The position numbers and the translations under genes were made by a program. Shown in pieces: positions 1 through 64,000 of a stretch of DNA of 64,000 bases. The DNA lies in the NCBI GenBank assembly GCA_018266295.1, contig JAFEAQ010000010.1, positions 1 through 64,000 of the forward strand, written 5' to 3'. Positions within the stretch are counted from its first letter, which is position 1, and each line of letters starts with the position of its first letter. Below the pieces are notes generated by a model. The model was not told where the DNA came from. It made no database searches and saw nothing but the letters and a program-made list of their open reading frames with translations. This DNA comes from Bdellovibrionales bacterium (GTDB lineage: Bacteria > Bdellovibrionota > Bdellovibrionia > Bdellovibrionales > Bdellovibrionaceae).

Positions 1-297
1 GCAAGAAAAATCACCAACGCTCGCCGTGGGTATAAGATTACAGGTCAGCAAATCTCAGCTCAAACAACCTTGAAGCTATCAAAAGATACCCAAACGACAG
101 ATAGAAAACCTTCTGAAGAAAAGTTCTGGCAAGGTCTCGCCTTCACCCGCGTGATCAAAACCCGCATCGAAGAACTCCAGCTCAGAGGCTACTTCAAAGC
201 CAACCGCCTTCAAGCCGCCAAAGGCCAGAAAGCCCGTGAGGAGTACTTACAGAAATTCAATGAGTGGGTCACCCGAATGCGGCAAGGGACTGCGTAA
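1..297 (+). CDS. Hypothetical protein, 5' end outside window
   Basis: The frame is open from the first base of the window and ends at TAA 295-297, giving 98 visible residues. An internal TTG at 70 is possible, but it has no convincing ribosome binding site and the residues before it (ARKITNARRGYK...) look equally coding, so I read this as the C-terminal part of a longer gene. The visible part is rich in Lys, Arg and Gln, predicted helical, and has no membrane segment or signal. I do not recognise the family. It runs toward the end of the minus-strand operon that follows (convergent, 63 bases apart). Confidence 0.5.
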   Translation, partial: ARKITNARRGYKITGQQISAQTTLKLSKDTQTTDRKPSEEKFWQGLAFTRVIKTRIEELQLRGYFKANRLQAAKGQKAREEYLQKFNEWVTRMRQGTA

Positions 298-360
298 GTG
301 CCGAGCCGCGTGGGTTGGGTGACTATCGGTGAGTGAAACTCTCGGTCGTGTAACTTCTTG

Positions 361-1746
361 CTAGCGCATCTTCATTAGAAGGCCGAGGATTTGCAACAAC
401 ATCCCGACGATGATGAAACCTGGAGCGTACCAACGCAAAACCCATTTCCAGTGCGGGTACATGGAATAGCTCACGAAGCGGTCTTTGGCGATGAACTGAG
501 TTTCTTTTTCTTTTTCGCTCATGCCGTAGTTGATACTAATGAGCAGCCCCAGCGCAATCACCGGAAGAATCCAGTTAATCAGCAAAGAGTCCATGGACTC
601 CATAATGCCTTTACCGAAGAACTGAACGTCTCGGAACATGGAGCTTGAAAAAGACGGAATCATTGCGAGCAGAAGCGCAAACGCCCCTGTGATCCACGAA
701 GCCTTATTACGGCTAAACTTCATTTTCTGGCTAGTACTGTCAACCATGTTGGAAACGATGGTCTCCATCAAACCGATACTCGCATTCAGAGCCGCAAGGT
801 ATAAGCAGCTAAAGAACAATAATCCGAAAAGCAACCCGCCACGGAAGTCGAGGAAGAATCGCGGCAAAGTCTCAAACAGCAAGGCCGGATCCGTGAGAGG
901 AACGTTCGAGGCTTGAAACGCAATCGGGAATACCAACAAAACCGCAATCAGTGAAATCCCCGTATCCACCAACGTCACGCGGAAACCCGCCGTTGGAACA
1001 TGGTCCTCATCCTTCATGTAACTTCCGAAAGTCACAAGCGTTCCAAAGCCCACTGACAGAGTAAAGAAGATATGGCCGACAGCATGGATAATTGAAGAGT
1101 AAGTCAGTTTAGAAAAATCAGGATAGAACAAGAAACGCAGAACTTCGGGCTCTGATGGGAGCGAGGTTGAGCGGAATACCAGGAGCAATACCAAACTCAT
1201 AAAAAGCGGCATCATATAAGTGATAAACTTCTCAAGACCTTCTTGAACGCCCTTACCAACAACAATGATCGTGAGAAGCACGTGCACACTTGCAAGCGCC
1301 CATTGCAACCACCCGTTTTGCATAAGGGTCGCCAGCGAAGCCGCCGAATGATGAACATCCGTCGGCACAATCACTTCCATCAAAAAGCGACTCAAGAAAT
1401 GCAAAACCCAGCCGGAGATCACCGCGTAATAGGAAAATACCACCAGACTTAATAAAACAGAAAAACGCCCAGCCCAGGCAAAGCCCTTATTTCCGGACTT
1501 CTGAGCAAGCAACTGAGTCGCCATGAGCACACTCTGACGAGTGGATTTACCAAGGCTCAGCTCGGCAATCAAAAGCGGCAAGCCCACTGTGAGCGCCATA
1601 AACACATACAGCAAAACAAAGGCACCGCCCCCGTTTTCGCCGACCACGTAAGGAAACCGCCAAAGATTCCCAAGGCCACAGGCAGAGCCGATGGCCAAAA
1701 GGTAAAATCCAAAACGTGTCCTCCACGAGCCGCGCTTCACCGCCAT
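361..1746 (-). CDS. Sodium-dependent transporter, NSS/SNF family
   Basis: Predicted inner-membrane sodium-coupled symporter, probably for an amino acid or related solute. Length 461 aa matches bacterial NSS proteins (about 440-510). The first membrane segment carries the family hallmark GLGNLWRFP (residues 24-32), where sodium and substrate bind at the unwound helix, and AELSLG follows at 61-66. About 11-12 hydrophobic segments run through the chain. The ATG overlaps the TAA of der by one base (TAATG), so it is translationally coupled and is the last gene of the operon starting at the cysteine desulfurase. Substrate cannot be read from sequence. The family call is secure. Confidence 0.93.
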   Translation of the reverse strand: MAVKRGSWRTRFGFYLLAIGSACGLGNLWRFPYVVGENGGGAFVLLYVFMALTVGLPLLIAELSLGKSTRQSVLMATQLLAQKSGNKGFAWAGRFSVLLSLVVFSYYAVISGWVLHFLSRFLMEVIVPTDVHHSAASLATLMQNGWLQWALASVHVLLTIIVVGKGVQEGLEKFITYMMPLFMSLVLLLVFRSTSLPSEPEVLRFLFYPDFSKLTYSSIIHAVGHIFFTLSVGFGTLVTFGSYMKDEDHVPTAGFRVTLVDTGISLIAVLLVFPIAFQASNVPLTDPALLFETLPRFFLDFRGGLLFGLLFFSCLYLAALNASIGLMETIVSNMVDSTSQKMKFSRNKASWITGAFALLLAMIPSFSSSMFRDVQFFGKGIMESMDSLLINWILPVIALGLLISINYGMSEKEKETQFIAKDRFVSYSMYPHWKWVLRWYAPGFIIVGMLLQILGLLMKMR

Positions 1747-3107
1747 TAAGACCCCTTACGACTCTTCATACAGAAGATACGAATCGGAATCCCTTGCAGA
1801 CCCCAACGCTCTTTGATGTTCTTAATCAAGAAGCGGCGGTACGCATTGGTCACGCCTTGTGGGTGATTCGCAAAGGCGATAAATGCCGGCGGCACTTGGT
1901 AAGTTTGCGTGAGATAGTAAAACTTCACATTGTTATTACCATAAACCGGAGCCGGAGCTTTACGGATGGTCTCGAAGAAGAATTCATTAAGATCCGCCGT
2001 TGGGATTTTGCTACGGAGCTTCTCGCCCACGCGCTCGACTTCTTCGTAAAGGTCATTTAAGCCGTGCGACATCTTCGCACTTGTGAACACCACTGGAACG
2101 TCGTCAAAGAAGTGAAACGTGCGTTCCACTTGCTCACGGAATGTTTTGCGGTACTCAGGAATGTCTTTTTGGCCAAGATCTGATTTATTCGCAACGAGGA
2201 TCACGCCACGGTGGTCCTCAAGGATTGCCTGCATGATCTTCGCATCTTGATCCGTAGGACCAACGGTGCCGTCCACTACGAGCAATACGAGGTCCGCGCG
2301 ACGGATCGCCTCTTGAGATTTGAAAGCAGAAATGATTTCCAAATCCTCTTCACGACGAGCCGAACGGCGAAGACCGGCTGTATCAACGAGATAAAACTTT
2401 TTATCATTCACATAGAAAGGAGCTTCCACCGAATCGATGGTCGTTCCGGCGATATCAGAAACGAGCATACGATTCATACCCAAGATCGCATTGCTGAGAG
2501 AGCTCTTACCCACGTTCGGCTTTCCAACAATGGCAATACGCAATCCCTCTTTGATCTCTTCTTTGTGCTCAGGGATTTGCTTTGTCACCCACTCAAGAAT
2601 GTCCGACACCCCACGACGTTGCTCAAACGAAGCGGCCACGATATCAACGCCAAACTCATAGAAATCCGCTTTCGCCATTTCTTCTTCGCTAACGCTATCG
2701 ACTTTATTAATCACGAGCAAGAACGGCTTACCGGTCTGTTTTGCGATGCGAATAATATCGCGATCCTCAGGCACAAGACCCGCACGACCATCCATTACAG
2801 CCACGATCAAATCCACACTGTGAAGGAACTCAGAAACCTGCTCGCGAATGAGTTTTGAGAACAAGTCCCCGGCTTCCGTAATTCCGCCGGTATCGATCAT
2901 ATCGAATTGCTTGCCCCAGATTTCAACTGGCTCAATTAAAATATCACGAGTCACGCCCGACTGGTTTTTTACAACCGCCTTACGAGTCTCAGTTACGATA
3001 TTAAATAGCGTCGATTTCCCCACGTTGGGACGGCCAATGACCGCCACCTTCGGGGTGCCCATCATGCGACTTTCAACAACATCTTCACTCTTCATTATTT
3101 CGGACAT
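1746..3107 (-). CDS. der: Ribosome-associated GTPase Der (EngA)
   Basis: Essential double GTPase that acts in maturation of the 50S ribosomal subunit. Two tandem G domains are visible: P-loop GRPNVGKS at residues 25-32 with NKVD at 134-137, and GKPNVGKS at 195-202 with NKSD later. A C-terminal KH-like domain ends in basic residues, the usual ribosome contact. Length 453 aa is typical. The ATG at 3107 has AGGAG seven bases upstream, inside the era coding region; ATGs at residues 5 and 15 are less well placed. It overlaps era by 23 bases, so translation of the two GTPases is probably coupled. Confidence 0.97.
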   Translation of the reverse strand: MSEIMKSEDVVESRMMGTPKVAVIGRPNVGKSTLFNIVTETRKAVVKNQSGVTRDILIEPVEIWGKQFDMIDTGGITEAGDLFSKLIREQVSEFLHSVDLIVAVMDGRAGLVPEDRDIIRIAKQTGKPFLLVINKVDSVSEEEMAKADFYEFGVDIVAASFEQRRGVSDILEWVTKQIPEHKEEIKEGLRIAIVGKPNVGKSSLSNAILGMNRMLVSDIAGTTIDSVEAPFYVNDKKFYLVDTAGLRRSARREEDLEIISAFKSQEAIRRADLVLLVVDGTVGPTDQDAKIMQAILEDHRGVILVANKSDLGQKDIPEYRKTFREQVERTFHFFDDVPVVFTSAKMSHGLNDLYEEVERVGEKLRSKIPTADLNEFFFETIRKAPAPVYGNNNVKFYYLTQTYQVPPAFIAFANHPQGVTNAYRRFLIKNIKERWGLQGIPIRIFCMKSRKGS

Positions 3108-3996
3108 ATCCCAACTCCTGCATGATGCGCTTATTATTAAACCAGTCCGCTTTAAACTGAACTTTCAAATCCAAGAATACTTTTCCACCCACGAGCTGCT
3201 CGATCTCTTTACGAGCGGCTGTGCCGATTTCTTTAAGGTTCGCAGCCCCTTTACCGATCACAATCGCCTTGTGATTTTCTTTAGCCACGAGAATCTCAGC
3301 ATAGATCTTCGGACAAGGCTGCGCATCTTCATCAAATTTCAAGATACGCACAGCCATGCTGAACGGAATCTCTTGATGAATGAACTCAAAGCACTTTTCG
3401 CGGATCACTTCCGCAACGAGGTCACGCACATTGTGCGGCGTAAAGAGCTCGATATCGTACAACGGCGCAGGACTATCAGGCATCATCGTCAGAAACTCGA
3501 TTAATAGAGCTTCGCGATTTTCTTGATCGCCATCGATGTCTTTTGCCGACACCTGGAACGCTTTACCGCCAGCTTGCTCAATCATGCGCTTTAAGATCAT
3601 GATGCGATGTTGTTTTTCTTCGATATCAGACTTTGTGATAACGCCGGCCCATGGTTTTCCGCTTGCAGAAACCATCTTGATGACTTTATCAGCGTCTTCA
3701 GGGTTTTTCTCATCCACACTCAAGATCGCGAGCAATGCATCGGACTGCCCGATCACATCTTCTGCTTCCTGTGAAAGGAAACCATTCAGACCCTTGTCGG
3801 CGTTAATCAAGCCCGGAGCATCAACAAAAACGATCTGGCCTTCGTCGGTACTCCAAACACCCAAAACGCGACGACGAGTGGTTTGCGGCTTCTCTGTGAC
3901 AATGGAAACTTTCTCGCGAACGAGATAGTTCATGAGCGTGCTCTTCCCCGCGTTTGGCTGACCAATCAGTCCTAGAAATCCTGCTTTATAACTCAT
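3085..3996 (-). CDS. era: GTPase Era
   Basis: Essential GTPase that binds the 3' end of 16S rRNA and takes part in 30S assembly. The G1 motif GQPNAGKS lies at residues 12-19, DAPG (G3) around 59-62 and TKSD (G4) near 140. The C-terminal half has the KH domain signature (around 215-290, including the segment VIGKGAANLKEIG). Length 303 aa is normal. The start overlaps the rnc stop by four bases (ATGA), and an AAGGAGA sequence lies just upstream in rnc. The neighbouring rnc-era-der arrangement links rRNA processing with subunit assembly. Confidence 0.97.
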   Translation of the reverse strand: MSYKAGFLGLIGQPNAGKSTLMNYLVREKVSIVTEKPQTTRRRVLGVWSTDEGQIVFVDAPGLINADKGLNGFLSQEAEDVIGQSDALLAILSVDEKNPEDADKVIKMVSASGKPWAGVITKSDIEEKQHRIMILKRMIEQAGGKAFQVSAKDIDGDQENREALLIEFLTMMPDSPAPLYDIELFTPHNVRDLVAEVIREKCFEFIHQEIPFSMAVRILKFDEDAQPCPKIYAEILVAKENHKAIVIGKGAANLKEIGTAARKEIEQLVGGKVFLDLKVQFKADWFNNKRIMQELGYVRNNEE

Positions 3997-4685
3997 GTAC
4001 TTTTCTCCTTCGGCAATAACTCGAGAGCCTTTTTCGCCGCTTCTTGCTCGGCGATCTTTTTACTACGTCCTGTTCCAGTCGCTAGATTAGTCTCTCTCAC
4101 GCGGACACAAACCGTGAAAGTGCGATCATGTGGAGGGCCGTCTTCACCAATCAATTCGTAAATCGGCGCCTCTTTTGTTTCTTTCTGCATTACTTCCTGC
4201 AGACGGGTTTTATAATCCTTTTCAAAATCCTGAGTCGGGTCGATCTCTTCAACCAGCTTTATAAAATCGCGGCGTACAAAATCGCGCGCCGATTCAAAGC
4301 CTCCGTCCAAGAAAATCGCCCCTAAAAGCGCTTCGTAGGCTGAAGCAAGTAAACGTGGCTTCTGCGCCCCGCCTGTCATACTTTCACCCTTTCCAAGGTG
4401 GAGGTATTTTGGTAACTCCAAAACAGATGATAACTTCGAGAGCACCTCTTCATTGACAAGGCTTGCGCGCTTCTTAGAGAGCCCCCCCTCCCCGTCTCCG
4501 GGAAAGCGTTCCATCAGAAACTCTCCAAGAACAAGGTCCAAGACCGCGTCCCCCAGGAACTCAAGCTTCTCGTTGTGATCACAGCGCTCACGCAATTCGT
4601 GCGCAAAGCTCTTGTGAGTGAGTGCACGCTCAAGCAGTTCGCTTTTCTTAAACTTATACGAAAGTTTTTTCTCTAGTTCGGTCAT
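3993..4685 (-). CDS. rnc: Ribonuclease III
   Basis: Double-strand-specific endoribonuclease for rRNA precursors and structured mRNAs. The catalytic signature NEKLEFLGDAVL lies at residues 38-49 and supplies the acidic metal ligands; a second acidic cluster (EALLGAIFLDGG) follows near 117-128. A double-stranded RNA-binding domain occupies about residues 155-225, with the typical KKIAEQEAAKKAL ending. Length 230 aa is standard. Start and stop overlap mtaB and era by four bases each, as in a single transcript. Confidence 0.97.
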   Translation of the reverse strand: MTELEKKLSYKFKKSELLERALTHKSFAHELRERCDHNEKLEFLGDAVLDLVLGEFLMERFPGDGEGGLSKKRASLVNEEVLSKLSSVLELPKYLHLGKGESMTGGAQKPRLLASAYEALLGAIFLDGGFESARDFVRRDFIKLVEEIDPTQDFEKDYKTRLQEVMQKETKEAPIYELIGEDGPPHDRTFTVCVRVRETNLATGTGRSKKIAEQEAAKKALELLPKEKST

Positions 4686-6028
4686 GCAAGAATCTCCCCG
4701 ACGAGATGTCCTTCCATGCGATTCTTAGTGGAATTTTCGTATTTCAAAATTTTAACATCGACCTCTTGCCCCGACCAGTGACCGATAAACTCGTCAGCTC
4801 CGATGATTTGCACCGGCCAGTAATCACGGCTGAGCGCCTGACCACCTTTTGCCGAGTTCTTAAGAACCAAGACCTTCTTTTGAGTTCCCACTTGAGCTTT
4901 CGCTAGCGTCTCAAAACGGTGAAGACTCAGTTCTCGCAAACGTGAAGCACGGCGAACGCGCTCTTCATTTGGCACGGTCACGTCATAAGTTACAGCCCGC
5001 GTGCCTGGACGTTCGCTGTATGGGAAGACGTGAATCTTCGTCCAAGGAAGTTCTGCAAGTGTGAGATAAGTGTCTTCAAACTGCTCATGAGTTTCAGTGG
5101 GGAATCCGACAATCACGTCCATACCGACAAAAGCGTTCTTTACGCGTTTATCGATTTGATTAAGAGCATGCATCACATCGTTTTGGGTATACTTACGCTT
5201 CATCTTGTCGAGCACATCCGTATTCGCACTTTGAATACTCATATGGAAGTGCGGGCACATCTTGTCGTCTTGATAGAGATCCAGCAAACGCTCCGAGAGC
5301 TCCACCGGCTCTAAAGAGGACAAACGGAAGCGTGGCATTTTAGTTTTCGCCAAAAGATGCTCAACGAGGTCCTCAAGAACCAGCTTCTTACCGAACTTCT
5401 CGTCTTCATAGTCGCCAATATGAACGCCGGTTAGAACCGCTTCACGAACGCCTTCAGCGTAGAGGTCATTCACGCGGGCAACGAGGTCCGCAACAGGAAT
5501 ACTGCGGGACTTACCGCGAGCATAGGGAATAATGCAGTAAGTGCAGAAGCTATTGCAACCGTCTTGAATTTTCAAAAACGTGCGCGTGTGGGACTTCTCA
5601 ATCCCGCCGCCCATTTCAAGGTCTTCTTTTTTAAAGATATTAGATTTAAAGACCTTCTCCGTAAGATCGCCTTTAAAATACTTATTGAGAAGCTCGGGCA
5701 ACTGACCCTTGTGGGAGTTAGCCACAACAAGATCAGCTCCAGGAAGATTCTCAAATGAACCGGTATCGACTTGGGCCGCACAACCGGTGACAACCACTGT
5801 GCAGAACGGATCGCGCACTTTCAAGCGGCGAATGTATCTGACAGCTTCTTTGGTTGCTTCCGCGGTCACAGCACACGTGTTGAGAACATGAATACGCGGG
5901 TCCCCGTCTTGGTATGTAAAGCCATTACTTTGCAGGTTCTTTTGCAAGAGGCCTGCATCGTACGTGTTCACTTTACAACCAAATGTGTGGACCTGGAATT
6001 TCATGGAATTGTCTACAGAGTGATCCAT
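4682..6028 (-). CDS. mtaB: tRNA t6A37 methylthiotransferase MtaB
   Basis: Radical-SAM enzyme that converts t6A to ms2t6A at position 37 of ANN-decoding tRNAs. N-terminal UPF0004 domain with cysteines C18 (FGCKVN), C52 and C83 for the auxiliary iron-sulfur cluster; radical-SAM motif CxxxCxxC at C158, C162, C165; C-terminal TRAM domain. FGCKVN and the overall layout point to MtaB rather than MiaB or RimO. Length 448 aa. The ATG at 6028 follows GGGAGG closely; an alternative ATG at 6004 lacks a ribosome binding site. It overlaps mnmA by 16 bases. A t6A precursor gene, tsaE, is also in this window. Confidence 0.93.
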
Positions 6029-7095
6029 CCGCCTCCCACGAGTTGTTTGTCACGATAGAATACCGCGGCTTGGCCCGGAGTGATCGCACGCTGAGGGGTT
6101 TTGAATTTTACTTTAAAACCCGTGCTTGTCTTAAAAACTTGCGCCGGATAGCCTTTGGTTGAATAGCGGATTTTTACGTTCATCTCTTCGCCGTCTTGAA
6201 CATCCGACAAAAGCTTCGGCTCAATCACATCGACTTCGCTAGCAAAGAGGTATTGTTCATCACCAATCCACACTGTGTTGGTGTCAGATTCGATTTTAAG
6301 CACAAACATCTTTTCGTGATGATCAATCCCCAAGCCTTTAGATTGACCAATCGTGAAGGTGTGGATTCCGTTATGACGGCCCATCACTTCACCATTTGGG
6401 TAGCGCTTGAGGAGACCTTTTTTAGAATCCAAAACCGCTTTATCGACTTGTGAAGCGATAAAATTATCGTAACCTTGACCGCCGACAAAACAAATACCCA
6501 CAGAATCTTTTTTGCGAGCGTTGAGCAAACCGACTTTTTCCGCGTAAGCGCGCACGTCCGGTTTTTTCATGTGGCCGATCGGGAATAATAATTTCGGCAC
6601 GATCTCTGGATCGATCGTAAACAAGAAATACGTCTGATCTTTCCAGTCATCGACACTTGTTTGAATGTGCGATTTGCCGTTTTCATCTTGAACGATCTGA
6701 GCGTAATGACCTGTTGCCAAGTAATCACACTCAAGTTCTTTCATTTTACGGATCAAGTGATCAAACTTCAGATACGTATTGCAATTCACGCACGGAAGCG
6801 GTGTCTGGCCGTCCAGATAAGCCTTCAGGAAAGGATCAATCACTGCCGCACGGAACTTTGCTTCGCAGTTCAAAACATAAAACGGAATCCCCAGACGATC
6901 CGCCACATCGCGGGCGTCGTCCACGTCAATACTCGAACAACAAGTGCCGTGGCCTTCTTCGATATCGCAGGTGGTGTAATCCCACACTTGCATCGTAGCT
7001 CCGACAACTTCATAACCTTGTTCCACCAAAAGGGCCGCAGCAGCAGAGCTGTCTACGCCCCCACTCATGGCCACAAGCACGCGTCCTTTAGACAT
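6013..7095 (-). CDS. mnmA: tRNA 2-thiouridylase MnmA
   Basis: ATP-dependent enzyme that places sulfur on U34 of Lys, Glu and Gln tRNAs. PP-loop SGGVDS at residues 11-16; catalytic cysteine in the motif PCVNC (C102, C105); second reactive cysteine in VGICFVGG. Length 360 aa is typical. AGAGG lies six bases before the ATG, within the end of the upstream cysteine desulfurase gene, which it overlaps by eight bases. The desulfurase is the likely sulfur donor. No TusA-E relay genes are visible here, so direct transfer from the desulfurase is an inference worth testing. Confidence 0.96.
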
Positions 7096-8302
7096 GCTTC
7101 ACCTCTGACTCCGCTTCAATCTTGCGAAGTCTATCAACAACAGCTTTCAAAGTTTCAACAAATTCATCAACCTGAGTCAGGCTATTGCCCCAACCAAGAC
7201 TTACACGCAGACTGCTCTGCGCCTCTTGACGAGAAAGCCCCATCGCGAGCAATACCGGACTTGGTTCGGGATTGCCACTGCTGCATGCAGCGCCTGTGCT
7301 GACCGCGTAGCCCTTGATATCAAGACTCATCAGCATCGTTTCACCGTCAACGCCCGGAATGACTAAACTCGACGTGTTTGGCAAACGTGGACTTTCACCC
7401 GCCGTCACAACCGCGCCCGAGATTTCAGCAAGAATTCTTTTTTCCATGTGATCACGAAGCTCACCCACGGCCTTTGCATGCTCAGCCACTTCCGGAAGTT
7501 TTTCAGCCATCACGCCAAGGCAAGCGATACCAAGCACGTTCTCAGTGCCGCCGCGACGATGACGCTCTTGAGCTCCGCCATCAATCAGCGACGCGAAGTT
7601 CGAACCGCGCTTTGAGAAGAAAAAGCCGCTGCCTTTGATGGAATAAAATTTATGTCCTGAGAACGAAGCGAAATCCACACCGAGAGTTTGTAAATTCACT
7701 GGCACTTTACCGAAGGCTTGCACGCAGTCAGAGTGAAAGAGCGCGCCTTTTTCGTGGGCAAGCCTTGCCATCTCAGCCACCGGAAAGACATTGCCGGTTT
7801 CGTTATTTGCAAACATCACAGAAACCAACGCTGTTTCTTCCGTAAGATGAGCGCGGAAGAAATCCATATCGATCACGCCCTGACGATTCACAGGAATGAA
7901 ATCCACGCGGGCGCCCAAAGATTTTAAATGGGCCATCGTCTTGATGATGCTTGGATGCTCCACTTCCGAGCACATGTAGTGCGTACGGCGCGCGAGCTCC
8001 GGCTTAAACGAAGTCGTTTGATAGTAATCAAACACGCCCTTCAGAACTGTGTTGTTGGATTCAGAGCCGCCGCTTGTGAAGACGATCTCGAGCGGATGGC
8101 AGCTCAGATTTTTTGCAAGTGACTGACGAGTGTCGCGCAGAATATTCTTAGGCTGACGTCCAGCCCAGTGTATCGAGCTGGGATTTCCCCAAGCTTGAAG
8201 AAACTCAGGCACCGCCGCAATGACGTCATCGCTCACCGGAGTGGTGGCGTTGTGATCAAAGTAGTTCGCTTTGAGTGAGTAAAGTGTGCGGAGTTCGTCC
8301 AT
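7088..8302 (-). CDS. Cysteine desulfurase (IscS/NifS-type)
   Basis: PLP enzyme that converts cysteine to alanine and passes persulfide sulfur to acceptors. Visible features: N-terminal [12 protein letters not shown] Schiff-base lysine in FSGHKFYS (K218), active-site His in SEVEHPS (H116) and catalytic Cys in [12 protein letters not shown] (C340). I place the start at the ATG at 8302 (404 aa) because AAGGTG lies nine bases upstream; an upstream ATG at 8371 would add 23 residues absent from the family. It heads a seven-gene operon, directly before mnmA. No iscU or iscA is adjacent, so a tRNA-thiolation role is favoured by context, without excluding Fe-S assembly. Confidence 0.93.
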
Positions 8303-8416
8303 AGAGTGCCGCACCTTACCACAAAGTGAAATTCCAGAAAACATATAAGATCTTAATAATTTACGAAGCACCTCGATCCTTATATGACGTCCTATCGATG
8401 TATTTTCGTTCTTTTT

Positions 8417-8501
8417 GTCTGAGTTTTAGACAGTAAAAAATACAGTCCTACTAAGGACTAAATAAAACTAGACCTCCCAGGGGCGCTTTCCTCTAGAAAG
8501 C
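8417..8501. promoter_or_regulatory. Three hairpins in the divergent spacer before the acidic protein gene
   Basis: Three short inverted repeats follow one another between the cysteine desulfurase start and the ATG at 8532: GTCT/AGAC (8417-8431), AGTCCT-ACTA-AGGACT (8444-8459, six perfect pairs) and GCTTTC-CTCTA-GAAAGC (8485-8501, six perfect pairs). They could form a structured 5' leader or be protein-binding sites. The region must hold both divergent promoters. Function is unknown. Confidence 0.4.
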
Positions 8502-8531
8502 CTTAAGGAATTTCATCACTTAGGCCGATAA

Positions 8532-10058
8532 ATGATCTGTATGACTAAAGTCAATTGGCAGGATCATTTTACGAGTGCGATGCAAGAGGCGGAGAATCTT
8601 TACTCCAAAGACTCCACCAACGTTTCGCTTTTGATGTTTTGTTTACGTTCTAAGCTGATTCCAGCTTCGGAATATCTCGATTGGGCAAAGGAAAATTTTC
8701 AAATTCCCGTCCTGTCTGAGAAGTTTTTCCAGATCCATAAGCCTCAGGCAGAGCTCTACAAGAAATGGCAGAAGATCCACAAGTGGACCAATGAATGCAT
8801 GCCCGTTGCCGAGTGGGACGGTGTTTTAATCATCGCCTGCCTCGAAATTCCTGAGAATTACAACAATGCAAATCCGACCACTTTTGTTCTAACTTCCCAT
8901 GAGGTCCTCGATCAAACGTGGGCCGTTTATAGTAAATCTGAAAAACCAGCATCAGCTGCTGCCGGTAGTGATTTTGCTGACATGACGGCTCTTGCCGCAA
9001 CCGTTGTTGCAAAACCCGGTGACGAGGAAAATCTCTTTGGTGAAAATGGTGAGCTCGTTTTGAAAGATGACTCATCTTCTGAAGAAGAAGGCTCCGAAGA
9101 AGCTTCCGCCTCCTCCGAAGAGGGCGAAGAATCTTCTGGTGAAAAGCCAGAGGGTATGGAAGCCTCCGTCGACGAAGAAGCCGCAGGCATGCCAGAAGGT
9201 CTTTTTGGCGACTCCCCGGCTCCAAAAATAGATGCTCTCTCTAATTTCACAAAAACAGAACCGATTGCACTTCAACCAATGAATACAGAAATCACTCGTG
9301 AGCTCAAAGCCGAGATCGAAGATGCGCCGGCAGAAGAAGCTCCCGTTGCTGTCGAAATGCCGAAGAAAGGTCCTCGTACGAGCGTTCCTTTGATGGCTAA
9401 CATCGGTGAAAAAACGAAGATCGATGATGTTTCTTCTCTCGATGATATGGAAGAAGTTGACGATCACGAAGTGCAGTTCCCAAACAAAAAACAAATTTCA
9501 CCGATGGCGAGCGTTTCAGCGGGCGAATTCCCGTCTGTTCCTGTGAAGCCCACGATGAACCCGGCGAACTCTGCGGCGTACTTCCTCGAAAAAATGCGCA
9601 AACAAGCTCAGGATCAATTCGACAAAGACGTGATCTCAAGCTTCCAGCAGATGAAAACCTTCTTTAAAAAATCAATGCTGCTTGCGATTGGCGACAAAGA
9701 CACTCTTGTAAAACCGATCCTCTGGGATTCTGGTTTTGACGTTAAGTCACCGTCAACGCCTGAGTTTAATTTAAAAACTCCGAGCATTTTCAAAGTCGTT
9801 TCTGGAACGCAAAAGCCTTATCACGGCTACATCGTTCCGAATGATTTGAATGAATCTTTCTTTGAGTCTTGGAACCACGGCCAGATTCCTGATCACGTGA
9901 CCATCGTGCCTTTGATGGACGGTGATATTTTGATCGGAATGATCATGGGTTTTGGCGAAAAGGCCAGCTATAATAAGAACGTCCTTCAATTCACAGAAAA
10001 CGTCGCTAAGGGTCTTTCAACGAAGATTCTTAAGGGCCCTACTGCGAAAGTGGCGTAG
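8532..10058 (+). CDS. Unknown cytoplasmic protein with acidic linker
   Basis: 508 aa with no signal peptide or membrane segment. The N-terminal part (1-140) is a compact, Trp-rich helical region. A long disordered, strongly acidic Ser/Glu stretch lies at about 175-225, followed by a Pro/Glu/Ala linker. The C-terminal part (about 340-508) is an alpha/beta domain whose last 150 residues resemble a GAF-like or similar sensory fold by pattern only. I do not recognise the family. The start is either 8532 or the in-frame ATG at 8541; the spacing to AGG at 8522 suits the first. It is monocistronic, divergent from the desulfurase operon and convergent with tsaE. Confidence 0.85.
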   Translation: MICMTKVNWQDHFTSAMQEAENLYSKDSTNVSLLMFCLRSKLIPASEYLDWAKENFQIPVLSEKFFQIHKPQAELYKKWQKIHKWTNECMPVAEWDGVLIIACLEIPENYNNANPTTFVLTSHEVLDQTWAVYSKSEKPASAAAGSDFADMTALAATVVAKPGDEENLFGENGELVLKDDSSSEEEGSEEASASSEEGEESSGEKPEGMEASVDEEAAGMPEGLFGDSPAPKIDALSNFTKTEPIALQPMNTEITRELKAEIEDAPAEEAPVAVEMPKKGPRTSVPLMANIGEKTKIDDVSSLDDMEEVDDHEVQFPNKKQISPMASVSAGEFPSVPVKPTMNPANSAAYFLEKMRKQAQDQFDKDVISSFQQMKTFFKKSMLLAIGDKDTLVKPILWDSGFDVKSPSTPEFNLKTPSIFKVVSGTQKPYHGYIVPNDLNESFFESWNHGQIPDHVTIVPLMDGDILIGMIMGFGEKASYNKNVLQFTENVAKGLSTKILKGPTAKVA

Positions 10059-10148
10059 GTCTGCTGCTACCTTCGGGGCCTTTTGGTGGCTCTGCACTTC
10101 TTCCTGCATCCTTGCAATCAGGGACTCTGTCCCCGAACCCCTGAAAGC

Positions 10149-10277
10149 TCGGCCGTCGTGGCCGACCTTTCGACGTAACTTAGGAAAACTTATCGACATC
10201 AGTACTTGTCTTCACCGTACGTTGGACAGACGGCCACGAAGGCCGGCTGTAGCGGGAGCTCGAGGGCAGAGCCCTCG
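10149..10277. repeat. Cluster of GC-rich palindromes (REP-like)
   Basis: The 263-base spacer between two convergent genes holds three strong inverted repeats: TCGGCC-GTCGT-GGCCGA (10149-10165), ACAGaCGGCC-ACGAA-GGCCGgCTGT (10226-10250, ten-base arms with one mismatch) and CGAGGGC-AGA-GCCCTCG (10261-10277). The first two share the CGGCC/GGCCG core, and CGTGGCCG in one is the complement of CGGCCACG in the other. A related string (ACCGGCGGTAGC) follows near 10296. This resembles intergenic REP/BIME elements; it may also end both transcripts, although no clear U-run follows. Confidence 0.5.
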
Positions 10278-10321
10278 ATTCTCAGGACGGAGAAAGACCG
10301 GCGGTAGCCACAACGAAATCT

Positions 10322-10774
10322 CTAAACCTGCACCGAGATCGTAAGATTTCTTTCACTCGGAGCCGCGAGCTTTTCAATCGTCACGCGGATTTTAAACCAA
10401 TTTAGCGGCAATAAATCCTGATTCAAACGGTCCGACCATTCGATCACGACTAAGCCTTTTTTAGCTCCGAAAAGATCCCAAAAACCCGTACTTTCTAGAT
10501 CGTCTTCACTCTCAAGACGATAAAGATCGACATGATCCATTGAGACATCACGGTTTTCATAATGATGATGAATTGCAAATGACGGAGAGGCTGTTTCCTG
10601 AATACCTAAGCAGTCCGACAAAGCCTTTACAAGCTCTGTCTTCCCGGCACCAACAGGTCCTTCTAAAAGCAACAAGCTGCGCTCTTTAAAGAGCTTCAGA
10701 AGCTCCAAAGAGATCATGCCAAGGTCCGCCGGCGACTTCGTATGAAACTGCTTTACGACCTTGTAGTTCGTCAT
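10322..10774 (-). CDS. tsaE: tRNA t6A biosynthesis ATPase TsaE
   Basis: ATPase that works with TsaB and TsaD to form N6-threonylcarbamoyladenosine at A37. Walker A GPVGAGKT at residues 39-46, conserved HxDxYR-like segment MDHVDLYRLE in the middle and VVIEWSDR near residue 110. Length 150 aa is standard for the family. Start is one base after the pdxJ stop. It is the last gene of the tilS-ftsH-cdaA operon; tsaE at the end of a glmM-containing cluster is a known arrangement in deltaproteobacteria-like genomes. Confidence 0.95.
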   Translation of the reverse strand: MTNYKVVKQFHTKSPADLGMISLELLKLFKERSLLLLEGPVGAGKTELVKALSDCLGIQETASPSFAIHHHYENRDVSMDHVDLYRLESEDDLESTGFWDLFGAKKGLVVIEWSDRLNQDLLPLNWFKIRVTIEKLAAPSERNLTISVQV

Positions 10775-10775
10775 T

Positions 10776-11504
10776 TTACCCTCTGAGAATGCTGCTCATC
10801 TTGCGAACAGACTTTTCAAGTCCTTCTTCAAGCGCGTAGCAGATCAATGAATGACCAATGTTCACTTCACGAAGATAAGGCAATTTTTTGATGAGCTTTG
10901 TGTGATGATAATCCAAACCGTGACCGGCATGAACACCCAAACCAAATGCGTGAGCCAAGTGAGCGGCTTTCACCAGACGATCCCACTCTTTTTGTTTTTT
11001 CGCGCCCTTTAATAGCACCCAGTGACCGGTGTGGAATTCCACAGCATCAGCACCAAGGTTGTAGCTTGCTTCAACCTGCTCAAGGGAGGGCTCAATGAAC
11101 ATCGAGATTTCAATCCCGCGCATTTGCATCTTTTCAACCATGGGCTTCATTTTCTTAAAGCCTTTTACCACGTTGAGACCGCCCTCCGTGGTGAGCTCCG
11201 CGCGCTTTTCAGGCACAAGGCAAACCCATTCCGGCTTGTACTTACGAGCTAAACGAACCATATCGTCGGTCGCTGCCATTTCAAGATTCAAAGGCACAGG
11301 ACATTTTTTAGAGAGCAAAGCCAGATCATGCAATTGAATATGGCGACGGTCTTCGCGAAGGTGGATCGTGATTTGCTCAGCGCCCCCCTTCACGGATCTT
11401 TTGACCATTTCCAACACTGACGGATAAGGAGTCGTTCCCCCACGAACCTGGCGAAGGGTGGCGACATGATCGACATTCACGCCAAGGCGGATTTTATTTT
11501 TCAT
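10776..11504 (-). CDS. pdxJ: Pyridoxine 5'-phosphate synthase PdxJ
   Basis: Condenses 1-deoxyxylulose 5-phosphate with 3-amino-1-hydroxyacetone phosphate to pyridoxine 5'-phosphate, the last ring-forming step of vitamin B6 synthesis. Signature NVDHVATLR at residues 10-18, HLREDRRHI at 48-56, and the later EFHTGHW and GLGVHAGHGLDY segments. Length 242 aa is typical for this TIM-barrel enzyme. It lies one base after glmM on the same strand and just before tsaE. Confidence 0.97.
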   Translation of the reverse strand: MKNKIRLGVNVDHVATLRQVRGGTTPYPSVLEMVKRSVKGGAEQITIHLREDRRHIQLHDLALLSKKCPVPLNLEMAATDDMVRLARKYKPEWVCLVPEKRAELTTEGGLNVVKGFKKMKPMVEKMQMRGIEISMFIEPSLEQVEASYNLGADAVEFHTGHWVLLKGAKKQKEWDRLVKAAHLAHAFGLGVHAGHGLDYHHTKLIKKLPYLREVNIGHSLICYALEEGLEKSVRKMSSILRG

Positions 11505-11505
11505 A

Positions 11506-12882
11506 CTAGCTTAATTCTTTCTCGAGGAACTGAGCGATTTTCTCAGCGTATTCAGTGATTTTAATTTTATCAGGACCTTCAACCAAGATGCGAAGCAAAG
11601 GCTCTGTGCCCGAGTAACGAACAAACAAACGGCCTTCGCCATTGAGTTGTTTTTCGATATTTGCAATGAGTTCCGCATAGCCTTTGATTTCAGCAAGCTC
11701 TGTGCGGCGCTTTACGCGGCAGTTGATAAGAACCTGCGGCACATCTTCAATCACGCGATTGAGATCACTTGCACGCTTCCCGGTTTGCTTCATCACCGCA
11801 AGCACGTTGAGAGCCGCCACGCAGCCGTCACCGGTCGTCGTGTGATCTAGGAAGATAATATGCCCCGATTGTTCACCACCGAGGTTGTAGCCATTTTTAC
11901 GCATTTCTTCGACGACGTATTTATCGCCGACGCCCACTTTCACAAGCTTAATCCCGTGCTCGGTCATTTTCTTTTCAAGACCAAAATTACTCATCTGAGT
12001 CGCAACAAGGGTGTTTTTCTTTAAAATTCCAAGATCCTTCATATGAAGAGCGCAAAGTGCCAGGATATGGTCCCCGTTCATCACTTCGCCTTTTTCATCC
12101 ACCATGATCACGCGATCCGCATCACCATCAAGGCTGATGCCGACATCGGCACGATACTGAATCACCGCGTCCGCCAATTTTGCCGGATAAAGAGCTCCGA
12201 CCTTGTCATTGATATTAATGCCGTTCGGCTCATCACCAAGCTGAATGACCTCCGCACCCAGCTCTTCAAAGACAGCGCGAGCTACTTTGTAAGCCGCACC
12301 ATGAGCCGTGTCTAAGACGATACGAAGACCGTCGAGAGTGTACTCCAAAGGGAAAGTCGATTTCACATAAACGATATAACGGCCTTGAGCATCGTCGATA
12401 CGACGTGTGCGGCCGACCTCGCGAGAATGCGGAAGATACTTTGTCATATCTTCGTGAAGCACCAGGCGCTCGATTTCTCTTTCCATATCATCAGCGATTT
12501 TAAAACCATCCGGGCCGAAAATCTTAATCCCGTTGTCTTGAAATGCATTGTGCGACGCTGAGATCACAATCCCCGCATCCGCACGCATCGTGCGAGTGAG
12601 GTAGCCGATCCCTGGAGTCGGGAGTGGGCCCACAAGCTGAACATGCACACCCATTGAGTTGAGCCCTGAAGACAGCGCCTGCTCGATCATATAACCTGAC
12701 AAGCGTGTATCCTTACCGATAACCACTTTGCGGATAGATGAAGCCCCGGGGCGAGCTTGCTTATGCAAAAGGTGGCCAATAGCTTGACCGACTCTTAGCA
12801 CGATATCAGGAGTCATCGGAAATTGGTTTGCGGTTCCGCGGATGCCATCGGTTCCAAATAAGCGGTTCGATTTTTCTGACAT
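11506..12882 (-). CDS. glmM: Phosphoglucosamine mutase
   Basis: Converts glucosamine-6-phosphate to glucosamine-1-phosphate for UDP-GlcNAc, peptidoglycan and LPS. The phosphoserine loop SASHN has S110 as the catalytic serine; metal loop DGDADR and sugar-binding GEQSGH follow; the C-terminal phosphate-binding motif RYSGTEP is present. Length 458 aa is typical. It sits nine bases after cdaR. CdaA, CdaR and GlmM form a conserved module in which GlmM can restrain the cyclase (known from Firmicutes); here this is inferred from gene order. Confidence 0.97.
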   Translation of the reverse strand: MSEKSNRLFGTDGIRGTANQFPMTPDIVLRVGQAIGHLLHKQARPGASSIRKVVIGKDTRLSGYMIEQALSSGLNSMGVHVQLVGPLPTPGIGYLTRTMRADAGIVISASHNAFQDNGIKIFGPDGFKIADDMEREIERLVLHEDMTKYLPHSREVGRTRRIDDAQGRYIVYVKSTFPLEYTLDGLRIVLDTAHGAAYKVARAVFEELGAEVIQLGDEPNGININDKVGALYPAKLADAVIQYRADVGISLDGDADRVIMVDEKGEVMNGDHILALCALHMKDLGILKKNTLVATQMSNFGLEKKMTEHGIKLVKVGVGDKYVVEEMRKNGYNLGGEQSGHIIFLDHTTTGDGCVAALNVLAVMKQTGKRASDLNRVIEDVPQVLINCRVKRRTELAEIKGYAELIANIEKQLNGEGRLFVRYSGTEPLLRILVEGPDKIKITEYAEKIAQFLEKELS

Positions 12883-12891
12883 GAATTTTTC

Positions 12892-13302
12892 CTACTTCGT
12901 TTTCGATTCAGGCTTGGTAGAAACCTCTGCGCGGATCACGTTCGGGCGGACTCCCAAGATCCGAACGCCCATCGGGACGTCGATCTTATTGAGAGGCACG
13001 TCGATATCCAAAACGCCTTCTCCTCGATCTGAAATGTCGATGAGAATACTCTGGGTTTGGGGATTGTCCATAAATTTCTTAAGCGCGGCTCGAGGTCCTG
13101 AAACCTTCACACGGATGTTGTCCGCCGTCTGCGCTACGACCACCTGTTTGGGGCCGGTTTGGAGCTCAATATCGATCTTTTTGCTCAATACGAAATCACG
13201 GCGACCAAGGATCGTCAGCCATAGAATGAGTGAAATAAACAACGCCACCATCTTGTAGCTGAAATTCTCAGTCACATAGGAGGTCCAAGGCTTTTTCATC
13301 AT
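12892..13302 (-). CDS. cdaR: YbbR-domain protein (CdaR-like)
   Basis: Probable membrane-anchored regulator of the diadenylate cyclase. Residues about 16-32 form one transmembrane segment (MVALFISLILWLTILG); the remaining 100 residues are outside the membrane and match a single YbbR repeat (segments such as VKVSGPRAAL). At 136 aa it is much shorter than Firmicutes CdaR, which carries several YbbR repeats. It overlaps cdaA by four bases and precedes glmM by nine, so the module order cdaA-cdaR-glmM is intact. Confidence 0.85.
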   Translation of the reverse strand: MMKKPWTSYVTENFSYKMVALFISLILWLTILGRRDFVLSKKIDIELQTGPKQVVVAQTADNIRVKVSGPRAALKKFMDNPQTQSILIDISDRGEGVLDIDVPLNKIDVPMGVRILGVRPNVIRAEVSTKPESKTK

Positions 13303-14111
13303 AGCGAAGCCTCCCCTTGCTGGAAGGCCTTGTATTTAAGGCCGTAGGTCTCATAAAGCGCCTTACGGATGTCACCAAGCTCTGCATTCGCCGTCAGGTG
13401 GCCCCCTTGAACAATGCCGATGGATTTATTTTCTTCACTGACAACAAAAACCAACGCATCAGTTTCTTCAGTCAGGCCGATCGCAGCGCGATGGCGTGTG
13501 CCCAAGTTTTTATCCAAAGCAGGATTTTTACTCAGGGGCAAGAAACAACCCGCAGAGTGAATCTTACCCCCACGAATCAGCAAAGCCCCGTCGTGCATAG
13601 GGCTTGTAGGGTGAAAAATAGACGTAATAAGTTCCGCAGACACTTTAGCGTCAATCTCAGTTCCGAACTCAATGTGGTAGTCGATCACGATTTCACGTTC
13701 GATCACAACAAGCGCCCCGTAACCCTTTTGGGCCGCGGCGATGATGCCTTTCGCGATCTCTTCAATGACATGAGTCTCTTGGGCTGCAGATACATCCGTG
13801 AAGAACGGATTACTGCCGATATGAGCCAGAGCGCGACGAATCTCGCCCTGGAACAAGATCACGACGATCACAAACAAATTAGAGAAGAATTTTTCAAGCA
13901 GCCAATTGAACGTGAAAAGTTCAAGCCAAATACTGAGAATATAACCAATCGCAAGCACCCCGAGACCGGAGAGCATTTGGATTGTGCCCGTACGCTTAAT
14001 GAGGACCAAAATGCGATACACCACCATCCAAACCAAGATCATATCTATCAGATCTTGGATTCGGAGGTGGGATACGATGAATACTAAGTTATCTATGAAT
14101 TGCTGAAACAC
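13299..14111 (-). CDS. cdaA: Diadenylate cyclase CdaA (DisA_N domain)
   Basis: Membrane enzyme that makes c-di-AMP from two ATP. About three N-terminal hydrophobic segments (residues 20-90) precede the DAC domain, which contains both hallmark motifs: DGA at 174-176 and RHR at 206-208. Length 270 aa matches CdaA. It is followed by cdaR and glmM in overlapping order and preceded by ftsH. No c-di-AMP phosphodiesterase (GdpP or PgpH) is visible in this window, so turnover genes must lie elsewhere. Confidence 0.95.
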   Translation of the reverse strand: MFQQFIDNLVFIVSHLRIQDLIDMILVWMVVYRILVLIKRTGTIQMLSGLGVLAIGYILSIWLELFTFNWLLEKFFSNLFVIVVILFQGEIRRALAHIGSNPFFTDVSAAQETHVIEEIAKGIIAAAQKGYGALVVIEREIVIDYHIEFGTEIDAKVSAELITSIFHPTSPMHDGALLIRGGKIHSAGCFLPLSKNPALDKNLGTRHRAAIGLTEETDALVFVVSEENKSIGIVQGGHLTANAELGDIRKALYETYGLKYKAFQQGEASL

Positions 14112-14134
14112 CCTTCGAGCCTATCACAGGGTGT

Positions 14135-16084
14135 TTAGATTGTCACAGGGCCTGTGTTACCTACTGGGTCTCCGGCTGGCTTCTTATCGGTCGCGACAGA
14201 AGCAGCAATACCTAGACCACCGTCTTTTTTGTTATTGCGGATCTTTTCGATTTCGCTGACGGCCGCACCATTGATGAGCATAGCCACTTCATGACCGTCG
14301 ATCGTCTCATACTCCATCAAAGCTTCCGTCAAACGCTCGAGAGCGTCTTTATGGTCTACAAGGATCTTAAAGGCCTTTTTATAACCTTCATCGATGATAC
14401 GAGAAACCTCTGTGTCGATTTCTTCCGCTTTCGCCTCAGAGTAATCTTTTGATTTCTGACCATACTGCATACCCAAGAAAACCGGGCCTTCGCCTTTTTC
14501 ATAAGCCAAAGGTCCAAGCTTCTCGCTCATACCCCATTCGCACACCATACGGCGAGCAATGGCCGTCGCGCGCTCGATATCGTTTGCTGCACCGGCTGTC
14601 ACGTCTTTGTAAATGAGCTCTTCCGCCGCACGACCACCGAATGCAAACGCAATCCAGTTTTCAGCCTGTGACTTCGAGAAGCTCACAGAATCTTTCTCAG
14701 GCAATGTCTGAGTGAGTCCCAAAGCCATCCCACGAGGAATGATCGTCACTTTGTGGATCGGATCAAGACCCGGGATTTTGTAACCAACCAGCGTGTGACC
14801 TGCTTCATGATAAGCCGTCATGCGCTTATCTTCTTCAGAGATCACCATCGATTTTCTTTCAGCGCCCATAAGAACTTTATCCTTCGCTTTTTCGAAGTCT
14901 TCATTCTCAAGGTATTTCTTATCCGTACGAGCAGCGATCAACGCCGCTTCGTTTACCAAGTTTTCCAAATCAGCGCCCGAGAACCCCGGAGTCCCGCGAG
15001 CAATCTTAGACGCATCCACATCAGGACCGAGAGGAGTCTTCTTCATGTGCACAGAGAGGATTTGCTCACGGCCTTTCAAATCAGGCTTATTCACAACCAC
15101 GCGACGGTCGAAACGACCTGGGCGAAGAAGTGCCGGATCAAGAACGTCAGGACGATTGGTCGCAGCGATCAAGATCACACCTTCAGTCGATTCAAAACCA
15201 TCCATCTCAACCAACAACTGATTGAGTGTTTGTTCACGCTCGTCATGACCGCCACCCATGCCGGCGCCACGATGGCGTCCGACGGCATCGATCTCATCGA
15301 TGAAGATCAAGCACGGAGCATTTTTCTTACCTTGTTCAAACAAGTCACGGACGCGGCTCGCACCGACACCCACGAACATTTCAACGAAGTCAGAACCCGA
15401 GATTGTAAAGAATGGTACGCCCGCCTCACCCGCAACTGCACGAGCAAGCAAGGTCTTACCAGTTCCCGGAGGGCCCACCAAGAGAACACCCTTAGGGATA
15501 CGACCACCGAGTTTTGTGTATTTTTTTGGATCTTTCAAGAAGCTCACGATCTCTTGAAGATCGTCTTTTGCTTCATCAACACCAGCAACTTCCTTAAACG
15601 TCACGCGGTTTTTATGCTCAGTCAGCATGCGCGCACGGCTCTTACCGAACGACATCGCTTTACCGCCGCCAACTTGAATCTGGCGCATGATGAAGAAGAA
15701 AAGGCCTACGATCAAAAGTAATGGCAACCAGTTCACAAGGAATGACTGGAAGAAGTTGTTTGTATCAGCGCGCTCGTAATTTGGCGTGAGGCCGTTAGCG
15801 ACGAAGAATTTGTAGCCTTCGTCAGACGTGTTACCAACAATGCTGAATTTAGTAGCACCGTTGTACTTCTTAGCGAAGTCTGGCTTCAACTCTCCGACGA
15901 TCTCACTGGTCTCTTGGCGGAAAGTGATGTCCGCAACTTCGCCTGCTTTTACAGCATCAACGAGCTTAGAGTATGTAAAATCTGGAATTGTCTTCTGATG
16001 CTTGTTTTCATAGGCATGGAAGAAAAACACCACCATGATGATCAGGAAGAACCACAGGGCCAAGGTCTTTTGAGTGGATCGCAT
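14135..16084 (-). CDS. ftsH: ATP-dependent zinc metalloprotease FtsH
   Basis: Membrane-bound AAA+ protease for membrane and regulatory proteins. Two transmembrane segments (about 8-24 and 115-133) flank a periplasmic domain; Walker A GPPGTGKT at 204-211, Walker B with DEID, arginine finger RPGRFDRR, and the zinc site HEAGH at 426-430. Length 649 aa is standard. AAGGAG lies six bases before the ATG. It follows tilS with a 98-base gap, the usual bacterial neighbour pair. Confidence 0.98.
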
Positions 16085-16182
16085 GCTTTCTCCTTCTTGA
16101 GAAATATAGTTTAAAGCCTAGCATGGAAGGGAGGGGGTCACAAGGCTTGCGCCAGTTATTCTGACTTATTCGGTCCCTGAAA

Positions 16183-17112
16183 TTATGGTTTCTGGACCCG
16201 AACTTGCTGCGCGTTAACGACCCAATCCATCCCGCTGACTCTAAAGATGAGGTCTTTTTGAGAAATGTCCAGTCGTTTTTGCACTTCTTCAAGATGAGAC
16301 TGAGAAAAACCCTGCACATTTTGAGATAGAAGATAACTTGCAAGCGCTTGCTTTTGCTGTGTTTTAGAGAGCGCTAAATAATGCGGTCTCGAAATAAAAT
16401 CCTCTTTAAAAAGTCCCTCTGGAAATGCCTCTGCATCGAGGGTTTCCGCGAGGATTTCTAACGAGCGCCCGAGAGCACTCACCGCTCCTTTTTGTTTTTT
16501 TTCGAGAGCCACTAACCATTCTTGGCGAAGCCAGTTTCTCATCGGATGGAGATCAGCATTCGATGGATCCTCGAAAGACTCAAGTGAAAGCGCATTGAGA
16601 TAATCTTGCAAATCGTTTTTCGAAATTTTTAAAAAAGGACGGAACAGTTCCTTCTGAATTACTCTCATGGCGGTGAGTCCCTGGCTCCCCGTGCCACGAA
16701 TCAAACGCAATAAACGTGTTTCTAGTAAGTCTTCGCGGTGATGAGCGAGTGCAAGGAAATCCGATTTTGTTTTCTTGCGGACACTTTCGAGGGCACTGTG
16801 GCGAAAATCCCTCAGCGCCGCCTCTGAACTAAGCTCATCTCCCTCGTGTTTTTCAATATGAAAAGGAATGCTGTGGCTCTCGCAAAAAGCGCGGCAAAAT
16901 TCGGCCGCAGCCTCGCGATAAGGAGCGTTCACTCCGGGACCGTGATGCACATAACAGGCTTCTACTTGCGTGCGTTTAACTCTGTGGAGCGACCGAAGCA
17001 ACGCGAGCGAATCCACACCGCCGGAAAAGCCGACGAGGATTTTCCGCTCGAGAATTTCATGAATTTTAAGTTCTTTCCAGAGCTGGTGCTCCAGATCCAG
17101 CCAATCGTTCAA
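16183..17112 (-). CDS. tilS: tRNA(Ile)-lysidine synthetase TilS
   Basis: Modifies C34 of tRNA-Ile(CAU) to lysidine so that it reads AUA. N-type ATP pyrophosphatase loop SGGVDS at residues 30-35, followed by YVHHGPG and the LAHHREDLLET segment typical of TilS. At 309 aa it has the catalytic half and a short C-terminal part, like the shorter bacterial forms. It starts one base after the aldehyde dehydrogenase stop, so the two are probably co-transcribed and co-translated. Confidence 0.93.
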   Translation of the reverse strand: MNDWLDLEHQLWKELKIHEILERKILVGFSGGVDSLALLRSLHRVKRTQVEACYVHHGPGVNAPYREAAAEFCRAFCESHSIPFHIEKHEGDELSSEAALRDFRHSALESVRKKTKSDFLALAHHREDLLETRLLRLIRGTGSQGLTAMRVIQKELFRPFLKISKNDLQDYLNALSLESFEDPSNADLHPMRNWLRQEWLVALEKKQKGAVSALGRSLEILAETLDAEAFPEGLFKEDFISRPHYLALSKTQQKQALASYLLSQNVQGFSQSHLEEVQKRLDISQKDLIFRVSGMDWVVNAQQVRVQKP

Positions 17113-17113
17113 A

Positions 17114-18448
17114 TCAAGATCCTTGGGCGACAGTTTTTACGTTGCAGAATTCATAAAATCCAAAACTGCCAAGCTCGCGGCCATGACCGGAATCTTTCAC
17201 GCCTCCGAAAGGCAATCTCGCATCGGATTTGACAAAATCATTCACCACAACAAAGCCGGATTCCATCTTCTTGGCAACAAGTTCCTTTGCGTGAGGCGCA
17301 TTGCTTGAGAAAATTCCGCCACCAAGGCCAAAGGGCGACGAGTTTGCGATCTCAAAGGCCTCTTCTTCGCTCTGAGCTTTAATGACAAGCGCCACCGGGC
17401 CAAAGAGTTCTTCCTTGTGAATACCGGGATGATTGCGCTCAAAAGTAATCATACTGGGAGGATAAAAGGCGCCGGGCTGATTGGGAATCTCCCCGCCCAG
17501 TTGCACAACGCCCCCCAGGGACTTCATCATCTCCACCTGATCTTGCAACTGGGATTGGAACTTGACGGCTGCCAGGGGGCTAGTCGGGAAAGTCGCAAGT
17601 TCCGCTTTCATTTGCTTCACGAAATTCTCATAGATATCTTTGTGGACGATGAAGCGCTTGGCAGCAATACAGCTCTGACCATTATTGATCATACGCCCTT
17701 GAGCGCAGGCCTTGGCCGCCTTTTCGATATTGGCATCAGACAGAACGATATAGGCGTCACTCCCGCCAAGCTCCAAAACGATTTTCTTTAGCGCCGCCCC
17801 CGCAGTTTTTGAAACCTCGCGCCCGCCGCGTGTGCTGCCCGTGAAAGTGACACCACGAACTTTCGGATGTTCAATCAAGTGGGCTGCAATGGCGTGATCA
17901 ATATGCAAGTTAAACACCACCTGCTCATCGAAAATATCTTTGCAAAGTTCTTCGATTTTCGTCGCACAGCCAGCGGTCAGGTCTGCGTGCTTAAGCAAAA
18001 TCACGTTGCCAATCATAATCGACGGAGCGGCAAAACGAATGAACTGCCAGAATGGAAAGTTCCACGGCATGATTGAGAAAACAATTCCCATCGGTTCAAA
18101 GCGCACTTCGCTGGCGGCATAGTTTGCAGCTACCGCCTGTGGTTTTAAAAGGTCCGGACCTTTTTCTGCATAGTAATCGCAAGCTGCTGCACACTTTTCA
18201 ATTTCAGCAATACCGTCTTTTTCGGATTTACCCATTTCTTGGGTCATTAGGTTTGCAAGCTCACGCTTGTGTTCACGCAAATTCGTTGCAAGCTGCTTCA
18301 AGGCCTGCGCTCTGCGCTCCACAGAAACTTCGCGCCAGGCTTGAAGACTGCGCGACGCCTTTTCGACGATATCATCGACCTGCTTCAGAGTCAGATAGTG
18401 ATAGGTTTGAATGACTTCACCGGTAGCGGGATTGATCGTTTGAAACAT
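17114..18448 (-). CDS. Aldehyde dehydrogenase, succinate-semialdehyde type
   Basis: NAD(P)-dependent aldehyde oxidation. Rossmann and catalytic domains carry the active-site Glu in LELGGSD (E226) and the catalytic Cys in NNGQSC (C260); MPWNFPFWQ at 127-135 is the usual cofactor region. Length 444 aa and the short N-terminus match the Sad/YneI-type succinate-semialdehyde dehydrogenases better than GabD. Substrate is inferred. It heads the operon that continues to tilS and ftsH. Confidence 0.9.
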   Translation of the reverse strand: MFQTINPATGEVIQTYHYLTLKQVDDIVEKASRSLQAWREVSVERRAQALKQLATNLREHKRELANLMTQEMGKSEKDGIAEIEKCAAACDYYAEKGPDLLKPQAVAANYAASEVRFEPMGIVFSIMPWNFPFWQFIRFAAPSIMIGNVILLKHADLTAGCATKIEELCKDIFDEQVVFNLHIDHAIAAHLIEHPKVRGVTFTGSTRGGREVSKTAGAALKKIVLELGGSDAYIVLSDANIEKAAKACAQGRMINNGQSCIAAKRFIVHKDIYENFVKQMKAELATFPTSPLAAVKFQSQLQDQVEMMKSLGGVVQLGGEIPNQPGAFYPPSMITFERNHPGIHKEELFGPVALVIKAQSEEEAFEIANSSPFGLGGGIFSSNAPHAKELVAKKMESGFVVVNDFVKSDARLPFGGVKDSGHGRELGSFGFYEFCNVKTVAQGS

Positions 18449-18481
18449 GGCAGCCCCCTTGATGAGGCCATCATATCGCCG

Positions 18482-18709
18482 TTAGATCTCAGAGAAAACT
18501 TGATAAAACGAGATGACAAGGGCTACCAAAAAGCAACCGGTCATAATGCCCCAAGAAAGGATCTTGTAGGCCTTCGCCACACGGAGAGCGCTCTTTGTGT
18601 AGTTCGTGTTATTAAACACGGGAATCTGAATCAGCACAGCTTTCATGAATTGATGTGCACAAAGACAGAAAAGAACCACCGAAGCTAATGAAAGAACGTA
18701 TGTATTCAT
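18482..18709 (-). CDS. Small two-helix membrane protein
   Basis: 75 aa with two hydrophobic segments (about 3-25 and 50-72) joined by a polar loop, ending FSEI. I do not recognise a family. Composition and length suggest a real inner-membrane protein rather than a chance frame: hydrophobic blocks of membrane length, ATG start, and placement between same-strand genes. It is 33 bases upstream of the aldehyde dehydrogenase start. Confidence 0.65.
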   Translation of the reverse strand: MNTYVLSLASVVLFCLCAHQFMKAVLIQIPVFNNTNYTKSALRVAKAYKILSWGIMTGCFLVALVISFYQVFSEI

Positions 18710-18775
18710 ACCGAACTTATCGGCTCAAAATGAGAAACTCGAAGTCTAGATTTTAGGATAACCGCCGCGAAAGGC

Positions 18776-19144
18776 CTACTCTTTAGGCGTATTTTCTTTT
18801 TTAAGGATCTCGACCTCGGCCGAGATCTTAAATTTATGTGTCTCTGCGAATTTAGAAAATTCCTTAACCAGGTCAATCTTTTGAATCATTGCTACGAGCT
18901 CTTTACTCATGCGCTGAGTGATTTCATCTTTGGATTTAGAAGCACTTTGCAACAGAGTCTGCAAAACTTCCTTCGGAAGCTTCATTTCGCCCACATAGTT
19001 ACGAATGGATTCTTCAGTCAGGAAAGCGGCACTCACACCGACGGTAAAGACCTTCTTTAAAGCATCACTCAACAGGGACTTCCCGTCCTCGATTTTTGCT
19101 TCGTCCGTCACGTCTTTTTTAGTGTGTTTTCCGTCCGCTGCCAT
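18776..19144 (-). CDS. Small helical protein, phasin-like by pattern
   Basis: 122 aa, no signal peptide, almost entirely amphipathic helix after a charged N-terminus. The pattern of the middle (KVFTVGVSAAFLTEES followed by a long helix with KSKDEITQRM) resembles short phasin-like or granule-associated proteins, but this is pattern resemblance only. It starts five bases after the START-domain gene stop and is probably co-transcribed with it. Confidence 0.75.
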   Translation of the reverse strand: MAADGKHTKKDVTDEAKIEDGKSLLSDALKKVFTVGVSAAFLTEESIRNYVGEMKLPKEVLQTLLQSASKSKDEITQRMSKELVAMIQKIDLVKEFSKFAETHKFKISAEVEILKKENTPKE

Positions 19145-19149
19145 GGAGA

Positions 19150-19581
19150 CTACTTTCTATAAATCTGCGCCACACGCTTGTGGTAGGCACTCATCATACC
19201 CGGAAGATTCACGCTGACCAAGGCATTCGCAATCGGACCGGGAACAAACATGCTAAATGTCGCCTCGACAGAATAAGTCGCGCGGCATTTGCCGGCCTCT
19301 TCTTCGAGCTTCCAAGAGCCCACAGAGGTTTTAAACACATCCCCACCAGCAAATTCCCAAGTGATGGAGGTTGACGGAGTTTCCGTCATCCACATTGTGT
19401 ATTTGAAGGCCTTAATAACGGCCACATTGAATTCAACAAGCTTGCGGTTGCCTTCAGATTTGAGCACTTTGCATTGCTTCACCTCTTGAAGGAACTCGTG
19501 GTACTTCTCGTAATCAGAGATGATTTTGTAAAATTCTTCGGTCGTACAATTGAAAACTTCTGTCGTTGATGCTTTTGCCAT
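19150..19581 (-). CDS. START/SRPBCC-domain protein (Coq10/RatA-like)
   Basis: Single-domain helix-grip protein of 143 aa that probably binds a hydrophobic ligand. The opening segment with EEFYKIISDYEKYHEF and the alternating strands with the final C-terminal helix match the polyketide-cyclase/Coq10 START family. No signal or membrane segment is seen. It is first in a two-gene unit with the phasin-like protein. Ligand unknown. Confidence 0.85.
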   Translation of the reverse strand: MAKASTTEVFNCTTEEFYKIISDYEKYHEFLQEVKQCKVLKSEGNRKLVEFNVAVIKAFKYTMWMTETPSTSITWEFAGGDVFKTSVGSWKLEEEAGKCRATYSVEATFSMFVPGPIANALVSVNLPGMMSAYHKRVAQIYRK

Positions 19582-19655
19582 GACCTAAGTCTTCCGGAGT
19601 CGACGGAAGGTGTCAACACCGATGTATAGAATGATTATGTTACGTTAAATTGCAC

Positions 19656-20387
19656 TTATCTCGTACAGCGGCTTTTCACCAACCACTTGATGTCGTAGCC
19701 GCCGCCGGCAACGGGTATAAAGTGAACCACGGCGTGCCTCATGCCGACATAGATGTGCTTGTCTTGATCCATAGCAAGACTATTCGGATACAAGCGGGTC
19801 ACATACGAGGACTTCAGTTTATCGATTTTTTCAGTAGGCCAATGGATCGAATAAAGCCCCTCACCGGTCACGAAGTAAAACCTTTCAGGATCCGTGGCAG
19901 CAACAGCATAAGGATTTGCCGGCAATGGGACTCTCTTTTCTACCTTCCAGCCAAAAGCTTTAGGCTGCTTCTTTATAATAAGCATATAGCCATCATCGGT
20001 TTCCAAATGGGCTAAGCCACCGAAGGCGACCACGGTGTCATTGGATACTGAAAACAGCACTGAGATATTTTCATTGAAGAGAGTTTGATGTTCTCTGCCT
20101 TGATTAAAAGAAAGTCCCCCTTCGAATTCGCCGCCATCTTTAGCTATGAAACTACCTCCGGCGATGTCCAAAGTAACTGTATTGCGACGTTTCGCGGGAA
20201 CAATGACAAGTTTATTCTTCTCAATACGAACTGCCCACTCGTCGGCACTCATATTTGCGCACGAGAATTCCTTTGAATCTTGAGCATAAGGGGCGATTTC
20301 GATAAACCCCTCTACCCCCGCGGAAGCAAAAGAGCTAATGACCGCCACTAAAAAAATTAGAAAAAGACAGAGATTGATTCGAATCAT
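19656..20387 (-). CDS. Exported protein, propeller-like
   Basis: 243 aa with an N-terminal signal peptide (hydrophobic 5-21, cleavage probably after FASA). The mature part is strand-rich, with repeated units of the type 'YAVAATDPERFYFVTGEGLY' and 'NSLAMDQDKHIYVG' that suggest beta-propeller blades. I do not recognise a specific family. Monocistronic in appearance, downstream of the PLD-fold lipoprotein on the same strand. Confidence 0.75.
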   Translation of the reverse strand: MIRINLCLFLIFLVAVISSFASAGVEGFIEIAPYAQDSKEFSCANMSADEWAVRIEKNKLVIVPAKRRNTVTLDIAGGSFIAKDGGEFEGGLSFNQGREHQTLFNENISVLFSVSNDTVVAFGGLAHLETDDGYMLIIKKQPKAFGWKVEKRVPLPANPYAVAATDPERFYFVTGEGLYSIHWPTEKIDKLKSSYVTRLYPNSLAMDQDKHIYVGMRHAVVHFIPVAGGGYDIKWLVKSRCTR

Positions 20388-20551
20388 CTTTAAACCCAGC
20401 CCTTAAGAGAGATTTCTTATATCGTCCTCAAGGAAGCCGTCTTAGGTCAATCGAGCGATCTCGATAATTTTTTATTCATGAATTTACTGTTCCAAAACTT
20501 CTTTGGACTAACTCCATTGTGCCACCCGAGGCTCGCGGATGGCTCCACTTC

Positions 20552-22618
20552 CTAGAATTCAGTATCAAACATATCAAGAATAACTTTTTTAAGCGGGCTT
20601 GTTTTTAGCTTATTCTGAATCGGACGGGAGTCCTGCAGATAAGTTCCGTAGATTTTTTCCATGCGCTGATTGAATTCAGGGCTGTAAATCATTGCTCCGT
20701 TTTCAAGATCATGGAAGAAGCTGCGTTTGTTCAAATTCACCGAACCGATGAATGAGAACTTGCCGTCCACCAGCACGATCTTAGAGTGTAAAATCACTTT
20801 CGGCTCCACGTATTCATAGACATGGATCTTATCCCAGAACTGATTCACGCCGGCTTTATTGGCATCGCTCAAAAGCCAGTCAACGGTGTCGCCCTCGAGA
20901 TCCAAGCGGGTGATCAAGGTGATATCCACCCCCCGTTTCACCGCGCGATTCAGAGCGCCCATAAACATCTCTGTCGGACGGAAATACGGAGTTGAGATCT
21001 TTACGCTCTTCTCAGCGGAATCCACCATCTCAGAGTAGAAGACTTCAAGACTGTGGCCATCTTTATAAGGGAACGACATGAAGTGACGTACCAGAGGCTC
21101 ACGACCGTTAAACAGACGCATATCCGCCGGAGCTGATTGCATCACGTTTTGATTGATCGAGCGAACCGCCAGCGTTTTTGCATCATAGTTCCAAAGCGTT
21201 AAAAAATGGGCCGCGGCCTTACGAGTAAAGCCCGGGTCCTGAACTTTGATTTCAAAATCGCGCCAGTGACAGAAAGATTCATCCTTGCCATCGCCGTAGT
21301 CGACCATTTCAGGGTAACGAGCTTTGCCTGGCAGAGTTTTAAATACGAAGCCATCATGGACGTTACGGCCACCAATAAATGTCGTATTGAGCTCAGGACG
21401 ATCTTTCGAAGTCGTGATCAGAAGCTTCACGTGCATCGTGCGATGGAATTCGTCAAACTTGCCTTTCAGGCTTTCCCCTTTTTGGCGCTTGTAACGATAT
21501 TCTTGGATTTTGATGTTATTGTGTTTTTGCGTCATACGCGCAAACATCGCGCGGTCTTTTTTAAGCGCAATCACATCTGACACAAGCAACTTTACACGAG
21601 TCCCGCGATCCGCATGATATTCCATCAAACGGGCCAGCAAGCTTCCGTAGAAATCCGCTCTGAACACCAAGTAAGAAACATAGATGCTATCAAAGTGCGG
21701 CGCTTGACTCATATCCAGGGGCGCATAAGGATCGTAATTCTGCACGAACTCTTTTGTGATAGGATGGCCTAGCAGAACTTCAACCTTTGAACGAAGCGCA
21801 TCAACCGGATCTTCGAGTGTCGTGACGTTGTTCACTGAATCCACGCAAGTCATCGACTTGTATTTGTTGGTTAGAAAGAATCTTTCAACGCCTTTGAGGT
21901 TTCCTGCCTGAGGTAAAAAACAACCGTCGATCACTTGGTTCAATGCCTGGTCCGGGTCTGTCGTATCTGTGACGATACGCACGCCGTAATTTTTGCCACC
22001 CATTTGCCACGTCAGCTGACACTCGGCTCCCTGCGGAGGAGACAAAACAATGCGCTGACCGTTCACAGTACTTTCATAAACATTGAAGTGCTTGCGCTCA
22101 TTGGCTGAGTAGAACTTCTTCCCCAAAAGACCGTTCTGGAATGTATAACCCTGATTGCAAACGATGTCCGCAGGATAACTCGGCTGATCTTTTTGCAATT
22201 CTTCTGAAGAGCGATTGTCGTTGAGTTCTTTCGAATAGAGAAAACTCTGAATATCAAGCTCATACTCTTTGGCACCAAAGCGATCCATGGCGTAGATGCG
22301 CTCGATCTGCCCGTTCTTGATTTCAAAATCCGCAAGGCGGTTGATGTTGAGTTCTTCTCTGCGATCGCGCCAACGTCCGAAATAGGCCCCATTCACACTA
22401 AACGGGGAACCCGTGTTTGCACTCAAGGGGGCGACCACATCAGCAACCTGAACAGCTTCTTCTGGAATCACATTTTTCATCGTCTCGGTCTCGTAGGTTT
22501 TCTCAACGAGCTTGAGCAACTCAAAAGATTCCGCGGAACTTGCCGCTGGATTTCTTGGTGAGGAAGATTGGCAAGAGATCAAACCTAAAAATAGAATCGC
22601 AGAGATAAACTTTTTCAT
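20552..22618 (-). CDS. Lipoprotein of the phospholipase D superfamily
   Basis: 688 aa. Signal peptide ends in the lipobox LISC with the acylated Cys at 16, so it is anchored in a membrane facing the periplasm or outside. The C-terminal half carries the two PLD-fold half-sites of cardiolipin-synthase-like enzymes: HVK at 396-398 followed by GGRN, and HSKIVLVD at 611-618 followed by GSVNLNKRS. The first site lacks the usual Asp of HxKxxxxD (Thr instead). The N-terminal 280 residues match no family I know. Substrate may be phospholipid or nucleic acid; an envelope-modifying or prey-directed role is speculation. Confidence 0.85.
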   Translation of the reverse strand: MKKFISAILFLGLISCQSSSPRNPAASSAESFELLKLVEKTYETETMKNVIPEEAVQVADVVAPLSANTGSPFSVNGAYFGRWRDRREELNINRLADFEIKNGQIERIYAMDRFGAKEYELDIQSFLYSKELNDNRSSEELQKDQPSYPADIVCNQGYTFQNGLLGKKFYSANERKHFNVYESTVNGQRIVLSPPQGAECQLTWQMGGKNYGVRIVTDTTDPDQALNQVIDGCFLPQAGNLKGVERFFLTNKYKSMTCVDSVNNVTTLEDPVDALRSKVEVLLGHPITKEFVQNYDPYAPLDMSQAPHFDSIYVSYLVFRADFYGSLLARLMEYHADRGTRVKLLVSDVIALKKDRAMFARMTQKHNNIKIQEYRYKRQKGESLKGKFDEFHRTMHVKLLITTSKDRPELNTTFIGGRNVHDGFVFKTLPGKARYPEMVDYGDGKDESFCHWRDFEIKVQDPGFTRKAAAHFLTLWNYDAKTLAVRSINQNVMQSAPADMRLFNGREPLVRHFMSFPYKDGHSLEVFYSEMVDSAEKSVKISTPYFRPTEMFMGALNRAVKRGVDITLITRLDLEGDTVDWLLSDANKAGVNQFWDKIHVYEYVEPKVILHSKIVLVDGKFSFIGSVNLNKRSFFHDLENGAMIYSPEFNQRMEKIYGTYLQDSRPIQNKLKTSPLKKVILDMFDTEF

Positions 22619-22720
22619 GCTTTTCTCTTCGGAATTCGATGTCTTAAGCTGAATTAAAGAACAAAAGACCTAAGTCCAGCTTCGGTCTAGAAGATGGAAG
22701 GAAGTGTCCCTACAAGGCGA

Positions 22721-23020
22721 TTATGTCGACTTTTTAAAGAGAGCTTCGGCCGCCGCACGCAGGGCCGCGGCTTTATCCACGCCCCCACTCGCCCCTTTAC
22801 GAGGCGAGAAGTAATCGCAAAAATTTGCCCGGTCTTTCTCTTTCACAACGTCGGCCTGAGGCTCACGGCATTCGTTGTAGGCCTTCACGTCCCAGAACTC
22901 GCAGTTCTTGCACACGTGCACGTCGGCACGGCAATGCGGGCACTCATCACGACGCCCCACGGTCCCCAACACAGGGATCTCTTTACCGCAGTTGAAACAG
23001 TGAAGACCTTGCGGATTCAT
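22721..23020 (-). CDS. Small zinc-ribbon protein
   Basis: 99 aa with three CxxC pairs (CFNC, CPHC, CKNC) and two further Cys (ECREP, FCDYF), fitting two zinc-binding sites. The C-terminus is an Ala-rich helix. No signal peptide. It starts five bases after the glpX stop on the same strand, so it belongs to the thioesterase-glpX unit. Function unknown. Confidence 0.8.
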   Translation of the reverse strand: MNPQGLHCFNCGKEIPVLGTVGRRDECPHCRADVHVCKNCEFWDVKAYNECREPQADVVKEKDRANFCDYFSPRKGASGGVDKAAALRAAAEALFKKST

Positions 23021-23025
23021 TGTGC

Positions 23026-23994
23026 CTACTTCTTGAAGTTCGGTTTTTGATTGAGCTTATGATGAGCTTCAATGGTACGGATCGTGCCCGTTTGTGAACG
23101 CATCACCACCGAGTGAGTTTTCGCCTGACGGCCCGGAAGAGTTTTTACGCCCTTCAAGAAAGGACCATCCGTCACGCCGGTAGCAACAAACATCACAGAA
23201 CCATGGGCAAGTTCATCGACGAGATATTTCTTATCGAGGTCTTTCACGCCCATGCGTTTTGCTCGCTCTTTTTCTTCTTCGTTACGGAATTTCAAACGGC
23301 CTTGGAAGTCGCCGCCTAAGCACTGCATCGCTGCTGCTGAGATCACGCCCTCTGGTGCGCCACCGATACCCATGAGTAAATCAATCCCTGAATCCGGCCA
23401 AGCTGTGGCAATCGCAGCCGATACGTCACCGTCACCGATCAAGTGAATACGTGCGCCGGTTTTACGAACTTCTTCGATGAGCTTTTCATGACGAGGACGA
23501 TTCAAAATTACAACCGTGACGTCACTCACGTTTTTCTTCAGTGCATCCGCTACGCGATTGATATTTTCCGTCGGAGTTTTATCGATATCGATCACACCTT
23601 TTGCTCCAGGACCGCAGGCGATTTTATCCATGTAAGTGTCAGGTGCGTGCAAGAAGTTGCCGCGTTCTGCAACCGCAATCACAGAAATCGAACCCACTCC
23701 CCCCGTTGCACAGATGGTGGTCCCTTCCAGCGGATCCAAGGCAATGTCGATCGCCGGAGCATTGTTGGCTTTATTGCCGACTTTTTCACCGATGTAGAGC
23801 ATCGGTGCTTCATCGCGCTCACCTTCACCGATGACCACTGTGCCGTCAATGTTGACGCTGTCGAAAGCTTTTCTCATGGCATCCACAGCCGCTTTATCAG
23901 CTGCTTTTTCATCGCCATGCCCAGTCCATTCTGCGGAGGCAAGTGCTGCTGCTTCGGTGATACGTACGAATTCTAAAGCCAGGTTTCTGTCCAT
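23026..23994 (-). CDS. glpX: Class II fructose-1,6-bisphosphatase (GlpX)
   Basis: Hydrolyses fructose-1,6-bisphosphate in gluconeogenesis. Metal-site segments GEGERDEAPM at 56-65 and DPLEGTT at 87-93 are diagnostic for GlpX; DGDVSAAI and GGAPEG follow. Length 322 aa is typical. It overlaps the upstream thioesterase gene by 22 bases. A gluconeogenic enzyme fits a bacterium that feeds mainly on amino acids. Confidence 0.97.
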   Translation of the reverse strand: MDRNLALEFVRITEAAALASAEWTGHGDEKAADKAAVDAMRKAFDSVNIDGTVVIGEGERDEAPMLYIGEKVGNKANNAPAIDIALDPLEGTTICATGGVGSISVIAVAERGNFLHAPDTYMDKIACGPGAKGVIDIDKTPTENINRVADALKKNVSDVTVVILNRPRHEKLIEEVRKTGARIHLIGDGDVSAAIATAWPDSGIDLLMGIGGAPEGVISAAAMQCLGGDFQGRLKFRNEEEKERAKRMGVKDLDKKYLVDELAHGSVMFVATGVTDGPFLKGVKTLPGRQAKTHSVVMRSQTGTIRTIEAHHKLNQKPNFKK

Positions 23995-24380
23995 TGTTCT
24001 TTCTCCAGGATTGCTTTCATTGCCGCCGGAAGGCGCATCAGTTTCAGGTTTTGATCTAACGGAACATGAGTGGTCTCGGCCACCGCCAAGGTCTGCCCGC
24101 GGGCGTTCAGGCGATACTGAATGTGAATGCGCACACCCTCAGAGCGAACTTGCAGCTGAATTTCGATCTCATCACCGAAAAGAGCCGGCTTTAAATGACG
24201 CACTCTGGTTTCGTAAACGGCAAACATGCTGGCCGATCCCTTTTTCTGGTAATCGATCAGGCCTTCGGAGTGAGCCCATTCAACCCGAGCTTCCTCGCAA
24301 AAACGCAGGTAATTGCTATGGTGAACAATCCCCATTTCGTCGGTTTCATAAAACTGAACACGGTGCCGGTACGTGAACAT
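23973..24380 (-). CDS. Acyl-CoA thioesterase, YbgC/4HBT family
   Basis: Hotdog-fold thioesterase. Catalytic motif YETDEMGIVHHSNYLRF-like segment with the Asp of the 4HBT family lies at residues 10-26. I choose the ATG at 24380 (135 aa) because AAGGA sits just upstream and the family starts there; an upstream ATG at 24503 would add 41 residues with no similarity to the family. Overlaps glpX by 22 bases. Substrate not determinable. Confidence 0.88.
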   Translation of the reverse strand: MFTYRHRVQFYETDEMGIVHHSNYLRFCEEARVEWAHSEGLIDYQKKGSASMFAVYETRVRHLKPALFGDEIEIQLQVRSEGVRIHIQYRLNARGQTLAVAETTHVPLDQNLKLMRLPAAMKAILEKEQWTETWL

Positions 24381-24515
24381 AAATTCCTTGTTAGATTTAA
24401 GCGTTACAATCACAAAAAGCCGGCGAGAAAGCAAAACGTTTTTTCGTCGCGGTTGACAGCCCGGAATCCGTTTTGAGAAGATCAGCGCTGTAAGAAACAA
24501 CAAAGGACACCCTGA

Positions 24516-25121
24516 GTGAATAGCACCTCAATCCCTGTGACCCCTGCGAACGGGGAAAAAATAGCTCCGTGGAAGAAGCAGCTGCCGATGTGGATTACTG
24601 TGAGCCGCATTGCCATGGTGCCTTTCGTGCTGCTTGCCATGCTGCCGAATAGTTTTTGGTGGAATGTCCTGGCGGCTGTTTTGTTTATGCTGGCCTCTAT
24701 CACCGACTATTACGACGGCTACTTTGCCCGCAAATACAACGCTGTTTCGAACATGGGTAAGTTTATGGACCCCGTGGCGGATAAAATCCTCGTGAGCAGT
24801 ATTCTTGTGATGATGGCCTACTACCAGAAAATTGATCCGTGGATGGTGGTTGTCATCCTCGGTCGTGATAACTTTATTGGCGCCATCCGTGCGGTGGCGG
24901 CAGCCGATGGTGTTGTGATCGCAGCAAAAGCCGCCGGAAAGTGGAAGACCGCCTTGCAAATGGGCGCTCTGCCAGCGGTTCTGATTGGAGAAATTCCAGG
25001 GTATTTGCCCTATCTTGATAGAATCGGCTACGGAATCTTGTGGATCACGGTTCTCTTAAGTATAAGCAGTGGCGTCGAATACTATTTAGCGTACAAAAGA
25101 GGCCGCGAGGCCAAGGGTTAA
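24516..25121 (+). CDS. pgsA: CDP-DAG-glycerol-3-P phosphatidyltransferase
   Basis: Makes phosphatidylglycerol phosphate in the inner membrane. The CDP-alcohol phosphotransferase motif is complete: D64, D67-G68, A71-R72, G81, D85 and D89 (DGx2ARx8Gx3Dx3D). Several transmembrane helices; 201 aa is typical. GTG start at 24516 with AAAGGA upstream. A basic N-terminal stretch (PWKKQLPMW) precedes the first helix. Divergent from the thioesterase-glpX unit. Confidence 0.92.
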   Translation: MNSTSIPVTPANGEKIAPWKKQLPMWITVSRIAMVPFVLLAMLPNSFWWNVLAAVLFMLASITDYYDGYFARKYNAVSNMGKFMDPVADKILVSSILVMMAYYQKIDPWMVVVILGRDNFIGAIRAVAAADGVVIAAKAAGKWKTALQMGALPAVLIGEIPGYLPYLDRIGYGILWITVLLSISSGVEYYLAYKRGREAKG

Positions 25122-25124
25122 ACC

Positions 25125-25268
25125 ATGTTGCTGCATATGTCCCCGAGAGATTGGTTCTTTATTTTTCTGGCGGTTTTATTGGCAAGTTATGTAAAAATGG
25201 CGTCGGCAAAGACGCAACCAGGAATGAACCCTTTATTTAAGCTTGCGAAGATCAGCCGCTTGATCTGA
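25125..25268 (+). CDS. Small membrane protein, 47 aa
   Basis: A short frame from ATG 25125 to TGA 25266-25268 encodes 47 aa with one clear hydrophobic helix (about residues 10-24, DWFFIFLAVLLASY) and a basic tail. AAGGG lies seven bases before the ATG, at the very end of pgsA, which stops three bases earlier, so translation could be coupled. Its 3' end overlaps the convergent 68-aa gene by 36 bases. Plausible but unproven. Confidence 0.45.
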   Translation: MLLHMSPRDWFFIFLAVLLASYVKMASAKTQPGMNPLFKLAKISRLI

Positions 25269-25439
25269 CTTGATGTCTGCCGGGACTGCTTCTTTTTCCG
25301 GCTTCGAGGCCACCATTCGAGAATTGGCCTCAGTTCCAAGATTCTTCACACCCCAAAAATAGCCCAAAAAATAAGCGCTTACGCCTAAAAATGCGAGGGT
25401 GGACAACTTAATGAGACTTTTTTTAAAAAATAGCGGCAT
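25233..25439 (-). CDS. Small single-pass membrane protein
   Basis: 68 aa with a basic start, one transmembrane segment (about 10-28, LSTLAFLGVSAYFLGYFWG) and a polar, charged tail of 40 residues. No recognised family and only a weak ribosome binding site. Composition favours a real protein. It is convergent with pgsA and the 47-aa frame and divergent from the tRNA-Gly promoter. Confidence 0.5.
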   Translation of the reverse strand: MPLFFKKSLIKLSTLAFLGVSAYFLGYFWGVKNLGTEANSRMVASKPEKEAVPADIKSDQAADLRKLK

Positions 25440-25455
25440 GAAAAATATTTACCCA

Positions 25456-25484
25456 TTGACAGCTCGGGCGTGCAACTGTAATTT
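25456..25484 (+). promoter_or_regulatory. Sigma-70 type promoter of tRNA-Gly
   Basis: TTGACA at 25456-25461 and TAATTT at 25479-25484 with a 17-base spacer; the predicted start lies about a dozen bases before the tRNA. The -35 box is a perfect consensus match. Confidence 0.7.
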
Positions 25485-25504
25485 CGTCCCACATTCGCAA
25501 TGAC

Positions 25505-25580
25505 GCGGGAATAGCTCAGTTGATAGAGCGATGCCTTGCCAAGGCATAGGTCGCGGGTTTGAGTCCCGTTTCCCGCTCCA
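25505..25580 (+). tRNA. tRNA-Gly (anticodon GCC)
   Basis: Full cloverleaf of 76 bases: acceptor GCGGGAA (25505-25511) pairs with TTCCCGC (25570-25576), D arm GCTC/GAGC, anticodon stem ATGCC/GGCAT with loop TTGCCAA and anticodon GCC at 25538-25540, T arm GCGGG/CCCGT with TTTGAGT loop, discriminator T and encoded CCA at 25578-25580. Reads GGC and GGU. Confidence 0.98.
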
Positions 25581-25640
25581 ATCTTTCCCTTTAGGTAAAG
25601 ATCGGCGCAAGCCCAATTTTCTCCGGAAAATTGGAGATAA

Positions 25641-25670
25641 AAAATCTCCCCTACCAAGGGGATTTTTTTT
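25641..25670 (+). terminator. Rho-independent terminator after tRNA-Gly
   Basis: Inverted repeat TCCCC-TACCAA-GGGGA (25647-25662) followed by eight T. The flanking A/T runs could extend the stem with a bulge. Confidence 0.75.
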
Positions 25671-25754
25671 GTCCAAAATCTGCCCTGCTTCACGAAATTA
25701 TATCTGTCTTTTTAAGCGAAAAAATTGAAGGATGTTCTATCAAAGGAGCTATCC

Positions 25755-26252
25755 ATGGCTAAAATCACTCTTAAAGGCAATCCCCTCGAAACTTCTGGCA
25801 ACCTTCCGGCGGTTGGTTCCACCAGCCCTGATTTCAAACTGGTTCGCGCGGATTTGAGCGAAGTCACACTTGAAACTTATACTGGTAAGAAAAAGGTTCT
25901 TAATATTTTCCCAAGCATCGATACAGGCACTTGTGCCGCCTCTGTTCGTCACTTCAATAAAGACGCTGCGGGCCTCCCTGGCGTTGCAGTTTTGAACATC
26001 TCTGCCGACCTTCCATTTGCACAAACCCGTTTCTGCGGCGCTGAAGGTATTAAAAATGCTGAGGCCCTTTCATCATTCAGAAGCAAATTCGCAACCGACT
26101 TCGGTTTGCAAATGACAACGGGTCCTCTTGCCGGCCTTTGCTCTCGTGCCGTGATTGTTTTGGATGAGAAAAACAAAGTTCTTTACACAGAACAAGTCAG
26201 CGACATCGTGAATGAACCAAATTACGAAGCGGCCCTCAAAGCTTTGAAGTAA
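25755..26252 (+). CDS. tpx: Thiol peroxidase Tpx
   Basis: Peroxiredoxin that reduces hydroperoxides with thioredoxin. Peroxidatic Cys C60 in DTGTC and resolving Cys C94 in TRFCGAEG, the atypical 2-Cys Tpx arrangement. Starting at ATG 25755 gives 165 aa, the usual length, with AAAGGAG placed seven bases upstream; an in-frame start at 25725 lacks a ribosome binding site. Ends at a strong terminator. Confidence 0.97.
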   Translation: MAKITLKGNPLETSGNLPAVGSTSPDFKLVRADLSEVTLETYTGKKKVLNIFPSIDTGTCAASVRHFNKDAAGLPGVAVLNISADLPFAQTRFCGAEGIKNAEALSSFRSKFATDFGLQMTTGPLAGLCSRAVIVLDEKNKVLYTEQVSDIVNEPNYEAALKALK

Positions 26253-26256
26253 GCTC

Positions 26257-26290
26257 TAAAAGACTGGCTTTTTTGTAAGCCAGTCTTTTT
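26257..26290 (+). terminator. Rho-independent terminator after tpx
   Basis: AAAAGACTGGCTT / AAGCCAGTCTTTTT around a short T-rich loop; stem of about 12 pairs and terminal T run. The A-rich left arm may also serve the convergent FG-GAP gene. Confidence 0.88.
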
Positions 26291-26304
26291 CATCCACGCG
26301 GGCT

Positions 26305-27951
26305 TTACTCCTCGGTCACGGTCAGAGTCTGATTGGGCCGCGGGGTCTTGAGGGTCTGCACTTTTCCAGAATTCCAGCGGATTTCAATTTTTTCAATTTC
26401 TGAGACTCGTCCTAAACCGAAATGCAAAACCGGATCATTTTGCTGATTCATCGTCCCGATAACACCGTCTACTTGGCGTAAGAAAACGCCTTCTTTATGA
26501 AAGAGACGGACTTGAGTTGTTACCGGATTCTTACCGGATTTCGTGCCAATCAAACGGATCTTCAAAAAGTTATTATCGTTTTGACTGATATTTTTATAAA
26601 TATATAACTTTTTATCAGCGTGCAAAGACGGCCGACCTGAGTTGATCAGATCCATTTTTCCATCATTGTTGAAATCAGCCCAAACACCCGCGTAGCTATC
26701 AAGAACCCGCGTAGGCTCGCTTTGGCTTATCTCACTGAATGTGAAGTTGCCGGAATTTTTGAAAATGAATGAATAGGCGTATTTCAAATCATAGACTTGA
26801 GTCACATACATATCGATCAAGCCGTCATTGTCAAAATCCGCCGCTGTCGAGTGAGACCACAGTTCATCCCCTTTGTATTTGCTGTAATCCCCGATCGGCT
26901 TTAGAGGAATCCCGGATTTTGCACGCATGTCCACGAACTTGAAATCCGGCGCTCCAAGATTTTTGTATATTTTAGAGTCGTCACAAAGGTAACCACGGAT
27001 ATCGTAAGCTCCCTTGGCCGCATCTCTACCGACAAATTTATGCGCCAGATTCGAAACCCAAAGATCTAACAAACCATCGTTGTTAAAGTCAGCCCAGACC
27101 GAGCCAATTGTATGACCGTAAGTAGGACCGTAATGTTCCTTCTTAACTGGATCATAATAGCGATTGCTGTCTTTATCTCCGGCGACTCCCTTAGGAATGG
27201 CAGTGTCTATCACCCGGCCTTTTTTAATTTCGAAAAGATAGTTGCGATGAAGGCGATAGTTCGAAAAATAAATATCTGGGCTGCCATCGTTATTATAGTC
27301 AGCCCAAGGCATTCCCCGCGTATAGGCCGTCAGCGAGCTAAAGTCGACCGCTGCAGTGTATTTCACAAACTTCTTTCCTCGGACATTGAGACGCATTTGC
27401 TGCGGAAAAAGCGTGACCCGGCCGTTGATTTCACTGTCCCCCATACCCAATATCAAATCAGCATAACCATCGCCATTGAGATCGCCATAGGAAATAGACT
27501 TCACATTATCCGGAAACCCTAAGTCATACTGTCTTGATAGGTCTTCAAAAGTGCCGTCCGTGCGTTGATGAAAAAGCTGTCCTTTGGTTGTCACGATATC
27601 GAGCCTGCCGTCGTTGTCGACATCGATAAAAACCGGGTATCCCACTAAGTTTTGCAAACGAACACGCTCAGTCACATCGATGAACTGAATCTTGTCCAAG
27701 GTGGAAATGTTTTTATAAAGACGGCCGGCCGCCATAAAGTCGACCCAGCCGTCATTATCGAAATCGCCAACAATGATCGACGATGCCGGCGTTTCAGAAA
27801 CTCCGCTTGTGGCAGTCACATCTTCAAAATATTGGCCACGCGTGATCACGGAAGAAACCTCGCGGGACGGGTTTTCCTCTATTACCGGCGCTTTGGTCTG
27901 ACAGGCCCCGAGTAAAAATATAAAGGCTGTAAAACATCGCTTCATTTCCAC
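26305..27951 (-). CDS. CRTAC1-like FG-GAP/VCBS lipoprotein
   Basis: 548 aa. Signal peptide with lipobox LGAC predicts a lipoprotein. At least six FG-GAP/VCBS blades with calcium-loop motifs (GDFDNDGWVD, DVDNDGRLD, GDLNGDGYAD, ADYNNDGSPD, ADFNNDGLLD, ADFDNDGLID, ADFNNDGKMD) form an integrin-alpha-like propeller. The C-terminus (about 460-545) is an ASPIC/UnbV domain with HFGLG and IEIRWNSG. Such proteins are usually surface-exposed and calcium-binding; an adhesion role is inferred. The ATG at 27951 follows GGGGAG; an ATG six bases downstream is also possible. Confidence 0.88.
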   Translation of the reverse strand: MEMKRCFTAFIFLLGACQTKAPVIEENPSREVSSVITRGQYFEDVTATSGVSETPASSIIVGDFDNDGWVDFMAAGRLYKNISTLDKIQFIDVTERVRLQNLVGYPVFIDVDNDGRLDIVTTKGQLFHQRTDGTFEDLSRQYDLGFPDNVKSISYGDLNGDGYADLILGMGDSEINGRVTLFPQQMRLNVRGKKFVKYTAAVDFSSLTAYTRGMPWADYNNDGSPDIYFSNYRLHRNYLFEIKKGRVIDTAIPKGVAGDKDSNRYYDPVKKEHYGPTYGHTIGSVWADFNNDGLLDLWVSNLAHKFVGRDAAKGAYDIRGYLCDDSKIYKNLGAPDFKFVDMRAKSGIPLKPIGDYSKYKGDELWSHSTAADFDNDGLIDMYVTQVYDLKYAYSFIFKNSGNFTFSEISQSEPTRVLDSYAGVWADFNNDGKMDLINSGRPSLHADKKLYIYKNISQNDNNFLKIRLIGTKSGKNPVTTQVRLFHKEGVFLRQVDGVIGTMNQQNDPVLHFGLGRVSEIEKIEIRWNSGKVQTLKTPRPNQTLTVTEE

Positions 27952-27960
27952 TCCCCGAAC

Positions 27961-28282
27961 TCACGAATGTCGTAATGGATTTTTCCGATCCTTTGGTGAT
28001 TCACGAATCACTGCTTGCATACCGGTGGAAGAACAATACAGTCCACAGCCATCATTCTGCACCAGAGCTTGTCCCAATCCCTGAAATGCGCCGGTAATGT
28101 TGAATAGCTGAACTTAGCTTCCTAAAAAGAGCATACCAAGTTTGGGCGGTTTCGTCCTTATTTACGCAGCAAGACCTTGCCTAATGCCGAGGGGCCGGCC
28201 TTAAGAGCGTGCCCCCCGTGTTCCCACGGGTTAAATTCTGGATCGCTATCAAACTCTGTAGAGGAATTAAGAATATTCACAG
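27961..28282 (-). pseudogene. Possible gene remnant in 400-base spacer
   Basis: The largest gene-free stretch (27952-28356) has coding-like but broken minus-strand frames. One runs from a GTG near 28282 to a TAA near 28169 and contains EFNPWEHGGHALKAGPSALG; a shifted frame continues (DETAQTWYALFRKL...), and a third is open from 28113 to TGA 27961 (ITGAFQGLGQALVQNDGCG...). No single frame spans the region and no good start exists. I read it as a decayed gene of unknown family; chance open frames are a real alternative. Confidence 0.25.
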
Positions 28283-28293
28283 AAGCCTAATAT

Positions 28294-28324
28294 AAAAAAG
28301 TCCCCGAAGTTTTCTCCGGGGACT
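28294..28324 (-). terminator. Terminator of the chemoreceptor gene
   Basis: AGTCCCCG / CGGGGACT around a nine-base loop; read on the minus strand the stem is followed by six T. It lies 33 bases after the chemoreceptor stop. Confidence 0.85.
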
Positions 28325-28356
28325 GATCAAGAGAAAGATTTGTCTCTAAAACCACT

Positions 28357-29829
28357 CTAGGCGGCATTTTTACCGTGAATGAGCGTTCCTAAATCTTGAA
28401 TTTGCTTTTGCACAGCCTCTGACTGCCCGGCAATCTCAAGAGAGGTCGCAGAAATTTCCTCCGCGGAAGCGGCATTTCCCTGAGACGAGGTGTCAATCAC
28501 CTCGATCGCCTGAGAAAGCATATTAATGCGGTTCGATTGTTCTTCGCTGCCAGCAGCGATTTCACGGTTGATGGCGCTAATTTTTTTAATATCTTCCAGA
28601 ATCACGCGTAAAACATCACCGCTCTTAGAGCTCGCCTTAACACCCTCATTGACCTCTTCGGCGGATTTTGAAATCAAGACATTAATATCCTTCGCCGCGA
28701 CCGAGCTTCTTTGAGCTAAATTACGAACGGCCTCGGCAACAACCGCAAAACCCTTCCCCTGTTCGCCGGCACGGGCCGCTTCAACCGAAGCATTTAGGGC
28801 CAACAAATTTGTTTGGAAAGCGATATCATCAATCACATCAAGAATTTCAAGCATCTTTTTAGAAGATGCCGAGATGTTCTGCATAAAGTTTAATAACTGT
28901 TTAAGCTCACCTTCACCGCTGGTTGCCCGAGCACTGGAGTGCTCCGCAAGATCTGCGGCTTTTTTAGAACTTTCACAATTATTTCCGACAAGCTCACTCA
29001 GTTCTTCCACAGTCGCAGCCGCTTCTTCTAGAGAGGCCGCGGTTTTAGTGGAGGCATTGGCAAGCTCGTTGCTGGCAGCCGACAACTGCTCAATTGCAGC
29101 TGACACTTGCACGCTGGACAGCTCGACAGTTTCAGAGGTCTGAGAAACTTTGCTGACAATACGTTTACCCAAGACCATTAATGCAATTGCAACCCCGCCG
29201 CCCATAACAAAGGTGACTGAGGCAAGATAAACCATCGCTTTATGCTCCATCTCTTTGGCCAGAGCCTTGTCCGCCATTGCTTCAGCATGGCCTTCTTTAG
29301 TGACTTCGTCGGAGTATTTATCAATCGCCTCATCGAGGCGGCGCATTTCTGTATCCATGATCTCTTCGGCCTTGGCTAGATCTTGCGGATTTTGCGAGCG
29401 GATCAGAGCTGCCAGTTCATGGGTTCTTTTAAGGTACTCTTCAATGTCTTTTTTTATGTTGGGGTAATTAGCTTTTTCGTAGGGACCAAACTTGGTTTTT
29501 TCATACGCACTTAAGGCCACTTGAATATCACTAATATCTTTTGGCAGATCATCAGACATTTTTTTGCGGTCTTCAACGTCATTGGGATGAGCAAGACCTT
29601 CCCATATATGGGTCTTCACAACTTCGCGGGCGGTATCAAAATCTCCGAGCGCTTCCAACGTCGGCACAAGATCATTGTGACAGTCTTCTAAAAGGCCATT
29701 AAGCCCTTTAATGTCTAAGTAAGAGGAGTATCCAGAGACACAGAACCCCGCAATCGGCAGCATCGACAGGAACAGGATTTGATACTTTAAACTTTTCAGC
29801 TTCATGACAAAAGAAGACTCAGTCCGCAT
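28357..29829 (-). CDS. Methyl-accepting chemotaxis protein
   Basis: Transmembrane chemoreceptor. A first membrane helix (near residues 15-35) and a second (about 195-220) bracket a periplasmic four-helix-bundle-type sensor of about 160 residues. The cytoplasmic domain has the highly conserved hairpin tip (DIAFQTNLLALNASVEAARAG and GFAVVAEAVRNLAQRS). A regular HAMP domain after the second helix is hard to see. No pentapeptide tether at the C-terminus. I choose the ATG at 29829 because GGAG is seven bases upstream; ATGs at 29850 and 29805 are possible. Ligand unknown. Confidence 0.92.
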   Translation of the reverse strand: MRTESSFVMKLKSLKYQILFLSMLPIAGFCVSGYSSYLDIKGLNGLLEDCHNDLVPTLEALGDFDTAREVVKTHIWEGLAHPNDVEDRKKMSDDLPKDISDIQVALSAYEKTKFGPYEKANYPNIKKDIEEYLKRTHELAALIRSQNPQDLAKAEEIMDTEMRRLDEAIDKYSDEVTKEGHAEAMADKALAKEMEHKAMVYLASVTFVMGGGVAIALMVLGKRIVSKVSQTSETVELSSVQVSAAIEQLSAASNELANASTKTAASLEEAAATVEELSELVGNNCESSKKAADLAEHSSARATSGEGELKQLLNFMQNISASSKKMLEILDVIDDIAFQTNLLALNASVEAARAGEQGKGFAVVAEAVRNLAQRSSVAAKDINVLISKSAEEVNEGVKASSKSGDVLRVILEDIKKISAINREIAAGSEEQSNRINMLSQAIEVIDTSSQGNAASAEEISATSLEIAGQSEAVQKQIQDLGTLIHGKNAA

Positions 29830-30048
29830 AGTAAGGCTCCGCTCCGACATTGGGCTATTTATAATTTGATTCTCTAGCTCTTCGGCAGGGTCCTAAATAC
29901 TATTGAAGGCTATTTTATTTTTTCTGCTTATGCTTCAAACTGACACGCGTTTACGGTAAAGTATTCCCAATTTAGAACAAAAGTATAAATTATTAGGTGT
30001 TTTTAACAGAGATATCTGCTCACCGGGCAACAAAGAGCCGAGAACGTC

Positions 30049-30864
30049 TTAACTTTGAAAAGGATTGATACCCTGGCGACCAAAAATTTTATTAAGGACA
30101 TTAAAGAGAACCGCACAAAAAAGCAGATTTAAGAGTGAAATAAAAACCGCGACAGCGAGGAAAGCTCCCCACCATACGAGGCCCATATTAAAAATATTTA
30201 CGAACCTCGCATGCAGATTAAAATTAAATAACCCTGCGGCCGTATTCACCAAAAGAATCAGCAAAAGAATCGGTAAGACTCCACCGCGTGCTACTTTTAG
30301 GTCTTCAGAAGAAAGTTCCATCTGCGACGTCAGGCAGACTGCCAGATAAAGAAAGGCATAGAATCCCATCGAACTCCAATTCGCCGCTCCCAACAAAGAT
30401 TTTGAAAAATCATTTGCAAGAAACCCCAGATCGCCGAGATGTAAAGAGAACGGGACTGGATGCGGAACTAAAAAGCTATACAGCGCAAATAAAAGCACCG
30501 GTGCAAGCAGCACGGGCCCCATGCCAATAAAAAATAAGCCGATGCGATGATAAAGGTTGCGATCATTATAATGATGAACAACGACCCCGTAAGATCCGCC
30601 CTTGCCTTCCGGGTCGAACCATTTAATCGAACCGATCTCGTGAAAAAATATTTTCGCAAACAGTGCGTGACAGAGTTCATGCAATGGCACGCCGATCACT
30701 CCAAAGACATAAAGACCAAATTTCGGTAAAACAAATTGACGGAAAGTATTGTTTGTCCAGCGCGAGATCCAAGTCAGCAGCATGCCGGAAAGAAATAAAA
30801 CACCGAAGAGACCGAAGAATTGCAGCGCGGAATTTTTTAAAATGAGAAGCAAAGCTGAAGTCAT
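30049..30864 (-). CDS. Membrane zinc-protease-like protein (HEXXH)
   Basis: 271 aa with about six hydrophobic segments. HELCH at residues 62-66 sits at the start of a membrane helix, as in M50/site-2-protease-like and related DUF3267-type families; PLHELCHALFAK is the full local pattern. A possible third metal ligand is not obvious. Substrate unknown; roles in envelope-stress signalling are known for the superfamily but are not shown here. Divergent from the histidine kinase. Confidence 0.8.
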   Translation of the reverse strand: MTSALLLILKNSALQFFGLFGVLFLSGMLLTWISRWTNNTFRQFVLPKFGLYVFGVIGVPLHELCHALFAKIFFHEIGSIKWFDPEGKGGSYGVVVHHYNDRNLYHRIGLFFIGMGPVLLAPVLLFALYSFLVPHPVPFSLHLGDLGFLANDFSKSLLGAANWSSMGFYAFLYLAVCLTSQMELSSEDLKVARGGVLPILLLILLVNTAAGLFNFNLHARFVNIFNMGLVWWGAFLAVAVFISLLNLLFCAVLFNVLNKIFGRQGINPFQS

Positions 30865-30941
30865 AACTCTAGTTTAAGGATCGCTGTTGAAGCTCTCAAT
30901 CTCATTTCGCAAATCCAGACTTCTTTTCGGAAACACCTCGA

Positions 30942-30970
30942 CCGTAATGACGTTTTCCGTCATTTTACGG
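30942..30970. promoter_or_regulatory. Inverted repeat upstream of histidine kinase
   Basis: CCGTAATGACG-TTTTC-CGTCATTTTACGG: arms match over eleven bases with a two-base bulge. No T-run follows on either strand, so it is not a terminator. It lies between divergent start codons, about 105 bases before the kinase ATG, and may be an operator. Confidence 0.4.
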
Positions 30971-31074
30971 CGCAATTTACAAATAAATAAAAAAAGTTCC
31001 CCCTGTATGTGCTCTCATTTTGATCTCACGATTTCAGGGTTGCTCATGCTATGCGCAGTTGTTAATGAAAATAT

Positions 31075-32571
31075 ATGGAGACAAGTCAAACCAATACAGA
31101 AATCGTTAAGGAAGAGAATCAAAAACCAAGCATCTGGACGCTTGAAAAAAAGGCCCTTGGGGTCCTTTCAGTTATTTTTGTAGCTGTGATTTTGAGTGCC
31201 TGGGGCTACGCCATGAAGTTGAGACATACCGTGGCGTCTAACAATGCGATCGCCGTGGCGGATCCGAGGGCCCTCGTTGAAGTCGAGCAGCTTCGTAATT
31301 TGGCCGACTCGCAAATCGACAACAGCCGCGCTTTTTTTCTGCTTGGCGCGCAGTCCATTTTTGAAAAGCAGAAAAAAGAAAAAGAAGATCTTCTCGCGGC
31401 TCTTACGAAGTACGAGAAAGAACACAACCTGCCGCAAGTTCCTGAGATTATTAAACGCATCCGAGACATAGAGCAAAAAAACCAAGAGTTCTTTGATCAA
31501 GCAATGGATTTCCGTGAAAAGAAAACGGAATCCAAAATTGTCGGTCAGTTTTTTCAGTCAAAATCAAACCCTTTGCGTGCGCAAATGAATGATGCCTTTG
31601 ATGATATCGTAAAAATTCACAAAGCAGAAATAGACCGCAACTCTACCGAAGCTCGTGAAGCGGCCATCGGCGTTGAATCACAAATTCCAAAAGGCATGAT
31701 GTCGCTGACAATTTCCCTCGTCGGGATTTTTCTTGCGATGGCGGCGATTATCCTACGCCAGTCCCGCGGACGCGCAGCTCAACTCGCGGAAAGAAACCGT
31801 CTCTATGCTGAAGCAAAAAGAGCCGTGAAGGACCGTGATGAAGCGATCTTTGCAATTTCTCATGACTTAAAAGAATCACTTGAGACGATTTCAACGACAG
31901 CAGAAAGACTCGCCACCTCACCACAGGGGCTTGATATCGTTGAAAGCAGCGAGCTTGTAAAATCCACGGTCACAACGATCGAAGGCCTTATTAAAGACAT
32001 TCGCGATCAAAAAGCCGTCGAGATGGAAGGCATCACTCTTCGTTTGGATCAATTGCCAATCGACGATGTGCTTGAGACCGCCCGTCTTTTGATGCAACCA
32101 CTGGCAAAATCACGTGATGTGCGCATCCAGGTAGACACGGTAAACCCACCGGTGCTTGCGTTCTACGACCGTGAGCGGGTCCTTCGCGTGCTCTCAAATC
32201 TTGTCAGCAACTCTATTAAGTTCAGCCCTAAAGGCAGCAAAGTCGTTGTGAAAGTTCGTAGCGATCAGAAGTTCGTAAACATCTCTGTAGTCGATACAGG
32301 GGCTGGGATTCCTTCGGATCAGATTCCGGGGATTTTTGATAATTTCTGGCAAGCTCGTAAGACGGCGGATCAAGGCGCTGGCGTGGGGCTTGCGATTGTA
32401 AAGACCATCGTTGAAGCTCACGGCGGCACTGTTCAGGTTCAAAGCCAGCTCGGGCGTGGCACGACATTTACGTTCTCGCTCCCTCGCCGTCGTCCAGCGG
32501 GAGCGCCTATGAAAAAGTCGACCTTGACGATCAGATCAACGGCGATGAGCGGCCTTCAGCAGGATCAATAA
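31075..32571 (+). CDS. Membrane sensor histidine kinase
   Basis: 498 aa. Two transmembrane helices (about 28-46 and 208-227) enclose a helical periplasmic sensor of about 160 residues. Cytoplasmic part: HisKA box with FAISHDLKES (H263), N box with SNLVSNSIKFS, G1 DTGAGIP, F box and G2 GAGVGLAIVKTIVEAHGG. No HAMP is evident; a short coiled linker joins the helix to HisKA. No response regulator gene is adjacent, so it is an orphan. The ATG at 31075 has no clear Shine-Dalgarno but is needed to include the first helix. Confidence 0.93.
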   Translation: METSQTNTEIVKEENQKPSIWTLEKKALGVLSVIFVAVILSAWGYAMKLRHTVASNNAIAVADPRALVEVEQLRNLADSQIDNSRAFFLLGAQSIFEKQKKEKEDLLAALTKYEKEHNLPQVPEIIKRIRDIEQKNQEFFDQAMDFREKKTESKIVGQFFQSKSNPLRAQMNDAFDDIVKIHKAEIDRNSTEAREAAIGVESQIPKGMMSLTISLVGIFLAMAAIILRQSRGRAAQLAERNRLYAEAKRAVKDRDEAIFAISHDLKESLETISTTAERLATSPQGLDIVESSELVKSTVTTIEGLIKDIRDQKAVEMEGITLRLDQLPIDDVLETARLLMQPLAKSRDVRIQVDTVNPPVLAFYDRERVLRVLSNLVSNSIKFSPKGSKVVVKVRSDQKFVNISVVDTGAGIPSDQIPGIFDNFWQARKTADQGAGVGLAIVKTIVEAHGGTVQVQSQLGRGTTFTFSLPRRRPAGAPMKKSTLTIRSTAMSGLQQDQ

Positions 32572-32597
32572 AGGCCCACTGTCTAACTAATATCACC

Positions 32598-32623
32598 TAG
32601 GGGCCCCTTGGCCCCTTTTTTAT
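32598..32623 (+). terminator. Terminator after histidine kinase
   Basis: AGGGGCC-CCTT-GGCCCCT followed by T6; seven-pair GC-rich stem just after the kinase gene. Confidence 0.85.
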
Positions 32624-32687
32624 TGGATCTGAGCGGGTCTTTTGCTTGCATGCCTTTCTCATGGCTTTATTTTCAAAGGAAAGACCC

Positions 32688-33809
32688 ATGAGAAAGTCTT
32701 TAAATCTTGCCCTCTCAGCGGCCCTTATTTTGGGCGCAGTTTCACTCGCTCTTCCACAGTCCGCGGTGGCAACGTCGGTTGCACAAACAAGTGGCGTCAG
32801 TGCCCTTCAGCTAAACCCACAGGACGTCGTCCCCGAAGTGGTTGCTCTGGGAATCACTCCCGTCATCTACAAAGTGACGACACCACAATTACAAAAGCTT
32901 TCTTACAACGAAGATAAATATGCCCTGCAAATCAATATTGGCCACGTGACAGCGGAGCAGTTTGCAAAGCTCAAATCTCTTTATGGAAACTTCAGCCAAG
33001 TTCCTTACGACAGCAACAAAGCCTATGACCTCGTCGATTTCCTTCCACCGGCGATTCAAGCAACGGTGAATAAAACCTTTACGCCGAAAAATTATGATAC
33101 ATCGGCATTGGTGAGCATGGACTTCACAGACGATGAAATGACCGGCGAACTTTGGGGTCTGCAAAAAGGCGGTGTGAGTTTTATCACCAACTGCTGGGGC
33201 ACCACCATCGAAGTGCTTAAATCTCTGCACTCTCGTCCGGCAAATGAAGCCAATACCTATATTCTTTCATGGCCTGGCCGCTGGGATACGGGCGAACTTT
33301 TTATGGATACCAAATACAATTCAACCGCGCGTGAAAATGCCCTTCGCTTCGGTGATGCGCTGACTGTTTGGTCGAAAGAGACAGGAGCTCTTTCAATTCA
33401 GCACACGGCTTTGATTTTAGGAAAAAACCTGGTTTTTGAAAAAACAGATACCTCAGAAGATGATCCTTACCGTTTATCCTTGCGAGCCGATGTTCTTGCA
33501 AAATTCGCAAAACTCTTCGAAGGGAAAGAAATCATCCGCTATCGCCGCTTCGGCCCTGAAAAACAACCCATTCCTATGAGCAATCCGGGAAGCGGTTTCT
33601 TCTCACCGGAATTGACGGCGAAAATTTTAAAGGCCATCCCAGGCCTGCCGCTTGATTCGATGGAAGCCGGTTGCGAGGATCGCCTCGGTGGAGGTTGCGA
33701 CCTCACTTATTCGGAAATGCGCATTCTCAAAATCGAAATCGATGCAAAGACCGGCCGCGGGCGCTTGTCGGGCGATGAGCGTGGCTTAAAGCAGTTTAAA
33801 CCCCTCTAA
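32688..33809 (+). CDS. Exported protein, putative NlpC/P60-like
   Basis: 373 aa from ATG 32688, which has AAAGGA seven bases upstream; an in-frame ATG at 32646 would bury the signal peptide. Signal peptide ends near QSAVA. The mature protein has a candidate cysteine in NCWGTT (C169), a His in IQHTALILG (H239) and Glu in VFEKT (E251), the order and spacing of an NlpC/P60 or related papain-like amidase. This is motif-based and could be wrong. Two late Cys (GCEDRLGGGC) may form a disulfide. Possibly acts on peptidoglycan; monocistronic. Confidence 0.8.
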   Translation: MRKSLNLALSAALILGAVSLALPQSAVATSVAQTSGVSALQLNPQDVVPEVVALGITPVIYKVTTPQLQKLSYNEDKYALQINIGHVTAEQFAKLKSLYGNFSQVPYDSNKAYDLVDFLPPAIQATVNKTFTPKNYDTSALVSMDFTDDEMTGELWGLQKGGVSFITNCWGTTIEVLKSLHSRPANEANTYILSWPGRWDTGELFMDTKYNSTARENALRFGDALTVWSKETGALSIQHTALILGKNLVFEKTDTSEDDPYRLSLRADVLAKFAKLFEGKEIIRYRRFGPEKQPIPMSNPGSGFFSPELTAKILKAIPGLPLDSMEAGCEDRLGGGCDLTYSEMRILKIEIDAKTGRGRLSGDERGLKQFKPL

Positions 33810-33889
33810 AAATACATATTACAAAATCGCTATTTGATTGAAACCAGACAGGGACATCCTTCGTTTAGTTTAAACGAAGGAGGATCCCA

Positions 33890-34114
33890 ATGGAAATTGA
33901 AAAACCGAAAGCCCCACAAAAAGAGCCTAACACCCGCCCACCGGCGCCTCCAACGAAGGAACCGCCACAAAAATATGTGCCTGAAAAAGAGCCCCCACAA
34001 AAGAAAATCCCTGAGACTGAGCCGCCCACTGAAATTCCGCCGGAGATTGAGCCTCCGGAGCATGATTTTCCTCGGGACTCGCCGCCTGAGCCCATCGCAC
34101 GCCGAAGATACTGA
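33890..34114 (+). CDS. Small Pro/Glu-rich protein
   Basis: 74 aa made of loosely repeated units such as EPPQKYVPEK, EPPQKKIPET and EPPTEIPPE; about one third proline, with Glu and Lys, and a basic end RRRY. No signal or hydrophobic segment, so probably a disordered cytoplasmic protein. A full AAGGAGG sits eight bases before the ATG, one of the strongest ribosome binding sites in the window, implying high translation. No family recognised. An antisense frame over the same bases is Gly/Ser-rich and lacks such a site. Confidence 0.7.
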   Translation: MEIEKPKAPQKEPNTRPPAPPTKEPPQKYVPEKEPPQKKIPETEPPTEIPPEIEPPEHDFPRDSPPEPIARRRY

Positions 34115-34115
34115 C

Positions 34116-34309
34116 TTACTTTCCGGCAATCACCACGACATAGCCGTCAAGATCCCTAAGCCAAATCTCACGATGACCCGCCAGTGGGTTTTCGTGAGCG
34201 TCTTCTAGGACCTTGGCTTTCATTTTCTTAGCCCTAGAAACCAATACCACTGACTGCTTTTCTCGACATTACCGACGCAAATGAGGGGCTGAGATTTAAT
34301 TGCACTCAT
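34116..34309 (-). pseudogene. Glyoxalase/VOC-domain gene remnant
   Basis: The start is intact: ATG at 34309 with AGGAG eight bases upstream, encoding MSAIKSQPLICVGNVEKSSQWYWFLGL-type sequence that matches the N-terminal strand and helix of VOC proteins, then a stop at codon 30. In a shifted frame the end follows: KAKVLEDAHENPLAGHREIW and DLDGYVVVIAGK up to TAA 34116-34118, the typical C-terminus of the same family. About 60 central codons are missing compared with a normal 120-residue protein. So one gene has suffered an internal deletion with frameshift. Metal-ligand Glu in the last strand (REIW) is still present. Confidence 0.75.
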
Positions 34310-34513
34310 GCTTATTTCTCCTCTTAATAATTCTTATGCAAGCATAGACGTTTTTGGTTACCTTGATCAACAATCTTCCATTTTCACTGACTTTAGCTGG
34401 CGTGATGAATTGCGAATGGTTTTTATCTGGCGCCTTTTTCGAATCAGGCTGAGACAGTTTTCGCCGTTGCACCGGCTTTGCAATAGGGACTCTCCAAGCT
34501 AAAGGAGAATCCT

Positions 34514-35107
34514 ATGTCATCGAACGTTGCTGAAAACTATGATCTTGCTTCACGCCTCATGAAAGACCGAATTATTCTACTCAGTGGTCCTGTCACCGAC
34601 CAAGCTGCCACTCAGCTGATTGCGCAGATGTTGTTTCTTGAGATGGAAAATCCCGACCAAGATATTCATTTTTATATCAATTCACCCGGCGGGTCTGTGA
34701 ACGCGGGGCTTGCGATTTATGATTTCATGAGCTTTATCAAATGCGAGGTCGCGACTTACTGCTTTGGCATGGCAGCCAGTATGGGGTCTTTTTTACTCAC
34801 AGCGGGCGCACCAGGTAAGCGCTTTGCGATGCCTAATAGTCAGATTCTGATTCATCAACCGCACCTCGGTAATGGCGGCCTAGGCGGTCAGATCAGCGAT
34901 ATCGAAATTCACGCCCGCGAACTTGTGAAATCAAAAACCAAGCTCACCGACATGTACGCGAAACACACCGGCCAAAAGTTTTCGACTCTGACAAAGATGA
35001 TGGAGCGAGATTCTTACCTCACCCCAGAAGAAGCCCGCAATCTGGGATTTATCGATCACGTGATCACGTCACGTAAAAAAACACCGGTCCTTGGTGAAAC
35101 CGGTTAA
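34514..35107 (+). CDS. clpP: ATP-dependent Clp protease proteolytic subunit
   Basis: Serine peptidase that forms tetradecameric barrels with ClpX or ClpA. Catalytic Ser in GMAASMGS (S89), His in ILIHQPHLG (H114) and Asp in MERDSYLT (D166). Length 197 aa is typical. AAAGGAGA precedes the ATG. It is alone, not next to tig or clpX, so it may be a second copy. Convergent with the alpha-glucosidase gene, two bases apart. Confidence 0.95.
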
Positions 35108-35109
35108 TC

Positions 35110-36786
35110 CTAGGCAATATAAACGCGGCACTCAAACGGGCGAAGCTCGAACTTTGCCGGAAGCCCGAGGCTGGGATTTTCGTAGTTGCTAATAAGCATT
35201 TTTGCATTGGCCACTTCGGCCGGCATTTCAACATGGGTCTTTTGGCCCTTGACGTTGCAAATGATCCACGCCGTTTGACCGTTAAGATGTCTGGTATAAG
35301 CAAACACTTCAGTATGACTCTGCAGAATCATTTCAAAGTCGCCGTAGATGAAGATCTTATTATCACGGCGAAGACGGATGAGTTGCTTATAGAAGTTCAG
35401 AACTGATTTTGGATCTTTTTCTTCCGTTTCAACGTTAATCGTTTTGTAGTTCGGATTGACCTTGAGCCACGGTTTTCCCGTCGTAAAGCCGGCATTTTCT
35501 TCACCATTCCACTGCATCGGAGTGCGCGCATTATCGCGCGAAGTCCCGGCGAGTTCTTTGGTGATGGCAATATCACTCATCCCTTCCGCACGACGAACGA
35601 CAAATAAGTTCTTCGCAGCCACGTCCTGGAAATCCTCAGGGCCGCTAAACTCGGTGTTTGTCATACCAAGCTCTTGGCCTTGATAGATAAATGGACTTCC
35701 TTGCATCAAGAAATACATTGCCGCAATTGAAGTCGCACTTTCACGGTGGAAGATAAATGGATCTCCCCATTTAGAGACCACACGAGTGATATCGTGGTTT
35801 TCAACAAAGAGCGCGTTCCAGCCGATACCATGCAAATTGGTCTGCCAGTTTGTGAAAATGGTCTTAAGCTCGGCCAGGTCAAACTTATCAGCACCGAGAT
35901 GGTCCCACAATTTGGTGTGCTCAAATTGAATGAGCATGCTAAAGCGTTTCTTTTCTTCTGCCACCCAATCCTGAGCCTGGAAGGAATTCACGCCGTTTGC
36001 CTCGCCGACGGTCACAATGTCATACTTGCTGAAAGTTTCGCGGCAGAGTTCGCCGATATAATCCATGACGCCGTCCACGTTCATGTGGTTTGCATAAGAT
36101 GGAACGTATTTAAGACCTTGAGGATTTGGTAAATCCGGCAGGCCCGGGCGTTTCTTAATATGGCTGATGGCATCGATACGGAAACCATCGATGCCTTTAT
36201 CCAGCCACCAATTCACCATGTCGTAAGCTGCCTGGCGCATGTCTTTGTTTTCCCAGTTAAGGTCCGGTTGACGAGCCGAGAAAACATGCATGAAATACTG
36301 ATTGGTCTCTGGATCCAGCTTCCACGCCGAGCCACTGAAGATACTTTCCCAGTTATTGGGCTCAGCACCGTTTTTACCATCACGCCAGATATACCAATCA
36401 CGTTTGGAATTATCCTTTGAAGAGCGGGATTCAATAAACCATGGATGCTCATCGCTGGTGTGATTCAGAACAAGATCCAAAATCAGCTTCATTCCACGAT
36501 CATGCACACCTTTCAAAAGATCATTAAAGTCCTGCATACTGCCGAACTCATGATGAATATCCTGATAGTCGCTGACATCGTAACCATTATCATCTTGCGG
36601 CGACTTAAAGATTGGGCAAATCCAGATAATATTGACACCAAGATCTTTAAGGTAATCTAATTTTTCGATGATGCCGCGAAGATCTCCGATGCCGTCGCCG
36701 TTGCTGTCTTTAAAACTGCGTGGATAGACTTGATATATAACGGATTCTTTCCACCACTTTTGCGTTACCGGAGATTTTGCAGTCAT
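35110..36786 (-). CDS. Alpha-glucosidase, GH13 (oligo-1,6-glucosidase-like)
   Basis: Cytoplasmic enzyme (no signal peptide) of 558 aa that should cut imported maltodextrins to glucose. GH13 catalytic triad: nucleophile D205 in GFRIDAIS, acid/base E262 in VGEANGV, D332 in VENHDITR. The QPDLNW motif around 173-178 is typical of GH13 subfamily 31-like alpha-1,4/1,6-glucosidases. It lies 12 bases after the LamB-like gene on the same strand and completes the maltodextrin locus. Confidence 0.93.
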   Translation of the reverse strand: MTAKSPVTQKWWKESVIYQVYPRSFKDSNGDGIGDLRGIIEKLDYLKDLGVNIIWICPIFKSPQDDNGYDVSDYQDIHHEFGSMQDFNDLLKGVHDRGMKLILDLVLNHTSDEHPWFIESRSSKDNSKRDWYIWRDGKNGAEPNNWESIFSGSAWKLDPETNQYFMHVFSARQPDLNWENKDMRQAAYDMVNWWLDKGIDGFRIDAISHIKKRPGLPDLPNPQGLKYVPSYANHMNVDGVMDYIGELCRETFSKYDIVTVGEANGVNSFQAQDWVAEEKKRFSMLIQFEHTKLWDHLGADKFDLAELKTIFTNWQTNLHGIGWNALFVENHDITRVVSKWGDPFIFHRESATSIAAMYFLMQGSPFIYQGQELGMTNTEFSGPEDFQDVAAKNLFVVRRAEGMSDIAITKELAGTSRDNARTPMQWNGEENAGFTTGKPWLKVNPNYKTINVETEEKDPKSVLNFYKQLIRLRRDNKIFIYGDFEMILQSHTEVFAYTRHLNGQTAWIICNVKGQKTHVEMPAEVANAKMLISNYENPSLGLPAKFELRPFECRVYIA

Positions 36787-36798
36787 TTCTTTTTCCTT

Positions 36799-38070
36799 TT
36801 AGAACCAAGCTTCGAATTGATAACCGAAAGATGTGCCTTCTTGCTTATCTTTAAACGAAGACGCATTCACTGCAATCTTATCCATATTATTTTTATTCCA
36901 CATCGAATGCGTGATGTAAGCTCGAAGGACCGGGCGGCCCCAGATGGATTTGCTCAATGAAATCTGAGGCGCCAAGGTGATACGAGAAAGATCGCGCTCT
37001 CCGACTTTGTCACCCCCGGTGGTCTTCTCAGTCTGATTTTCAATACGTGAGTAGCCGAACTCGAGCATCCATTGCACTCGGTCCCTCATATAATAAATAG
37101 GACGGAGACCGATCTCATAAAAGAAACGGCGACTATCAACGTCCGCTCCGCTGTCGCCATACTCACCGGCAAGGCCGAACATGAAGGCCCAACGATCCGT
37201 GACTTCTTTATTCCAGTTTTCAACCAAACGCACAGCCCAGCCGTTATTTTTGTATTCATCCGCAACAAGAAGGGCGCTATCGCCATAGATGTTAAAGCTT
37301 TGCATTGCGCCTTTTCCGTACATCAGCGCGAGATTATTGTAACCGCTGCCAACGAGACTCTCTAAACGAGTCGCGACGGAGTAACCATTTGTCTTCACAT
37401 ACTCATTCGTACCATCCGTTCCAGACGGAGCCCAGGCGTAAACTCCCCAGAAATTAAGATAGACATCTTCAACCACCGGTAACTTTGCCCAGCGAAAATC
37501 CAACGCTTGCAAAACCGGCTGACCTTTATCTGTGGTCACCGTTTCATTGGCCTGAATCAAATGTGCAAAAGAAAAAATACCAGAATTTGTTCTGATGTTT
37601 TCAATACCGGCTCCCACACCGCTCATATCGCCGTAGTAATACCAATCGAAAATATGAAGATCGACATCACGATAAAAACGTTTTCCCACCCAAAGTTCGC
37701 CGGGAATTTCAGCAAGTCCACCTGCAGAAACAAAGGCTTCAATTTGATTGATATCGCGATTCGACGCGGTTTCCCACTGACGTGCACCATTGGCATTGGC
37801 CTCTAGACGCACCTGCGTTCTGAAAAATGCAGGATCTGTCTCTGATGGTTTCTTGTGGTTAAAGACCATCACGATTTCTGAATAGAAACTGCACTCATTC
37901 CCCAAGCGTAGGAAATTACCAGGAATTCCCTGATTATTAAAACACTCCTGTTTGCCACCGAGTAAATTAAGACCGGTTCCTCCACGGAGATAGCCTAAAA
38001 AATCAGCATCCATTGCATGCGCATTCAGCGAAACCAGCGTAACAAACAAACAGAGTAAACGTATTTTCAT
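36799..38070 (-). CDS. Maltoporin-like outer-membrane protein (LamB family)
   Basis: 423 aa with a signal peptide (1-19, ending NAHA). The mature start DADFLGYLRGGTG, the disulfide-type segment LGNECSFYSEIV, WVGKRFYRDVDLHIFDWYYYGDMSG and the C-terminal Phe (EAWF) match LamB, a trimeric 18-strand porin for maltodextrins. Aromatic residues of a greasy slide cannot be assigned reliably. It diverges from pullulanase across 79 bases and is followed by alpha-glucosidase. Confidence 0.92.
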   Translation of the reverse strand: MKIRLLCLFVTLVSLNAHAMDADFLGYLRGGTGLNLLGGKQECFNNQGIPGNFLRLGNECSFYSEIVMVFNHKKPSETDPAFFRTQVRLEANANGARQWETASNRDINQIEAFVSAGGLAEIPGELWVGKRFYRDVDLHIFDWYYYGDMSGVGAGIENIRTNSGIFSFAHLIQANETVTTDKGQPVLQALDFRWAKLPVVEDVYLNFWGVYAWAPSGTDGTNEYVKTNGYSVATRLESLVGSGYNNLALMYGKGAMQSFNIYGDSALLVADEYKNNGWAVRLVENWNKEVTDRWAFMFGLAGEYGDSGADVDSRRFFYEIGLRPIYYMRDRVQWMLEFGYSRIENQTEKTTGGDKVGERDLSRITLAPQISLSKSIWGRPVLRAYITHSMWNKNNMDKIAVNASSFKDKQEGTSFGYQFEAWF

Positions 38071-38149
38071 ATTCCTTATCCTTGAAAAACAAGAGGGATA
38101 CCCATAAAGTTCCCGCGAGACTACTCATTACGCAGAGGGCCTGATCATT
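38071..38149. promoter_or_regulatory. Divergent promoter region of the maltodextrin locus
   Basis: Only 79 bases separate the LamB-like and pullulanase start codons, so both promoters and any operator lie here. I see no clear -35/-10 pair or convincing palindrome. No LacI-family, MalT-like or other regulator gene lies in or next to the locus. Confidence 0.4.
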
Positions 38150-40819
38150 TTGAGAGTGAATATTCTATTTCCATTTTTATTCATTGTGTTCGCGTGCTTA
38201 CTTGCGCCGAACTCCCATGCCTTCTCAGCGCGCGCACAGTGGCTTGATGCAAATCATCTGCGCTTAAAGCTACCGACCGGTTTCATCACAAATATTTCTC
38301 AACTGCAATTTTCCCTCGCCGACACCTCACAAACAGTGCGTGGAAATGGAGTGGCTACTCTACCGCTGGTCGCGAACGACAACGGTTATGTCACACTCGA
38401 CACCTCAGCCATATCGCGCGCGGACCTTGAGTATTTACTCACTCGCCCGCTGAAGGTTTTCATCACGGATCGCAATCAAAACGTGCTTGATAGCACTGCG
38501 ATTCAGTATGCCGGCGTGCTGGATCAGAACTTCTATTATGATGACTCCGACCTTGGCGGCCATTGCGATACAGCTCGTTGCACACTGAAGCTCTGGGCAC
38601 CGACCGCGCAAAATGTGCGCGTGCTCCTTTTTAAAGACAGCACCACTCCTCTTCAACAAGCTGAAATTTTTAATAGTCAGCGCGAACAACAAGGTGTTTG
38701 GGCTCTTTCACTTCCAGCAAATAGAAAAAACTATTTTTATTTGTACGAAGTTGAACTCTATCAACCCTTCATCGACAGCATGCAAACTTCTTTGGTGACG
38801 GATCCCTACAGCCAAAGCTTATCGTTAAACGCCACACGCTCGCAGCTCATCGATATAAATTCCCCCGAGAGCAAACCCTCTGGCTGGGAATCTCTCGCAA
38901 AACCTCCGTTCGGGGCTCTGCAATCGGCAGTGATCTACGAGCTCCACGTCCGTGACTTTAGCGCGAAGGACCCCAGCGTCGATCCTCAGTACCGTGGCAC
39001 CTATCTCGCCTTCACGCAAGACTCCAACGGCACTCGACATTTGAAGGACCTCGCTCAGGCGGGACTCACTCATCTGCATTTAATGCCGTTTAATGACTTT
39101 GGCACCGTCAACGAAATAAAAAGTAAATGGGATGAGATTAAACTCGGTCCTACGTTTGATCTTCCGACTCCACAGGAGCTCACTGCCGCGATCCGCGACA
39201 CTGATTCATACAACTGGGGCTATGATCCGGTTCACTACTCGGCTCCGGATGGCAGCTACGCCGTGGATGGCGATGGCGTGAATCGCGTTAAAGAAGCGCG
39301 TTCCATGATTCAGGCGATTAACCGCATGGGTCTTCGCACAGTTCAGGATGTGGTTTACAACCACACCTACGCACACGAGTTGGAAAATCAGTCGGTCTTT
39401 GATCGTATTGTGCCCATGTATTACTACCGCGTTGACGAGAACGGTGTGGCTTATACGACCTCTTGCTGTGCTGATACGGCGAGCGAACATCGCATGATGG
39501 AAAAACTCATGATCGATAGTGTTCTGTCTTGGGCGAAGAACTATAAAATCGATGGCTTCCGCTTTGACTTGATGTCGTTTCATTCACGCGCGACTATTTT
39601 AAAAATTCGTGATCAGTTGCGAACTCTGACTCTTAACAAAGACGGCGTTGATGGCTCAAAGATCATTATCTATGGCGAAGGCTGGACGTTTGGTTCTTTC
39701 TACAATGCTCATCCTGACGAGGCCATGACTCACGAAAATTCTTTCGGCACCGGCGTGGGATTTTTTAACGACCGCCTTCGCGATGCCGCTCGCGGTGGAA
39801 CAACAAGTTCCGGCGAAAAATCCGACCAGGGTTTTGCAACCGGACTTTTCTTTGATTTCAATCAAGAGCCCGCTAATCGCAACACACCGATTGACTTAGC
39901 ATCTCAGCGTGGAAAACTCTTACACCTGGGAGACGTCATTAAAGTCGGTCTTGCCGGAAATCTGCGCGACTTGAGTTTCCGCGATCACCTTGGAAATACG
40001 ATCACAGGTTATAGCCTCAAATTCCGGAATGACCCCGTGGCTCACGCCTCCGTTGCCCAAGAGACTATTAACTATGTTTCAGCCCACGATGGCTATGGTC
40101 TTTGGGACGCAATTCAAGCCAAAGCACCGTTTAACACCTCTGGCAGAACGCCGGCTTCGGCAACGCCTGAGGACCGGCAGCGCATGCAGCAGTTGCTACT
40201 TGCTCTTCCTCTCCTAGGGCAAGGGATTCCGTTTATTGAAGCAGGATCTGATCTTCTTCGTTCAAAAAACGGTGATCAAGACAGCTATAACTCCGGCGAC
40301 TTCTTTAACCATCTTGATTGGACGGGGCAGGGAAATGACTGGGGCTTGGCACTTCCTCCGGCATGGAAGAACTCTGCCGACTGGCCTTTCTGGGAGCCGC
40401 GCCTCAGATCGCCGGATATTCGCGCCAATAGAAAACTCATTCAGCAAACTGAGAATTACTTCTTAGCCCTGCTTCGCCTACGCCACAGTTCAAAGTTATT
40501 TAATTTAAATACGCCGGCGGAAATTTCTGCGAAGCTGCGCTTTATTGATAACGACCGCGCACCAGAGCCTGGCCTGATCGCGATGCTCTTGCAAGGTGCT
40601 GATGAAAGCCTTTTAGTTTTCTTCAATGCTTCCCGTGATGGCCGTATTTTTAATCACGATATTTTAAAGCGAAACTGGAATCTCCACCCGCTCCTCAATG
40701 AAAAAATCGACCCAGTTCTTAGCGATGTTTCACTTAATTCCGCTTTAGGAAGCATTCGTCTTCCGGGGCGCTCCACCGTGGTTCTGCAAATGACAGGACC
40801 TGGAAGCAATAGAAAATGA
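38150..40819 (+). CDS. Exported pullulanase, GH13
   Basis: 889 aa with a signal peptide (ends near NSHAFSA). Order: N-terminal region to about 135, CBM48 domain around 140-220 (CTLKLWAPTAQNVRVLLF), then the GH13 barrel starting at VIYELHVRDFS. Catalytic D473 in DGFRFDLMS, E510 in YGEGWTF and D647 in SAHDGYGLWD; Asp/Glu triad complete. It should cleave alpha-1,6 branches of glycogen, pullulan or amylopectin. TTG start at 38150 is chosen for spacing to AGAGGG; GTG at 38156 is possible. No lipobox, so secreted or periplasmic. Confidence 0.92.
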   Translation: MRVNILFPFLFIVFACLLAPNSHAFSARAQWLDANHLRLKLPTGFITNISQLQFSLADTSQTVRGNGVATLPLVANDNGYVTLDTSAISRADLEYLLTRPLKVFITDRNQNVLDSTAIQYAGVLDQNFYYDDSDLGGHCDTARCTLKLWAPTAQNVRVLLFKDSTTPLQQAEIFNSQREQQGVWALSLPANRKNYFYLYEVELYQPFIDSMQTSLVTDPYSQSLSLNATRSQLIDINSPESKPSGWESLAKPPFGALQSAVIYELHVRDFSAKDPSVDPQYRGTYLAFTQDSNGTRHLKDLAQAGLTHLHLMPFNDFGTVNEIKSKWDEIKLGPTFDLPTPQELTAAIRDTDSYNWGYDPVHYSAPDGSYAVDGDGVNRVKEARSMIQAINRMGLRTVQDVVYNHTYAHELENQSVFDRIVPMYYYRVDENGVAYTTSCCADTASEHRMMEKLMIDSVLSWAKNYKIDGFRFDLMSFHSRATILKIRDQLRTLTLNKDGVDGSKIIIYGEGWTFGSFYNAHPDEAMTHENSFGTGVGFFNDRLRDAARGGTTSSGEKSDQGFATGLFFDFNQEPANRNTPIDLASQRGKLLHLGDVIKVGLAGNLRDLSFRDHLGNTITGYSLKFRNDPVAHASVAQETINYVSAHDGYGLWDAIQAKAPFNTSGRTPASATPEDRQRMQQLLLALPLLGQGIPFIEAGSDLLRSKNGDQDSYNSGDFFNHLDWTGQGNDWGLALPPAWKNSADWPFWEPRLRSPDIRANRKLIQQTENYFLALLRLRHSSKLFNLNTPAEISAKLRFIDNDRAPEPGLIAMLLQGADESLLVFFNASRDGRIFNHDILKRNWNLHPLLNEKIDPVLSDVSLNSALGSIRLPGRSTVVLQMTGPGSNRK

Positions 40820-43026
40820 CATTAGTGAGGATGATCATATTAGCTCTGGGACTCTTCACAGGGTCGCTGAGTGCGGCACTTCCAACGCGCATTCAACTCT
40901 GGCATCAGATGATTTATTCGCATCGCCAGGTTCTCAGCGAAGCTTTACGCCAATTCGAAAAAGAGAATCCGGACATCTTGATCCGTGAAACATATCGTGA
41001 AACCGAAGAGCTCCGCTCCAGCTATCAAGCCGCCGCCATGGGTAATAGCGGGCCTGAGCTTGTTTTTGGCCCAAGTGATCAGATCGGCCCTTTTGCGGCG
41101 ATGGGGATCATTCAACCCCTCGACGGAGTTTTAGAAAAAGAATATCTTGCTCAGTACGATCCGCTTGCGATTCCGCTTTTCCAAAACCATAATTACATGC
41201 TTGGCGGCACGATCGGAAATCACCTGATGCTTCTTTACAATAAGAAGCTCATGCAAACACCGCCTCAGAACACTGATGAGCTGATCGCCATGGGCCAGAA
41301 GCTAACAGTTGATAAAGACGGCGACGGCAAGATCGACCAGTTCGGTTTGGTCTTTAATTATACAGAGCCATTCTTCTTTGCGCCGTTTATCCCCGCTTTT
41401 GGCGAAGGTTTTATGACCGAGGATTTTAAGCCGCGCTTGAATCAACCGGGGCTCGCGAAAACCTTCCAGTTCATTCTTGATCTCAGGGATAAATACAAAA
41501 TCATTCCTAAAGAGTGCGACTATGAAACCGCCAACGCTCTTTTTAAGCAAAACAAGGCGGCAATGCTGATTAACGGTGACTGGTCTTGGGGTGATTACAA
41601 AAGTGCCGGCGTTGACTTTGCAATCGCGCGCATCCCGATGGTCAGCGAAACAAAGAAATGGCCTCACCCTCTTGTCGGAACGGTCGGCTATTCATTGAAC
41701 GCACACTTTCAAGATGACGCTCATAAAGAAGCTGCAATCCGGGTTTTAAAGTATCTAACCTCAGCGCGTGTGCAGTTGCTATTTACTGAGAAAGTCGGCG
41801 TGATGCCGTCTTTGATTGCTCTGAAGGATCACCCCGTGGTGAAAAGCAATCCCCTTCTCCAGGCTTCTGTTGGCATTATGGAAGTGGGTTCCCCGATGCC
41901 AGTTGTGCCTGAAGTGCGCGGCGTTTGGGATAGTATGCGCATTCAGTACCAAAAAGTTCTTGCCGGCGCCGAGACTCCAGCTCAGGGTGCTGAAGCCGCC
42001 CAAAGCATGGCCGAGTCGCAGATCCAGAGCATGAACGAGGTGGTTCCTCCGGACGCCGGCGCCTGGGTCATCAAAGGCCTTGTCGCCTTTTTGATTTTAA
42101 CCCTGCTTGTACTTTCGCGCAGATCAGTAAAGAGTTTCATTCAAGGCTTTAGCGGTCCGCAAAGATTTGTATATTTCATGATGCTTCCGGCATTTGTCGG
42201 AATTTTTGCGGTGATCGTCTATCCGTTTTTCTATAATATCGCAATTTCGTTTTCAAACTTTAGTCTTCGCACTTTCCAAGACTGGTCCATCATTGGCTTT
42301 CACAACTACTGGGGTGCGATCACAGATCCGAAGCTCTATTCGCTTTTACTTAAAACCATCATCTGGACCGTAGTGAATGTGTTTTTCCATGTGAGCATCG
42401 GCGTATTCCTGGCTGTTATCATCAATCAAGTGATGCCGGCAAAAGCCATCTGGCGCACGATCTTGATCATCCCGTGGGCGATCCCGCAATATATTACAGC
42501 GCTGACTTGGCGTGGGATGTTTAACCAAGAGTACGGACCGATTAATATTTTTCTGCAAAAGTTCTTGCACCTTTCTCCGATCCAGTGGCTCAGCCAACCG
42601 TTCACGGCTTTTACCGCGTGTATTATTACAAACGTGTGGCTTGGCTTCCCGTTTATGATGATTGTCGCTCTTGGTGGCTTGCAATCCATTCCGCAGTCTT
42701 TGTATGAGGCCGCCTATCTTGATAAAGCCAATGCTTGGCAAAGATTCCGCCATATTACCTTGCCTCTCTTAGCTCCTGTGATGATTCCAGCAGCTCTCTT
42801 GGGTTCAATCTGGACCTTTAACAATTTAAATGTGGTCTGGCTTGTCAGCAATGGGGGCGAACCAGGAGATCAGACTCATATCCTTGTCAGTTATGTTTAC
42901 AAAGCGGCCTTCAATCTCTACCGCTACGGTTACGCGGCGGCGGTGTCGGTTTTGATTTTCATTTTGCTCGTGCTTTGGAGTTTGGGATCTTTGCGTAGCC
43001 AATACAACAAGGAGAAGAAAGTATGA
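40816..43026 (+). CDS. Fused maltodextrin-binding protein and MalF-type permease
   Basis: 736 aa chimera. Residues 1-21 form a signal peptide; about 22-405 are a family 1 extracellular solute-binding domain (IQLWHQMIYSHRQVLSEALRQFE start, DGDGKIDQFGL, MLINGDWSW and ending PEVRGVWDSM). A transmembrane helix (412-430) followed by SRR leads to a MalF-like membrane domain with about six helices and the EAA loop (EAAYLDKANAWQRFRHITLPLL-type, about 630-650) that contacts MalK. Binding protein and permease are therefore one polypeptide. Overlaps pullulanase and malG by four bases each. No frameshift or stop is visible at the junction. Confidence 0.93.
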   Translation: MTLVRMIILALGLFTGSLSAALPTRIQLWHQMIYSHRQVLSEALRQFEKENPDILIRETYRETEELRSSYQAAAMGNSGPELVFGPSDQIGPFAAMGIIQPLDGVLEKEYLAQYDPLAIPLFQNHNYMLGGTIGNHLMLLYNKKLMQTPPQNTDELIAMGQKLTVDKDGDGKIDQFGLVFNYTEPFFFAPFIPAFGEGFMTEDFKPRLNQPGLAKTFQFILDLRDKYKIIPKECDYETANALFKQNKAAMLINGDWSWGDYKSAGVDFAIARIPMVSETKKWPHPLVGTVGYSLNAHFQDDAHKEAAIRVLKYLTSARVQLLFTEKVGVMPSLIALKDHPVVKSNPLLQASVGIMEVGSPMPVVPEVRGVWDSMRIQYQKVLAGAETPAQGAEAAQSMAESQIQSMNEVVPPDAGAWVIKGLVAFLILTLLVLSRRSVKSFIQGFSGPQRFVYFMMLPAFVGIFAVIVYPFFYNIAISFSNFSLRTFQDWSIIGFHNYWGAITDPKLYSLLLKTIIWTVVNVFFHVSIGVFLAVIINQVMPAKAIWRTILIIPWAIPQYITALTWRGMFNQEYGPINIFLQKFLHLSPIQWLSQPFTAFTACIITNVWLGFPFMMIVALGGLQSIPQSLYEAAYLDKANAWQRFRHITLPLLAPVMIPAALLGSIWTFNNLNVVWLVSNGGEPGDQTHILVSYVYKAAFNLYRYGYAAAVSVLIFILLVLWSLGSLRSQYNKEKKV

Positions 43027-43841
43027 TGAAAAAAGTCTTCGCCTGGTTCAGCATTCTTCTTTTTGCTCTATTTTCAATTTACCCCATGCTCTACGTGCTT
43101 GCCATCTCACTTCGCGGTGACAATGCTTTTCAAACAGAATCCCTAGAGATCATCACCGAGCATTCGACACTTAAAAACTTTATCTTGCTCTTTACCGAGA
43201 CCGATTTTCTTCTCTGGATGAGAAACTCGCTGCTGATTTCAGCGGTGACGACGCTGATGGGTGTGGCCTTTGCCTCGACCAGTGCTTATGCGCTGTCTCG
43301 CTATAATTTCCGTGGCCGAAACTTAATGCTGTTTTCCCTGCTGGCAAGCCAGATGTTTCCAGCGACCATGCTGATTTTGCCATTTTATATTATCCTTGCG
43401 AAGATTCATCTGATTGACAGTTTCTGGGGGCTCTTTCTGATTTACTCTTCGACAGCCCTGCCATTCTGCGTTTGGCAGATGAAGGCCTATTACGACACCA
43501 TTCCGAAAGAGCTCGAAGAGGCGGCCTTACTTGATGGCTGTTCGCGCTGGATGACGTTCTATAAAATTATTCTCCCGATCTCTTCACCGGCGCTGGTGAT
43601 TACCGCCCTCTTTAGCTTTATGACAAGCTGGAGCGAATATGTGATTGCGGCGGTCGTGCTTCAAGATCCAGAACTTTATACCTTGCCGTTGGGGCTTAAA
43701 TCCTTCCAGGCAAGTCTTGCGACCCAATGGGGTCTTTATGCCGCCGGCGCTTTGATTGTGAGCGTTCCGGTTTTAATTTTATTTATCAGCATCTCCCGAT
43801 ATTTGGTTTCAGGGCTCACCATGGGAAGCGTAAAGGGTTAG
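43023..43841 (+). CDS. malG: MalG-type sugar ABC permease
   Basis: 272 aa inner-membrane permease with six hydrophobic segments and the EAA loop EEAALLDGCSRWMTFYKIILPI-type (about 160-180) for the ATPase. It pairs with the membrane domain of the fused MalF protein. Start overlaps the upstream stop by four bases; AAGGAG lies just before. Typical MalG length is about 280-296. Confidence 0.95.
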   Translation: MMKKVFAWFSILLFALFSIYPMLYVLAISLRGDNAFQTESLEIITEHSTLKNFILLFTETDFLLWMRNSLLISAVTTLMGVAFASTSAYALSRYNFRGRNLMLFSLLASQMFPATMLILPFYIILAKIHLIDSFWGLFLIYSSTALPFCVWQMKAYYDTIPKELEEAALLDGCSRWMTFYKIILPISSPALVITALFSFMTSWSEYVIAAVVLQDPELYTLPLGLKSFQASLATQWGLYAAGALIVSVPVLILFISISRYLVSGLTMGSVKG

Positions 43842-43842
43842 T

Positions 43843-44886
43843 ATGGCACATATTGAATTTGCAAAAATCGCAAAAAGCTTCGGCAGTAATGAGATTCTTA
43901 AGGGAATTGACCTTGAAATCACCTCCGGGGAGTTCCTGGTGCTCGTCGGTCCTTCGGGCTGCGGAAAATCCACTTTACTCAGAACGCTTGCGGGGCTTGA
44001 AAATCCAGACTCCGGCGAAATCCGGGTCGATGGCAAGTCTATCAATAAGCAAGAACCTCAGAACCGTGATCTTTCGATGGTTTTTCAGAGCTATGCACTT
44101 TATCCGCACATGAATGTCGCTGAGAACATGGGATTTTCCATGCGCCTTCAGAAAAAACCAAAAGCTGAAATCGAAAAACGTGTGACTGAGATCGCTCAGC
44201 TTTTGCAAATTGACCACTTACTGGATCGTAAGCCTAAGGAACTCTCTGGCGGTCAGCGCCAACGCGTAGCTTTGGGACGCGCACTGACTCGTCAGACTTC
44301 GATTGTACTTTTTGACGAGCCTTTATCGAATCTGGATGCTCATCTTCGCAGCCAAATGCGTGTTGAGATCAAACGCATTCACCAGAAAATTAAAAGCACA
44401 ATGATCTATGTGACACACGATCAGATGGAAGCCACCACCATGGGCGACCGCATTGCGGTGTTGAAGGATGGCCGTGTCGAGCAAATCGGCACGCCGACTG
44501 AGATCTATCACCAGCCAAAGAATCTTTTTGTGGCAAGATTTATCGGCTCACCAGAAATGAATTTCATGGAAGGTGACGTTGTTCGTCGCCTCCCATGGCC
44601 CGAGGCGCAAAAACCAGAGCAGATTTTAGGTGTTCGCCCCGAGGCCTTTAAGATCTCTACGGGCCCCCTCGAAAGCGGCGAATTGGAGCTAGGAAGCTTC
44701 CAAATCGAGCTTTCAGAAAACCTTGGTGGTCAAACGATGCTTCATGGTTCTCTAGAGGGGCAGAACGTGAAAATTTTAGTCGACTCTTCTATGAGTTTTA
44801 AACCCAATGAGAAACTTAAATTAAAGATCGACCTGACAAAGGCCCACGTCTTTGATAAGAAAACAGGACTGAATCAAAGACTTTAA
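43843..44886 (+). CDS. malK: Sugar ABC transporter ATPase, MalK/UgpC type
   Basis: 347 aa. Walker A GPSGCGKS at 36-43, Q loop in MVFQSYALYPH, signature LSGGQRQ at 134-140, Walker B VLFDEP, and a C-terminal TOBE/OB domain from about 240. Length is intermediate between MsmX-like and E. coli MalK (371); the regulatory domain is shortened. It energises the fused MalE-MalF/MalG transporter and lies one base after malG. Confidence 0.95.
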   Translation: MAHIEFAKIAKSFGSNEILKGIDLEITSGEFLVLVGPSGCGKSTLLRTLAGLENPDSGEIRVDGKSINKQEPQNRDLSMVFQSYALYPHMNVAENMGFSMRLQKKPKAEIEKRVTEIAQLLQIDHLLDRKPKELSGGQRQRVALGRALTRQTSIVLFDEPLSNLDAHLRSQMRVEIKRIHQKIKSTMIYVTHDQMEATTMGDRIAVLKDGRVEQIGTPTEIYHQPKNLFVARFIGSPEMNFMEGDVVRRLPWPEAQKPEQILGVRPEAFKISTGPLESGELELGSFQIELSENLGGQTMLHGSLEGQNVKILVDSSMSFKPNEKLKLKIDLTKAHVFDKKTGLNQRL

Positions 44887-44911
44887 GAAAATACCTAGAG
44901 GGGAGGGTTTC

Positions 44912-46342
44912 ATGAAGTTCTTATTTTGCTGTTTTACGATCCTCCTGACTTCACTTCAGGTTTCAGCGGCGCCTCGTACTGTCTTTTTGCAAATGTTTGA
45001 ATGGCCTTGGAACGACATCGCTCAAGAATGCGAAACCTACTTAGGGCCCGCCGGTTTTTCTGCGGTTCAGGTCTCCCCGCCACACGAAAATATTATTTGG
45101 CAAAACAACCCTTGGTGGGAGCGCTACCAGGTTGCAAGTTATAAAATTGAATCCCGCAGTGGTAACGAAAAAGAGTTTGCCAGCATGGTTCGCCGTTGTA
45201 AGGCCGCTGGCGTTGATATCTACGTCGATGCGGTGATCAATCACATGACTGGCATTCCTAGTGGCACGGGCATCGCGGGGTCTAAGTTTGATCACTACAA
45301 CTATCCTGGCCTTTTCAGCTATCAGGACTTTCATCATTGCGGCAGAAATGGCAACGACGACATCGTTAATTTTGATGACCGCTATGAATTGCAATTCTGC
45401 GAACTCGTGGATCTTGCGGATCTTGCGACGGAGTCCGATTACGTGCGCGGAAAAATTGCCGAGTACTTAAATCACTTGCTAGATCTTGGCGTTGCCGGGT
45501 TCCGTATTGATGCCGCAAAACATATTCCAGCTTCTGATCTTCAGGCGATCTTCTCGCGCTTAAAGAAGAATCCTTACATTTACTCGGAGATCATCTACAG
45601 CCCGACGGGTCCTATTCAGTTTAATGAATACACGCCGTTTGGCGATGTCATGGCGTATGCCTACGGCGAGACCATCGCCAACGGCATTCGTTCCCGGAAT
45701 ATGGACACTCTTCGCCATGCCGCTGATGGCTTTCCTGCAAGTGACAAGTCGGTTGTGTTCTTAACCAATCACGATCTTGAACGTGGCAATAGCGTTTTAA
45801 GTTATAACGGCTCTGAAAGAAACCTCTACAAGCTTGCTCAGGTCTTTTTGTTGTCTTGGCCTTATGGCTATCCTCACCTCTATACCGGTTACACCTTTAA
45901 CGATCGCGAGGCCGGGCCGCCTTTGGATCAGAATCTGCACACGAAGTCTGTATTTAACAGTCAGGGCGAATGTCGCGCTCCTTGGACGTGCGAGCACCGT
46001 GAGCGCGAAGTGGCGGCGATGGTTCACTTCCGTAACCAAACGGATCGTTCGTTCATCGTTTACAACTGGTGGAGTAACGGCCGCGATGTTCTCGCGTTTA
46101 GCCGTGGCAACCAGGGCTTTGTCGCCATTAACTTTGGCAATCAAAACTACACTGCAGATTTCAGTTCGGCTCTTCCTGATGGAACCTATTGCAACGTCTT
46201 GGTTGAAAACTACAATATCCGCTCACGCTCTTGCACTGAGGGTTATCAAGTCACCAACGGGCGCGTGCGGATCAGCTTACCTCCACAAACTGCCGTCGTA
46301 TTGCTTGAAAAAACCGACGTGCGTATAGGTAAAAATAAATGA
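44912..46342 (+). CDS. Exported alpha-amylase, GH13 (animal/actinobacterial-like)
   Basis: 476 aa with signal peptide (1-19). Starts TVFLQMFEWPWNDIAQEC and has the triad D200 (GFRIDAAKH), E226 (YSEIIYS), D288 (TNHDLERG); YVDAVINHMTG is the first conserved region. The layout and the Arg-Asp/Asn residues near the triad resemble chloride-dependent animal and Streptomyces alpha-amylases (GH13_24/32). A small C-terminal beta domain has paired Cys (YCNVLVEN...RSCTEGY). GAGGGGAGG lies before the ATG. Makes maltodextrins from starch or glycogen outside the cytoplasm. Confidence 0.92.
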   Translation: MKFLFCCFTILLTSLQVSAAPRTVFLQMFEWPWNDIAQECETYLGPAGFSAVQVSPPHENIIWQNNPWWERYQVASYKIESRSGNEKEFASMVRRCKAAGVDIYVDAVINHMTGIPSGTGIAGSKFDHYNYPGLFSYQDFHHCGRNGNDDIVNFDDRYELQFCELVDLADLATESDYVRGKIAEYLNHLLDLGVAGFRIDAAKHIPASDLQAIFSRLKKNPYIYSEIIYSPTGPIQFNEYTPFGDVMAYAYGETIANGIRSRNMDTLRHAADGFPASDKSVVFLTNHDLERGNSVLSYNGSERNLYKLAQVFLLSWPYGYPHLYTGYTFNDREAGPPLDQNLHTKSVFNSQGECRAPWTCEHREREVAAMVHFRNQTDRSFIVYNWWSNGRDVLAFSRGNQGFVAINFGNQNYTADFSSALPDGTYCNVLVENYNIRSRSCTEGYQVTNGRVRISLPPQTAVVLLEKTDVRIGKNK

Positions 46343-47298
46343 AGAAGATGACATATACGATCGGCCTGGATCTCGGCGGTACGAAGCTTGCTGCTGCTTT
46401 ATTAAACCAAAAAGGCGAAATGCTGGATTTTATCAAAGTGCCGGTTGATATGAAGCGCGAAGGTTCTGCGGCGAAGACGCAAAAACGCGTGATCGAACTC
46501 ATGGCAGATATCTGCGTTGATTTTAAAAACCGCTTCCCGCGGGAAACATCCGGAGCTTCTTTTCGAGGCGTCGGCCTTGCAAGTGCGGGCCCTCTGAACA
46601 CCGAAGAAGGAAAGCTCGTTCATCCGGTGAACTATCCAGGTTGGAAAGTCGTTCCTATTCGTGATCTTTTAAAAAAAGAACTCCAAGCACGCAAATTTAA
46701 GACTTCCGTTTTCTTCCAGCATGATGCCACAGCGGCCGCTCTTGCTGAAGGCTGGGTTGGCGGCGCCAAAGGCATGTCGTCGTTTGCGGTCGTCACCATC
46801 GGTACCGGTGTCGGCACGGGCCTTATCTTTAACGGTCGCCCAGGGCAAAGTCGCGGCATGGGTTCGGAGTACGGTCATATTGTTATTGATATTCAGAAAC
46901 TGATGGCCCACCCGAACCAGATTCACCACTGCACAGTTGAAGGAATTGCTTCGGGCACGGCTCTTCTTCGCCGCGCTAAAGACATGGGTTTTCAAGGAAA
47001 GTCCGTCGAAGAACTTGTGATGGCAAAAGATGAGAAGTACCAAGTTCTTTACAAGGACATGGCTTGGGCTCTTGCGAGTCTGTGCTACAATCTTTCAATT
47101 GGTTACAACCTCGAGAATATTTTCTTAAGCGGTGGGTTGATTAAAATCCGCGATCTATACCTTAAAGACTTAAAAGCTCATTACAAAAATCTGATCCGTC
47201 AGGTGAATCCGGCTTTTGAATGCAAGATTGAAGTTGCTAAGACTAAAAACCATGCCGGCGTCCTCGGTGCGGGCTATTTACCATATTTAGGCGCTTAA
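46339..47298 (+). CDS. ROK-family sugar kinase, probable glucokinase
   Basis: 319 aa. Phosphate loop DLGGTK (11-16), catalytic Asp D129 in QHDATAAALAEG (the family usually has NDA), second phosphate loop TIGTGVGTGL and E177/H180 in SEYGH. The usual zinc motif CxCGxxGC after SEYGH is absent; HPNQIHHCTVEG takes its place. Overlaps the amylase by four bases and would phosphorylate glucose released by the alpha-glucosidase. Glucose as substrate is inferred from context. Confidence 0.9.
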   Translation: MKKMTYTIGLDLGGTKLAAALLNQKGEMLDFIKVPVDMKREGSAAKTQKRVIELMADICVDFKNRFPRETSGASFRGVGLASAGPLNTEEGKLVHPVNYPGWKVVPIRDLLKKELQARKFKTSVFFQHDATAAALAEGWVGGAKGMSSFAVVTIGTGVGTGLIFNGRPGQSRGMGSEYGHIVIDIQKLMAHPNQIHHCTVEGIASGTALLRRAKDMGFQGKSVEELVMAKDEKYQVLYKDMAWALASLCYNLSIGYNLENIFLSGGLIKIRDLYLKDLKAHYKNLIRQVNPAFECKIEVAKTKNHAGVLGAGYLPYLGA

Positions 47299-48308
47299 CG
47301 GCGCTTCCAGATGCTAGAATAGGCTTCGCGGAAGCTCACCTTGCTTTCAATGTCTTCACTGGACGAGCGATCCAGAAACTCTTTGGTGATCGCGATCGGC
47401 TTTGTCACGAAGCCGCTTTCTTTTTTACCGGCAAAAGCACGATTTAACTCATCCGCCAGCTGCCAGCCTTGCGCAAGTAGCGGCTCAGCCACTGTGACGG
47501 CCTGCTGTGAGCCTCCGCCCTTAATACGGCCTATAGCGACGCGTGAGCCATCTCCGGCCGCGATATTCGTAATGTCATTGCGGCCAATTTCTTTCAGCGG
47601 AAAATTCATATTATCAAAATAAATATCATTGACAGCCACCGTGTGAGTCCAGGCCTTGCCGAATTGACGATTCAGCCTTACCACGAGCTCAGGAATGCGA
47701 AGTTGCGCGCTATTAATCGAGATGTTCTCAACGGAAAGCACGTGGCAGGTCTTACATTTTTTAAGCGTTTCTGTGATTTGCCGAACCTTTTCGTTGGCAA
47801 TGACGAACTGATTGTCTGAGATGATGACGATGCCTGGTGGTTTGCTACCGACAGTCTGAACAGATTCCGCCGCGAGCTTTGCCACTTCTGAGAGATCCGT
47901 TGTGATATTCGCAAAAAGATACTTTGTATGCCCTGGATGCGTGCCTGCGTGCCAGCCAACCAGGAAAGGATGCTTTGAAGGAATCATATCCTCCATCTCC
48001 GCGTCAGGCTGAAAGCCACCAAGGACAATGCCGTCGACTCTTGCACGGAGGGATGTCTTTAGGATTTTGTGGAGCTCATTGATGTCCCCGCCACCGTCTT
48101 TGACTTCGACTTCCCAGCAAAGTTCGCGAATGGCTTCCATGAAGCCACTTTTTACGCCGAGGACTCCGCCGTTTCTAAGATCGCTTGCAATAAAAATGAT
48201 TTTCTTGCCGGTTTGGGCTTTCGGACCTGAATGCGGGCCGTCCCACGAATAGGCTTGAAGAGCGAAAAGACAGCCAAGAATCACCATTAGAAACTTTGAC
48301 CTGCCCAT
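47295..48308 (-). CDS. Exported sugar-binding protein (Peripla_BP_4 type)
   Basis: From ATG 48308 (AGGAAGG about nine bases upstream) the protein has 337 aa with a signal peptide ending near QAYSW. An upstream ATG at 48359 would lengthen the N-terminus beyond the signal. The mature part has the type I periplasmic-binding fold (IIFIASDLRNGG, VDGIVLGG, NDIYFDN), like RbsB-type proteins. A CKTC pair sits mid-chain. No permease or ATPase follows, so it is an orphan; it could sense sugar for a receptor or serve a transporter elsewhere. Convergent with the kinase, four-base overlap. Confidence 0.85.
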   Translation of the reverse strand: MGRSKFLMVILGCLFALQAYSWDGPHSGPKAQTGKKIIFIASDLRNGGVLGVKSGFMEAIRELCWEVEVKDGGGDINELHKILKTSLRARVDGIVLGGFQPDAEMEDMIPSKHPFLVGWHAGTHPGHTKYLFANITTDLSEVAKLAAESVQTVGSKPPGIVIISDNQFVIANEKVRQITETLKKCKTCHVLSVENISINSAQLRIPELVVRLNRQFGKAWTHTVAVNDIYFDNMNFPLKEIGRNDITNIAAGDGSRVAIGRIKGGGSQQAVTVAEPLLAQGWQLADELNRAFAGKKESGFVTKPIAITKEFLDRSSSEDIESKVSFREAYSSIWKRR

Positions 48309-48405
48309 GAATATCCGCCTTCCTCGAAATAGGCTAAGCAGATTATTTGAAAATATCAAATTTCTTTACGGAAAGAAGATGTTTGGTCCAGTGAACAAAC
48401 AAAGT

Positions 48406-48852
48406 TTATAAAAGCTCCGTGTCCGTGTACTCAAGTAAAAGCTCCGCATCATTGGGAACACGTCCTTGAGCTAAGTCCTCGATGACATCACGTACAATGA
48501 AGGTGTCCATAACGAAAGCTTTAGTGTTAAAAAGGACGCCGCCGATGTTTTTACGCTGCCAAGGTGACCAGAATTCTGGATAGCACTTAAGCTTCTCGGC
48601 AATCGTTTCAGCAAACTCGCCGACCGTGATCCCCTCTTTTGCCGCCGTCACTTTGATGAGTTTTTCTTGAGCGGGACTGAGCTTTTCGCAGTAGAGAGTG
48701 AGGTTCTTTTTCTCTTCTCGGCGTTCTTTGTTGGTCTCTGTCAGGCGATGATTAACTTGGGCAATGTAAGCCGCAGAAAACTCAGCCGCCGTGAGCGCAT
48801 GAGCTTGGTTCATCATGAACAGTGTCGCGAGTGCAAAGAGAGTCTTTTTCAT
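48406..48852 (-). CDS. Exported protein of unknown function
   Basis: 148 aa, signal peptide 1-19 (ends NQAHA). Mature part is mainly helical and charged, with two Cys (YCEKL, KCYPEFW) about 35 residues apart that could pair. No family recognised. Lies between the orphan binding protein and the glycan block on the same strand, with its own short spacers on both sides. Confidence 0.75.
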   Translation of the reverse strand: MKKTLFALATLFMMNQAHALTAAEFSAAYIAQVNHRLTETNKERREEKKNLTLYCEKLSPAQEKLIKVTAAKEGITVGEFAETIAEKLKCYPEFWSPWQRKNIGGVLFNTKAFVMDTFIVRDVIEDLAQGRVPNDAELLLEYTDTELL

Positions 48853-48967
48853 AGCAAGAGTCCTTTTCCTAAAAAAGGCATCTTATGCGATTTGGCTGCA
48901 GAAATCCAAACCCGCCCCGGGAGCGTGAAGAAATGGCAGGAGTGTCTAAGGGTTGGACGGCTTCCCG

Positions 48968-50527
48968 CTACTTAATGCACTTGGCGTTTAACGTGGAAGC
49001 ATTCAATGTACACTTCCCACCATTAGTAAGATCGAACTTCCAGCCATGCTTGGGGCAGACCCAATAGCGATCATCTTCACTCCAGCCGGCGGAAAGATCT
49101 GCGTTTTGGTGAGGGCAATAATGGGCTATTTCATATGTTTTCCCACCGACATCGACCTTCAGCCTAGCCATATTCTTTTGCATACTTTCCCATTTCGCAC
49201 AGAAAGCTGGAAGATCCTGACTATCCACAAAAACGAAAGCATTTAATAATGTTTTATATTCATCGGGCTGACGATCAATTTGGACTCTAAATGTGAGTGA
49301 GAAGTCCTCCCAGTTCATTTTACGATCCAACAATCGACGTATCTGTCGGGGCTGAGCAAGCACACGATAATATGGCGGGTTTAATAAATAGGTCTCTACA
49401 AGATCCACACTGCCCTTTTGAAAATCGACTCTTACTATTTTTTCAGAGAAATCAATGAGACCAAAATAAAAAGGTAAATTCAGATCGGCACGCATCGGAA
49501 AAAGATCTAGCTTTGCCTGCAATTCTTTCTGTAAATCAATGAGAGTCCTAAGCAAATCTACTTTTTCATTTTCTACCTTCATTGCAGCAAAGTCATTCAC
49601 ATAGTCATTGGAATACTTCGCAAGGTATTCACGGACACTACTCTCTTGAGCACGATCTACACTGCGATCTTCAAGTATCGCACCAGAGGAAATATTCAAA
49701 ACATCGCCCGGCTGCAGCCCTATCCAACGTGGACAATTCTCACGAAGCTCCGAGGTAAGGTAGTCCTTAAAAACTTCACTTCTTGGAAAAATATTTTCCT
49801 CTTCAAAATTGAGATGAAAAAGATCCGGGTCCAAAAAACAAGCTGGCCCAGCAGAAGGGATATAAATCTTTGGATTTAATATCTGAATCGCACGCATCAG
49901 CGTCTTAAATTTACTATGCTTTTTATTTCGCGAGATCTCTCGATAACGCTCTACTGTATATTGATAGCATGTGGGGTGCCAAGTAGCCCCTGAAAACTGT
50001 GCCGTGAATACGTCGATTGAACCATACTCACGCAGTATTTCCGGAAGTTTATCGTATATTTTGCAGTCGTTTAAATTGAGAAAAGTTTCTTTACCAGATG
50101 ACACAAGGATAGCGGAATCCCGATCGAGCTCGGCATCTTCAACATAGATGCGAATACTTCCATTCTGAAGGGAGTAAGTCCCCCCATCTGTAACTTCCGT
50201 GATTTTTTCAAAACCTAGGTTACCGAGATCATCTCGAAGGCTTTTTCTCCGAAACTTTGGTATTAGAACTTCAATATTCTCTTTTTTTAGCCTTCTGAGA
50301 AATTCAGGATCATAGTGATCTTTATGCTCGTGACTAATATAGAGATAGATAGGTTTCTTCGCATTGAAGACTTTATCTTGCAACCAAGAAGCCATGTGAT
50401 GATTTCGAGGGTACTGAAACCAGGCCATATCATAAGCGCCTGAGCTTGAGACCCAGGGATCCATTATGACTAACCAATCCGCTGACTCTGCTAAAAAACC
50501 CGAGTGTCCAAGCGATCTAATTTCCAT
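48968..50527 (-). CDS. Metallo-beta-lactamase fold + Rieske protein (CMAH-like)
   Basis: 519 aa, no signal peptide. N-terminal MBL domain begins with LGHSGFLAES and has HxHxDH at H66-E-H68-K-D70-H71; AGPACFLDPDL and DGGTYSL follow. The C-terminus (about 455-510) is a Rieske [2Fe-2S] site: C471-P-H473, then C491-P-K-H494 (CxH-x17-CxxH). The same two domains build CMP-N-acetylneuraminate hydroxylase, but there Rieske comes first. A sugar-nucleotide hydroxylase is suggested, not shown. First gene cluster neighbours are GT-C-like and acyltransferase genes, 70 bases upstream on the same strand. Confidence 0.88.
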   Translation of the reverse strand: MEIRSLGHSGFLAESADWLVIMDPWVSSSGAYDMAWFQYPRNHHMASWLQDKVFNAKKPIYLYISHEHKDHYDPEFLRRLKKENIEVLIPKFRRKSLRDDLGNLGFEKITEVTDGGTYSLQNGSIRIYVEDAELDRDSAILVSSGKETFLNLNDCKIYDKLPEILREYGSIDVFTAQFSGATWHPTCYQYTVERYREISRNKKHSKFKTLMRAIQILNPKIYIPSAGPACFLDPDLFHLNFEEENIFPRSEVFKDYLTSELRENCPRWIGLQPGDVLNISSGAILEDRSVDRAQESSVREYLAKYSNDYVNDFAAMKVENEKVDLLRTLIDLQKELQAKLDLFPMRADLNLPFYFGLIDFSEKIVRVDFQKGSVDLVETYLLNPPYYRVLAQPRQIRRLLDRKMNWEDFSLTFRVQIDRQPDEYKTLLNAFVFVDSQDLPAFCAKWESMQKNMARLKVDVGGKTYEIAHYCPHQNADLSAGWSEDDRYWVCPKHGWKFDLTNGGKCTLNASTLNAKCIK

Positions 50528-50597
50528 AATTCATATATTATATAGCTCTTTTCGTTTGTCACGGGCAGGACGTCTGGCTGGACCACTGAATACGAAC

Positions 50598-52304
50598 CTA
50601 AGGAAGCATCAGAACGACGTAGGCATTGTTTTCGGCGATGACCTTAATCCAAGGCTGCTTTACCAGCTCTTTGAGCCAAGAGGTTAACTTACCGCACGCC
50701 GGATTGCCTAAAAGAATAAGCTTGTTAACGATGATAACTTCATAGCGATGCATTTTCATATAGTTATAAAGCATCTCTGAGTTTGTCATGAGTGGTGTCG
50801 CCTCAAAAGCCGTAGACTCACCTTCGCACCCCAAACGACCCAAAAATGGCTCTTTAGAGAATTTTTCCTGAACTTCTTTGTTATAATTCGTGTACGCCAA
50901 ATATCCCGAAGTGATTTTCTTATTATGAAAAATCTGCTGAAAATTTTGAGATGGATCTTGAGCCCATGCTGTCGGAACTTGAACTACGATGGTTTCGTTT
51001 GGCATATTTCGAACTTGCTCAAGAGCAGCCATCGGAAAAACCTCGAGGTACTTGAGAGTTGGAAAAAACCACATCTGATTCAATAATGGTCCCGTAAAAA
51101 TTGCCCAAGCTACCAATATCCAAGAAAAACATTTTTTCCACTTTCCTTCTTTAGATTGCTCTAAGAACAGAAAGACCGAAAAAATAAGACACATGTTAGT
51201 GACTAACAAAAGGCGCCCTGGTGTTCTGGTAATTCTGAACGGAAATGAATGCAAAAGTTCTGAATTAAAATCAAGATACGCTAGAACTTCATTATTAAAA
51301 CGAAGTTCAGGCCCCAATGAGATGATAAAGTAAAATATCGAAACACCCAACAGACAGACACGAAAAGAGTCTTTCCAGAACTGTCGTTTGCACAAAGAAA
51401 AAATAAAAATAATTAAGATTAATGGATCAAAATAGTTCTGTCTTTCGAGCGATAGCTTTGGAAGATCACTCCACCACTGGTACAATAAACTTGTATCAAA
51501 AGGAATTAATGGACTTAACAAATCTAAATTGTATGCCCTTCTGTCAGAATCAACCAAGACAGGGCCATTTTTCAAAGAATAGGCAATCATCGGCCACCAG
51601 AAGACTAAGAAAATTCCAAGCGAAACCGCAACGCCGGCTGTAAGATACAGAAGTATTTTCCTATTGAGTTTGCTTCTTTGCTCCCACAATTTATAAATAA
51701 CAAGAATAAGTGCAAAGATGCTTAACATTGGAATATTATGAAAAGTTCCTACAAAACTTAGACCTAGAAGGACGCCACCGACTAAGATAGTTCTAAAACG
51801 GCTTATGTCTAAATTTAGAGCTGCATACAGAATGAATTGAATGCCCCAGATCGAAGAAAGCAATGTCATATGTTGATGGGTTCTCGCAACATAAAACCCA
51901 CACCACCAGACAAACAGAATGTATGCAAGCTGCCTCACCGGCGACTTTATGAAGACCGTTGCAACAAGCCATGCCCCCAGCAGGATGAGCCATATTTGAA
52001 ACAACGTGAATAAATGAAACTGAAGAATCGTTCCTGCTTTGCCAAAGGCGCAAGTCAGCGCAAAAGGAAACGGGCTATCATATGTTCCTGACATGTCAGC
52101 ACCGAAAGGCGCTAAAAACTGATCTGAATGAAAGTTTCCGGTAAGAACATGGCCACAATACCACTGAGCTATTGTCGCGTGAGAAGTGGGATCACCGTAT
52201 CCACCCGCTACATTTTCCTTCCAGTTCCAGAGAGGAAATGTATGAATAAAACCCGCAAGCAAAACTACAAATAGAACGACAACACTCTTATTGGGGGTTT
52301 TCAT
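50598..52304 (-). CDS. Polytopic membrane protein, GT-C glycosyltransferase-like
   Basis: 568 aa with about 11-13 membrane helices, short loops and a 130-residue C-terminal soluble part. The first extracytoplasmic loop has GGYGDPTSHATIAQWYCG, with Asp/His as in lipid-linked-sugar GT-C enzymes and YfhO-like proteins. I assign the fold class by topology only; donor and acceptor unknown. Ten bases after the acyltransferase and therefore co-transcribed. Confidence 0.8.
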   Translation of the reverse strand: MKTPNKSVVVLFVVLLAGFIHTFPLWNWKENVAGGYGDPTSHATIAQWYCGHVLTGNFHSDQFLAPFGADMSGTYDSPFPFALTCAFGKAGTILQFHLFTLFQIWLILLGAWLVATVFIKSPVRQLAYILFVWWCGFYVARTHQHMTLLSSIWGIQFILYAALNLDISRFRTILVGGVLLGLSFVGTFHNIPMLSIFALILVIYKLWEQRSKLNRKILLYLTAGVAVSLGIFLVFWWPMIAYSLKNGPVLVDSDRRAYNLDLLSPLIPFDTSLLYQWWSDLPKLSLERQNYFDPLILIIFIFSLCKRQFWKDSFRVCLLGVSIFYFIISLGPELRFNNEVLAYLDFNSELLHSFPFRITRTPGRLLLVTNMCLIFSVFLFLEQSKEGKWKKCFSWILVAWAIFTGPLLNQMWFFPTLKYLEVFPMAALEQVRNMPNETIVVQVPTAWAQDPSQNFQQIFHNKKITSGYLAYTNYNKEVQEKFSKEPFLGRLGCEGESTAFEATPLMTNSEMLYNYMKMHRYEVIIVNKLILLGNPACGKLTSWLKELVKQPWIKVIAENNAYVVLMLP

Positions 52305-52314
52305 GGATTCAAAA

Positions 52315-52926
52315 TTAGCCGTTCGCGACTGACTTCATATTGGTTTGTAAAATAACTTGCCTTGCAAGAGCTAAAATATGAGGTTCCAAATTGCGCTCAC
52401 AGCAGTCTTGAATAACGTTATCTACCCAAGAAATCAGCGGAAGCGTTTTATCGCCGCAGGCACATATTCTATGGCTCAAGTCCGCAGGAACACCGGTAAC
52501 AAGACAGAAAGGCGGAATATCTTTAGTCACAATAGCACCTGCCCCAACCATCGCAAATGAGCCGATTCGAACGCCACAACGGATAATCGCGCCAGCACCG
52601 ATGGAACAGCAATCTTCTAGAACAGTTGGAACTACTTCCCAGCTTTTACGGCCGATGCGAGGATGTTGATCATTGGTAAAAACAACCGCGGGTCCTACAA
52701 AACACCACCGAGAGATCTCAACACCGTTATAAATATTCACGCTATTTTGGATCCTAGAGCCTTCACCGATGGAGACATTAGCATCGACATAGACGTCCTT
52801 CGCAATAGACACGTGACTTCCAATTGATGCCCCTTTTCGTACATGCGAAAAATGCCAAACCTTAGTATCTTCACCAATGTTTGCTCCAGGCTCTACAATG
52901 GCTGTCGGATGCACGAAAGAACTCAT
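52315..52926 (-). CDS. Hexapeptide acyltransferase (WbpD/WlbB-like)
   Basis: 203 aa left-handed beta-helix: many hexapeptide repeats (VHPTAIVEPGANIGEDTKVWH onset, then IGEGSRIQNSV, IGAGAIIRCGVRIG, VGAGAIVTKDIP). The order matches N-acetyltransferases of 2,3-diamino-sugar pathways, such as WbpD/WlbB. The C-terminal 40 residues with several Cys (CACGDK, DCCER) are unusual. Supports an amino-sugar or related glycan. First gene of the minus-strand glycan unit; no other pathway enzymes (dehydrogenase, aminotransferase) are in this window. Confidence 0.85.
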   Translation of the reverse strand: MSSFVHPTAIVEPGANIGEDTKVWHFSHVRKGASIGSHVSIAKDVYVDANVSIGEGSRIQNSVNIYNGVEISRWCFVGPAVVFTNDQHPRIGRKSWEVVPTVLEDCCSIGAGAIIRCGVRIGSFAMVGAGAIVTKDIPPFCLVTGVPADLSHRICACGDKTLPLISWVDNVIQDCCERNLEPHILALARQVILQTNMKSVANG

Positions 52927-53067
52927 AGGTCCTCCTTGGTACCCACATTATCTCATAATCATCTCTAAAAAGAGAGGTCTAGAATAGACCTTTCAAGACC
53001 TAAGACCTCAAGAACCCAGTTTGACCTAGTACATTTGCCTCTGTAGCCTAAGTGAAAAGGGGGCTTC

Positions 53068-54528
53068 TTGATATATCTAGCAATAGTTTTGCTCTTGGTT
53101 GTTCCAATTTTACGCTTCGGTTATCACTTTGGAGACCTCGACCACGTGATTCTTAGTCTTCGTGGTATTGCTAATGCAAACCCATCCGCCTTCGTGAATG
53201 ACTGGTTCGTACATCAAGCACCTCAACCCCACTGGCACTTTGATTTATTCACACAGTGGGGCGAATCCCTCGGGTTACTTCGTGAATTTTATTTCGCCTA
53301 TTGGCTTGCAACAATGGCCGTGTTTTTGGTAGCCGTTTTTCGAATCTGCCGACATTTAGGAATAGAAAAATTTCTCCCCCTAGCTATTTTACTGCTAGTC
53401 TTGGAGCCACTACACCTTCTCGGTACGATTCCTTTGGTTGGATCTTGGGCACTTCCTCATTTTCTCGGGGGTGCGCTAGGACTACTTGCTTGCAGTCTCT
53501 GGCTTGAAAAAAAGAATATCTGGCTCTGGATCATAGTACCATTAACAAGTTTGATTCATACTCAGCACGGCGCCTTGGTATCTCTAATCATTATCATTGG
53601 CAGCCTTCCTCAATTCAAAGATCGCTACTCTACAATCCTCTTAGGAATGCTGAATCTAGTAATCGTATTTGTCGCAGCTAAAATGCGTGGCCTTACTGAA
53701 GATGGCGGAATTTTTGTCCAAATGTGCCGAGACTACATCCAAGGGCATTGTTTTGCCCCTGCTTGGCCTTCTGAACTTTTCATTCCAATGATTCCACTAG
53801 GAGTGGCTTTAATAATTTTTGGCGTTAGATTTTGGAAAAAGCCAAGCGATTCACTTGCAGCCATAATCCTTGTTTCTTCCTCCATCGCTTTTTTCGGAAC
53901 ACTTGCAGATTACTTAGATATTCCATTTTTCGCAGACCTTTACAGAAGATATTTCATGCACAGAATGACCGGGTATGCGATGTGTTTTTCGCTGATCGGA
54001 TTTATTCAAGTTTTCCTAACAAGAGAGGAAAACAAATTACAGGTTTGGGCATTTAGATCCTTTATGGCCATTGCCTTAATCGGAATATTTGTAGCGCCAT
54101 CATCCGTTTTCAGAGAAGAAACCGGCCTCATGGACTCTGCAAAGACAATCCCTATGATGGAAGATATAGGACAAAAACTGAGAATACTTATCCCTTCAGG
54201 GGAAACCATTGTCGCTGATCCTCTGATTGTTTGGCTTCGTCATGCCTCTAGAAGAGCCGTGATTACTGATATAAAGGCCCTTCCCTACCAAGCTGACACA
54301 TTTAAGGAATGGAAATTACGCTTTGACGATTTAGGTGGATACGATTTTAAAAAACTCCCATACGAGAGTCTTCTACAGGTCATGAAAAAATATAACTCTC
54401 ACTTCGTACTGTTAAGTATGAATGATCCAAAATACCCAAAAGCGGTACAATTAATGAAGCCCCTTATGCAAATTGGAAATGAAATGGTCGTTTTCACTCT
54501 CGAAGAGAAAGCCTTATCGCAGAACTAA
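53068..54528 (+). CDS. Polytopic membrane protein, GT-C-like
   Basis: 486 aa with about 10-12 membrane helices and a soluble C-terminal tail of about 100 residues. A first loop after helix 1 holds FGDLDHVILSLRG, with acidic residues in the place used by GT-C enzymes. TTG start at 53068 with AAGGGGG upstream. Probably a second glycan membrane enzyme; different from the 568-aa protein in detail. Its stop overlaps the convergent GT2 stop by four bases. Confidence 0.8.
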   Translation: MIYLAIVLLLVVPILRFGYHFGDLDHVILSLRGIANANPSAFVNDWFVHQAPQPHWHFDLFTQWGESLGLLREFYFAYWLATMAVFLVAVFRICRHLGIEKFLPLAILLLVLEPLHLLGTIPLVGSWALPHFLGGALGLLACSLWLEKKNIWLWIIVPLTSLIHTQHGALVSLIIIIGSLPQFKDRYSTILLGMLNLVIVFVAAKMRGLTEDGGIFVQMCRDYIQGHCFAPAWPSELFIPMIPLGVALIIFGVRFWKKPSDSLAAIILVSSSIAFFGTLADYLDIPFFADLYRRYFMHRMTGYAMCFSLIGFIQVFLTREENKLQVWAFRSFMAIALIGIFVAPSSVFREETGLMDSAKTIPMMEDIGQKLRILIPSGETIVADPLIVWLRHASRRAVITDIKALPYQADTFKEWKLRFDDLGGYDFKKLPYESLLQVMKKYNSHFVLLSMNDPKYPKAVQLMKPLMQIGNEMVVFTLEEKALSQN

Positions 54529-55235
54529 AGGCGCTGCCAAAACTGAACAACTTGACGTAAGCTCTTATAACCATCTTTAAGAATAGATATTTTTGAATTT
54601 CTAATTTCGGGTCTGAGGTCCACCGGCATCTCAGACACTCGCCCTTTTCTTTCGCAGAAATAAACTATTTCAACAGTCACAAAATAGTCATCAGAATGAA
54701 GCTTTTCGACAACTGAAACCTGATCACCCCTCAGAAAAAGGGTTCCTTGAGTATCTTTGGTTCTAATTTTCAGTACAATCAATCGAGTGAGTTCAAAGAT
54801 CATCGACCCCAAACGGCGCTTCCAATTTCTTTGAACCTTAGATTTCGGGTGACGTTTACTGCCAATAAAAAGAAGATTCTCTTTCCATGCGTCCTGCCCT
54901 AACCCAATAAAAGATTCAAGATCACTAAATCCAAATGGCAAATCCGATGCGGTTAACACAACCCAGCTGTCGCTGCCAATATTCATCTTTTGGAGTTCGC
55001 TCAGACCCCGTCTATAAGCAACTCCCATCCCTTTCTCACTGTTGTGAAAACTTTTAACCCACGAATATTTTTTCGAGAGGTCTTGAGCAATTTCCCATGT
55101 CTTATCACCACTGCCATTCACAAGCAAAAAAACTTCGGACCCTGGATATCTTTGAACCAATAACTCAAGCTCGCGGACGGTTTCTTCCAAAACCAATTCT
55201 TCATTGTAAGCAGCAATCAGATAGTAAAACTTCAT
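54525..55235 (-). CDS. Glycosyltransferase, GT2 family
   Basis: 236 aa, cytoplasmic. GT-A fold onset with LIAAYNEELVLEETVREL, then VNGSGDKTWEIA and a TASDLPFGF segment in the DxD position. No membrane helix, so resembles polyprenyl-phosphate sugar synthases without their C-terminal helices. It may supply lipid-linked sugar to the GT-C-like proteins. Donor unknown. Confidence 0.85.
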   Translation of the reverse strand: MKFYYLIAAYNEELVLEETVRELELLVQRYPGSEVFLLVNGSGDKTWEIAQDLSKKYSWVKSFHNSEKGMGVAYRRGLSELQKMNIGSDSWVVLTASDLPFGFSDLESFIGLGQDAWKENLLFIGSKRHPKSKVQRNWKRRLGSMIFELTRLIVLKIRTKDTQGTLFLRGDQVSVVEKLHSDDYFVTVEIVYFCERKGRVSEMPVDLRPEIRNSKISILKDGYKSLRQVVQFWQRL

Positions 55236-55390
55236 TAAGGTTCCATAAGAAATCGAGTTGATTACTTTTATTCTTTATGGAATTGAAGAAAAAAACAAGA
55301 TTATTGCTATTCACTCGTTTTCCTAAACACCTCTTCAAGACTGAATCAGCCGTTGGAATATCAGGATTGTTCGATAACTAGACTAGCTAC

Positions 55391-55420
55391 TAAAAAAGAG
55401 GGAGCACACAGCTCCCTCTT
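55391..55420 (-). terminator. Terminator of Cys-rich peptide gene
   Basis: AGAGGGAGC-ACACA-GCTCCCTCT, nine pairs, with six A at the left, which is a T-run on the minus strand. Lies 25 bases after the Cys-rich gene stop. Confidence 0.85.
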
Positions 55421-55444
55421 TCATTTTCAATTCAAATTCACGAA

Positions 55445-55723
55445 CTAGTGCCCGCGTTGGGTGCCGTCGGCTTGGCAGGCGATGCCGCAGCGGTGGAAGC
55501 CGCCCTTGAAGCAGTATTTTGCGACGGCGTCGTAGCCGATGGGGCATTCACGGCCTTCAACACAATAGCCGTTGGCAGGTGTTGGACCTTCTTTATTGCC
55601 TGGACATGGCTCCGCAAAACCGCCTCTGCCTGGACCGAGGGGCTCAAGAACATAAGCTGTCTCTGCTGCGAAAGCGCTGCCTGCAAAAGCTAACATCAAT
55701 GTTGTGATGATAAATTTTTTCAT
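55445..55723 (-). CDS. Small Cys-rich exported protein
   Basis: 92 aa from ATG 55723, which follows AAGGAGGAG; an in-frame ATG at 55753 adds ten residues before the signal peptide. Signal peptide 1-19 (ends SAFA). The mature 70 residues are Gly/Pro-rich with six Cys (EPCPG, GYCVEGREC, KYCFK, RCGIAC), enough for three disulfides. No family recognised. Has its own terminator and strong ribosome binding site, suggesting good expression. Confidence 0.8.
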   Translation of the reverse strand: MKKFIITTLMLAFAGSAFAAETAYVLEPLGPGRGGFAEPCPGNKEGPTPANGYCVEGRECPIGYDAVAKYCFKGGFHRCGIACQADGTQRGH

Positions 55724-55869
55724 AGGACTCTCCTCCTTGTTGTTGGTTTTCATGTAGTTCTGGTTTTAAAACTCAGAAAAACCAACATCATGTGAAGAAT
55801 CGATGACGTGACGGCTGACAGACGGCATGTTGCCGCCAGAAACAACAGAAACAAGATTGTGACGAAAAC

Positions 55870-56907
55870 TTATACTTGGCCTTTGAGCTTCTTTTGCAAG
55901 TGAGTCTGATGAATCACTTTCTTCAAAGCAAGGAATGCTGGCTTGTTGTAAGGCTGCCCCATCGTATTTTCGATGTAAGCAATCGCCTCTTCCGGAGTGC
56001 GCTGAGTTCCCTCTTTCCCAGCCTCGTACATCAAATCTACAAAGCAATCCGCCACCGCAACGATTCGCGCGAGAGGATTGATTTTGATATCACGAATACG
56101 ACGAGGAAAACCAAGACCCAAAGCATTTTCGTGATGTTCCAGCACGATCGCTAAAACATCCGAAGGGATTTCTTTAATATCGCGAAGAATCTCAACTCCA
56201 CGCAAAGTGTGAGACTCGTAGTAAGTCACTTCAGCCTCTGTCCATTGCAAGCGAGGCTTTGAAAGAATTTCCGCTGGGATTTCCTTTAGACCAATATCAT
56301 GCAAGTACGCACCCATCACGACCTTCTCCAGCGTGCTCTTCATCGTGATATCCATCTGCTCACAAATGAGCAGCGCCACCACAGAGGTCGCCAAAGAATG
56401 GCTGACAAGATCCCCAGGAAGCTTACTAAAAACATCCAAGAATTTATCAAAGTCTTTAATCTGAGCCACGGTCTCTTGCACAAATCCCACGATCTGTTTG
56501 CAGCGGTCATAGGATCCCACATACAGATCTTTCTTCGTAAGCTCCGAGATCGTCGACTCTGCAACCCCTTTCAGCAGGTTCATTTTCAAGTTCATGCTCA
56601 CGCCATCATTCTTCAGCGTCTTTTCAATCAAAGAGACGTTGAAACTCACAACATTGGCGTAATCCTCTTCGCGCACGAAAAGGTCGACATTTTTATCTTG
56701 CATGAGATGCAGACTTGAAAGATTCCCGGTGTCAGCTTTTTTACCGACTAGGATAAATTGCCCTGAGGGCAACCGAGTAAATACTTCAGAAGGCAAAGGC
56801 AGGCCGTCAGTAAATAGCTCTTTACTAACGCGAATCATCTTATGTTCAGGAATACTCACGCCTTTACTCATAAATGACTTATCGGTGAGTCTTGAGTTTT
56901 GCTTCAT
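55870..56907 (-). CDS. HD-GYP-like protein with degenerate GYP motif
   Basis: 345 aa, soluble. N-terminal DUF3391-like region (1-130) precedes an HD domain: H170, H203-D204, H233, H258-H259 and D287 are present. The signature HHExxDGxGYP reads HHENALGLGFP: Asp becomes Leu and Tyr becomes Phe. Metal ligands look retained, so c-di-GMP hydrolysis is possible but uncertain. Unusual HD-GYP proteins lacking the Tyr are known from Bdellovibrio (Bd1817), though orthology is not established here. Start has no nearby ribosome binding site, see the leader frame upstream. Confidence 0.9.
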   Translation of the reverse strand: MKQNSRLTDKSFMSKGVSIPEHKMIRVSKELFTDGLPLPSEVFTRLPSGQFILVGKKADTGNLSSLHLMQDKNVDLFVREEDYANVVSFNVSLIEKTLKNDGVSMNLKMNLLKGVAESTISELTKKDLYVGSYDRCKQIVGFVQETVAQIKDFDKFLDVFSKLPGDLVSHSLATSVVALLICEQMDITMKSTLEKVVMGAYLHDIGLKEIPAEILSKPRLQWTEAEVTYYESHTLRGVEILRDIKEIPSDVLAIVLEHHENALGLGFPRRIRDIKINPLARIVAVADCFVDLMYEAGKEGTQRTPEEAIAYIENTMGQPYNKPAFLALKKVIHQTHLQKKLKGQV

Positions 56908-56908
56908 T

Positions 56909-56923
56909 TTATTTTGCGAACAT
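56909..56923 (-). other. Four-codon leader frame (MFAK) before HD-GYP gene
   Basis: A strong AAAGGAGG (56927-56934) is followed by CTC and ATG TTC GCA AAA TAA; the HD-GYP ATG follows one base after the stop in another frame. Reinitiation or start-codon choice could therefore set its translation. The frame is short and may be chance; spacing of the Shine-Dalgarno to this ATG is short. Confidence 0.3.
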
Positions 56924-57060
56924 GAGCCTCCTTTCGCGCTCTATCTCAAAACGAGACTCCATAAACTCGACTCTCATCTAGCCCTGTTCCCCTGATTTCT
57001 TCACGAGCCCTGTCACAAACCCCAAAGCCGCTCCCTATAAGTCTTTGAAGGAGTTCTTGT

Positions 57061-57696
57061 ATGCGGTTGTGGTCCTTATCAGCTCTATTCCTGATTTTTA
57101 GCTTCGAAGCCCATGCTCACCCTGTGGCTTACAAAGATGCCTTTGGCGTCATGTCGTATAATAGCCAAGAGGCCAATGAGCTGATGCTCACCTATTCCTT
57201 CACCCCGCATGTGGCGGCGGCTATGACCTATCTGCGCGAGGCAAAATCCGAGTTCTACATTCCTCGGGCTAACTTTCTGCTTCAGCGCTGGAACAATGAA
57301 GGATCTCAAGGAAATATCTACCTCAGCGGCGGCTACGGAGCCGAGAAATACAACTCGAAAAATTATGATACGGCACTCGCTGAACTCATTGCCGACTGGG
57401 AAAGCCGGCAATATTTGGTGGCCGTTGAAGAGCAATACTTCCACCGAAGTAATAAAGACAATCCCCTGCTCAGCAAAGAAGACTTTAGCAAATCAAAACT
57501 GCGTTTGGGTTTCGCCCCTTTCTTGGCGGACTATAATGACCTCAATGTTTGGTACATCGCCGAGTTCAGCAGCAATAACGAAAACCCACAGATTCAAACG
57601 ACCCAGTACTTTCGCTTTTACATGAAGAATGTTCTTTGGGAAGTGGGCGCTGGCTTTGACGGCAGCCTTGCATTTAACTTTATGCTTCACCTCTAA
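57061..57696 (+). CDS. Exported protein, possible outer-membrane beta-barrel
   Basis: 211 aa with a signal peptide (ends EAHA). The mature part has alternating strands (ELMLTYSFTPHVAAAMTYLR, NIYLSGGYGAEK, QYLVAVEEQYFHR, LNVWYIAEFSS, YFRFYMKNVLWEVGAGFDGS) and ends HL after FNFM, consistent with a small beta-barrel. Found directly before an HMA and a MerT-like gene, 12 bases apart, in one operon. Probably an outer-membrane step for a metal; family unknown. Confidence 0.8.
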   Translation: MRLWSLSALFLIFSFEAHAHPVAYKDAFGVMSYNSQEANELMLTYSFTPHVAAAMTYLREAKSEFYIPRANFLLQRWNNEGSQGNIYLSGGYGAEKYNSKNYDTALAELIADWESRQYLVAVEEQYFHRSNKDNPLLSKEDFSKSKLRLGFAPFLADYNDLNVWYIAEFSSNNENPQIQTTQYFRFYMKNVLWEVGAGFDGSLAFNFMLHL

Positions 57697-57708
57697 CTAG
57701 GAGATTTT

Positions 57709-57978
57709 ATGAGATATATTTTATTTGCCTTAAGTCTTTCTTTAACTTCTGCAGCCTTTGCAAGTGAAGTTAAAGTAGGTGTTAAAGGAATGGTTTGTGC
57801 GTTTTGCGCGCAGGGAATTGAAAAGAAATTCAAAGCGCAAGAGGAAGTAGATTCCATCAACGTGAGTTTAGAAAACAAATTCATCACTATTAAATACAAA
57901 GATGGAAAAACCCTCCCCCAAGAAAAGATCACTCAACTCTTGAAAGACTCCGGCTACGAAGCCGTGTTTGAAAAGTAG
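57709..57978 (+). CDS. Periplasmic HMA-domain metal-binding protein (MerP-like)
   Basis: 89 aa with signal peptide (1-19, ends AFAS) and one heavy-metal-associated domain. Binding motif MVCAFC places C30 and C33 as ligands; GMVCAFCAQ is close to MerP and copper chaperones. Two bases separate it from the MerT-like gene. Likely carries Hg2+, Cu+ or Zn2+ in the periplasm; the metal cannot be told from sequence. Confidence 0.9.
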   Translation: MRYILFALSLSLTSAAFASEVKVGVKGMVCAFCAQGIEKKFKAQEEVDSINVSLENKFITIKYKDGKTLPQEKITQLLKDSGYEAVFEK

Positions 57979-57980
57979 TT

Positions 57981-58352
57981 ATGACAAAGATCAAAGACTC
58001 GTTCTTAAACTACATCACGCTGTTTGGCTCGATGAGCACGCTGATCTGCTGCGCCCTTCCCTCACTGCTTGTGAGCCTCGGGATGGGTGCCGTGATGGCA
58101 GGCCTTGCGAGCAATGTTCCGGGGCTGATTTGGATTTCCGAGCACAAGCCAGGGGTCTTCCTATTCGCAGCCACCATGCTCGCCGTGAACGGACTTCTGC
58201 TGTGGCGGAATCGCAATGCCCCCTGCCCGATCGACCCAGCCCTGCGCGAAGCTTGCATTTCGGGTCGAAAATTCAGTGCACGGATCTACTTCCTAAGCCT
58301 CGCTGTTTTTGCTACCGGGTTTTTCTTCGCCTACATCGCCCCATCAATATAA
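57981..58352 (+). CDS. MerT/MerC-like inner-membrane metal transporter
   Basis: 123 aa with about three to four membrane helices. The vicinal pair C23-C24 in the first helix (STLICCALPSLL) and a second pair region (C82, C92) near the cytoplasmic loop match MerT/MerC architecture. No merA or merR is adjacent, so it need not be a mercury system. It ends the OMP-HMA-MerT-like operon. Confidence 0.8.
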   Translation: MTKIKDSFLNYITLFGSMSTLICCALPSLLVSLGMGAVMAGLASNVPGLIWISEHKPGVFLFAATMLAVNGLLLWRNRNAPCPIDPALREACISGRKFSARIYFLSLAVFATGFFFAYIAPSI

Positions 58353-58382
58353 AAAAACCCGCCTTTTTCAAGACGGGTTTCG
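58351..58382 (+). terminator. Terminator between metal operon and vWA gene
   Basis: AAACCCG and CGGGTTT arms (58355-58380) around a T-rich loop; flanking A and T stretches make it usable on both strands, serving the convergent vWA gene as well. Confidence 0.75.
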
Positions 58383-58425
58383 ATTTAAATTGCGCGCAAT
58401 ATTAACTAATCTTACGAATTCAAGA

Positions 58426-59442
58426 CTAGTCGTACTTAGCAGCTGTGTAGGAAACCTTCACGCGGCTGCCGCTCGGCTGAGAGCTCCAGTTGATTTTTGA
58501 GCCCAAGATAATAGCATTTCTCTTAGGATCGAAAGACCAACCTGTCTCGAAGTTCTCTGGCAATTCCGCATTTCCGTAGAACACGTGAATGCTATCAAGC
58601 GCCGGAGCACGATCAAGGTAAATGATATTTCCGACTTTATCCACGATGTCTTTGGCCATATTCGCCAAACGAGTCCCGTAATCTGGATCGCAAATATTCA
58701 TGACGTTGTTCTTATTGTTTTGAACCATCCCCAAGAAGCTTTCAATTCTCAGCGGAGTTCTCATGTCGTCACGATCACAGTTCATCGTATCGTTGGTTGG
58801 AACGATCACCCCGTAAGCCAAGATCTTGCTGGCATTACCTTGTTTCAGGTTCAGCAAGAAATTGTAAAGGCTTTGCGGAGAAGCGTTGTCACTTTGATCT
58901 TCAGCATCCGTCAGGAAGATCACTACCAAAGAAGCATCTTGACGATAGAAACCGTTGTTCCAGCCAGTCAAATTTGGCGGAGTCAAAGCTGTTACTACAG
59001 GATCAAAACTTGCCTCCACCGCAGAACCATCCGTCCCCACAAGGAAATTGCTTGCAAGAATGCTGTCTGCATTTGGAGTGTTCTTATTTACAACACGCGT
59101 ATTACCAACGAGCTGACCACAGCAAGGCTTACGAGCGCCCCAGCTGCTTCCAGTCATATCCGTCGTTACGATACCGATATTGTAATCAAGAACTGAAGAC
59201 TTCGTGAAAGTCGAAGTAAACTTTGTCACGTTCGTTGACAAGTTTCTTTGATGCGTCTGCATACTTCCCGAGTTATCGACAACGAAAAGAATATCCACTT
59301 TCGGGTCAAAAACCTGAGTATTGTCCTGAATCACTTTTTCTTCTGGCGCCACAGGCGTCAGGTAACCTTTTGGAGTATCTGGAGAGCAAGATGTCGCAAC
59401 AACTGCCAACAAACCCGCTCCTAGAAGATATCTTAATTCCAT
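58426..59442 (-). CDS. Lipoprotein with von Willebrand A domain
   Basis: 338 aa. Lipobox ATSC with Cys 19. A vWA domain begins near residue 48 with MIDAS D56-N-S58-G-S60 (DILFVVDNSGSM), further MIDAS Thr (DMTG) and Asp (DAEDQS) follow. A C-terminal strand-rich domain of about 90 residues ends the chain. Usual role: metal-dependent protein binding. 33 bases after the TPR-like gene and therefore the last gene of the gliding-type operon. Confidence 0.88.
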   Translation of the reverse strand: MELRYLLGAGLLAVVATSCSPDTPKGYLTPVAPEEKVIQDNTQVFDPKVDILFVVDNSGSMQTHQRNLSTNVTKFTSTFTKSSVLDYNIGIVTTDMTGSSWGARKPCCGQLVGNTRVVNKNTPNADSILASNFLVGTDGSAVEASFDPVVTALTPPNLTGWNNGFYRQDASLVVIFLTDAEDQSDNASPQSLYNFLLNLKQGNASKILAYGVIVPTNDTMNCDRDDMRTPLRIESFLGMVQNNKNNVMNICDPDYGTRLANMAKDIVDKVGNIIYLDRAPALDSIHVFYGNAELPENFETGWSFDPKRNAIILGSKINWSSQPSGSRVKVSYTAAKYD

Positions 59443-59475
59443 GTTTCCCCTCTTTTACTGCATCTTCGGCAGCGA

Positions 59476-61086
59476 CTATCTCTTAACAGTACAAGCTTTT
59501 TTAACGTCGACGCGATAGTTACTGAGTTCGTCGAACCAAACTTCTTCTTCGGCTGGGAACTTCATAGCATCCGCTGTGCCTTTATAGCCAGTAACGCCTT
59601 TTTTCTCGTCATTGCCTTTGGCATTCTTAGCGATCTTTTCAGCCAAAGAAACTTGCTGAATCACTTCCGCTTCTACGATGTGAAGCTTACGAAGGATTTC
59701 TTTTGTTTCTGTGACTTCTTCTTTCGCCAATTCTTTTACGCGAGAATATGCAGACGTTTTCGCCATTTGCGCACGTTGCATCGTATTTTGCTTCAATTTC
59801 TCGAAGCTGCCTTGAAGACCTGTTAACGCCAAAGACTTCGCATAGAGTTTCTCAGCCACTTGAGCTTCGTCTTCGAGGTGTTTTTGCGCTTGAGCAAACT
59901 GATAAAGTCTTTCGTCATGAGCTAAACGACGCGGAAGAACCTGAGCCGTCTTGCCAAGATCTTGAACTTCAATCTTCTTACCTTTCAAGAGCGCAATGGC
60001 CTTATCAACTTCAGGAGTTGCAGGTGTTACCACCATTGCTTCCAAAGTCTTTGTTCTTTCTTTGAAACGTTTTGGGAAGACTTGAAGTGTTTCAGTCACA
60101 CCTGAGTAATCACAAACTTTCAATTGAGACAAAGAACGAACGAAGTAAGCTTCAGGGCTCACTTGATAGTTCAAGTTGTTTGTCACCAAAGACTGACTCA
60201 CTGCCATGGCATTATTTGGCTCACCTTTACGAATGTAAGCCCAACCCATTTCTTCTTGCGCTTCAGTCCAGTAATCAGAATTTTTAGCAACTTTCTCGTA
60301 GTACTTCACAGAGGCATCAAAGTAACCGTTCTGGAAGAGCAAACGAGCTGCTGTAATCTGCATAAGGTCTTTGCTTACAGGAGCATAGGTCGACTTCATG
60401 AGGTTTGCTAAAAGTTTCGCCGCTTGATCCGCTTGATCATTCAATGAGTAAGCGATCACAAGCTGCCAATCGATCTGAGCTTTTTCTTTGCTGTTTGCAG
60501 GCGCTTGAGCAGAAAGCTTTTTCAATTGATCTACGTTTTTAGTTGTCGCCATCGCTTCAACGGTCTTCACACGAAGTTCCATTGGCTCGCCGAAAACAAC
60601 TTCCCAAGCCGGTTGCCACTGAACTTGAGCTAAATCCCAAGCAAAGTGATCGACAGGAGCAATCTTCTGCCATTCTTCGCGAAGAGTGGTATTGATCTCT
60701 TTTGGATTTGACGCCATGAAAAGAGTCTGAATACCCGTCACTGGAAGACCGGCTTGGAACTGCACATAACCCATCAAAGCGCGACCGTTTGATGATTTTT
60801 GGAAAGCAGTTCCTTCAAACGCGTTCGGGAATTGCAAAACAGCTTTATCCCATTCACCGTTTTCCAAATATCTGAGGAAAATACTTTGCTCAGAATTTGC
60901 CGTACCGATGGCTTTCTTCATCGATTGAGCCAAAGGCGTCGTTCTCGCAGCAATTGCAGGAGCCGTTTTAGCCGCCTTTGTCGCCTGGGAACCCTGATCC
61001 AAGATGCTTTCCAAGTCATCCGCGGCATGAGCCACATGGACGAGGGATACTGAGATCCCTAGAACTGCTAAGTGTTTTAATTTCAT
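59476..61086 (-). CDS. Exported TPR-like protein, Glt/Agl-operon type
   Basis: 536 aa from ATG 61086, which overlaps the upstream barrel stop (ATGA); an ATG at 61095 would overlap more and is less likely. Signal peptide ends VAHA. A long array of helical hairpins (about 130-430) with TPR-like Ala/Tyr spacing, then a coiled helix with Lys/Glu to the end. In Myxococcus gliding clusters, TPR and coiled periplasmic proteins connect inner-membrane motor and outer-membrane barrel; the same role is inferred here by synteny. Confidence 0.85.
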   Translation of the reverse strand: MKLKHLAVLGISVSLVHVAHAADDLESILDQGSQATKAAKTAPAIAARTTPLAQSMKKAIGTANSEQSIFLRYLENGEWDKAVLQFPNAFEGTAFQKSSNGRALMGYVQFQAGLPVTGIQTLFMASNPKEINTTLREEWQKIAPVDHFAWDLAQVQWQPAWEVVFGEPMELRVKTVEAMATTKNVDQLKKLSAQAPANSKEKAQIDWQLVIAYSLNDQADQAAKLLANLMKSTYAPVSKDLMQITAARLLFQNGYFDASVKYYEKVAKNSDYWTEAQEEMGWAYIRKGEPNNAMAVSQSLVTNNLNYQVSPEAYFVRSLSQLKVCDYSGVTETLQVFPKRFKERTKTLEAMVVTPATPEVDKAIALLKGKKIEVQDLGKTAQVLPRRLAHDERLYQFAQAQKHLEDEAQVAEKLYAKSLALTGLQGSFEKLKQNTMQRAQMAKTSAYSRVKELAKEEVTETKEILRKLHIVEAEVIQQVSLAEKIAKNAKGNDEKKGVTGYKGTADAMKFPAEEEVWFDELSNYRVDVKKACTVKR

Positions 61087-61826
61087 AGCAACCATCCCAT
61101 TTGTACTGAAGCTACTGCGAGATCCATTTTCTTTTCAGTATCAAAATACTTCGCAGTGTAATTTTGGTAGCGCATTTCAACACGCGTAGAGAAGTGTTGG
61201 TTTACCCAGAAACCAAGACCCGCACCACCTGTCATGCTTGGTGCAGAACCAGAGTACAATTGTACCTGGCCGTAACCGCCGACGAGGTAGAAGTCAAAGT
61301 GAGCAATCCCTTTATCAAAAAGGTTCAGCTTACCGTAGATTGGTGAGTAGTTCACCAAAGCCATCATTTCAGACTTTTGGTAATCCATTTCTGGAAAAGC
61401 CTGAGTCGGGTTCGCTGGATTCTTTTGATATTCAGCATAAGCCTTATCAACCATCGCTTCACCTTCCGGAGTCAGATTGTTAAAGCTGTAGTTGTACTTT
61501 GCACCAATCGCCCAACGAGGGTTGAAGTGGAACATAGCATTGAGGCCGAGACTTTTTGTACGTGAGTAAGTATCACCACCGAAAGTTCCAGAGAACTCAG
61601 GCGCAATCTCAACACGTTTGTTCAAATCAACGGTTCTGTTTTGAACGATACTAACATTTTGTTCTGGCTCAAGAGCTTTCGCTTTTTCCAAGAAGATCTT
61701 GTTGCCGCCCAAAGAGTCAAATTCAGCATCAGTGCTTTCAGTTTTGTTTTCTGTCTTTGGAGCTTCGTTCGCAGCCATTGCAGAAACAGCGAAAATCATA
61801 GTCAACGCGAGGATAATGCTTTTCAT
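61083..61826 (-). CDS. Outer-membrane beta-barrel, Glt-operon type
   Basis: 247 aa, signal peptide 1-18 (ends SAMA). After a charged N-terminal region, the chain has about eight amphipathic strands with the motif SLGLNAMFHFNPRWAIGAKYNY and ends in MGWLL; the family 'outer membrane beta-barrel domain' of deltaproteobacteria matches. It overlaps the lipoprotein by one base and TPR protein by four. Likely the outer-membrane part of the complex. Confidence 0.85.
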   Translation of the reverse strand: MKSIILALTMIFAVSAMAANEAPKTENKTESTDAEFDSLGGNKIFLEKAKALEPEQNVSIVQNRTVDLNKRVEIAPEFSGTFGGDTYSRTKSLGLNAMFHFNPRWAIGAKYNYSFNNLTPEGEAMVDKAYAEYQKNPANPTQAFPEMDYQKSEMMALVNYSPIYGKLNLFDKGIAHFDFYLVGGYGQVQLYSGSAPSMTGGAGLGFWVNQHFSTRVEMRYQNYTAKYFDTEKKMDLAVASVQMGWLL

Positions 61827-63013
61827 TATTGACCTCCTTTAAGGGCCATCGGATTTACCGGAGGAGCTGAAGTCACATTCAAATCCAATTTAAAGTTATA
61901 AGTCTTAAAGCCAGTTGTATCTTGGCTGTCTTGGTTCTTACCCACCACTTGTGCCGTGATGGAGTAGGTGCCCGGAGTGACTGTGAAGTCCGGAGTCCAA
62001 GAGAACGTGCAGAACTGACGAGTCACGTTCACGCCGCTGCAGTTGATAGTGGCACCGTTTGGCACACCAGAGAACGTCGGCGCTGCTACGAACAGCTCAT
62101 CTTTTGGATCGAAGATCATGAATTGGAATTCCTTCTTCACACCCATTGGAACTTCCAAAGGAGCAAACCAAGTGCTTTGCAAATCAGCCAATGACGTCAC
62201 AACGTTGACTGTCACGTCTGTCGGCGCACTTGCTTGCTGGAAGCGAGAAATTGCCTTCAAAGTGAAGCCATAACGGTCACGTGACTTCGTGAGCTCGGCA
62301 CCGCTCAAATCGATTTGCAAGTTGATATTGAACTCGTTGTTACCGAGGGACAAAATCTGAGTGATCGTCACGTACTGAGAAATATTACCGTAACCCACGA
62401 TCGGAAGGATCAAAAGGTTCGGGTATGAATTCACACCGCTGCCCGCATCTTTATCGCGAACTTTTACGGTGATGTTCATCATGTCGCCTTCGCGCATGCT
62501 TGCAGAAGTCTTAGATACAGAGAAAACCTCCGGAGCATTCAGGACTTTGCCGATACGAAGGTCCACTTTGAAATCTGAAGTCAATACTTTGCCGTTTGGT
62601 TTATTACCAACAACACGCACTTTCAATGCACGAGACTCTTCCAAACCATTGTCACCGCTCACAGTGCCCAAAGCCGGAGTCCAAGAGAACTTGCCAGTGC
62701 TTGCATTGTAGCTAGCCCCAGGGAAGTCCGACATATTGTCGATGTAAATCACCGGAGAGTAGCCTGCTTCCAAGATACGTGCCGACATAGTGAACTCACC
62801 AGCAACACCTTCACGGAATTTATAGAAATCCACAGTGTCCAAACGAACCGCATTGCTGTCCGTTGGCTTTGGCGATTCCGGCAAAGTTGGCTTTTGTTGA
62901 GCATTTTTGAATGCTTCATCTTTGTCCGCCAAAGGATCCTGTTTCCAAGAGCCACATCCTGAAAGGGTGGCAACAACTAATAGTGCGCTTAAAATATATT
63001 GAGTGTTTTTCAT
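61826..63013 (-). CDS. Lipoprotein with cadherin/Ig-like repeats
   Basis: 395 aa. Lipobox LSGC (Cys 20). Three Ig-like repeats of about 100 residues carry the 'putative Ig' hallmarks FSWTPALG and FSWTPDF. Two Cys (INCSG, QFCTF) in the last repeat may pair. One base separates it from the AgmX-like gene upstream. It is probably the outer-membrane- or surface-tethered element of the operon. Confidence 0.85.
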   Translation of the reverse strand: MKNTQYILSALLVVATLSGCGSWKQDPLADKDEAFKNAQQKPTLPESPKPTDSNAVRLDTVDFYKFREGVAGEFTMSARILEAGYSPVIYIDNMSDFPGASYNASTGKFSWTPALGTVSGDNGLEESRALKVRVVGNKPNGKVLTSDFKVDLRIGKVLNAPEVFSVSKTSASMREGDMMNITVKVRDKDAGSGVNSYPNLLILPIVGYGNISQYVTITQILSLGNNEFNINLQIDLSGAELTKSRDRYGFTLKAISRFQQASAPTDVTVNVVTSLADLQSTWFAPLEVPMGVKKEFQFMIFDPKDELFVAAPTFSGVPNGATINCSGVNVTRQFCTFSWTPDFTVTPGTYSITAQVVGKNQDSQDTTGFKTYNFKLDLNVTSAPPVNPMALKGGQ

Positions 63014-63014
63014 A

Positions 63015-63986
63015 TTAACCCTGACCTGCCCTTCTTAGAACAAACGGATACGTTACTTTTACATCCACGCCACCTTGAGGGAGCGGGAACTGCCAAGTTT
63101 TAAGTCTCATCACAATGCAATCTTCGATGGCTTTTGAGTTCATTGTCGTGCTGTCAACATTCGCCGCTTTCACCGCGCCGTTGCCGCCGATAGTGAATGC
63201 GACCGCCACACGACCATTCAAGTTTGGATCAGCTTGCAAACCCTGCTCGTAGCAGAAGCGCACTTGACCCAAGTTTCTATTGATAACTGCTGCGATCGCA
63301 TCACGATCAAGACCTGTTGCCACGGTGGCTTCTTGAGCCAAAGCCATAGAACTTGTGCCTGCAGAACCGATGAGGCTTAGCTTTCCGTAACCAGCCTGAC
63401 CGCCGCCTTTACCTTTCGTGCCGTAACCGCCGGCACCCTGGATATTGCCGCCAACACCCACTGGTGCTGCCACAACACCTTTACCGTAAAGAGACGTCTG
63501 AACACCGCCGCTGCCTTGAGTGCCGCCAAGACCTGGACCCGCACTTGTATTCACAGCACCCAAATCCACACCGCCTTTTTGCTTTCCTTTAGAAAGGCTC
63601 CCCAAAACTGCCAAAGCACCCATACGTTTCAACGTATTTGTTGTCTTCACAGTCTTAGTTGGCACCGTCTCCGTTGGACGAGCGTCTTGGATTTTTTGCA
63701 TCTCCACCTTTGGTTTCGGTGGATTCATTTTGATGATTTTAACAACCTCTTGCTTGAGGTTTTGTTCCATCTTCTCAGTCATTGTCGGCAAAGTGCGAAC
63801 AAAGGACATGAAAAGAACTGTCAAAAGCAACATGCTTGCAAGGATCATGTACCAGCGGCGTTCGCTCTCTTGCTCACGCTCTTGGTCTTTCAAAGTTGCG
63901 CCAACTTCTTCAACAAGCTTCAGATGTCCGAGCTTGCCAACCAAGAAAGGCTTGCTTTGAAGGTCCTGCATACTGACGTTCCCCAA
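63015..63986 (-). CDS. AgmX/PglI-type TonB-like protein (start uncertain)
   Basis: 323 visible residues with one membrane helix (45-63), a Pro/Lys-rich periplasmic stretch (PPKPKVEMQK), a long Gly-rich linker (about 135-215) and the AgmX/PglI C-terminal domain (about 225-320, with RFCYEQGL, GRVAVAFTIGGNG and the final YPFVLRR). Similar to Myxococcus GltG/GltJ-type proteins that transmit motion or force to envelope partners. The frame is open to the window end; TTG 63986 or ATG 63971 (GGGGA upstream) are possible starts, and the true start may lie beyond. First visible gene of the operon. Confidence 0.85.
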   Translation of the reverse strand: MGNVSMQDLQSKPFLVGKLGHLKLVEEVGATLKDQEREQESERRWYMILASMLLLTVLFMSFVRTLPTMTEKMEQNLKQEVVKIIKMNPPKPKVEMQKIQDARPTETVPTKTVKTTNTLKRMGALAVLGSLSKGKQKGGVDLGAVNTSAGPGLGGTQGSGGVQTSLYGKGVVAAPVGVGGNIQGAGGYGTKGKGGGQAGYGKLSLIGSAGTSSMALAQEATVATGLDRDAIAAVINRNLGQVRFCYEQGLQADPNLNGRVAVAFTIGGNGAVKAANVDSTTMNSKAIEDCIVMRLKTWQFPLPQGGVDVKVTYPFVLRRAGQG

Positions 63987-64000
63987 AGACTCAAAAGGAA

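Follow-up and report, generated by a model that had tools for sequence, protein, structure and literature searches.

Our analysis indicates that malEF (40816–43026, forward strand) very probably encodes a subunit of the kind of maltodextrin ABC importer known from Bdellovibrio, where MalE, the binding protein, and MalF, the permease, form a single covalent chain. The gene lies in a 64,000-nucleotide stretch of a Bdellovibrionales genome (hereafter, the window) and forms one continuous frame with an ATG start, 736 codons and a TGA stop. The 736-residue product consists of a fused maltodextrin-binding domain and MalF-like permease, and the gene shares four bases with each of its neighbours, the pullulanase gene upstream and malG downstream.

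A previous sequence-only reading of this DNA had described a single 736-residue frame with a binding domain followed by a permease. This was borne out by the frame itself, by its orthologues and by the Pfam search which that reading had proposed: SBP_bac_8 (residues 43–349, 101.7 bits), SBP_bac_1 (residues 42–320, 81.6 bits) and then BPD_transp_1 (residues 527–722, 63.2 bits) all scored above their cut-offs. The signal peptide (residues about 1–23; 40816–40884) was likewise supported by hydropathy (hydrophobic stretch at residues 3–21), by a helix at residues 2–18 in the AlphaFold2 model and by the start of the match to PDB entry 6FFL at residue 24. Pfam and the 6FFL match place the MalE-type solute-binding domain at residues about 24–408 (40885–42039). 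It is followed by an extra membrane helix at residues 415–433 (42058–42114), seen in hydropathy, the orthologue alignment and the model, and by the MalF-like permease core at residues about 450–736 (42163–43023), defined by Pfam BPD_transp_1, NCBIfam, hydropathy and the model; all of these parts are on the forward strand. The AlphaFold2 model, built on 28 fused orthologues (mean pLDDT 81.7, pTM 0.76), contains a helix at 388–407, a break at 408–414, helices at 415–433 and 435–446, and a membrane bundle from 450; the low-confidence stretches in its permease part are 563–574 and 678–702.

The malEF frame is not a sequencing error, because stop-free full-length orthologues occur in both Bdellovibrionota and Neomarinimicrobiota. 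The search for the domain pair across Bdellovibrionota, also proposed earlier, revealed full-length fusions in 29 of the 369 genomes, with 50–100% identity, one open frame and no internal stop, as well as fragments in two further genomes. In Neomarinimicrobiota (Fidelibacterota in NCBI; the phylum of locus L005), the full-length fused form was found in 28/199 genomes, while it was in pieces in one genome and split in two; the counts for both phyla are manual row counts of match listings. Split relatives with adjacent genes for the binding protein and the permease were found in Chlorobiota, Calditrichota, Eisenbacteria, KSB1, Gemmatimonadota and others, and those from the first four groups are the closest unfused relatives of MalEF (38–45% identity for the binding protein and 54–63% for the permease). 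A Caldisericaceae MAG (L033:3433-5616) has the binding-protein gene in two frames, probably due to an assembly frameshift. The fact that in several other phyla the orthologues are two adjacent genes, which meet at exactly the point of fusion, might suggest that separate malE and malF genes were joined here by a stop or frameshift near 42040 that was missed during sequencing or assembly. Such an artefact has hardly any likelihood and was rejected: the continuous stop-free frame recurs in dozens of independent assemblies, and the linker is near-constant in length and hydrophobic in 28/28 aligned orthologues.

A PDB sequence search matched residues 24–408 of MalEF to 6FFL (E 7e-183), and in the fold search this entry gave a TM-score of 0.98, normalised by the length of 6FFL. 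The entry is titled “Maltose/maltodextrin-binding domain MalE from Bdellovibrio bacteriovorus bound to maltotriose.” The identity between the two domains was 69% over 385 residues, in an alignment that spans MalEF residues 25–408, with the 6FFL sequence taken from the PDB search alignment. The best NCBIfam model for the binding half was also MalE (residues 38–397), with a score under the equivalog cut-off. For a closer comparison we chose 17 positions which, from general knowledge of E. coli MBP, we take to represent its ligand region. MalEF was identical to 6FFL at all 17, including W256, W371, E184, D88 and F186. The MBP residues D65, E153, W230, W340 and R344 are kept in both proteins, and both have F in place of Y155, G in place of W62, Q in place of R66 and N in place of E111; MBP D14 and K15 are likewise not conserved in MalEF, a state common to 6FFL. 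The absence of W62, R66, E111, D14 and K15, together with the diversity of CUT1 transporters, could be taken to mean that MalEF carries another oligosaccharide (e.g., trehalose or a prey glycan) and not maltodextrins. This is improbable, since 6FFL, which was solved with maltotriose, is the same at those positions and the operon is devoted to alpha-glucans. Based on 6FFL and the published fusion transporter, maltodextrin is the predicted substrate in this strain.

The second half of the protein was correctly described as a MalF-like membrane domain with an EAA loop (near residues 630–654, YEAAYLDKANAWQRFRHITLPLLAP), but its likeness to MalF is confined to the C-terminal core. The best NCBIfam model, MalF (PRK10999), matched residues 492–720 through the C-terminal part of the profile only (264–506 of 520), with 184 bits against a cut-off of 392. 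The P2 domain (PF14785) was found neither in MalEF nor elsewhere in the genome in a search in which E. coli gave a match.

The junction is best understood by comparison with the split relatives. Their binding protein ends at the equivalent of residue 408 (within a few residues), their permease starts with a short N-terminus of its own, ahead of the first helix at about 450, and hydropathy revealed no equivalent of helix 415–433 in either protein. The anchoring helix of MalEF had previously been noted at residues 412–430; its existence was confirmed, although the AlphaFold2 model shifts it to 415–433. This helix is present, with a near-constant length, in 28/28 aligned fused orthologues, and its sequence is poorly conserved: the mean modal residue frequency was 0.37 for residues 409–446, compared with 0.67 in the binding domain and 0.75 in the permease. 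The basic residues SRRSVK follow it, and it is a probable out-to-in anchor. With the binding domain outside and the permease starting inside, one membrane crossing would be needed; the extra helix is consistent with a topological adapter, which is the simplest reading of this predicted topology, leaving the binding domain outside while the first permease helix would still start inside. The short non-helical break of variable sequence could also be a site of proteolysis (near residues 409–414) that frees MalE to act as an ordinary soluble binding protein. We regard this as very improbable, given that the anchor helix and its length are kept in all 28 aligned fused orthologues and that, on the MalE side, there would be no obvious use for an anchor helix once the protein had been cut. 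The preferred reading is a MalE domain that stays tethered to its permease.

The genomic surroundings fit maltodextrin import. On the forward strand, malEF is preceded by pulA (38150–40819; TIGR02103, 803.9 bits), which overlaps the malEF start and codes for a debranching enzyme of the pullulanase type that apparently carries a signal peptide. It is followed by malG (43023–43841), which encodes the 272-residue partner permease (Pfam; PRK10998, 167 bits) and shares an ATGA overlap with the malEF stop, by malK (43843–44886) for the 347-residue ATPase (Pfam), by a GH13 alpha-amylase gene (44912–46342; Pfam), also with an apparent signal peptide, and by a gene for a ROK-family sugar kinase, probably glucokinase (46339–47298; Pfam). 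Divergent from this alpha-glucan operon is lamB (36799–38070, reverse strand), encoding a LamB-type maltoporin (Pfam LamB, 287 bits), and a GH13 alpha-glucosidase-like enzyme is encoded at 35110–36786 on the same strand (Pfam); it lacks an obvious signal peptide and is probably cytoplasmic. The order pulA-malEF-malG-malK-amylase-ROK is retained in many Bdellovibrionota loci (e.g., L002, L003, L009, L019, and L025). In its own genome malEF is a single-copy gene, as the protein query returned only itself, and neither this query nor an SBP_bac_1/8 profile search revealed a free MalE there. The other SBP_bac_1/8 matches of the genome are unfused frames of 347–382 residues with no detected similarity to the MalEF binding domain, and one of them adjoins a PotA-like ATPase.

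The operon ends next to an oppositely oriented gene (47295–48359, reverse strand) for a 354-residue, probably exported protein. Searches of Pfam, NCBIfam and PDB sequences gave no match to this protein; judged by eye, it looks like a periplasmic sugar-binding protein from a different family. Other genes of the window encode a metallo-beta-lactamase-like domain joined to a C-terminal Rieske domain (48968–50527, reverse strand), an FG-GAP repeat protein with a UnbV_ASPIC domain (26305–27951, reverse strand) and two large frames without a Pfam match (50598–52304, reverse strand, 568 residues; 32646–33809, forward strand, 387 residues).

With SBP_bac_1/8, two BPD_transp_1 permeases with EAA loops and a MalK-type ATPase in one operon, the system belongs to the CUT1 type I ABC importers. 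We propose that the secreted pullulanase and amylase would produce maltodextrins, which would enter through LamB and be bound by the tethered MalE domain beside its own permease. Import through a MalEF/MalG heterodimer would be powered by a MalK dimer, and the GH13 glucosidase and the ROK kinase would use the imported maltodextrins inside the cell. The system shares with E. coli MalEFGK2 the CUT1 type I importer class, the EAA loop, the heterodimeric permease, the MalK-type ATPase and LamB; it differs in that MalE is free in E. coli, that the MalEF permease lacks the N-terminal part and the P2 domain of E. coli MalF, and that MalK is shorter at the C-terminus. A shortened regulatory domain of MalK had been pointed out before, and indeed the alignment with E. 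coli MalK spans only residues 1–246, as does the match to the E. coli-type model PRK11000 (384 bits against a cut-off of 568); the model passed is the UgpC-type PRK11650 (435.6 against 432 bits). However, MalK is 331–353 residues long throughout the fused operons of Bdellovibrionota, while in other loci it is mostly 355–379 residues (some cut by contig ends), and the shorter MalK is a modest lineage-wide trait and not a remarkable one.

The sequence-only reading had also claimed that fusion fixes one receptor per transporter and departs from the usual free MalE. The former agrees with the sequence, the orthologues and the title of Licht et al. (2019; PMID 30193862), which describes a fused MalE-MalF architecture (cited in PMC7756565, PMC9045158, and PMC7060353). 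The departure from a free MalE is real, but in view of this title and 6FFL it is not a new exception: the Bdellovibrio version of the MalE-MalF fusion has already been published and crystallised, and the fusion is ordinary for the lineage. The passages found in a paper on Bdellovibrionota metabolism (PMC8067016) contain nothing on it. As in the known type, a 6FFL-homologous binding domain precedes a MalF-like permease in the same chain of MalEF and the ligand-contact residues of the maltotriose-bound domain are kept. Presumably, 6FFL is part of the published work on the fusion and B. bacteriovorus is the organism of that work; the citing papers state neither. MalEF and the B. bacteriovorus transporter come from different species of one family. 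They are alike in bacterial lineage and ligand-region residues and, by the title, in architecture, where no difference was found. One binding domain per complex is expected, because MalG carries none, with the stoichiometry taken from the published transporter. The suggested parallel with GlnPQ and OpuA holds for the covalent joining of binding domains to the permease, but not as a close analogy: these are other transporter families, and passages of PMC11065425 and PMC8025302 describe at least two binding domains in each transporter for OpuA and GlnPQ of L. lactis.

In the permease-core tree of 67 sequences, 31 fused rows formed one group among the split relatives (SH-aLRT 86, not strong); the tree came from a quick search and has long branches, so that any number of origins read from it is approximate. 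A single clade of all 39 fused rows was ruled out by the AU test (p-AU 6.5e-14). Outside the main clade are L075–L079 (Bdellovibrionota family f15), L080 and L103, with 22–27% identity to MalEF. Those scanned (L075, L079, L080, and L103) all have the binding-protein and permease domains with one hydrophobic helix between them, and the whole set probably represents independent fusions. The fused L047:4896-7127 is 48% identical to MalEF in the permease and only 25% in the binding domain, and the AU test does not reject its placement in the main fused clade (p-AU 0.518); it is possibly a binding-domain swap or a separate fusion. Given the rejection of a single fused clade and the outlying fusions, it is therefore likely that the MalE-MalF-type fusion has had at least two independent origins in bacteria, each with one helix added between the domains. 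Alternatively, several fissions may have followed a single ancient fusion, which is compatible with the change counts alone.

In conclusion, MalEF shows that a natural fusion already known also exists in a further species, and what interest remains comes from repeated fusion and the added helix. A transporter family that has both fused and split members, divided at a single residue, offers a comparison set for the capture of a receptor by a permease, in which one can ask how a tethered receptor affects affinity and capacity and how often fusion arose. If repeated fusion is true, the single-receptor sugar importer would be a recurrent design in Bdellovibrionota, Neomarinimicrobiota and Calditrichota, going beyond a curiosity of Bdellovibrio.
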